The notes beneath the pieces are model-generated. The model saw only the letters and a list, made by a program, of their open reading frames with translations, ran no database searches and was not told the origin of the DNA. A DNA stretch of 27,609 nucleotides, taken from positions 1 to 27,609 of the IMG/VR virus record IMGVR_UViG_3300031576_000595; one strand, 5' to 3'. The stretch comes from a virus. The translations under genes were made by a program, and so were the position numbers. The stretch's first letter is position 1, and the number at the start of each line of letters is the position of its first letter. Below, in pieces: positions 1 to 27,609 of this stretch.

Positions 1-498
1 GTCGATCCGAAGGACGTACAAGCTGTTACCAAAGCAAAAACCGACTGGTGGAACGGCTTGTCAGACAAGGCCCGCATTGGGTTGAAGCAATGGGACACAC
101 CGCGCGGGCGAAAACTCATCGAAATCGCCAATGAAAACCGCAGCGGTTCACTCTTCTACAAAGGGAAGTCAAATATCGAGCACGCTTTGGACATCGAAAA
201 AGGTGTTGCTTCTGGCCAACTCCTCGACGCAGTAAATCTCCGTTGGCGTAGGCTGAAGGGCAGTACGCAGAGCAGTACGCCAGTGATGTCCTTGACACAA
301 AAGGGACTCCAGCGAGACGTTTACCTCGAATTGAGTGAGGCCGATCTGCCGACTGCTCGGCGTTTGGACGAAAATACCGTACAGGTTGGTTCCACCGATC
401 TCGTAGCAGCACTCAGGAAGACTGGGAAGCAGCTCGTCACATCCGGCATCAAGAAGCGCGAACAAGCCATCAAAGTAATCGAAGAACTGGCACCGTAG
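1..498 (+). CDS. Hypothetical protein, C-terminal part (5' end cut by window)
   Basis: The reading frame is open from base 1 and ends at TAG 496-498, so the true start probably lies upstream. A TTG at 58 is possible but has no clear SD. The visible 165 residues are mixed polar and basic, with no signal peptide or membrane segment and no motif I recognise. A basic stretch follows a run of small polar residues (near LRWRRLKGS), and the last third is helical and Lys-rich. It lies just upstream of a small gene and the large terminase, so it belongs to the end of the preceding module or to the packaging module. Function unknown. Confidence 0.7.
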   Translation, partial: VDPKDVQAVTKAKTDWWNGLSDKARIGLKQWDTPRGRKLIEIANENRSGSLFYKGKSNIEHALDIEKGVASGQLLDAVNLRWRRLKGSTQSSTPVMSLTQKGLQRDVYLELSEADLPTARRLDENTVQVGSTDLVAALRKTGKQLVTSGIKKREQAIKVIEELAP

Positions 499-499
499 T

Positions 500-895
500 A
501 TGCCGGCACCCACCAAAAAGCCGGCCGCCGGCGACTCCATCGCCGAGATGATCCGGCTGATGCCGAGCAACCAGCGAGCCGATTTGCTCATCGAGGCGAT
601 GCGCAACAGCGCCTACGTCCTGCCCAATACTCCCGCGAGCCAAGTCCACAGAATCCTCGCTGAATGGGCCGAAGGACCGCAGCAGCAGCGCAAAATAGAG
701 GACGATTTTCTTAGCAACTACTATCTTCAGCGCATTCAGCAAGGCAAGCCGATGCCGGTCAACAGCTTCCGCGACATCGGTTACATTCTCCAGGCGATCC
801 ATCGAGGACTCCCCAGCGAGCTGCGCAGCAGTGGCGGCGGCAAACCGGATGCGCCGCAGCGCATGGGCGCCGCACCCGGGTTCGACGATTGGTGA
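500..895 (+). CDS. Hypothetical protein, possible small terminase subunit
   Basis: The gene encodes 131 aa starting at ATG 500, one base after the previous stop, and ends in TGA 893-895, which overlaps the terminase GTG start (GTGA). The protein is soluble and mainly helical, with the motif MIRLMPSNQRADLLIEAM near residues 17-34 and a disordered Gly/Ser/Pro-rich tail. Position directly before the large terminase and translational coupling to it suggest a small terminase or DNA-recognition subunit. I see no clear helix-turn-helix, so this is inference from gene order only. Confidence 0.6.
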   Translation: MPAPTKKPAAGDSIAEMIRLMPSNQRADLLIEAMRNSAYVLPNTPASQVHRILAEWAEGPQQQRKIEDDFLSNYYLQRIQQGKPMPVNSFRDIGYILQAIHRGLPSELRSSGGGKPDAPQRMGAAPGFDDW

Positions 896-2532
896 GCGCA
901 CGCGCCATACTCGATGACCTCCACTCGTCGCCCGGTGCCTCCATCCGTGATGCCAGCGCCGAGCAAGTCGCGAAGCTCCGTACTGCGCTACTCGACGACC
1001 TCTACCTGTTCGCACAGGTGATCTTCGGCTTCTACGACCTCAACGCTTCGCTGCACGGCGACCTGTGCAAGCTGCTCATGCGCTGGGGTGAGCCGGGGCT
1101 GCGCCGGTTGATGATCCAAGTGCCACGCGGCCACTTGAAGTCGAGCTGTGCCACATTGGCACATCCACTATGGCGCGTGTGCCGCGACCCCGACAGCCCT
1201 ATCGCGATCTTCAACGAGAAGGAAACCAACGCCGCCGCATTCCTCACGGCGATCCGTGGCGTCGTCGAGAACAGCATCGTCTTCCAGACCGTCTTCGAAT
1301 ATATGCTGCCGCCCGGTATCGGCCCAAAGGCGCGGGCGCGCGGTGAGACGATGCCCCGTTCGTGGAAGTGGACCGACAACGAACTCGACTTCCAGCGCAC
1401 GCGCTGGGCCAAGCCCGAACGCAGCATCATGGCCCTCGGTGTCGGCAGCGCCGCCGCAGGCCGCCACTGGCCGTTCATCATCATGGACGACCTCATCAGC
1501 GAAGACGCCCAAAACTCGCCGGGGCTGATGCAGAAGGCCCGCGACTTCATCGACAACGTGTTTCAGCTCGGCGATCCACCGCTCGACAGCTCGTTCCTCA
1601 TCATTTGTACGCCGTGGAAGTATGACGACTGCTACAGCTACGCGCTGCGCAACCACGGCTACTCGTTGTATCGACGCCAAGCTATCGAGGGCGATGACGG
1701 CACGGTGATCTTCCCTGAGAAGTTCACGCGCCCGTCGCTGCTCGCGATGCACAAGGCAAAGCCTGCGATGTTCTCCGCACAGTATTTGTGCGCTCCCCGT
1801 CCCGGTGAAGAGCAATCGTTTGACTACGCTTGGCTTCGCTACTCAAACGTGCGCGGCAACACCGTAGAAATCGAACACGCCAGCTTCGACGCCACGATCA
1901 ACCCCGCCGATGCGCCCGACGAACCCGAGCGCCGGGTAGCACTCGCGACGATGGAGAAGACCATCCTGCTCGACCCGATCCCCGGCGAGGAAGTCGAGAA
2001 ACGACGCGAGCCCGGCTGCCGCCACGGCATCATCGTCGAGGGCATCGACTACTGGGGCCGCCGGCACATCCTCGACGTGGTGGCGAACCGGATGTCGCCG
2101 CCCGACATGATCGACCTGCTGTTCGCCAAGATGGCGGAGTGGGGCACCCACCGCGTCGCGATCGAGAAAGTCGCCTTCAGTGTGATGTACCGCTACTGGG
2201 TGCAGGACGAAGCGCGACGCCGGGGCGTCCACGTCTCGTGCATCGACCTTGAGCCGGGCCGGCGCACGAAGGACTCGCGGATCACCGCGAAGATCACGCC
2301 CTTCCGCGCCGGGCACTACTACCTGAACCGTGCGGTCGAGGACTTGTTCGTCGAGGAGTACCTGGAGTACCCCTACGGCCGAACGCGGGATCTGCTGGAC
2401 GCCCTCGCCTATGATGACGAGCCGGGGGTGCTCCCGAAGCCGCTGTCACCCACTGAAGCCAACCAGTACGAGCAAGCGGCGACGAGCTGGCAATCGCGCT
2501 ACAGTGGCGTGGACGAAATCACGGGATACTGA
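892..2532 (+). CDS. terL: Terminase large subunit (DNA packaging ATPase/nuclease)
   Basis: This is the motor that cuts concatemeric DNA and pumps it through the portal. Start GTG 892 overlaps the upstream TGA as GTGA; a TTG three bases earlier is possible. The 546-aa product has an N-terminal ATPase with a Walker A-like PRGHLKSS at about residues 78-85, Walker B IIMDD at about 196-200, and a coupling motif CTPW near 239-242. The C-terminal nuclease shows LLDPIPG (Asp near 361), a second Asp in GIDYWG (near 386), AIEKVAF (Glu near 425) and DLLDALAY (Asp near 503), the usual acidic pattern of the RNase H-like domain. Length is normal for the family and no key residue is missing. Confidence 0.95.
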   Translation: MSARAILDDLHSSPGASIRDASAEQVAKLRTALLDDLYLFAQVIFGFYDLNASLHGDLCKLLMRWGEPGLRRLMIQVPRGHLKSSCATLAHPLWRVCRDPDSPIAIFNEKETNAAAFLTAIRGVVENSIVFQTVFEYMLPPGIGPKARARGETMPRSWKWTDNELDFQRTRWAKPERSIMALGVGSAAAGRHWPFIIMDDLISEDAQNSPGLMQKARDFIDNVFQLGDPPLDSSFLIICTPWKYDDCYSYALRNHGYSLYRRQAIEGDDGTVIFPEKFTRPSLLAMHKAKPAMFSAQYLCAPRPGEEQSFDYAWLRYSNVRGNTVEIEHASFDATINPADAPDEPERRVALATMEKTILLDPIPGEEVEKRREPGCRHGIIVEGIDYWGRRHILDVVANRMSPPDMIDLLFAKMAEWGTHRVAIEKVAFSVMYRYWVQDEARRRGVHVSCIDLEPGRRTKDSRITAKITPFRAGHYYLNRAVEDLFVEEYLEYPYGRTRDLLDALAYDDEPGVLPKPLSPTEANQYEQAATSWQSRYSGVDEITGY

Positions 2533-2540
2533 GGTGCGTG

Positions 2541-2777
2541 ATGGGCCGCGACCACATCTGGAGAGTCGAGCAACACCTGTGGGACTACTGCCAAGTCCTT
2601 GCGGGCCAGCGCGCGAACGAGATGATTTCGGAAGCTGACTACGTCGAGAAGCTGCGGTCGATCGGCTTCCCGGCCGATGCGCAGCCCGGTGACAACATCT
2701 GCATCCAGCTCATTCGTTCGACTAGCGTTCTCGTGAACCGTCACGGCAAGCGCGTGCTGCCCGGCTTGCCCAACTAG
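2541..2777 (+). CDS. Small hypothetical protein
   Basis: A 78-aa product. ATG 2541 is preferred over the GTG at 2538 because GAGG at 2531-2534 then sits 6 bases upstream. The protein is hydrophilic with no membrane segment. An N-terminal helix contains two Trp (HIWRVEQHLWDYC) and the C-terminus ends in a short Gly/Pro turn. It lies between terminase and another hypothetical in the same operon. I do not recognise the family. Confidence 0.7.
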   Translation: MGRDHIWRVEQHLWDYCQVLAGQRANEMISEADYVEKLRSIGFPADAQPGDNICIQLIRSTSVLVNRHGKRVLPGLPN

Positions 2778-2786
2778 GAGCCCCCA

Positions 2787-3230
2787 ATGCGTACCACCCC
2801 CGAAATCCGCGAACCCCTCCAAGTCGAGTGGGAAGGCATCTACCCGACCCTCACCGACCTGACGCTCCACGGCGGCGTCCCTGGCTGCGAATACCGGCTC
2901 ACCCACAGCTCCAACACCGCAAAGGCACAGGCTGACGGCTGGAAGCTGACGCAGGGCTACCCGGTGTTTGTGCTGAAGGGCTGGCGTGGCATCGCATCGG
3001 CGCAGCTCATGGTGCGCGGTTCCCCGATTCCGGGGGCCGACCCGTACAACGGCGTGCGCGAGTTCTTCATCGACCGCCGCCTCGACGCCGAGACGGGGAT
3101 CGACCAGCCCGAGCCGACAGGTCCGCTACCGAGCTTCGGGCCGGATGGTCACGCGATTCACTACGACGACAAGCCGGGTGCGCAGCCCGGTGCAAAGCCG
3201 GTGGCGAAGGGGGCGAGCGTTGCGGCGTAG
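2787..3230 (+). CDS. Hypothetical protein
   Basis: A 147-aa product starting at ATG 2787 behind a good AGGAG SD, 9 bases after the previous TAG. The first 110 residues look like a compact mixed alpha/beta fold with many aromatic and Gly residues (LTHSSNTAKAQADGWKLTQG). The last 30 residues are a low-complexity Pro/Gly/Ala/Lys tail that is likely disordered. No catalytic motif or export signal is visible. Placement between terminase and portal suggests a packaging- or head-associated role, but I cannot name one. Confidence 0.75.
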   Translation: MRTTPEIREPLQVEWEGIYPTLTDLTLHGGVPGCEYRLTHSSNTAKAQADGWKLTQGYPVFVLKGWRGIASAQLMVRGSPIPGADPYNGVREFFIDRRLDAETGIDQPEPTGPLPSFGPDGHAIHYDDKPGAQPGAKPVAKGASVAA

Positions 3231-3248
3231 CTGTGCAGTGGGGCGTGG

Positions 3249-3280
3249 CCCCCAGCCGGTCCCGGACGACCAACTGGGGG
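3249..3280 (+). promoter_or_regulatory. Long interrupted hairpin
   Basis: CCCCCAG (3249-3255) pairs perfectly with CTGGGGG (3274-3280). Inside, GGTC (3258-3261) pairs with GACC (3268-3271), with a 2x2 internal loop and a 6-base apical loop. There is no U-tract after it, so it is not a classical intrinsic terminator. It begins about 20 bases after the stop of the upstream gene and could be an RNA-processing or stability element. Confidence 0.5.
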
Positions 3281-3464
3281 CGCTCCGCGTTTCCGGGCCG
3301 CGGGTTCGTTACGCCCGCAGCATCAAGAGCGTAGCACGGGAGGGCGTGGTCCGCTCTTCGCTTCTCCGGTCCGGTCCGGCTCTCGGGCTCCGACTTCCGG
3401 TTCCGCGCGCCTGTTCCGGGTGGTCGAGGCTTTGCGAGACCATCCCGGGGGCGCGCTCTTTGTT

Positions 3465-3490
3465 CGCGCACTTTGTGCGCGTCTTTCTAC
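3465..3490 (+). terminator. Candidate hairpin with T-rich tail
   Basis: CGCGCAC (3465-3471) and GTGCGCG (3475-3481) form a perfect 7-bp stem with a TTT loop, followed by a T/C-rich run (TCTTTCTAC). This resembles a weak intrinsic terminator or attenuator. It ends about 24 bases before the ATG of the micro-ORF that leads into the portal gene, so it could also control portal expression. Confidence 0.4.
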
Positions 3491-3505
3491 AGCGAGGTGT
3501 CTACA

Positions 3506-3547
3506 ATGGCAAAGCGCAAGCGTAAGCCGAAGCCGACCGGCTACTAG
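3506..3547 (+). CDS. 13-residue basic micro-ORF leading into the portal frame
   Basis: ATG 3506 has a GAGG SD at 3494-3497 and encodes MAKRKRKPKPTGY before TAG 3545-3547. Six of the first nine residues are Lys or Arg. It lies in the same frame as the portal gene: after TAG come CTC ACT and then the portal GTG at 3554. The portal GTG has no SD of its own. The peptide may therefore be a leader whose termination allows re-initiation, or the N-terminus of a longer portal made by amber readthrough. It could also be chance; the reading frame is too short to test by eye. Confidence 0.4.
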   Translation: MAKRKRKPKPTGY

Positions 3548-3553
3548 CTCACT

Positions 3554-6532
3554 GTGCCGATCCCCGGTGCCAAGCTCCCGCTCACGCCGGAAGACGCCCA
3601 GCGTCTCGGTGACTTCATCGGCAGCACCACCATCGACCTGCAAGCCGAACACGACCCCATCGTCAATAAGCAGGTGCATTGGTGGAAGACCTACGAAGGC
3701 AAGCCGCGCACCGAACGGCGTACCTTCCCGTGGGACGGCGCTCCGTTGTCTCGCGACACCGAAGTCCTTGCTAAGCAGGGCTGGACCCGTGTGGACGAGC
3801 TACGCATCGGCGACGTAGTGTTGACACGTCACGACCGCAACGGCCGGCTGGGGTGGCAACCCGTTCTTGCGACGCCCTCGGTTTGGGCAGACTATCTCCT
3901 CCACTTCAAGTCGAAGTCTGTCGATCAGCTCGTCACCAGTGAGCATCAGATGGTGGTCGAGAACCAGAAGGGCGAAGTCTGCCGACTGCCCGCTAGCAAG
4001 CTGTGGGACACCACCGGCCTCCGCATCCCGCTGACTGGCTGGTATGAGGGCGAAAAGCCGGCTGAGCTATTTGGCCTCCCGGCCGGCGACGTGATGGAGC
4101 TGATCGGTTGGTACCTCGCCGAAGGCTGGTGCAATAAGCAGCAGGGCCGACCTGTTGGCAGCGTGTTCCTCTCGCAATCGCAGACAGCCAATCCGAAGAA
4201 ATGCGAGCGGATCGAGCGGTTGCTAGCTCGGCTTGGAATCTCGTGGGCACGGCATCGACTGCCCAGCGTTGGCTATACATTGCGTGTTCGGTCGATGCCT
4301 GACGAGCTGGCGAAGCTGCTACGCGAGCAGGGTCGGCAAGAGGCACGGTTCATCCCGTCGTGGGTGTTTGATCTCGACCCGAGCCTACTGTGGCGGATGA
4401 TCGACGGGTTGTTCTTTGGTGACGGCTCAGTGATCGACCGCCCTGACCGCAACTTCGACTCGTTCCCATACACCACAATCTCGAAGAAGCTCGCGGATGG
4501 TATCCAGATCGTTGCAGCGCTGATTGGGATGCGGTCAGTTGTGAAGGTTCGGGCAGGCCATGGTGGCAACTTCGGGCCGGCTCGGCATGTCCAATACAGC
4601 CTCTGCCTCTTGCACAAGAAGCGTGCGAAGGTAGACGCAGCCAAGCACCAGCTCACGCCCTATGGTGACTACGCCTTCTGTGTCACCGTCAAGAACCATG
4701 CTATTTGTGTTCGCCGCAACGGCATCCCGTCGTGGACCGGAAACAGCAATGTGGTGCTCCCTCTCGCGAAGACGTGGGGCAGCGCCATCATCGCGCGCCA
4801 CAGCGGTCGGCTGTTCGCGAGCCCCGATTTTTGGTCAGGCAGCACGCAGAACGAGAAAATGCGCGAGGTGGTGGACGCTTGGATTCCCTACCAAAACTGG
4901 GCTGCGCGCGGCAACGTCTTCGAGATGTTCATGCCGACCGCCGACGTGCTCGGCGAGCTAGTCGCGATGGGCAGCGGCTTCTACGCGCTGTCGTGGAGCG
5001 AGCAGGTAGCCCTGCGGTACACGCCCGCGAGCGTGCGCGACTCGAAGAAGGTGGGGCCGCCCGTCAAGATGTTCAGCCATCGCGGCCCACTCCTCGAACA
5101 CGTCCCGCGCGCCGACTTGCTGTGGATTCCTGGCCGCTCGACGATGGACAGCGAAATCGTGGTGCGCCGCAAGCTGATGACGCGCGCCGAGCTGATCGCC
5201 TTCGGCCGTGAAGCCGGCCTCGACGAAGCCGTGCTCGACAAGATGTTGCAGTCGCCTGACGAGCAGGGCAGCGACGAGTCGAGCAAGCGCGCCGGCTTCG
5301 CAGGCAGCATCAAGATGTACGATATTCGCCAAGCGTGGGTAGACTACCCACTTATCCAAAGCGGCAAGCTAGAAGCCATCATCCCGCTCGATGAAGCATC
5401 CACCGAGCGCCCGCCAGTGCCGATCGTGGTCACCTTCCAGATGGGCACCAAGCTCGTCGCGAATGCGATCACCCACCCGTACTTCTTCTCCCATAAACCG
5501 TTCTACGATGCCCACTTCGACAAGCGGGCAGGCCGGGCCGACTCGCAGGGCGTCGCCGAGATGGCCGACCACATCCAGCGCGGCGCTACCACGATGATGA
5601 ACCAGGCAATCGACGCCGTTACGCTTGCGAACAGCGTAAACTTTGTGACTACGGATCGTCGGCTCATCGACTTCAAGTTCTCCCCTAGCCGCCCGATCCT
5701 CGTAGACAACATCCAGTCGGTGTTGTTCCCGACGCTCAGCAAGCAGATCGTCCCCGACCTTGCTCTCATCAACGCGCTCATCGCAACCGGCGAGCGACTA
5801 TTCAGCGTAGGCGACCCGGCGCTCGGCCGAGAGACACGGCTCGGCGGCCACCCATCGCCTGCAACGAGCACGCTGGCGATGCTCGACCAGCTCGCCATCA
5901 ACGTAGCAGTGTCGCTGCGGTATCTGCGCCAGCGGCTCTCCAAGGTCGGCGAAGATGTAGCAACGCTGTTCCAGCAGTTTGAAGCTGACGTGGAGGACGG
6001 CCGCGTGGAGGCCGCGGTTGGCTACCGAGACGCCGCGATCATCAAGCAGTTGGTGCTCCCACTCGACCAGCCCATTTCGGGGAATATGCGCTTCGACGTG
6101 AACGCCCTCAGCGAAGCTGCATCCCCGGAGCACGAGCGCAGCAAGGTAGTGCTCGAAGACCAAATGCTCACTAACTACTACAGCCAACTGCTCGGCGCTG
6201 CCCAAATCTTGCAGACGCCTGTAGGCCAATCCCCGATGGTGCGCGAAATCGTGATGCTCGCCATCAAGGGCAAGACCGAAACGATGAAGCGTTTTCTCGC
6301 AACCACAAACTTCGACAACGTGGAGGACGTGATCCTCCAGCTAGGACAGTCTCGTGGCGCAAGCCAGCAGCTACTTGAGCAAGCCCTTGGAGCCCTCCAG
6401 CAGCGAGGAGCTGGACCCGGTGCGACGACTCTTCCGCTCGCAGGAATGGGCCTCGGTACGAATGGTGCTCCGGGAGCGGATGGTGACGCTACTGGGAACG
6501 CTGGTGCAGCTCCCTTCGGGGCCGGAGGCTGA
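3554..6532 (+). CDS. Portal protein precursor interrupted by an intein
   Basis: The portal is the dodecameric ring at the capsid vertex through which DNA enters and leaves. The 992-aa precursor reads FPWDGA up to residue 63, then a 334-residue intein (64-397), then SNVVLPLAKTWGSAI. Joined, the exteins give PWDGASNVVLPL, which matches the conserved PWPGASNVV-type motif of podovirus-like portals, and a mature length of about 658 aa. The start is uncertain: GTG 3554 lacks an SD and follows a micro-ORF in the same frame. The last 45 residues are Gly/Ala-rich because a second gene overlaps them in another frame. The gene lies between the terminase and scaffold genes, as expected. Confidence 0.9.
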   Translation: MPIPGAKLPLTPEDAQRLGDFIGSTTIDLQAEHDPIVNKQVHWWKTYEGKPRTERRTFPWDGAPLSRDTEVLAKQGWTRVDELRIGDVVLTRHDRNGRLGWQPVLATPSVWADYLLHFKSKSVDQLVTSEHQMVVENQKGEVCRLPASKLWDTTGLRIPLTGWYEGEKPAELFGLPAGDVMELIGWYLAEGWCNKQQGRPVGSVFLSQSQTANPKKCERIERLLARLGISWARHRLPSVGYTLRVRSMPDELAKLLREQGRQEARFIPSWVFDLDPSLLWRMIDGLFFGDGSVIDRPDRNFDSFPYTTISKKLADGIQIVAALIGMRSVVKVRAGHGGNFGPARHVQYSLCLLHKKRAKVDAAKHQLTPYGDYAFCVTVKNHAICVRRNGIPSWTGNSNVVLPLAKTWGSAIIARHSGRLFASPDFWSGSTQNEKMREVVDAWIPYQNWAARGNVFEMFMPTADVLGELVAMGSGFYALSWSEQVALRYTPASVRDSKKVGPPVKMFSHRGPLLEHVPRADLLWIPGRSTMDSEIVVRRKLMTRAELIAFGREAGLDEAVLDKMLQSPDEQGSDESSKRAGFAGSIKMYDIRQAWVDYPLIQSGKLEAIIPLDEASTERPPVPIVVTFQMGTKLVANAITHPYFFSHKPFYDAHFDKRAGRADSQGVAEMADHIQRGATTMMNQAIDAVTLANSVNFVTTDRRLIDFKFSPSRPILVDNIQSVLFPTLSKQIVPDLALINALIATGERLFSVGDPALGRETRLGGHPSPATSTLAMLDQLAINVAVSLRYLRQRLSKVGEDVATLFQQFEADVEDGRVEAAVGYRDAAIIKQLVLPLDQPISGNMRFDVNALSEAASPEHERSKVVLEDQMLTNYYSQLLGAAQILQTPVGQSPMVREIVMLAIKGKTETMKRFLATTNFDNVEDVILQLGQSRGASQQLLEQALGALQQRGAGPGATTLPLAGMGLGTNGAPGADGDATGNAGAAPFGAGG
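3743..4744 (+). mobile_element. Intein with LAGLIDADG homing endonuclease in the portal gene
   Basis: An in-frame insertion of 334 codons. Block A is PLSRDTEVLAKQGW, with Pro where Cys or Ser is usual. Block B is LVTSEHQMVV, which keeps the T-x-x-H pair. Two endonuclease motifs are present, LIGWYLAEG (precursor 183-191, acidic E190) and RMIDGLFFGDGS (281-292, acidic D290), so the nuclease looks intact. Block F reads FCVTV with Cys376 where Asp is common, and block G reads IPSWTGN followed by Ser398. The penultimate residue is Gly, not His. The pattern of no nucleophile at position 1, Cys in F and Thr in G resembles class 3 inteins, although the class 3 Trp of block B is Met133 here. Confidence 0.93.
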
Positions 6533-6656
6533 CGTGGTACGCGGCCGAATCGCCGAACTCGGGGAGCTGGTAGAGCTGCGGGAGGCTGCGGAGCTGATGC
6601 TGCGAGGCCGCCCGGCAGCGAACGGCACGGATACGGCTGATGACCGTGGGTACTGA
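6420..6656 (+). CDS. Small helical protein overlapping the portal 3' end
   Basis: GTG 6420 has a strong GAGGAG SD at 6405-6410 inside the portal gene, so I prefer it to the longer frame that begins at 6354. The 78-aa product is a charged helical hairpin around LPSGPEADVVRGRIAELGEL, a pattern I associate with small proteins that follow portal genes in other phages. It overlaps the last 113 bases of the portal gene in another frame. The overlap explains the odd Gly/Ala-rich portal tail. Possibly a head or portal accessory factor; function unknown. Confidence 0.75.
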   Translation: MRRLFRSQEWASVRMVLRERMVTLLGTLVQLPSGPEADVVRGRIAELGELVELREAAELMLRGRPAANGTDTADDRGY

Positions 6657-6669
6657 GCCCTGCCACCTC

Positions 6670-6699
6670 TTGTTGCACCCGCCGGCAGATCGGTATACC
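6670..6699 (+). promoter_or_regulatory. Weak sigma70-like promoter candidate before the scaffold gene
   Basis: TTGTTG (6670-6675) and TATACC (6694-6699) are 18 bases apart in the only gap (6657-6740) between the portal and capsid modules. Both boxes deviate from consensus. A capsid-module promoter here would be sensible, but the match could be chance. Confidence 0.25.
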
Positions 6700-6740
6700 C
6701 TACCTGCGGGAAACCCCCAGGGGCCGCCCAGGAGACGTGC

Positions 6741-7574
6741 ATGAGCGACGACCTGTTCGACGATCCCGTACTCGCCGACCCTGCAACCCCGCTGGCCAAA
6801 GAGCCTGCGGCGCAGCCCCCGCAAGGCCAAGACCTCGCGGAGCTGACCCACGGCTTCCAGCAGGTCGCGGCTGCGGTGCGCGGCATCGGCGACCGCGTAG
6901 CCGGCCTAGAGACACGAATGACGCAGCCTCCGGCGACGCAGCCCAGCGGGAAGGGGGCTGATGCCCTCACCGAGCTGATGGCCGACCCTGAGCAGTTCCT
7001 TGGTAGTCGTATCGAGAAAACTGTTGGGAAGGTTGTCGAAGACGCGCTCGGCCGGCTCGCGCCGTTCCTCGAAACGGTGGCTGACAGCGCCACCTCGACC
7101 GCGCGCGAGCGCGTGCGCACCGAGTATGATGGCCGCTTCGGCAGCGGCGTATTCGACGCAGTGATCGGGGGCGAACTCGACAAGGCGCTCAGCACCTTGC
7201 CGGCTGCGTCCCGCGCGAAGCCCGACTATGTGGCTGCGCTTGCAGCCGGCGTGTTCGGCGGCCAGTTGAAAACTCCCGAAGGCGAAAAGACGTTCCGTGA
7301 TGCCCGCAAGGCTGCGCGTGAGCGCACCGCCCCGGCCACTCTGCTGACCGGGGCATCCCGCCAGTCCCCTGAGAAGATGACGCTTGGCGATGACGAACGG
7401 CTCGCGATCGACAAGCTCGCAAAGGCCGGCATCGCCTTCAGCGAGGAGGCATTTCTCGATTCGATGCGCCGCGGTGATAGTGAAGAGGACTGGGGCGCAA
7501 CGTGGATGAAGAAGGACAGCTACTACAACGAGCTGACCAACCCGGGCGCGAAGCCCAACGGCAAGGGAGCCTGA
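6741..7574 (+). CDS. Capsid scaffolding-like protein
   Basis: A 277-aa acidic protein starting at ATG 6741 behind AGGAG. It has an Asp/Pro/Ala-rich disordered N-terminus, a helical stretch (FQQVAAAVRGIGDRVAGLET, near residues 39-58), a variable linker and a charged, Lys-rich C-terminus. This composition, and the place between portal and major capsid genes, fit a scaffold that nucleates procapsid assembly and leaves before packaging. No protease motif is visible. The call rests on composition and gene order rather than on a family signature. Confidence 0.65.
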   Translation: MSDDLFDDPVLADPATPLAKEPAAQPPQGQDLAELTHGFQQVAAAVRGIGDRVAGLETRMTQPPATQPSGKGADALTELMADPEQFLGSRIEKTVGKVVEDALGRLAPFLETVADSATSTARERVRTEYDGRFGSGVFDAVIGGELDKALSTLPAASRAKPDYVAALAAGVFGGQLKTPEGEKTFRDARKAARERTAPATLLTGASRQSPEKMTLGDDERLAIDKLAKAGIAFSEEAFLDSMRRGDSEEDWGATWMKKDSYYNELTNPGAKPNGKGA

Positions 7575-7576
7575 CT

Positions 7577-8059
7577 GTGGAAGCTGGCCGCTCGTTCGAA
7601 GACTACCGCCCTGCCAACCTCGACCCGCAGGCGGCTGTGCGCGGCACCCACTCATCGCATAGCTTCTCGCTCAACATCCCGAACCCCGAGCCCGGCAAGC
7701 ACTACTGCTGGTGCGCCGCGAAGCGCGACCAGATCGACTCGTTCCGCAACCGCGGATGGGTCGTCTCGCAGCGCAACCAGCGCATCGCCGAAACCGACCC
7801 GATGCGTGGCATGACCCTTGACACGACGGTCGGCCGCGTCGATGTGGTGCTCATGGAGATCGACAACGCCGGCTACCGCGCCTTCAAGCAGGCGAAGGTG
7901 GACGCTGCGCGGCGTCGATCGCCGCAGGCTGCAACCGACGAATATCTCGCGCGCAACGCGAGCGTCGAACGTTTCGCGGGTCACGGACCCATTTACTGGA
8001 AGGGACCAGGCCACGCCATCGACTACGAGTCCCAGCCGATCCACAACCGCAACACATAG
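7577..8059 (+). CDS. Hypothetical head-module protein
   Basis: GTG 7577 is chosen because AGGGAG lies 7 bases upstream and the frame then starts just after the scaffold stop. The 160-aa protein contains HYCWCAAKRDQIDSFRNRGW near its first third and is rich in Arg, Asp and aromatic residues. There is no signal peptide or membrane segment. Its place between scaffold and decoration-like genes suggests a head component or assembly factor. I do not recognise the family. Confidence 0.75.
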   Translation: MEAGRSFEDYRPANLDPQAAVRGTHSSHSFSLNIPNPEPGKHYCWCAAKRDQIDSFRNRGWVVSQRNQRIAETDPMRGMTLDTTVGRVDVVLMEIDNAGYRAFKQAKVDAARRRSPQAATDEYLARNASVERFAGHGPIYWKGPGHAIDYESQPIHNRNT

Positions 8060-8069
8060 GAGGACGGTT

Positions 8070-8591
8070 ATGGCGTCCTTGGACATCGTTGCTTCGGTTC
8101 ATCCCTACGGCGGGCACTCGAAGGTCACGCACTACCCGCTCGCGGTTGCTGCGGCGTTCCTTGCTGGCGAGCCCGTGGTTGTGCAGGCCGACGGCACACT
8201 GGTTGAATGCATCACCAACCCCGACATCACGGCACAGCCGCCTACGCTGACCGGGATCGCTGCGGCTGCGGCCGTGAACGTGGCTCAGCTCAACACCAAC
8301 TCGGCTACGATCCCGGCGAACGTGCTCGCGCCGGTCATCGAGATGGCGCCGGATGTGGAGTTCGAGACGCGCAACCTTTTCAGCGCGAGCGACGCGCTGG
8401 TTGTGCCCCTCCTCAGCCACATCAACGACAAAGGCAGCCTGCGGCTGACGGGCGGCGGTGTCTGGGGCATCGACGTGGGCGCGGGCAACCTGCACTTCCG
8501 CATCGTTCGTGTGCTCGACTCCCTGAAGCGCGACATCCGCGTTTCGGGCGGTACGGGCGTCTTTGTTCGATTCGTTCGGGCGGAGGAGTAA
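8070..8591 (+). CDS. Probable capsid decoration or head-stabilising protein
   Basis: ATG 8070 follows an AGGAGG SD. The 173-aa product is beta-rich with many Val, Thr and Ala (EPVVVQADGTLVECITNPDI; TLTGIAAAAAVNVAQL), similar in style to small capsid-decoration proteins encoded directly before major capsid genes. It has no export signal. The gene order scaffold, hypothetical, this gene, capsid supports a head-decoration role, but I cannot assign a named family. Confidence 0.6.
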   Translation: MASLDIVASVHPYGGHSKVTHYPLAVAAAFLAGEPVVVQADGTLVECITNPDITAQPPTLTGIAAAAAVNVAQLNTNSATIPANVLAPVIEMAPDVEFETRNLFSASDALVVPLLSHINDKGSLRLTGGGVWGIDVGAGNLHFRIVRVLDSLKRDIRVSGGTGVFVRFVRAEE

Positions 8592-8594
8592 TCC

Positions 8595-9500
8595 GTGGCA
8601 ACTCAACGTGCTCTACTTCCCCAAACGCTCGAAGCCGGCATCAAGCGCATCTACTTCCGGCGGCTGGGGATGACCCCGACCTTCTTTACCCGCATCTTCA
8701 ACATCGAGACGAGCAGTCGCGCCTTCGAGGACATGCTGCGAGCAGCCGGCCTCGGAACGATGGTGCTGAAGCCCGAAGGCACTCCGGTCAGCTACGATGA
8801 CCCGGTGCAGGGTGCCCGTGTGCGAACCGTCTTCCTGACGTTCGCACTCGGCTTCCGCGTCACGATGGAAATGTCGGAGGACGAGGAGTACCGCGTCATC
8901 GCCCGGATGCCCGAGGAGCTGGCCGACAGCACCGCGGACCATCGTGAGCGCGTGGCGCACGAGGTGCTGAACACCGCGTTCGTCACGACCTCCTTCACCG
9001 GCCTCGACGGCGCAGCCCTGTGTGGCAACCACACGAACCTCAAGACGGGCACCGTCCAGTCCAACAGCTTGACGCCAGCGGTCGGCCTCAGCGTGTCGGC
9101 GATGCAGTCGCTCCTCACGGCGTTCGAGACGTTCACGAACGAAAGCGATCGGTTCGTGGCGATGCGCCCTGCGACGCTGCTGGTTCCGCCTGCCCTCCAC
9201 TACGCGGCAGCCGAGATCCTGAAGTCGCAGGAGCGCCCCGACACGACCGACCGTGCGACGAACACGGTCAGCACGTCGCAGACCGGTGTTGACTACATCT
9301 CCGATCTGTACCTCACGGACCCGGACAACTACTTCCTGATCGCCGCGAAGGGTCAGCACGACCTGACGTGGTGGAACCGGAAGTCGCCGACGAAGGCGAT
9401 GTCCGTGGACACGGACACCTACGACATGAAATGGAACATTCACTATCGCGCGCAGGCGGCGTTTTACGACTGGCGAGGAACGATGGGTTGCGCGCCGTAA
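8595..9500 (+). CDS. Major capsid protein (HK97-type fold, Mu gpT-like)
   Basis: Start GTG 8595 has GGAGGAG upstream and lies 3 bases after the previous TAA. The 301-aa protein has the features of an HK97-fold shell protein. These are a long helix near FFTRIFNIETSSRAFEDML, an acidic helix rich in Glu (MEMSEDEEYRVIARMPEELA), the loop LCGNHTNLKTGTVQSN seen in Mu gpT-like capsids, and a C-terminal strand set ending in YRAQAAFYDWRGTMGCAP. It would form the capsid shell around the scaffold. Family placement is by motif recall; membership of the HK97 fold is firmer than the Mu-like subgroup. Confidence 0.8.
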   Translation: MATQRALLPQTLEAGIKRIYFRRLGMTPTFFTRIFNIETSSRAFEDMLRAAGLGTMVLKPEGTPVSYDDPVQGARVRTVFLTFALGFRVTMEMSEDEEYRVIARMPEELADSTADHRERVAHEVLNTAFVTTSFTGLDGAALCGNHTNLKTGTVQSNSLTPAVGLSVSAMQSLLTAFETFTNESDRFVAMRPATLLVPPALHYAAAEILKSQERPDTTDRATNTVSTSQTGVDYISDLYLTDPDNYFLIAAKGQHDLTWWNRKSPTKAMSVDTDTYDMKWNIHYRAQAAFYDWRGTMGCAP

Positions 9501-9674
9501 CTATGCGGAATCATTGAGGTTTTTGGTGCCTCACAAGGACAACGAAACACGGCGGGCCTACTTGGCTCGGAAGTCGCAAGACCCTGTAGCGTGAAGTCGT
9601 CGCAGCGCCTCAGTGCGTAATCCTGGGGCACTTTCCCGCACAACACAACGTTGTGTATCAACGGAGGAACTGTC
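9501..9674 (+). other. Intergenic region after the capsid gene
   Basis: No gene is supported here. The region holds an inverted repeat GTGCG (9613-9617)/CGCAC (9637-9641) with an inner GGG/CCC pair, then a perfect palindrome listed separately. It separates the abundant capsid product from the next gene, so a terminator or RNA-processing role is plausible, but no U-tract follows either structure. No convincing sigma70 promoter is visible. Confidence 0.4.
9643..9656. repeat. Perfect 14-bp palindrome
   Basis: ACACAACGTTGTGT equals its own reverse complement. It ends 18 bases before ATG 9675 and just before that gene's GGAGG SD. It could be a protein-binding operator or a short RNA hairpin (ACACA/TGTGT with an ACGT loop). 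Confidence 0.55.
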
Positions 9675-10580
9675 ATGCCGAGTCGATTTCGTGGTCCGCT
9701 TGTAGCTTCGAGTTCTACGCACGCCGAACGGGCTCCGGCCGACATCCTGTCACGGATTGGGCTGCCCGCGCAGCGAGTCATCCACATCGACTTCACCAAC
9801 GAGGCCAACCACGTCGCGAACGCGGCGGGGTCACAGTTGATGACGCCGGTAGGCAACGGCTTCGGTGCAACTCCGGCTCCTACGATTGCTGCGGCTCGAC
9901 GAACATCGGCTCCGTTTTCAGGTTTGACGACGCTCCAGCTCACTCCGAGCGACGCCAACAACGAGGGTACACAGCTCGTATGGGGCACTCCGGGTGGTGG
10001 CGCAGGCGTTGCCGCTGACGGATTTGGGCTTGGAACAGCACTTGCCAGCTTTGGTAGTGAGCCTTGTACTGCTTTCTACAACAGCATTTGGGGCTTCCGT
10101 TCCGCTGGTTCAGACCATACTGGCGGTGTCTTCGCGTTCGGCTTCATGGCACACGACGGCGTTGCAGCCAACTGTGTTCTCGACACCGCCGGTGCTGCAC
10201 AGACGACTATTCACGGGGCTTACCTTCGATATGTTGGGGCTGCCAGTATCGAATGTGTATCAGTGGGTTCATTGGCGTCACTCAGCACTACGGTTGCCTT
10301 GACTGGCGGCGCAACTCCGGCTCTCGTCGAGACTTCTCACTACCTGTCGGCCGTGCGCATGGAATGGAACGGCCTCAGCGCGACTGGTGCTGGCTTGGGC
10401 AGCATCAGCTTCTACCACGGCCTGCGCACTGGCCCTATCCGCAGGATTGCCCAGCACAGCATGACGACATTGGGCGCGATGAATGGGCTTGCACCCGGCG
10501 TTTGTGGTGTACGTGTTTCTGCGGCCGTCATCATCGAGATTGCCGGCATCATGTGTGCCACTACGGTCCCGGTCATCTAG
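9675..10580 (+). CDS. Virion-type protein, possible fibre or decoration
   Basis: ATG 9675 is preferred to TTG 9651 because GGAGG stands 7 bases upstream. The 301-aa product is rich in Gly, Ala, Ser and Thr and looks mainly beta-strand. Its segments include RVIHIDFTNEANHVANAAGS near residues 32-51 and MEWNGLSATGAGLGSISFYHG in the last third. There is no signal peptide, unlike the genes after it. The sequence style fits a phage surface or lectin-like structural protein. Exact role unknown. Confidence 0.65.
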   Translation: MPSRFRGPLVASSSTHAERAPADILSRIGLPAQRVIHIDFTNEANHVANAAGSQLMTPVGNGFGATPAPTIAAARRTSAPFSGLTTLQLTPSDANNEGTQLVWGTPGGGAGVAADGFGLGTALASFGSEPCTAFYNSIWGFRSAGSDHTGGVFAFGFMAHDGVAANCVLDTAGAAQTTIHGAYLRYVGAASIECVSVGSLASLSTTVALTGGATPALVETSHYLSAVRMEWNGLSATGAGLGSISFYHGLRTGPIRRIAQHSMTTLGAMNGLAPGVCGVRVSAAVIIEIAGIMCATTVPVI

Positions 10581-10593
10581 CCGGAGGTGCTGC

Positions 10594-11022
10594 GTGTATT
10601 GGCTGCTTGTCGCCTTACTCGTGTGCTGCGGTACGTCGGCGTCGGCGGCTGACGGCAGCTCGCTCACCGCCTACGCAACCGGAGCCTACGCGGTTTACGA
10701 GTACTTCCTCTGCGACGGCGACCACACCACCACCGACTGCAACGAGATCGACCTCCACCGCGAGATCGCAGGCGGGCTCCCTGAGTATGTGGTGGCCGAC
10801 CTCAACAGCACTACCGGCTGCGCAGGTGCAGTAACGGTGGACGTGCGCGGGCTTGCGGATGCAGTGGGGTTCCCATCCATCATTCAGCAGCTTACACTCG
10901 CTGGTGTAAGTTCGGTGGTGCTCGACCCAACGACGCATCGTTTTGTGGATGGTGTAGTCGGCGTAGGGGCTGGCTGCACCGACCTCGAAGTCATCCTGCG
11001 CTTCTTCTACCCGAGGCTATAG
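10594..11022 (+). CDS. Exported four-cysteine protein, paralogue A
   Basis: GTG 10594 has GGAGG 6 bases upstream and starts a signal peptide (MYWLLVALLVCCGTSASA, likely cut before ADG). The mature part of the 142-aa protein has four Cys: CDGDHTTTDC (two, eight residues apart), one near TTGCAG and one near GAGCTD, a number and spacing that suit disulfides in the periplasm. The C-terminus DPTTHRFVDG...ILRFFYPRL is shared with the next gene. No enzymatic motif is seen. A secreted Cys-paired protein inside a capsid and tail operon is unusual. Possible roles include surface modification, superinfection exclusion or a virion accessory; none is shown. Confidence 0.75.
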   Translation: MYWLLVALLVCCGTSASAADGSSLTAYATGAYAVYEYFLCDGDHTTTDCNEIDLHREIAGGLPEYVVADLNSTTGCAGAVTVDVRGLADAVGFPSIIQQLTLAGVSSVVLDPTTHRFVDGVVGVGAGCTDLEVILRFFYPRL

Positions 11023-11025
11023 CCA

Positions 11026-11511
11026 ATGAAACACGCGATTTGCTTGCTCGCTGCCTTGCTGGTGGGTACGCCGGGGTGGGCCGTCGATGGTGGTTTCCTG
11101 ACGACCTACGCCAGTGGGCACTATACTGTACTGGAGTACCTGCTTTGCGATGGTGTCCACAACGCTCCGACCGACTGTGCTGAGTTCGACTTGGCAACCA
11201 GCCCAAGCGCAGGATTACCCAAGTACTTTGTGGTGAGCCTACGCCAAGACGACTGCCAGCTAACCGCCAACGACGTACAGATCCAGCTCAATAGTCGTAC
11301 CGGCATCACGGGTCCAGCAGCCACTAGCCCTGGTGCACATTCGGCCGGAGTGCTGAGCTGGGACGGTGGAAGCAGCGGCGTGGCTTCGATTCCCGTGAAC
11401 CCAACTACCCACCGCTTCGTGCGCGGCGAGGTGTTGGTTGGTGGAACCGGCGTATGCGCCGACTTCGAGGTGGTGCTCCGGCTGTTCTACGACAGGTTCC
11501 TCGGCCAGTGA
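11026..11511 (+). CDS. Exported four-cysteine protein, paralogue B
   Basis: ATG 11026 follows the previous TAG by 3 bases, with GAGG 9 bases upstream. The 161-aa product has a signal peptide (MKHAICLLAALLVGTPGWA). The mature part aligns with the preceding protein: LTTYASGHYTVLEYLLCDG, a second Cys in PTDC, one in QDDC and one in GVCADF, then NPTTHRFVRG and VVLRLFYDRFL. The first Cys spacing is one residue longer and the middle carries an insertion. The two genes are clearly a tandem duplication that has diverged. Function unknown. Confidence 0.78.
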   Translation: MKHAICLLAALLVGTPGWAVDGGFLTTYASGHYTVLEYLLCDGVHNAPTDCAEFDLATSPSAGLPKYFVVSLRQDDCQLTANDVQIQLNSRTGITGPAATSPGAHSAGVLSWDGGSSGVASIPVNPTTHRFVRGEVLVGGTGVCADFEVVLRLFYDRFLGQ

Positions 11512-12746
11512 AGTGGACTGCTGCGCTGCTGTGCCTATCGCTCGCGTCTGCGGGATGGGCAGGAACGATTGCGCGCGTTGGCACCACAATGGCCGTACCG
11601 GCTGAGACGACCGACATTTTCATCATTTGGGGCGACACCCAGTTATCGTCTAGCGACCCAGTCCTGGGGCCGCCCTGCATTGCTACTAGCCGGTGCAACG
11701 ACCAAGTGGTGCAGGCGCAGTGGGCTTGCGATCGTAAGGTAGCTGAGAACATCAAAGGTGTGCTGGGGGTTGGGGACATCGTGTTCAACCCTCTAGACAC
11801 TTTGCAGTATGACAACATGACCGTGGCTACCAACGTCCTTGCTGGGTGCGGCATCCCTTACGTCCCAACCTTCGGCAACCATGAAGCCGCAGCAGGTGGT
11901 GCTGCTGTAGACCAGCCAGATACAGCTAGCGATGGCACGAACTATTGGACCTACTACGGTATCCCTGCCGATAGTAGGCCCTGGTTTACGGCGCGCGGGA
12001 ACTATGAGGAGGTTGCTGGCCCCGGGAGCACCCAAGACCCAGCCGGCACCAACCTCTATCTAGAGGCCAACAACACCGGGGCTCGGAGCTTTTGGGGGCG
12101 CTTCGGGAGCCGGTTTGCAGTAGTGAGTGCAGAGTGGGAGCTGGGCGCCCGTATCAGGGCTGCTAGCTCCTGCGGGAACACTTCGGCTACTTGGGGGTGG
12201 GCTCAGGGTGTAATGGCAGCCAACCCGCGGCTGGTGTTCATCCACATTACGCACGACGGCCCTTGCGAGATGTCGGCAGGGGCTCCCCAGGCAGTAGGGT
12301 GTGGGCAATGGACGAACACTCTTACTGGTACTGCCTGCGACCCTACTAGGTTGTGGAAGCAGTACCGCGACAGCAATGACAACGCATTGGTCTTCCTGCA
12401 TGGACACCGTAACGAGAACGGCGGTGGTGTAGAAACCAATGGGGGCGGCTTCGTAACTAACATCGTAAGGGACAGCGGGACCAACGCCCTGATGGGCGGA
12501 TACGATTTCACCTTCGGCACTCGCGCTTACAACGCTAACACCAGCTATGGGTGGAGTGGCCGACTCCGGTGGCAACGCGCCCAACGCAATGTGTGCCTAC
12601 AGAGCATTCGTACAGTCAACGCCACGGTGGCCCTACCCGCTGTCCAAACTGTCTATCCGTTGGCGGCCCCTGACATCGATCGTCCTACTAACAGCAACAC
12701 CGCAGAAACCTGTGTGCCGCTTGTGCTGCCGCTGGCGCTTCGATGA
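11508..12746 (+). CDS. Exported calcineurin-like metallophosphoesterase
   Basis: GTG 11508 overlaps the previous TGA (GTGA) and begins a signal peptide (MKWTAALLCLSLASAGWAG); the frame upstream of it is antecedent shadow. The 412-aa protein carries the metallophosphoesterase series. This consists of WGDTQ (D43), GVGDIV (D90), GNHE (123-126, N124 and H125), HITHDG (H246 or H249) and LHGHRNENG (H298 and H300), which together bind two metals and cleave phosphate esters. The mature chain has ten Cys, so disulfides are likely. The substrate is unknown: phosphorylated envelope sugars, nucleotides, lipids or cyclic nucleotides are all possible. It may change the cell envelope or be part of the particle. 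Confidence 0.82.
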   Translation: MKWTAALLCLSLASAGWAGTIARVGTTMAVPAETTDIFIIWGDTQLSSSDPVLGPPCIATSRCNDQVVQAQWACDRKVAENIKGVLGVGDIVFNPLDTLQYDNMTVATNVLAGCGIPYVPTFGNHEAAAGGAAVDQPDTASDGTNYWTYYGIPADSRPWFTARGNYEEVAGPGSTQDPAGTNLYLEANNTGARSFWGRFGSRFAVVSAEWELGARIRAASSCGNTSATWGWAQGVMAANPRLVFIHITHDGPCEMSAGAPQAVGCGQWTNTLTGTACDPTRLWKQYRDSNDNALVFLHGHRNENGGGVETNGGGFVTNIVRDSGTNALMGGYDFTFGTRAYNANTSYGWSGRLRWQRAQRNVCLQSIRTVNATVALPAVQTVYPLAAPDIDRPTNSNTAETCVPLVLPLALR

Positions 12747-12904
12747 GGGGGCTCGCGCTCGCCGCGCTCCTCTTCGCGTCTCCTGCTTTGGCCGTCCCCG
12801 CTTTCCAGGGCTGCGAGGGCTTCGGGTGCGAGACGCCGGGCGGGCGGGGCGGACGATCGCCAGCCAGACCGCGCTGGGTCTATGGACTCAAGGGACAGCC
12901 GTGA
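12743..12904 (+). CDS. Short exported protein with pectate-lyase-like N-terminal motif
   Basis: ATG 12743 overlaps the preceding TGA (ATGA), and this gene's own TGA at 12902 overlaps the next GTG, so it is wedged into the operon. The 53-aa product begins with a signal peptide (MRGLALAALLFASPALA). The next segment, AFQGCEGFGCETPGGRGG, closely resembles the FPGAEGFG-x-GGRGG start of secreted right-handed beta-helix polysaccharide lyases, but the helix domain is absent. It may be a remnant of such a gene or a free-standing small protein. Two extra Cys replace the usual Ala. Confidence 0.6.
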   Translation: MRGLALAALLFASPALAVPAFQGCEGFGCETPGGRGGRSPARPRWVYGLKGQP

Positions 12905-13203
12905 CCGTGTTTGGGCTCTCCTCGGATGCGCTTCTCGGCGTCGGCGTTCTGCTCGTGTCGCAGGGGCTCCTCATGTGGCGCGCGAACGCGCTACACGCTC
13001 GGCGCTTCGAGGAGATAGCCGCGAAGCTAAAACACCAAGACGACTGCAACGACAGCCTCCGGCTGAAGGTCGCTGAGGGGGACCGGCAGATCTGGGAGTC
13101 GATCGACCGGATGGGGCGTGAGCTGGCTACCCTGATCGGCCGCTGGGAGGGCGTCGTGACAGAGCGCGAGGCACAGGATCGCCGTCGCGCACTGGAAGGG
13201 TAG
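12901..13203 (+). CDS. Membrane-anchored coiled-coil protein, possible holin or inner spanin
   Basis: GTG 12901 overlaps the upstream stop as GTGA. The 100-aa protein has one N-terminal membrane segment (SDALLGVGVLLVSQGLLMW, near residues 8-26) and then a charged helical tail from ARRFEEIAAKLKHQ to the end, likely a coiled coil. This layout resembles an inner spanin (Rz type) or a single-span holin-like protein. No endolysin or outer-spanin partner is obvious beside it, so a lysis role is tentative. Confidence 0.65.
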   Translation: MTVFGLSSDALLGVGVLLVSQGLLMWRANALHARRFEEIAAKLKHQDDCNDSLRLKVAEGDRQIWESIDRMGRELATLIGRWEGVVTEREAQDRRRALEG

Positions 13204-13213
13204 AGTTCACGCG

Positions 13214-14386
13214 ATGACGCACCTTCTGACTTTCGCTTTCGTGATCGTCCTCGCGGAGCCCGCTACGGCGAGCTGCCTCACGAGCCTACAGCCCCACTCG
13301 TGCGTCGGGACGCTCGACGCCGAGAGCACCGACGAGACGATTGAGGCGACGGACGCGCTCGAGCTGATCGACGCCGACTGCGAGATCTGGACCGGCGACG
13401 CTGACGAGGGCCAGGCCGTCGAGTTCAGCCAGGCGCTCGCGCCGAATCCCGACCGGAGCTGCTGGTTCAGCGGCCAGACGGTCGGCCCGTTCCCCGCGCT
13501 CGGCGGGCAGGCGAACCCGGTCTACGAGTGCGTCAACGGCTCGGAGCATTGCAACGGTTCCGACTGCTGCCTGCTCGATCCCTTCTGCCCTGGGTGCTCG
13601 GCTGAGATCCCCGGCTACAACGGCTACCACACGAAGCAGGCGATGGAGTTCCATTCGAGCGCGACGGGAACCGCGGCGGGGACCAGTAACCTCCTCTGGC
13701 AAACGACGTTCTCGTCGAGCGGCGACGGGCTCTCGGTTGCCGACGACGGGAACGTACCGGCCGGGGCGAGCCCGCTGATCGACGTTCGCACCTCGTGCTT
13801 CGCCTACCTGCGAGATGACGCGATCGAGGATGACTTCCGCAAGCACAGCATCCGCGCGCAGGGCAACATCATGAACCGAGTCAACTTCGCGTTCGCCTAT
13901 GACGACCGCGATGGACTCGGGAGCCCACCCGCCAGTTGGACCTTCCACATCCGGGCCAACACGATCTGGCTCTACAAGTTCAGCCGGACCTACAAGATGC
14001 GCCCGAAGTTCGGTGGGCTCTTCAAGGAGGATGGCGCGGGCTACTTTCCCGCGATCAAGTTCCTCAGCAACCACATCTTTCTCAAGAAGGGTCCGCCGTC
14101 GAATCCGCAGTACAACCTCAGCGACCCGAACGGCATCCCGTCGATCTACCCTGACCCCGCTGCTGTGACCGCGTGCGCGAGCAACCTCTACCACTTCGGC
14201 GGCACGCAGGCTGAGTGGGATGCGCTCGACGCTGCGGGAGTGAACGCGGGTAGGCGCGCGGCGCTCAACGCTGCGTTCCCCGGCTGCATCAGCGTCTCGA
14301 TCGAGAGCGCGCAAGGCTTCGAGGACTACTTCGACACCCTGGTAGCGAACTACGAGGTGCTCTCCGGCGTCGATTGCAGCCTGTGA
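13214..14386 (+). CDS. Exported Cys-rich protein with beta-helix-like signature
   Basis: ATG 13214 begins a 390-aa protein with a signal peptide (MTHLLTFAFVIVLAEPATAS). A Cys-rich segment follows (for example HCNGSDCCLLDPFCPGC, near residues 114-130). Around residues 196-220, CFAYLRDDAIEDDFRKHSIR strongly recalls the RDDCIENDxxHxGxVxDSLF rung of secreted right-handed beta-helix proteins. The C-terminal half is aromatic and Gly-rich. Likely role: binding or degradation of cell-surface polysaccharide, or a secreted structural protein. I see no unambiguous catalytic triad. It sits 10 bases after the preceding gene. Confidence 0.65.
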   Translation: MTHLLTFAFVIVLAEPATASCLTSLQPHSCVGTLDAESTDETIEATDALELIDADCEIWTGDADEGQAVEFSQALAPNPDRSCWFSGQTVGPFPALGGQANPVYECVNGSEHCNGSDCCLLDPFCPGCSAEIPGYNGYHTKQAMEFHSSATGTAAGTSNLLWQTTFSSSGDGLSVADDGNVPAGASPLIDVRTSCFAYLRDDAIEDDFRKHSIRAQGNIMNRVNFAFAYDDRDGLGSPPASWTFHIRANTIWLYKFSRTYKMRPKFGGLFKEDGAGYFPAIKFLSNHIFLKKGPPSNPQYNLSDPNGIPSIYPDPAAVTACASNLYHFGGTQAEWDALDAAGVNAGRRAALNAAFPGCISVSIESAQGFEDYFDTLVANYEVLSGVDCSL

Positions 14387-14395
14387 AGGAGACGG

Positions 14396-14659
14396 ATGCT
14401 CTACGTCCGCTGGCGGGTGACAACAGCGGTTCGCGGCAAGAGCCTCACCGACTGGCACCGGGCGAAGTTCAACGATAGGAGAACGCGATGCGGCTACCGA
14501 ATCGACGGCGGCTCGGAGTGGGCGACGGACAAGCCAGAGGGCGCGGCCTGCGGGCGCTGCACGCGCTGGCACTCGCAGCCTGTGGGGCGACGCTCGCGTA
14601 TGGGACGGGCGGCTGCGAGGGAGATTGGTTCAGTGACCCCGCCGAGCCGGCCATCCTGA
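14396..14659 (+). CDS. Small Cys-pair (zinc-type) hypothetical protein
   Basis: ATG 14396 has AAGGAG directly upstream. The first 55 residues contain LTDWHRAKFNDRRTRCGYRI and then EGAACGRC, an H...CG...CxxC arrangement found in small zinc-binding phage proteins. The final 30 residues are basic, low in character and overlap the next gene in another frame, so they may be a read-through tail rather than folded sequence. Likely nucleic-acid or protein contact, function unknown. Confidence 0.6.
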   Translation: MLYVRWRVTTAVRGKSLTDWHRAKFNDRRTRCGYRIDGGSEWATDKPEGAACGRCTRWHSQPVGRRSRMGRAAAREIGSVTPPSRPS

Positions 14660-14886
14660 TTCGCGCCGGGGAGTGTCAGGGCGCGATGACCCTCACCGGG
14701 AGCGACGGCTGGGGCGGGGAGTGGAGCGCCACGGGCCTCTACGACCGCGACTGCGTGCTGCTCGCTGAGCCTTGGCTCTCGTGGTTCGCGCGCGTGACCT
14801 GCGACGCCTCGGGGATCTCTGGGCATGTGCCGGGGGCACGGCTGGCGGCGCGCGGGGATGGGCTCTGTGGTACGCTGGTGTGGTGA
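14488..14886 (+). CDS. Probable lipoprotein
   Basis: ATG 14488 has an AGGAG SD; GTG 14518 is an alternative that leaves fewer residues before the signal. From the ATG, the 132-aa product has a basic N-terminus and a hydrophobic stretch LRALHALALAACG. Its LAAC is a lipobox that would anchor the mature Cys33 to the envelope. The mature part is beta-like and has several Cys (GGCEGDW, GECQG, RDCVL, TCDAS, LCGTL). It overlaps the previous gene by 172 bases. It might be a phage-encoded envelope protein, for example for exclusion or as an outer-spanin-like element, but no family is recognised. Confidence 0.6.
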   Translation: MRLPNRRRLGVGDGQARGRGLRALHALALAACGATLAYGTGGCEGDWFSDPAEPAILIRAGECQGAMTLTGSDGWGGEWSATGLYDRDCVLLAEPWLSWFARVTCDASGISGHVPGARLAARGDGLCGTLVW

Positions 14887-15287
14887 GCCGCGCCGGCTAC
14901 TCCGACGACTGCGACGACGATTGGGGCTGGATCAGATACCGCGGCAGCGTCACGAGCGCGATCCGCGGCAAGCGCGGGCAAGCGTTCTTGCGAGAGCTGC
15001 TCGCCGCGCTCGACGCGCTGCCAGAGCCTCGACTGATCCAAGGCAACTTGATGACCGAGTGCGGCGTGTGCGCGCTCGGCGCCGTCGGTCTGGCACGAGG
15101 ACTCGATCTATTGACGTGTGACCCCTACGACCACGAGGCCATCGCGCAGACGTTCGGGATCGCGAGCGCCCTCACTCGCGAGATCGCATACGAAAACGAC
15201 GAGGGAGTTGCCTGCGATACGCCGGAGCAGCGGTTCGCGTGCGTTCGCGAATGGGTCGTCTCCCGGATCCGAGCTGAGGCCGCATGA
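14883..15287 (+). CDS. Conserved phage hypothetical protein
   Basis: GTG 14883 overlaps the preceding TGA (GTGA). The 134-aa product starts SRAGYSDD, continues RGKRGQAFLRELLAALDALP and CALGAVGLARG, and ends DTPEQRFACVREWVVSRIR. I recall this combination as a conserved protein of unknown function in proteobacterial phages and prophages, where it sits among small accessory genes. It is soluble. Its presence supports the Gram-negative host and marks this region as an accessory block rather than a structural one. Confidence 0.8.
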   Translation: MSRAGYSDDCDDDWGWIRYRGSVTSAIRGKRGQAFLRELLAALDALPEPRLIQGNLMTECGVCALGAVGLARGLDLLTCDPYDHEAIAQTFGIASALTREIAYENDEGVACDTPEQRFACVREWVVSRIRAEAA

Positions 15288-15352
15288 TCGCGCAGCGCTG
15301 CCCGTGGCAGCACTTTCGCGACTGGATAGACGCTTGCGACGCGGAGCGATAG
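15284..15352 (+). CDS. Possible 22-residue protein
   Basis: ATG 15284 overlaps the preceding TGA (ATGA) and the frame runs to TAG 15350-15352, encoding MIAQRCPWQHFRDWIDACDAER. The ATGA coupling is the same arrangement used by real genes nearby. The product is too short to judge by motif and may be chance. The remaining gap to 15401 also holds a 12-codon frame at 15374 with weak support. Confidence 0.3.
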   Translation: MIAQRCPWQHFRDWIDACDAER

Positions 15353-15401
15353 GCTCTGCGGGAGGCTGGTGAGATGAGCAGCCCAGTGGAGGGAGCAGGC
15401 G

Positions 15402-15857
15402 GTGCAGTGTGAGACCATCGAAACGATCGTCGAGACCCCGCTCTACGTCCTGCGCCGCGAGCGCTGGCGTATGGGCGACGAGGAGGAGTGGACGCAGACG
15501 GAGACCGCGTACACGCCGAGCGGCGATTACATCGGGGATGGGGAGTGGTCGCGGTTGCTCTGCGACCAGCATGGGATCGCGCCCCAGAAGCGCTGTCTTG
15601 AGTCGAGCGTCTGCTCGATCGGATTCTCGGAGAAGGAACAGCGCTGGTACGGCTGGAGCCACCGCGCTGTGTGCGGCTTCGGGATCGGCGACGTGGTGGA
15701 CTCGCCGGAGCACCTCTGCGCGACATCGGGTTGGGTAGATGGCATCGACCCGACGACGGGCAAGCCCGACGAGAACCCGCTGCCAGTCGGCTTCGAGGCG
15801 AAGACGATCGAAGATGCGAAGCGGATGGCGATTGCCTTCGCAGAATCGGTGAACTGA
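15402..15857 (+). CDS. Conserved phage hypothetical protein
   Basis: GTG 15402 follows GGAGGGAG. The 151-aa product contains YGWSHRAVCGFGIGD near residues 84-98 and GFEAKTIEDAKRMAIAFAES at the C-terminus, a pairing I recall from conserved small proteins of proteobacterial phages. The N-terminal part (ETPLYVLRRERWRMGDEEEW) is charged and aromatic. Soluble, no export signal, function unknown. It belongs to the same accessory block as its neighbours. Confidence 0.78.
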   Translation: MQCETIETIVETPLYVLRRERWRMGDEEEWTQTETAYTPSGDYIGDGEWSRLLCDQHGIAPQKRCLESSVCSIGFSEKEQRWYGWSHRAVCGFGIGDVVDSPEHLCATSGWVDGIDPTTGKPDENPLPVGFEAKTIEDAKRMAIAFAESVN

Positions 15858-15860
15858 GAA

Positions 15861-16157
15861 GTGGCTTCGAGCCACGAGCAGCCCAACGAGCGTACGAACG
15901 CCGCCGAGTGCGGCAAGGAGATGATCGTGGAGGAGCTGCGAAGAGCGATCCTGAACGCGAAGGGCGAGCTAGATCGGCTCATGTTGCGCTCCGTGGCCGC
16001 AATGGAGATTGCTGAGGGCATGGATGGTCACAAGAAGATCCCGCGAGATTGCCCAATGTTGATTGCCGTCTCGAAGCTGCGCGAAGACTTCGATGCCCTC
16101 ACCACTTCACCACCCGTGCAAGCGCAGCCGGCCGACGCCGCGCAGTGGGAGAAATAG
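15861..16157 (+). CDS. Small helical hypothetical protein
   Basis: The frame begins at GTG 15861, 3 bases after the previous stop, without a clear SD. A better-supported start may be the in-frame GTG after AAGGAGATGATC near 15927, giving an N-terminus VEELRRAILNAKGELDRL. The product is mostly helical with a disordered, Ala/Gln-rich tail. I do not recognise it. It precedes a damaged gene. Confidence 0.55.
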   Translation: MASSHEQPNERTNAAECGKEMIVEELRRAILNAKGELDRLMLRSVAAMEIAEGMDGHKKIPRDCPMLIAVSKLREDFDALTTSPPVQAQPADAAQWEK

Positions 16158-16199
16158 ACGATGGCGATGGCCGTAGTTTCTCAAGAAGGGTCCGCCGTG

Positions 16200-16405
16200 A
16201 TGAGCGAACTGGTTATCTACCACGGCGACTGCGTAGACGGCTTCACGGCCGCGTGGGCGCACCGCTACTTTCACGACGGTAGGGCGCAGTACGTGCCGGC
16301 GAAGGCTTCGCAGAGATCAAGCGGTTGCGAGAGGAGCTTGGTATCCAGCCTGGTGAGCCGCTGATCGCGCTAGAGCCGCCGCCCGTTCGTGCGGCTGGCA
16401 GGTGA
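16200..16405 (+). pseudogene. Broken DHH-phosphoesterase gene (N-terminal fragment joined to another C-terminus)
   Basis: ATG 16200 (SD GAAGGG 9 bases upstream) starts SELVIYHGDCVDGFTAAWAH and reaches QYVPAK. This is the typical first 40 residues of DHH-family phosphoesterase-like phage proteins, including the D-x-x-D-G-x-x-A-A-W motif. After that the frame turns to Ser-rich sequence and stops at 16364. In a different frame, the same DNA reads GFAEIKRLREELGIQPGEPL and on to TGA 16403, which looks like a genuine protein end. The simplest reading is an internal deletion with loss of frame. Complete members are several times longer. Confidence 0.6.
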
Positions 16406-16408
16406 CTG

Positions 16409-17089
16409 ATGGCAGCGGCCGACCTTACAATCATCCAAAGCGGTGCATGGGACGGCGCTGCAACGTGGACCCCGAGCGCCTTCGGGATCGCCCGGATGGA
16501 CGCCCCGTGGTCTACGTGGGTGGAGGTAGCTGCCGGGCCGGCTATCACCGACGTTCCTACTGCTCTCGGCATCCGGCTGAGCCCGTTGTTTACCGAGAGC
16601 GGCACGCTGATGGTAAGGGCCCACACGCCCTCAGCGCCTCTCCTGACCGACTTCTCGGCTGCGAACCTCCCAGTACCCCAAGCCTCCAGCAGCGTGTCTG
16701 TCAGCTTCGCTGCGGGCGTACCGCTCGACATCCTGATCGCGCTCTCGATTGCAACAGGCGAGGCGTCGCCGGTCGGCTTCCGGTTGCGCCACGCCTGGAA
16801 GCGAGACAGCCTTGGGCACTACCGCGTTGGGATCGGCTTTCTGTTCAGCGGTGTAGGCGGAAACGTCGGCGTGCTCGGCGTCCCGCTTACCTACGCGGCT
16901 GGCTTCAGCGGCGCGGTCGGCCTCACGGCTGCGGCTGGCACTGACCAGGCCGTCGAGTGCCCGCGCTGCGGTAACCCGGCGCTGCGCAGCGCGCTCATCG
17001 CTGACGGCGTGACGAAGCAGCTCGTATGCGCGGAGTGCTATGATCCACCGACGATCTTGCGTCCGCGGACGTGGCCGTTTCGGGAGTAG
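16409..17089 (+). CDS. Virion-like protein with C-terminal zinc ribbon
   Basis: ATG 16409 starts a 226-aa protein. The first 180 residues are beta-rich with Gly and aromatic residues (TIIQSGAWDGAATWTPSAFG; WKRDSLGHYRVGIGFLFSG), like a structural domain. From about residue 188, CPRCGNPALRSALI...VCAECYDPP gives two CxxC pairs about 23 residues apart, a zinc ribbon of the type that also occurs as small separate phage proteins (C-PRC-G ... C-x-x-C-Y-D). The gene begins the tail module, just before the adaptor. The protein may join particle parts or bind DNA or protein through the ribbon; not established. Confidence 0.65.
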   Translation: MAAADLTIIQSGAWDGAATWTPSAFGIARMDAPWSTWVEVAAGPAITDVPTALGIRLSPLFTESGTLMVRAHTPSAPLLTDFSAANLPVPQASSSVSVSFAAGVPLDILIALSIATGEASPVGFRLRHAWKRDSLGHYRVGIGFLFSGVGGNVGVLGVPLTYAAGFSGAVGLTAAAGTDQAVECPRCGNPALRSALIADGVTKQLVCAECYDPPTILRPRTWPFRE

Positions 17090-17092
17090 CTG

Positions 17093-17794
17093 ATGGGCGT
17101 TGCGACACTTCAAGCCCTGCGTGACGAGCTGCGGTTCGGGGTCGGCGGCTTCCTAGCAACGGCTGATGAGCTTCCCGACCCGCGAGTCGATCGGTGGCTC
17201 GGATGGGCGCTGCTCCACGTCAGCCGGCCCTCGATTTACAGCCACCGCGAGTTGATGACCTCCGGGACGTTCGCACTCGTCGCCAGCACTCCAAGCTACA
17301 CATTGGCGAGCTTTGGCACGACAACCGACAATGTGCAGGCCATCCGCCGCGTCCACTACGAAACCCGCGGCCACCGGCTGCGCCCCATGTCGCATCGCCA
17401 GTATCTCGAAGCCGCCCGTCGGGCTGACGGAACTGTTGTGACCGGCGAGCCGCAGCAGTACGCAATCGACGGCCCCAGCCTGTACGTCAGTCCAGCGGCG
17501 TCTGCCAACTTCCTCGGGACAGTGCGGGTGTTCTTCTTCCGCAAGCCCACGGCCCTCGCAGCAGCAGGGGCAGCAACCGAGCTAGCTGAGGACTGGGATG
17601 AGGTGATTCTCGCGGGTGGGGTGTGGCGAGCCTTCCGCGCTCTCAACGTCGCTGACCGCGCAGAGCTAGCAAAGCTCAACTTCGGCCAGCTCGTTAACGA
17701 GGTACGCGACCGACTGCGCGAAGACGCTCAGCAGGATCACGACGGCCACACATTCGAGGTGGAAAACCTCGACTATCAGGAGAACCCCGTATGA
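17093..17794 (+). CDS. Head-to-tail adaptor protein
   Basis: ATG 17093 follows the previous TAG by 3 bases with GGGAG upstream. The 233-aa product begins with a helical segment (LQALRDELRFGVGGF) and then DPRVDRWLGWALLHVSRPSI, the D-x-x-V-D-x-W-x-x-x-A-x-x-x-x-x-R pattern of podovirus adaptor or connector proteins. These sit under the portal and carry the nozzle. A beta region (SFGTTTDNVQAIRRVHYETR) and a helical end follow. It lies one gene upstream of the fibre-like gene and two upstream of the nozzle gene, as expected. Confidence 0.75.
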   Translation: MGVATLQALRDELRFGVGGFLATADELPDPRVDRWLGWALLHVSRPSIYSHRELMTSGTFALVASTPSYTLASFGTTTDNVQAIRRVHYETRGHRLRPMSHRQYLEAARRADGTVVTGEPQQYAIDGPSLYVSPAASANFLGTVRVFFFRKPTALAAAGAATELAEDWDEVILAGGVWRAFRALNVADRAELAKLNFGQLVNEVRDRLREDAQQDHDGHTFEVENLDYQENPV

Positions 17795-18840
17795 CGCAGC
17801 AACAAGCCCGTTACCTCCCGTGGCTGCTTGCTGCGCTCGTGCTGGCCGTACCGATCCTGCTGGCGGTGACGTGGGACGCTGCCTTCGAGGCTATCCCTGC
17901 CAACAGCGAAACCGTCTCGCTTGGTGATGATGCTATTCGCAACTTCAAGTTGGAGGTACGCGAGCGCACCGAAGAGGAGCACTGCTGGGCAACACCGGGA
18001 ACTGGCTGCCCTGTTACCGACAACGGCTTCCACCGCACCGGCAGTGCTGCGTGCTTCTCACAAAATGCGGCCCCGACGACGCTTGCCAACCCGGCGGCTA
18101 CCGCGCTCGCCGCGAATCACGTTGGGCGCTGCTGGGTTGATGCTGACGGGGCCGACAACATCGCGGCGAACGCCGACGACAACCGTTTGATGGTGTGGAA
18201 CGGTGTAACGTGGCAAAGCCCGCGGCTAGAGACGGTTGGTGGCGTCGTGCTGACTGCTCTCGCGACTGGCGACCTGATCCGATACAACGGAGCCGATTGG
18301 GTGAATACCACAAAGGCGGTACTCATTACGCGGGATCAGGCTAGCTTCGACATCGACGAGACGTTCACCAATGGTGTGTGTAGTGCGGACTGTACAGGAG
18401 CAGGTGGGGCTGTTCCTGACCACACTGGGGGTAGTGATGTCAACAACTATCCTGAAGTCACTATCCCTTCGACCCCTTCGGGCGTGGTTTGGGATGTCTA
18501 TGTTTACGGCCGGGTTTTTTACCAGATGACATCTGGTGGTGCTGGTGATACGGTGTGCTTCATTAGGCGCGACATAGACGATGCGGATACCTTTCCTACG
18601 CTGCAAGAAGTTTACTACCTGGAAGGTATCTCGAACTCGAACGGGCTTGACCGCGAGTGCATCTTCAACTCAGTCTTCACAGGTGCCGTAGCTGGTAGTC
18701 GGTATGCTTTCCGTTTGCATATGACCGACACCGGCTCGTTGTCGGCAGATTGGGATGTGAACTCTGCGCTCGCGCCGGCTCCGATTTCTAGTACGGCCAA
18801 CTCGCTTATTGTAGAAGCCCGGCCGCGTACACTGTTCTAG
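17791..18840 (+). CDS. Tail-fibre-like protein with N-terminal membrane or signal segment
   Basis: ATG 17791 overlaps the adaptor stop (ATGA). The 349-aa protein starts with a hydrophobic segment (RYLPWLLAALVLAVPILLAV, residues 7-26) and then continues SLGDDAIRNFKLEVRERTEE, the opening typical of phage tail fibres (an AIRNFK-x-x-VRERT-x-x-E helix). The middle contains several Cys, and the C-terminal part is beta-rich and ends TANSLIVEARPRTLF. A membrane or signal segment before a fibre-type domain is unusual. It could be a true export signal, a membrane anchor or a virion-binding peptide. Confidence 0.7.
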   Translation: MTQQQARYLPWLLAALVLAVPILLAVTWDAAFEAIPANSETVSLGDDAIRNFKLEVRERTEEEHCWATPGTGCPVTDNGFHRTGSAACFSQNAAPTTLANPAATALAANHVGRCWVDADGADNIAANADDNRLMVWNGVTWQSPRLETVGGVVLTALATGDLIRYNGADWVNTTKAVLITRDQASFDIDETFTNGVCSADCTGAGGAVPDHTGGSDVNNYPEVTIPSTPSGVVWDVYVYGRVFYQMTSGGAGDTVCFIRRDIDDADTFPTLQEVYYLEGISNSNGLDRECIFNSVFTGAVAGSRYAFRLHMTDTGSLSADWDVNSALAPAPISSTANSLIVEARPRTLF

Positions 18841-18849
18841 GAGGCTGCT

Positions 18850-20715
18850 GTGCCGTCGAGCCTCGCAGGCAACAGGCCGTTCGGCCGCGGTGGGCGCGCG
18901 GCGGCGGTTGCTGCCTATGCGGCCGAAGAAACCTCCGAAGTCGTTGAGGGGTTCCTCGGCTACACCCCCGACCTCGAACCCGGGCTCGTGGGCCTGCGAG
19001 GCGGTGCAGTGGGCACCTTTGGGCTGCTCCCGAAGGGCGAAACGCTCATCCACGAGACGGGGTGGTCACGAGTCAATCCGGCAAACCTCCCGCTCGGTGA
19101 TACGGGTGCGGGCACGGCTGCACTAGCAGCCGCAGCTCCGCAGGCAGTCAACCACCTTGGCTTCTTCCAGCGTTCGCCCGTCGTTGATAACGAACTCACT
19201 GCCATCACGCAGGACATGGGCGGCGCGCAGAACAGCCATGTGTTCCGCCTGCCCACAACGACGGTGTGGGCGAACGTCCCGCCGCGCGGTGGCTACCCGG
19301 TCGGCGCGAGCCTCCCGACCGCAACCGCGATCAGCCTCGGCGTAGAAGACTTTGTGGACGACGCAACATTCAGCCTCGGCGCTAGTGCTGCGGGGTACGG
19401 ATCGGCAGCAGGACGTGGGGCAGTCGCGCAGCCGGTGTACTTCTTCGCCAACGAGAACAACTTGGTGGGGATGTGGCCGTGCTTCCGCCTAGGCGTCGTA
19501 ACCGAATACGACTACCCGATCGAAGCAATCGGTGCGATCACCGGCTTCAGGGCTGCGTCCTGCGAAGCCTTCGACGGCCGCATGTGCTACCTCAACATCG
19601 TTTACTCGGGCGGGACATTCCCGAACCGCTTGTGGTTCAGCGTCATCGGTGACGGCTCCAACATCAGCCCTGGAAGCGTCGGGGCGGGCTTCATCGACGC
19701 TGACGAGATGCCGGGCGTTGGCCTGCGAGTGCTACGGCTAGGCAATGGGCTCGCAGGCTACTTTACTAGCGGCATCGTTCTGTATTCGAAGCATCAGCCA
19801 CCGCTTGCACCACTCCAACTTCAGTACGTTACCCACCAAGTCCACATTCTCTCTAAGCGGAGCGTATGTGCAATCGACCGTACAAGACATTTCGCTATGG
19901 CTGACCAAGGGTGGTTCATCGTGGGCGACGGAGGCGAGATTGCTGAGGTGGGCCGTGTACAGTCACCTAGTGGCGCAAGCGTCCACAAGTGGATTGCTGA
20001 CTTTTTCAACACGCTGAACCGGCAGGCAACCGAACAAATCTCGTGCGAGTTCGACGCGGTGCCTGGATTTGTTCGGATCAGCTTTCCATCCCGCGAATCC
20101 GCAGTGGCGGATACAGTGTGGTACTACGACGTAAAGTCGGATCGGGTGTGGCCTGCGGCCGACTATGCTGCCCAGCGCATCCAGTCGCAGATTGTGGCTC
20201 CATCGACTGTGGTTGCCGCAACGTCTTGGGGCGCGATGATCCCGAGCTGGGGCAGCACGTCCGCACCGTGGAGCAGCTTCGCAGCCCGCATCGGCTTCCC
20301 GGTGGCGTGGCACGGCACCCGCGCTGGCTACGTGTTCGTCCGTGACGACTCCCAAGGTCCGCTCCGCATGAAGGACGATGGCACAAGCGTCGCGCCTGCT
20401 TTCAGCTACGTGTCGGCGAAGCCTGCAATCGGTGGAAGCTGGACGTGGAAGGAATCACGCCGGCTCGACGTGGAGTACATCAACGTGGGCGGTCCTGACT
20501 TTACGCTTGCTGTTGCTGTGGACGAACGCTCGTCGAGCGTCACGCGCAGCGCCCAGTTGCCGCAAGTCGATCAGGCCGGCAACACCTACTACGCGCTAGT
20601 TGGGATCGGCGGGACGCACCACAGCATCCGCATCACCGGAACCGCACCAGTCGCACTGCGCCGGTTCCGCTACACCTACATCCAGCAGCTTGGTACGCGC
20701 AAGAGCTACCCGTGA
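18850..20715 (+). CDS. Tail nozzle (beta-propeller) protein
   Basis: GTG 18850 has AGGAGG 5 bases upstream. The 621-aa protein has the layout of podovirus nozzle proteins (P22 gp10 or T7 gp12 kind). It includes repeated beta-blade sequences, the region HKWIADFFNTLNRQATEQIS followed by PGFVRISFP and DTVWYYDVKSDRVWPA, and a C-terminal domain with CEFDAVPG-like and WKESRRLDVEYINV stretches. It would form the short tail tube below the adaptor. No signal peptide. Its GTGA overlap with the next gene suggests translation as a unit. Family call is by pattern. Confidence 0.75.
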   Translation: MPSSLAGNRPFGRGGRAAAVAAYAAEETSEVVEGFLGYTPDLEPGLVGLRGGAVGTFGLLPKGETLIHETGWSRVNPANLPLGDTGAGTAALAAAAPQAVNHLGFFQRSPVVDNELTAITQDMGGAQNSHVFRLPTTTVWANVPPRGGYPVGASLPTATAISLGVEDFVDDATFSLGASAAGYGSAAGRGAVAQPVYFFANENNLVGMWPCFRLGVVTEYDYPIEAIGAITGFRAASCEAFDGRMCYLNIVYSGGTFPNRLWFSVIGDGSNISPGSVGAGFIDADEMPGVGLRVLRLGNGLAGYFTSGIVLYSKHQPPLAPLQLQYVTHQVHILSKRSVCAIDRTRHFAMADQGWFIVGDGGEIAEVGRVQSPSGASVHKWIADFFNTLNRQATEQISCEFDAVPGFVRISFPSRESAVADTVWYYDVKSDRVWPAADYAAQRIQSQIVAPSTVVAATSWGAMIPSWGSTSAPWSSFAARIGFPVAWHGTRAGYVFVRDDSQGPLRMKDDGTSVAPAFSYVSAKPAIGGSWTWKESRRLDVEYINVGGPDFTLAVAVDERSSSVTRSAQLPQVDQAGNTYYALVGIGGTHHSIRITGTAPVALRRFRYTYIQQLGTRKSYP

Positions 20716-21062
20716 GTTCGCCGCTCGACTTCACTTTCGGCAGCTATCTTGGCATCCAGATGGTCCCGATTGCGGCGACCGCAGCCGGTAACAACACTGT
20801 GCTCGCAGCGGTTCCTGACCAACGGTGGGTGGTGCTCTACATGGTGATCGGAAGTGGCCCGGCCGGCGATACGCTGACGATTTTCAGCGGCGGGACGGCA
20901 GTTTCGGGCGCAATGGTCATTCCCAACAACTTTGGGCCAGCTCCGTTTGGCAACTCGGGTCAACCGATCGCGCGCGCCCTCAACGTCAACCAAGCCTTGA
21001 TTTTCAACCTCGTAGCTGGTAACGATATCACCGGCTGGGCGATAATCGGGACGACGCGATGA
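20712..21062 (+). CDS. Small beta-sandwich virion protein
   Basis: GTG 20712 overlaps the nozzle TGA (GTGA). The 116-aa product is nearly all short beta-strands with Gly turns: TLTIFSGGTAVSGAMVIPNN, then FGNSGQPIARALNVNQALIF and NDITGWAIIGTTR. This looks like a small jelly-roll or Ig-like virion decoration or tail-accessory protein. No Cys, no signal peptide. The function is not certain. Confidence 0.7.
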   Translation: MSSPLDFTFGSYLGIQMVPIAATAAGNNTVLAAVPDQRWVVLYMVIGSGPAGDTLTIFSGGTAVSGAMVIPNNFGPAPFGNSGQPIARALNVNQALIFNLVAGNDITGWAIIGTTR

Positions 21063-21727
21063 AACGAACACCGTGCTTGCTCGCGATGGTGCTGTTGGCA
21101 CCGCTGCTGATGGCTGTCGCCATCGTCATTCAAGACGAAGGTGGGACCGTCGCAATCGGCCGGTACACATTCAACTTCACCGGAGCTGGCGTAACCTGCG
21201 TAGACAACGTAGGCGGCAACCGGGTAGACTGCACAATCACGAGCGGCGGTGGCGGGGCTCCAACAACCGCCGAGTACGTGACGACTCAAGATGACGCAGG
21301 GTTGTCGGCCGACGTATTTCCCGGTGCAGACGATCAGGTGATCGTCTCCGACAGTGCTACAGCAGCAACGTGGCGCGGCGTCCCGAACTGTGGAGAGGCA
21401 GGAACTCTCAACTACGATGTTGCTATCAACACGTTCTCCTGCCTCACGGACACAAGTGGGAACTCTGTTGAGACAACGCTCGTGCTCTCCAACGGATCGG
21501 GATACTTCGCTGTTACGGTCACTGGGCAGGCGTGGGTTACATCAACCAGCGAGATCGTGTGTGCCCCACTAGGTACTACAGCCGATGGGCTTACACCGGA
21601 GGCGATTGCCGTTGCGGACCTTGGGGTGTCGGTTGCTAACCGCGTTGCCGCAACTGGCTTTGACGTTCTGGTGTACTCCCCTAATGGGCTTGATGGAACA
21701 CTGCGCGTTCACTGTATAGGAGTTTGA
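21059..21727 (+). CDS. Exported fibre-like protein
   Basis: ATG 21059 overlaps the preceding stop (ATGA). The 222-aa product has an N-terminal hydrophobic signal or anchor (MKRTPCLLAMVLLAPLLMAVAI), then IQDEGGTVAIGRYTFNFTGA and a Cys-containing stretch (VTCVDNVGG...DCTITS). The NFTGAGVTC part matches the NFTGAGVT opening of phage fibre domains. The rest is beta-rich with a few Cys. As with the gene at 17791, an export segment is joined to a fibre-like sequence. Confidence 0.68.
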   Translation: MKRTPCLLAMVLLAPLLMAVAIVIQDEGGTVAIGRYTFNFTGAGVTCVDNVGGNRVDCTITSGGGGAPTTAEYVTTQDDAGLSADVFPGADDQVIVSDSATAATWRGVPNCGEAGTLNYDVAINTFSCLTDTSGNSVETTLVLSNGSGYFAVTVTGQAWVTSTSEIVCAPLGTTADGLTPEAIAVADLGVSVANRVAATGFDVLVYSPNGLDGTLRVHCIGV

Positions 21728-21729
21728 AC

Positions 21730-22395
21730 ATGAAGCGACTCGTACTTCTACTGCTCCTGTTGTCGGCCCCGGCATTCGGACAAGGCGTACCGATCAAGGG
21801 CGGCAGCAGCTCCGACCTAGTGACGGTTGACGCGAACAAGAACGCGCGGGTAGCGGCTGGTGTGTCAACGCGAGCGAGCTACGCGCTTGCGAGCACGTTC
21901 ATCTGTACCGCAGCAGCGAACATCGCGACCATCGAAGCGCCGGCTAGTACAGGCTTCAAGGTGACGAAGCTCTGCATCAACCCGGGCCAGGTGACGACAT
22001 CGTTCCCGCGCATTTTCACGATCACGCGGCGCACAGCGGCATCGACGGCAGGAACGCTGGCGACTGCCGAAGGTACGGCGGTTCCGGCAATCTCGAAGCG
22101 CGACTCAGCCGACGGAAACTACGGTGGAGTCGCGCGTGCGGCGTCTGCCGTAGCGATTACTGGCGGAACGCTCGGTGCGGTAGTGGACGTGTTCACGTTG
22201 CACGCGCCTACTGTCGGGTCGGCCACCGTCAGCAACAGCCTAGTACCATTCTGCCGCGAGTACGGAGAGAACGGCTACACGAAGCCGATCGCCGTGCTTG
22301 CTGGTGTCGCGAACGGCATCAACGTGGCCGACGGGGCTGGTGGCGGTGCTGCCTGCACGAACGCGACTATTTCCATCGACATCATCGTCGAGTAG
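21730..22395 (+). CDS. Exported beta-rich protein
   Basis: ATG 21730 is preferred to TTG 21724 because AGGAG lies 7 bases upstream of it. The 221-aa product has a clean signal peptide (MKRLVLLLLLLSAPAFG, likely cut before QGVPI). The mature part contains GSSSDLVTVDANKNARVAAG and alternates Ala/Thr/Val strands, with four Cys. It is similar in style to small phage surface proteins. Function unknown; it ends the fibre and tail group. Confidence 0.7.
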   Translation: MKRLVLLLLLLSAPAFGQGVPIKGGSSSDLVTVDANKNARVAAGVSTRASYALASTFICTAAANIATIEAPASTGFKVTKLCINPGQVTTSFPRIFTITRRTAASTAGTLATAEGTAVPAISKRDSADGNYGGVARAASAVAITGGTLGAVVDVFTLHAPTVGSATVSNSLVPFCREYGENGYTKPIAVLAGVANGINVADGAGGGAACTNATISIDIIVE

Positions 22396-22417
22396 ACTTC
22401 CTGACGAGGAGAACGCT

Positions 22418-22450
22418 GTGCCCAGGCAGAATGAGCTAGGCTTCCTCTAG
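22418..22450 (+). CDS. 10-residue micro-ORF in frame with the next gene
   Basis: GTG 22418 has GAGGAG upstream and encodes VPRQNELGFL, then TAG 22448-22450. The next gene (ATG 22463) is in the same frame, with GGG GCG CGT CTG between. The arrangement matches the micro-ORF before the portal. The downstream ATG has its own AGGGGG, so this one is less persuasive. Confidence 0.3.
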   Translation: MPRQNELGFL

Positions 22451-22462
22451 GGGGCGCGTCTG

Positions 22463-23293
22463 ATGCCTACTACCGTGTTTCAAAACCCGTCTGCGAGCGC
22501 TGGCTTCCTCGCCAACTTGTTCGGACTAGGCGGCAGGTACGGCGCGGGTGGCGGCTTCCGTATCCGGCCGAAGGAAACCGCCGCCGGCAACTTCCCGTTC
22601 GCCAACCCGCTGTTCACTGAAGGCGCTTCGGGCAGCATCAGTGACTACCTCAACCTCACGGGTGACAACGCCTTCACCTCGTCGCTTGGGCGAATCGGAC
22701 AAACCGGCAACTTCGACTTCCTACCCGATGAGCTGCGCGACCCGTACAACCAAGCGACCTCCACATTCGACCGGCTCATCGCGTCGGGTACGCCGCTCCT
22801 CGAAGGGCTGATGGCAACCGGGCTCCCGGTGGATGTCAGCGGTACGGTACAAAACCGTTACGCTAAGACGATCCTCCCGACCACAGCCGAGATGTACAAC
22901 CCGGCACAGGGTACCGCGTTTCAGAACGTCGCGGCTCGTGAAGCTGCCAACCTGATTGCAGAGCTAGAGTACCCGGCACAGGAGGCTGCCCGCGCACGTC
23001 AAGTACAGGGCCTCACAGTTGGAGCACCTTCGCTTGCGGGGCTTGCGACAGCACGGACAGCATTGCCGGGGGCAATGATTGCGGAGCTGCAAAAGCTTTC
23101 GGGGTTCACCGACCCTGGAGGCCGGCTGCTCGAAGCACTACTGAGTATGCTCGGCTACGCTACACAGCCCACGGTGGGTATCTCGCGAGGAGACTCGCCG
23201 TCGGGGCTTGCCGAAGTCGTCGGCTCGCTCGCAACAGTGCTTCCTGGCATCAACTCAGCGATCAGGCCGCCCAACCCGCCACTTTCGTCATAG
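22463..23293 (+). CDS. Possible internal or ejection-type virion protein
   Basis: ATG 22463 follows AGGGGG. The 276-aa product starts with a Gly- and Phe-rich stretch (SAGFLANLFGLGGRYGAGGG), then a helical central region (EAANLIAELEYPAQEAARAR) and a hydrophobic end. No signal peptide, catalytic motif or Cys is seen. Position after the tail genes and before other Ala/Gly-rich proteins suggests a protein carried inside the head and ejected with the DNA. This is inference from composition and order. Confidence 0.55.
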   Translation: MPTTVFQNPSASAGFLANLFGLGGRYGAGGGFRIRPKETAAGNFPFANPLFTEGASGSISDYLNLTGDNAFTSSLGRIGQTGNFDFLPDELRDPYNQATSTFDRLIASGTPLLEGLMATGLPVDVSGTVQNRYAKTILPTTAEMYNPAQGTAFQNVAAREAANLIAELEYPAQEAARARQVQGLTVGAPSLAGLATARTALPGAMIAELQKLSGFTDPGGRLLEALLSMLGYATQPTVGISRGDSPSGLAEVVGSLATVLPGINSAIRPPNPPLSS

Positions 23294-23302
23294 GAGGCTA
23301 CT

Positions 23303-23674
23303 ATGCCGTTTCCGGTTGCAGCGATTCTCCCGATGATTCTCAGCGCCATTTCTGGTGCGATTGGGCAACAAGCTGGCGGTGCTGGGGGTGGCAGCGGAGG
23401 TGGTGGTGGTCGCGGCGGCATGATGAACGTGAGCACCCCGCTCATCATGATCCCGCGGCTGCACTCGAAGGCTGCGCAGAACGTCCTTGCCTTCGGGAGC
23501 TTGCTTGGGAATCTGCTAGAGGGGATTCGGCCGCCCGATCCGCCGTTTAGCGGCGGTGGTGGTGGAGGTGGTAGCGGGGGCGGGCTCATGAGCCTGTTCC
23601 AGTTGATGGGGAAGCCAAACACCCCCGCCGCGCAGCCAAGCACCGGACAGACGCTCACGCAGCCGATGGGATAG
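23303..23674 (+). CDS. Gly-rich small protein, possible ejection protein
   Basis: ATG 23303 follows AGGAGG. The 123-aa product has a hydrophobic N-terminus (FPVAAILPMILSAISGAIG), two pure Gly/Ser linkers and the repeated RPPDPP-like element. The same RPPNPP ending is found in the preceding protein (IRPPNPPLSS), so these two may be related or interact. It may insert into membrane during injection. Function unknown. Confidence 0.55.
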   Translation: MPFPVAAILPMILSAISGAIGQQAGGAGGGSGGGGGRGGMMNVSTPLIMIPRLHSKAAQNVLAFGSLLGNLLEGIRPPDPPFSGGGGGGGSGGGLMSLFQLMGKPNTPAAQPSTGQTLTQPMG

Positions 23675-23689
23675 CTGGGGAGCATCACA

Positions 23690-25111
23690 ATGCCCAACCA
23701 GCCGGGCCGTGACCAGCCGAGCCGCATGAAGGCTCTCGCAGCGGTCCAGCTCGCGCAGGCCGCAGCCAACGCGAAGGCACTGGAGGGCCGTGCGGCCGTC
23801 ATGGAAGCTGACCAGCAGGCCGCTGCTGATGCTGCTACTGCGCCGCCGCCGACAGACATCACTGAGTATTTTCGCGCTGGCCCGATCGACCCGCGGAACC
23901 CCGTTGGCGCACTTCAGCGACTCGGGATTTCACTGCCCGAAGGTATGGTGGGAGCGGCGGGGACGGGTGGTGCGCGCGGCGGGCAGCTCGCCAACCAAAC
24001 GATCATCCAGGCTCGGCAGGAGGCTGGTACCGCGGAGACTACTGGGCCTCCGGGTGGCGACCAAAACGTCACGATCGGCGGCCAAACCTTCGAGGCACCG
24101 GCCGAGCGCACGACAACCCGCGAGAGCACGACGGTCGCGCCTACTGAGTTTGCCCCCGGCTTCTTCACACCGATGGAGACGCGAACCACCGAACGCATCA
24201 CTGCGCCGAACACGCTCACGATGGGTGACATTCTACAAGCGAAGCAGCGTCAAGAGGAAGCCGAGAAGGACCGAACGCTCACGTTCGGACAGTTGGTTCT
24301 CAACCACTCACTGAAGACGAACGAATCGCGCGCGCGCCTTGTGAGCAGCATGATGCAAACCGTCAATGCTCCACCGAACGTACTCACGGCTGCGGCCGAC
24401 GCCTACTTGAGTGGCAACTCCGAGATTGCACAAAAGCTGCTTGCGCCCTACGATACTTCAGGCCAGGCCGACATTGGTGCGAAGAAGGCGCTGACGCGGC
24501 TGTACGATGCGAAGCGCCGTGAGATCGAGAGTGCGTTTGGGATAGGGCCGGGCGGGCTTTATGATTTCCGCCGCTATCTTGGCACTGTCCCTAGTAAAGA
24601 CGTGCCGACTGGTAGTACGCAAGCAGAGACACGCCGCGGAATCAGCCGATCGCTGGAGGAGGCATTCCCGACCGGCTTCAAGGGGATCGCAGCTCGTGGG
24701 CTCACACCGTCAGAGATTGCGGCTCGCATTCACAATGCTGGTACAGCAGCAGCTACAGTCCTCGGTACTGTGTTGGCCTTTCCAAAGGGTGCGCAATCTG
24801 GTGCGCTTGGTCGGCTAGAACTGGATGCGCAGGGGGTGATGCAGCTTCTAGATGCTGCGGAAGGAACCGACCACGATCCGAAGCTCGTTGCAGCAGCTCG
24901 CCGTACTGCTGAGCGGTTGAACCTCGGCAAGACCGAAGAAGTCAATGATGTCCAAAGGTTCACATCCAATGTAGACGATGAGCGGCTGAGGCCGTGGGTA
25001 GAGCAGCTACACCTCTACAAGGCGTACCACCCGCGCGATACCGTGCTCGACATGGATGACAAGAGCAAGCTGAATGTGCTTCTCGACCGCTATGACCCCG
25101 GAGAGAAGTAG
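23690..25111 (+). CDS. Hypothetical, likely internal virion protein
   Basis: ATG 23690 has GGGGAG upstream. The 473-aa product opens with an Ala-rich helical region (AVQLAQAAANAKALEGRAAV), a disordered Gly/Thr/Pro middle and a helical C-terminal half (RRYLGTVPSKDVPTGST; NVDDERLRPWVEQLHLYKAY). There is no signal peptide and no lysozyme or transglycosylase motif that I can identify. Its place between the Gly-rich proteins and the very large partial gene fits internal or ejection proteins. Confidence 0.55.
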   Translation: MPNQPGRDQPSRMKALAAVQLAQAAANAKALEGRAAVMEADQQAAADAATAPPPTDITEYFRAGPIDPRNPVGALQRLGISLPEGMVGAAGTGGARGGQLANQTIIQARQEAGTAETTGPPGGDQNVTIGGQTFEAPAERTTTRESTTVAPTEFAPGFFTPMETRTTERITAPNTLTMGDILQAKQRQEEAEKDRTLTFGQLVLNHSLKTNESRARLVSSMMQTVNAPPNVLTAAADAYLSGNSEIAQKLLAPYDTSGQADIGAKKALTRLYDAKRREIESAFGIGPGGLYDFRRYLGTVPSKDVPTGSTQAETRRGISRSLEEAFPTGFKGIAARGLTPSEIAARIHNAGTAAATVLGTVLAFPKGAQSGALGRLELDAQGVMQLLDAAEGTDHDPKLVAAARRTAERLNLGKTEEVNDVQRFTSNVDDERLRPWVEQLHLYKAYHPRDTVLDMDDKSKLNVLLDRYDPGEK

Positions 25112-25114
25112 CTG

Positions 25115-27609
25115 ATGACGCTCCGCGACCGACTGATACGGCCTCCGTCCGAGGACGTAGAGCCCGAGCCGACCGCAGTGCCGGCGGCGCAGCGAGTCAG
25201 CCCGCGTCCGCACACGCTACGCGAACGGATGCAGGAAGGCGAGCCCACCCTCGGGGCTGCGCTTGCGCCGGTGACACAAACTGGTGTCAACATCGCATCG
25301 GGTGTGATGGAGCAAATTGCAGACTCGCCGCTCGGCGAAGCCTTCGCCAGCGGCGCACGGGACATCGCCGGCTTCGGGGCCAGCATGATGCGCGGCGCTG
25401 CGGGCTCACCGATCTTGCGGACAACCGCAGGCTTGGTGGACATCATCCCCGGTGTGTTCCCCGACCAACCCGGCTTCCGCGATTACCTCGATGCGGCGGC
25501 CAAGAACATGGAACGTGTCGAGTCGAAGATGGGTGGGCGCTCCGACGTGGGCCGGTTCGTTGGCGAGATCGCCGTCGAGGCGGTGCCCTACGCGATTGCG
25601 GCCGAAGCGAGTGCATTGGTTGCCATCGGCACGCTCGCCAAAGTAGCAGGCCCGCTTGCTGCACGCGTGGGCGGGCAGGCGATTGGCCGCATCGCCAAAA
25701 CGGCGAAGGCGATCGACGACTTCTACCGCGCAGCCAGTAATCCGATGCTTGCAGCGGTTCCCAAGCCGTTCACGTCTCGGGTGGCCGAGATGGCTGGGCG
25801 CAGTATAGGCGTCGGAGCACTCGGCGCAGCCTCCACGCCGGGTGTCATCTCAGAGCGTGGCACAGAGCCGCAGAGCGCGCTCGAACGTGGAGCCACTTTC
25901 GGCGCGATTGGGTTCATGGCCGAGCTAGGGTTCACCGGGGTCGCCAAAGCGATTTCGCGCGGCGCTCGCGAGATCGACAAGCGAGCGATCACTGCTGCGT
26001 TCAAGTCGTCGCCGGTTCGCCAGTATTTGCTCGACAAGGCTGACGCTGCTCGTGAACAGCTCGTCAAAGTCGCAGATCGGGCACGGACGGCTTTCCGAGT
26101 CGAGGAGCAAGCCGAGCAGGCTGCGGGGTACTTCCGACCGATCGGTGTGAAGCGGACTACGCCCCCGGTGTTTTTTGTGGGGCCGCCGACCGAGGACCAA
26201 CTTGCTACCCGCACCGTGCTTGGTGCTGCGACCGCCAACCGCATCAAAGCTGTCCAGCGACTCCACGAAGCATCCGGTAACGCGCGGGTTGCACGGCAAC
26301 TCGCTGGCATCAGCGAGCGCGACATCCTTGCGGGCCAGTACCTCTCCTCGCGGCCCGTCAACTTCAGCACGACCTTCGGCCAGGTACGGATGCTGCTGCG
26401 CAAGTCGTTTGGTGCTCCCGACAACGTGCGCAAGGAGCTAGGCGTCGTTGGCGAGTACATCCTACGGAGCCTCGACAACGCCGAGATCAAGGCGTTCATG
26501 CGTAGCAACTCGTCGATCGACATGCTCGGCACGATCACGGCGTCGATGCGCAAAGCCGTCGAGCACACCCGTAACCCGCAGCAGCTCCTCGACGACGTGA
26601 TGTTCGAGTGGGAGGACATCAAGGGCGGGGAAGCCGGCGTCCGTACCCTGCTTACGAACAACGGCGTCGCTGCTGCCGGCCAGGAGCGCGTACTCGGCGG
26701 CATCCACATGATCGACAACGGGATGAAGGCCCTCCACTCTATCGCCGAGCGGATGGGCGGCGAGGGCGCGATCGACGCCGCAGGTATGCGGGTGAGCAAC
26801 TACCTTCACCAGCAGATCGTCCACAGCGCCAAGAGCGACGAGCAGTTCGAGAAGGCAGCGACAGCCTATCTCATCCGCGATGGGGCAACGCCCGAGGAAG
26901 CTACCCGTCGCGTCATCGAAATTATGACGGCGCGACGGACGCGCGGCTTCCAGCACTTCGGCGCGATCGACGAGCGGCGCGCGCTCCCTGGCAGTACCCG
27001 CGAGAAGATCGCCGCGGGCATGCCCTACAACCCCAAGCCCTTTGAGTCGATCGCGAGCTACTTCATGGGGATGCACCGCCGCATCGCGCTCAGCCAAGTC
27101 ACTGGCTTCAAGAACCAGATGCTCGATCCGCTTACCCACGCGGTCACGCTGGAAGGTGGGGCGAAAACTGGGGCGCTGTTCCGTGAGACAGTCGATGAGC
27201 TAGCCGGGCTCAAGTACTACGACCGCTTCTGGCAAGCGTTCGCGACCAGTGTGACCAACCTCCAAGCTGCGGCGAAGCTCGGAATGGCATGGTCGCCCAA
27301 CGCCTTCCAGCCTTACGTCAACAACCCGATGGTGATTGGGCTACGCCATACGCTTGACGGGATGCAGCGAGCTTTCCGCGGCGAGATCCCTGCCGACCTC
27401 GAACGCGCCGTCGGCTTCATGCACACCGACGTATTCGAGCTTGGGCTACGCGAGAACCTACTCCACGACCAAAAGCAGGGCATCACCAGCAAGCTAGCCC
27501 GCGCCGTGCTCCACGGTACGCCTTTCGCCTTCGAGGAGCGGTACGCCAGACTTGGTGGCGCGATCGGTGCCCACCTGTCGCTCACCGACTACCTTGTGAA
27601 AGCCCATAC
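25115..27609 (+). CDS. Large internal or ejection-type protein, 3' end cut by window
   Basis: ATG 25115 follows the previous TAG by 3 bases and the frame stays open for at least 831 codons to the window end. After a charged N-terminus, residues around 70-200 are long Ala/Gly-rich helices of modest hydrophobicity (FGASMMRGAAGSPILRTTAG; VPYAIAAEASALVAIGTLAK). The rest is helical, with many Arg, Lys and Glu. This is the composition of very large ejection proteins that line the DNA-delivery conduit in podoviruses. No peptidoglycan-hydrolase motif is visible in the seen part; one could lie downstream. Confidence 0.65.
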   Translation, partial: MTLRDRLIRPPSEDVEPEPTAVPAAQRVSPRPHTLRERMQEGEPTLGAALAPVTQTGVNIASGVMEQIADSPLGEAFASGARDIAGFGASMMRGAAGSPILRTTAGLVDIIPGVFPDQPGFRDYLDAAAKNMERVESKMGGRSDVGRFVGEIAVEAVPYAIAAEASALVAIGTLAKVAGPLAARVGGQAIGRIAKTAKAIDDFYRAASNPMLAAVPKPFTSRVAEMAGRSIGVGALGAASTPGVISERGTEPQSALERGATFGAIGFMAELGFTGVAKAISRGAREIDKRAITAAFKSSPVRQYLLDKADAAREQLVKVADRARTAFRVEEQAEQAAGYFRPIGVKRTTPPVFFVGPPTEDQLATRTVLGAATANRIKAVQRLHEASGNARVARQLAGISERDILAGQYLSSRPVNFSTTFGQVRMLLRKSFGAPDNVRKELGVVGEYILRSLDNAEIKAFMRSNSSIDMLGTITASMRKAVEHTRNPQQLLDDVMFEWEDIKGGEAGVRTLLTNNGVAAAGQERVLGGIHMIDNGMKALHSIAERMGGEGAIDAAGMRVSNYLHQQIVHSAKSDEQFEKAATAYLIRDGATPEEATRRVIEIMTARRTRGFQHFGAIDERRALPGSTREKIAAGMPYNPKPFESIASYFMGMHRRIALSQVTGFKNQMLDPLTHAVTLEGGAKTGALFRETVDELAGLKYYDRFWQAFATSVTNLQAAAKLGMAWSPNAFQPYVNNPMVIGLRHTLDGMQRAFRGEIPADLERAVGFMHTDVFELGLRENLLHDQKQGITSKLARAVLHGTPFAFEERYARLGGAIGAHLSLTDYLVKAH

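Follow-up and report, generated by a model that had tools for sequence, protein, structure and literature searches.

Predicted Sec-exported, cysteine-rich proteins encoded among the structural genes of an uncultured tailed phage and its relatives

Results

A set of proteins encoded in the late operon of an uncultured tailed phage probably leaves the cytoplasm of the host cell late in infection, as suggested by the export signals and the paired cysteines that these proteins carry. The window analyzed here comprises 27,609 nt of the record IMGVR_UViG_3300031576_000595. Late genes of tailed phages are usually read as cytoplasmic parts of the particle or as lysis proteins, and the exterior of the cytoplasm is an unusual destination for tailed-phage proteins. 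The first-pass annotation had placed nine exported proteins inside a virion operon, and this setting was confirmed. The genes in question, all on the + strand as are their neighbors, are flanked by those of the terminase large subunit TerL (889..2532; phrog_38, E 4e-58), the portal (3554..6532), the major capsid protein MCP (8595..9500; phrog_371, E 4.5e-11; 60% identical to the MCP of L001), an adaptor or head completion protein (17093..17794; phrog_2941, E 1.4e-6; homologues in L012 and L054) and a tail nozzle-like protein devoid of signal (18850..20715; 29% identical to L012:3284, and matching the L022 phage with E 7e-46). The last three served as synteny anchors together with a zinc-ribbon protein, also without signal (16409..17089; 29% identical to L008:20134). 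The portal carries an inserted intein/LAGLIDADG segment (PF14528 LAGLIDADG_3, E 2e-9), and the two halves flanking it align to the portals of L001, L002 and L008, which have no such interruption. The same three relatives contain, in the same slot, counterparts of weak similarity (20-21%) to the capsid-adjacent protein (9675..10580), which is LamG-like by eye only and has no export signal.

Export signals were scored with a rule-based procedure (n-, h- and c-regions, AXA cleavage, lipobox), a score of at least 6 being taken as a pass. At this threshold, 21 of 22 known exported proteins of E. coli K-12 passed versus 1 of 67 cytosolic ones. The same scorer retained 2/37 genes of phage lambda (Lom and the Rz anchor) and 1/17 of T7, and the chance rate was around 1% (18/1836 start codons in codon-shuffled window sequence). 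None of the ten upstream window genes from 500 to 10580 passed within the 35-residue limit. All nine reading frames that had been named exist at their given starts, and eight of them carry the features of a Sec (type I) signal, namely an n-region, an uncharged hydrophobic core and small residues at -3/-1. The claim of export signals thus held for these eight, while the ninth protein (14488..14886; score 5.9) is doubtful: a weak hydrophobic stretch follows a long Arg-rich N-terminus, the predicted cut falls at residue 39, and the codon-position GC is unusual. Its LAAC motif, previously read as a lipobox, was unconvincing. The scorer found no convincing lipobox (Cys at +1) in the eight good cases, and a strict lipoprotein-exclusion reading was rejected for that reason. 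In most scored proteins the hydrophobic core is short and followed by an AXA-like site, and the mature parts contain no further transmembrane stretch.

The exported block located directly after the capsid/LamG-type gene starts with two paralogues of 4 mature Cys each, at 10594..11022 (GTG start, signal peptide MYWLLVALLVCCGTSASA, score 7.1) and 11026..11511 (signal peptide MKHAICLLAALLVGTPGWA, score 6.1), whose homologue L008:12115 has its own signal peptide. The AlphaFold2 model of the 11026 family is a beta-sandwich of low confidence (pLDDT 61). Its best Foldseek matches were jelly rolls of virus capsid or cement proteins (the capsid of Ralstonia phage GP4 and the KHP40 cement protein); with E values of at least 0.01 these were not relied on. 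The third protein (11508..12746; 10 mature Cys behind a signal peptide, GTG start, score 6.7) is a candidate calcineurin-like metallophosphoesterase. It resembles proteins of Planctomycetota, among them two that pass PF00149 and one that carries a Tat signal, and it aligns over the metal-ligand motifs GD90..N94, GNH123-125, H249 and GH299-300 common to L057 and L059, which both pass PF00149. Unlike true members of this family, 11508 itself stays below the curated cut-off of the Pfam model, and AlphaFold2 run on it alone gave no usable model (pLDDT 30). There follow an exported mini-protein of 53 aa (12743..12904; signal peptide MRGLALAALLFASPALA, 2 mature Cys, score 7.0), a candidate lysis protein of spanin/holin type with a single transmembrane segment and a coiled coil (12901..13203), and the fifth exported protein (13214..14386; signal peptide MTHLLTFAFVIVLAEPATA, 14 mature Cys, score 6.9). 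In L008, L020 and L022, a gene of the same kind as 12901..13203 is found at the end of the exported block.

The other signal-bearing proteins are of virion or fibre type or decoration-like. The first (17791..18840; 8 mature Cys, score 6.1) has a virion-type N-domain behind 25 residues that may be an anchor or a signal, since the hydrophobic stretch is longer here (19-mer mean 2.4). Its ATG is served by AGGAG and overlaps the upstream stop, while the alternative GTG at codon 26 has no ribosome site. The N-domain matches the L022 phage in tblastn (E 2e-11), and homologues in L054, L012, L041, L046, L050 and L053 start directly at the domain. The gene order adaptor, 17791-type N-domain, nozzle is the same in L012 and L054. 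The L012 counterpart has neither a signal nor any Cys; BLASTP between this pair alone was not significant (E 0.18), and their relationship is deduced from the L054 homologue and the shared position. Downstream of the nozzle-like gene lie an exported fibre-module protein (21059..21727; signal peptide, 6 mature Cys, score 7.8) and an exported decoration-like protein (21730..22395; signal peptide MKRLVLLLLLLSAPAFG, 4 mature Cys, score 8.4). Homologues of 21059 are L055:19914 and a signal-less fibre of the L022 phage with 1 Cys; the domain match to a signal-less virion-type protein of a relative reached E=8e-9. The fibre-like protein of the L022 phage shares a C-terminal domain with the exported 21059, the one window protein in which this domain occurs. 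In the spring phage MW202637, adjacent homologues of 21059 and 21730 (the latter 40% identical) retain their N-terminal signals and cysteine pairs; this phage has fibre-like proteins with signals. The signal-less homologues of 17791 and 21059 begin with the domain itself and contain few Cys, whereas the window versions combine signals with paired cysteines.

That most of these proteins contain Cys proved an understatement: all eight good cases have even counts in the mature part. The mature Cys density of the clade proteins exceeds that of head genes (median 2.9 versus 0.6 per 100 aa; p 5e-13), and the counts are even in 26/28 clade proteins versus 23/51 head genes, the values of homologous proteins not being independent. 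The E. coli control gave even counts in 10/12. In disulphide-bonded extracytoplasmic proteins, the mature part tends to have an even number of cysteines (PMC7678975), and we take even counts together with Cys richness as a mark of such proteins.

The arrangement was then compared among eight relatives whose MCP or portal is 31-60% identical, the block being taken as all genes that follow the capsid/LamG-type gene up to a lysis-type gene or the end of the contig. With gene starts partly chosen by eye, 24 of 25 block genes scored as signal peptides versus 0 of 70 head-module genes; the single gene below the cut-off reads as a signal peptide by eye. A stricter cut retained 22/25 (Fisher p ~1e-18). 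The slot, immediately behind the capsid gene and in several phages adjacent to lysis-type genes, is never empty, but its content varies. The signal is kept in the homologous pair L019:10007/L020:9801. Among block members of the relatives we found enzymes with predicted export, a GDSL esterase (E 5e-15) and a trypsin-like protein (Trypsin_2, E 3e-5), as well as pectate-lyase-like proteins. The more distant portal/MCP relatives L041, L043-L045, L053 and L005 mostly have no block, so virions of this type can do without it. Taken together, positional conservation, cysteine parity and signals kept between homologues strongly support the late-operon exported set proposed in the first-pass annotation.

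Pfam and PHROGs searches with all nine proteins gave nothing significant; most members match no family, so the term envelope-active is based on few of them. INPHARED nearest-genome and protein searches with the block, the nozzle-like protein, 17791 and 11508 returned no match, and TerL retrieved distant relatives only. Scans of viral contigs found nothing when based on the nozzle-like protein alone, the nozzle alignment or the 10594 family, whereas the portal alignment did find relatives. No description of such an exported set was found in the open-licence literature; the component parts are already known and the arrangement seems to be undescribed.

Discussion

On balance, we favor a late Sec-exported set that acts outside the cytoplasm, most likely changing the outside of the cell as it dies. 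In the window phage and its relatives, proteins with cleavable Sec signal peptides would be expressed together with the late genes, and host Sec would carry them over the inner membrane. Beyond it, the signal would be removed, the paired cysteines would form disulphides, and the proteins would act there, outside the cytoplasm, as infection nears its end. One subset, encoded directly behind the capsid gene and beside the lysis genes, would be a variable collection of enzymes active on envelope or matrix, together with small beta proteins; the other (17791, 21059 and 21730) of virion- or fibre-type modules fitted with signals. Such proteins might loosen the envelope or slime and might cover receptors, which would keep the cell and its debris from recapturing progeny or admitting other phages. 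The enzyme-like members (phosphoesterase-like 11508, GDSL esterase, trypsin-like protein) favor envelope or matrix action; receptor masking is proposed from the domain type of the fibre modules only. In phage T5, infection is blocked by the receptor-binding protein pb5, purified and added from outside, or by the exported lipoprotein Llp (PMC9586334).

The fibre-type domains of 17791 and 21059 are signal-less in relatives, and for this reason we keep both receptor masking and addition to particles under consideration. After export, the proteins could fold in the periplasm, form their disulphides there and attach to progeny particles as fibres or decorations, at lysis or later, and the particle would be finished in a second compartment. 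The virion-type domains, the position beside the adaptor and nozzle genes, the restriction of the domain shared with the L022 phage to the exported 21059 and the signal-bearing fibre-like proteins of MW202637 all argue for this possibility. Envelope action, however, equally fits the enzyme-like members and the lysis-type neighbors, and no tailed phage is known to be assembled via a second compartment; this explanation is rather unlikely. The general proposal that a clade of tailed phages finishes or arms its particles in this way, with Sec-exported, periplasm-folded fibre or decoration proteins joining virions at or after lysis, is likewise an unlikely one.

Alternatively, the genes might be late cargo of host origin ('morons'), secreted enzymes or adhesins that benefit infected cells or lysogens and have no direct lytic role. 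The resemblance of 11508 to Planctomycetota proteins, including one with a Tat signal, and the differing content of the slot would agree with this. Against this, the slot is never empty, it lies immediately behind the capsid gene and, in several phages, beside lysis-type genes, and several members are phage fibre-type modules; the cargo reading is quite improbable. Retained membrane anchors or virion-attachment segments, leaving the proteins uncleaved in membrane or particles, would suit the long hydrophobic stretch of 17791; they are very improbable for the set given the short cores with AXA-like sites in most members, the even Cys and the mature parts free of transmembrane stretches. Chance hydrophobic N-termini or mis-called starts, for which the GTG starts at 10594 and 11508, the GTG at codon 26 of 17791 and the weak 14488 might speak, were rejected as hardly credible on the chance rate, the positional contrast, the signals kept in homologues and the start evidence of 17791.

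In several related phages, a fixed slot of the structural operon is thus occupied entirely by cysteine-paired proteins with predicted export, and fibre-type domains come in exported and non-exported versions. If the late exported set is real, many 'hypothetical proteins' of uncultured phages would belong to a set acting on the host surface, or to a second stage of particle assembly, and its enzymes would represent new envelope- or glycan-active proteins.

Several known systems resemble this set by type. The exclusion lipoproteins Llp of T5 and Cor of phi80 are also small exported phage proteins, and llp adjoins the gene of the receptor-binding protein pb5 (PMC9586334). Each is one small lipoprotein, whereas the window has many non-lipoprotein Sec signals, large proteins and several operon loci; the likeness is one of type, with no sequence relation shown. 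Among the late exported envelope proteins Lom and Bor of lambda, the exported-protein gene adjoins tail genes and Lom passes the same scorer, but Lom is a single outer-membrane protein, while the window set looks soluble, is rich in Cys and has its fixed place behind the capsid gene. Tail fibre or virion proteins with fibre N-domains share domains with 17791 and 21059, as seen in the signal-less fibre-type proteins of relatives. Finally, Sec-exported or SAR endolysins and spanins likewise rely on host Sec, and lysis-type genes adjoin the block; unlike them, block members are not recognizable muralytic enzymes, and candidates for the endolysin (M15-like, SLT) are encoded separately, in addition to the block, in the L008 and L022 phages.

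An export-signal block within the structural operon

The window, 27,609 bases of an IMG/VR virus record with 63% GC, carries on its plus strand the genes for the terminase large subunit TerL (889), an intein-interrupted portal (3554), the major capsid protein MCP (8595), a capsid-adjacent protein (9675), an adaptor-like protein (17093, phrog_2941) and a nozzle-like protein (18850), together with further late genes. The export-signal genes lie on this strand from directly after the capsid-adjacent gene to beyond the nozzle-like gene. No near match to positions 10000-22500 was found among 50,697 phage records, and none of the window's genes was recognised as an endolysin. The intein-like insertion in the portal gene (3554-6532) contains a LAGLIDADG domain (PF14528, E 2e-9) and is sited between PWDGA and SNVVLP. 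In the close relative L001 the portal is free of it.

The first-pass annotation had read export signals in nine proteins, and the nine reading frames (10594, 11026, 11508, 12743, 13214, 14488, 17791, 21059 and 21730) are all real with exact coordinates. The scorer used to evaluate the signals was calibrated against three regions of E. coli K-12 (112 proteins); at a threshold of >=6 it accepted 21/22 exported and 1/67 cytosolic proteins. The chance rate in codon-shuffled sequence was 1%, and few genes passed in lambda (2/37) and T7 (1/17). Since the scorer accepted eight of the nine proteins, the reading of export signals is right, with one weak member, 14488, whose signal is doubtful. Around this gene (14396-15400) open frames overlap, the codon-position GC is odd and gene calls are uncertain.

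Conservation of the block in related phages

Among relatives gathered by MCP and portal searches, the succession of MCP, capsid-adjacent gene and exported block is the same in L001 (MCP 60% identical to that of the window), L002, L008, L018, L019, L020 and L022. Across eight phages, 24/25 block genes scored as signal peptides at threshold 5 and 22/25 at 5.8, versus 0/70 genes upstream of the block; the one non-scoring gene, L022:9832, looks like a signal peptide by eye (...WVWFTLLVAAWLFASPAHA). Lysis-type genes (TM plus coiled coil) come after the block wherever contigs extend beyond it, with an SLT transglycosylase in L022 (E 1e-12) and an M15-like gene among them in L008; zinc-ribbon, adaptor, fibre-N-domain and nozzle genes also follow in these two phages. 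The zinc-ribbon protein of the window (16409-17089, CPRCG...CAEC) is kept upstream of the adaptor gene in relatives, and distant ones (e.g. L041, L044) also have small zinc-ribbon-like proteins encoded after the MCP.

Tandem duplication seems common within the block. The proteins 10594, 11026 and L008:12115 belong to a single family (BLAST identities 33-42%); every member has a signal of its own and conserved Cys. The neighbouring signal-bearing paralogues L022:11618 and 12366 (43% identical) resemble the window pair 10594/11026.

Farther relatives (L041, L043-L045, L053, L005) mostly lack the block, and some, e.g. L029, L035 and L046, carry single signal-bearing proteins. In L029, L031, L035, L036, L042 and L046 (portal 22-23%) these lie after the MCP or nozzle gene and have even Cys counts where complete; L046:16465 is at least 919 aa long.

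Signal-bearing forms of fibre modules and the cysteine pattern

A tblastn match (E 2e-11, beginning at residue 24) links the N-domain of 17791 to its same-position counterpart in the L022 phage, and alignment together with gene position gives further counterparts in L012, L041, L046, L050 and L053. All these counterparts start at the domain, without a signal, and eight Cys follow the signal in 17791 versus none in the L012 counterpart. The upstream ATG of 17791 has an AGGAG and overlaps the preceding stop; no ribosome site accompanies the internal GTG at codon 26. The C-terminal half of 21059 shares 39% identity with a fibre-like L022-phage protein that has no signal and retains one Cys. BLAST also gives 21059 an identity of 47-52% with a protein of MW202637 (Manatee Spring); the two have two Cys pairs in common, and the homologue has a signal-like N-terminus (score 4.7). 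There it adjoins a signal-bearing homologue of 21730 (40% identical), in the order of the window; both are annotated merely as hypothetical proteins. This circular phage (L055, MW202637.1 17775-43972) has several signal-bearing proteins across its structural region: 3638 after the MCP, 7806 after a nozzle-like gene (a signal, then a fibre-type N-domain), the possible lipoprotein 15720 with a ConA-like fibre motif, and the pair 19914/20390.

Even cysteine numbers are favoured in extracytoplasmic bacterial proteins (PMC7678975), and 10/12 counts were even in the E. coli control. Cys-containing block and late members of the clade had even counts in 26/28 cases (head genes, 23/51); the p-value of 1.5e-6 against 0.5, like the others, is only indicative because the set includes homologues, which are not independent, a number of starts were hand-chosen, and the doubtful 14488 and L022:15082 were counted uncut. 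Cys density was 2.9 per 100 aa versus 0.6 in head genes.

Possible role of the exported proteins

Several members are enzyme-like; the others carry no assignment. L008:14660 is a GDSL-type esterase (E 5e-15), L020:11706 matches Trypsin_2 slightly below the curated cut-off (E 3e-5), and L018:10383 resembles, by eye only, the start of a pectate-lyase-type beta helix. Proteins similar to 11508 occur in 4/294 Planctomycetota genomes (best E 3e-8); two of them pass PF00149 and their metal-ligand motifs align with 11508, which itself does not pass this profile.

The signals, the conserved slot, the cysteine pattern and the homologue contrasts are established computationally. From these, the proteins would be exported by Sec late in infection, fold oxidatively and act at the outer side of the inner membrane. 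Because of the enzyme-like members, the lysis-type neighbours and the exported fibre modules, the most likely role is alteration of the envelope or matrix plus receptor occupation, rather than the main alternative, that the exported proteins join particles outside the cytoplasm. Receptor occupation has a precedent in T5, where infection is blocked by externally added pb5 or by its neighbour Llp (PMC9586334).

Late phage proteins exported singly are known. Relative to these, a fixed multi-gene exported block within a structural operon, along with exported versions of fibre modules, appears new, as none was found in the open-licence papers searched. The Planctomycetota kin of 11508 and the origin of L008, a 55-kb contig within a MAG labelled Phycisphaerales, are no more than hints at a Planctomycetota/Phycisphaerales host.
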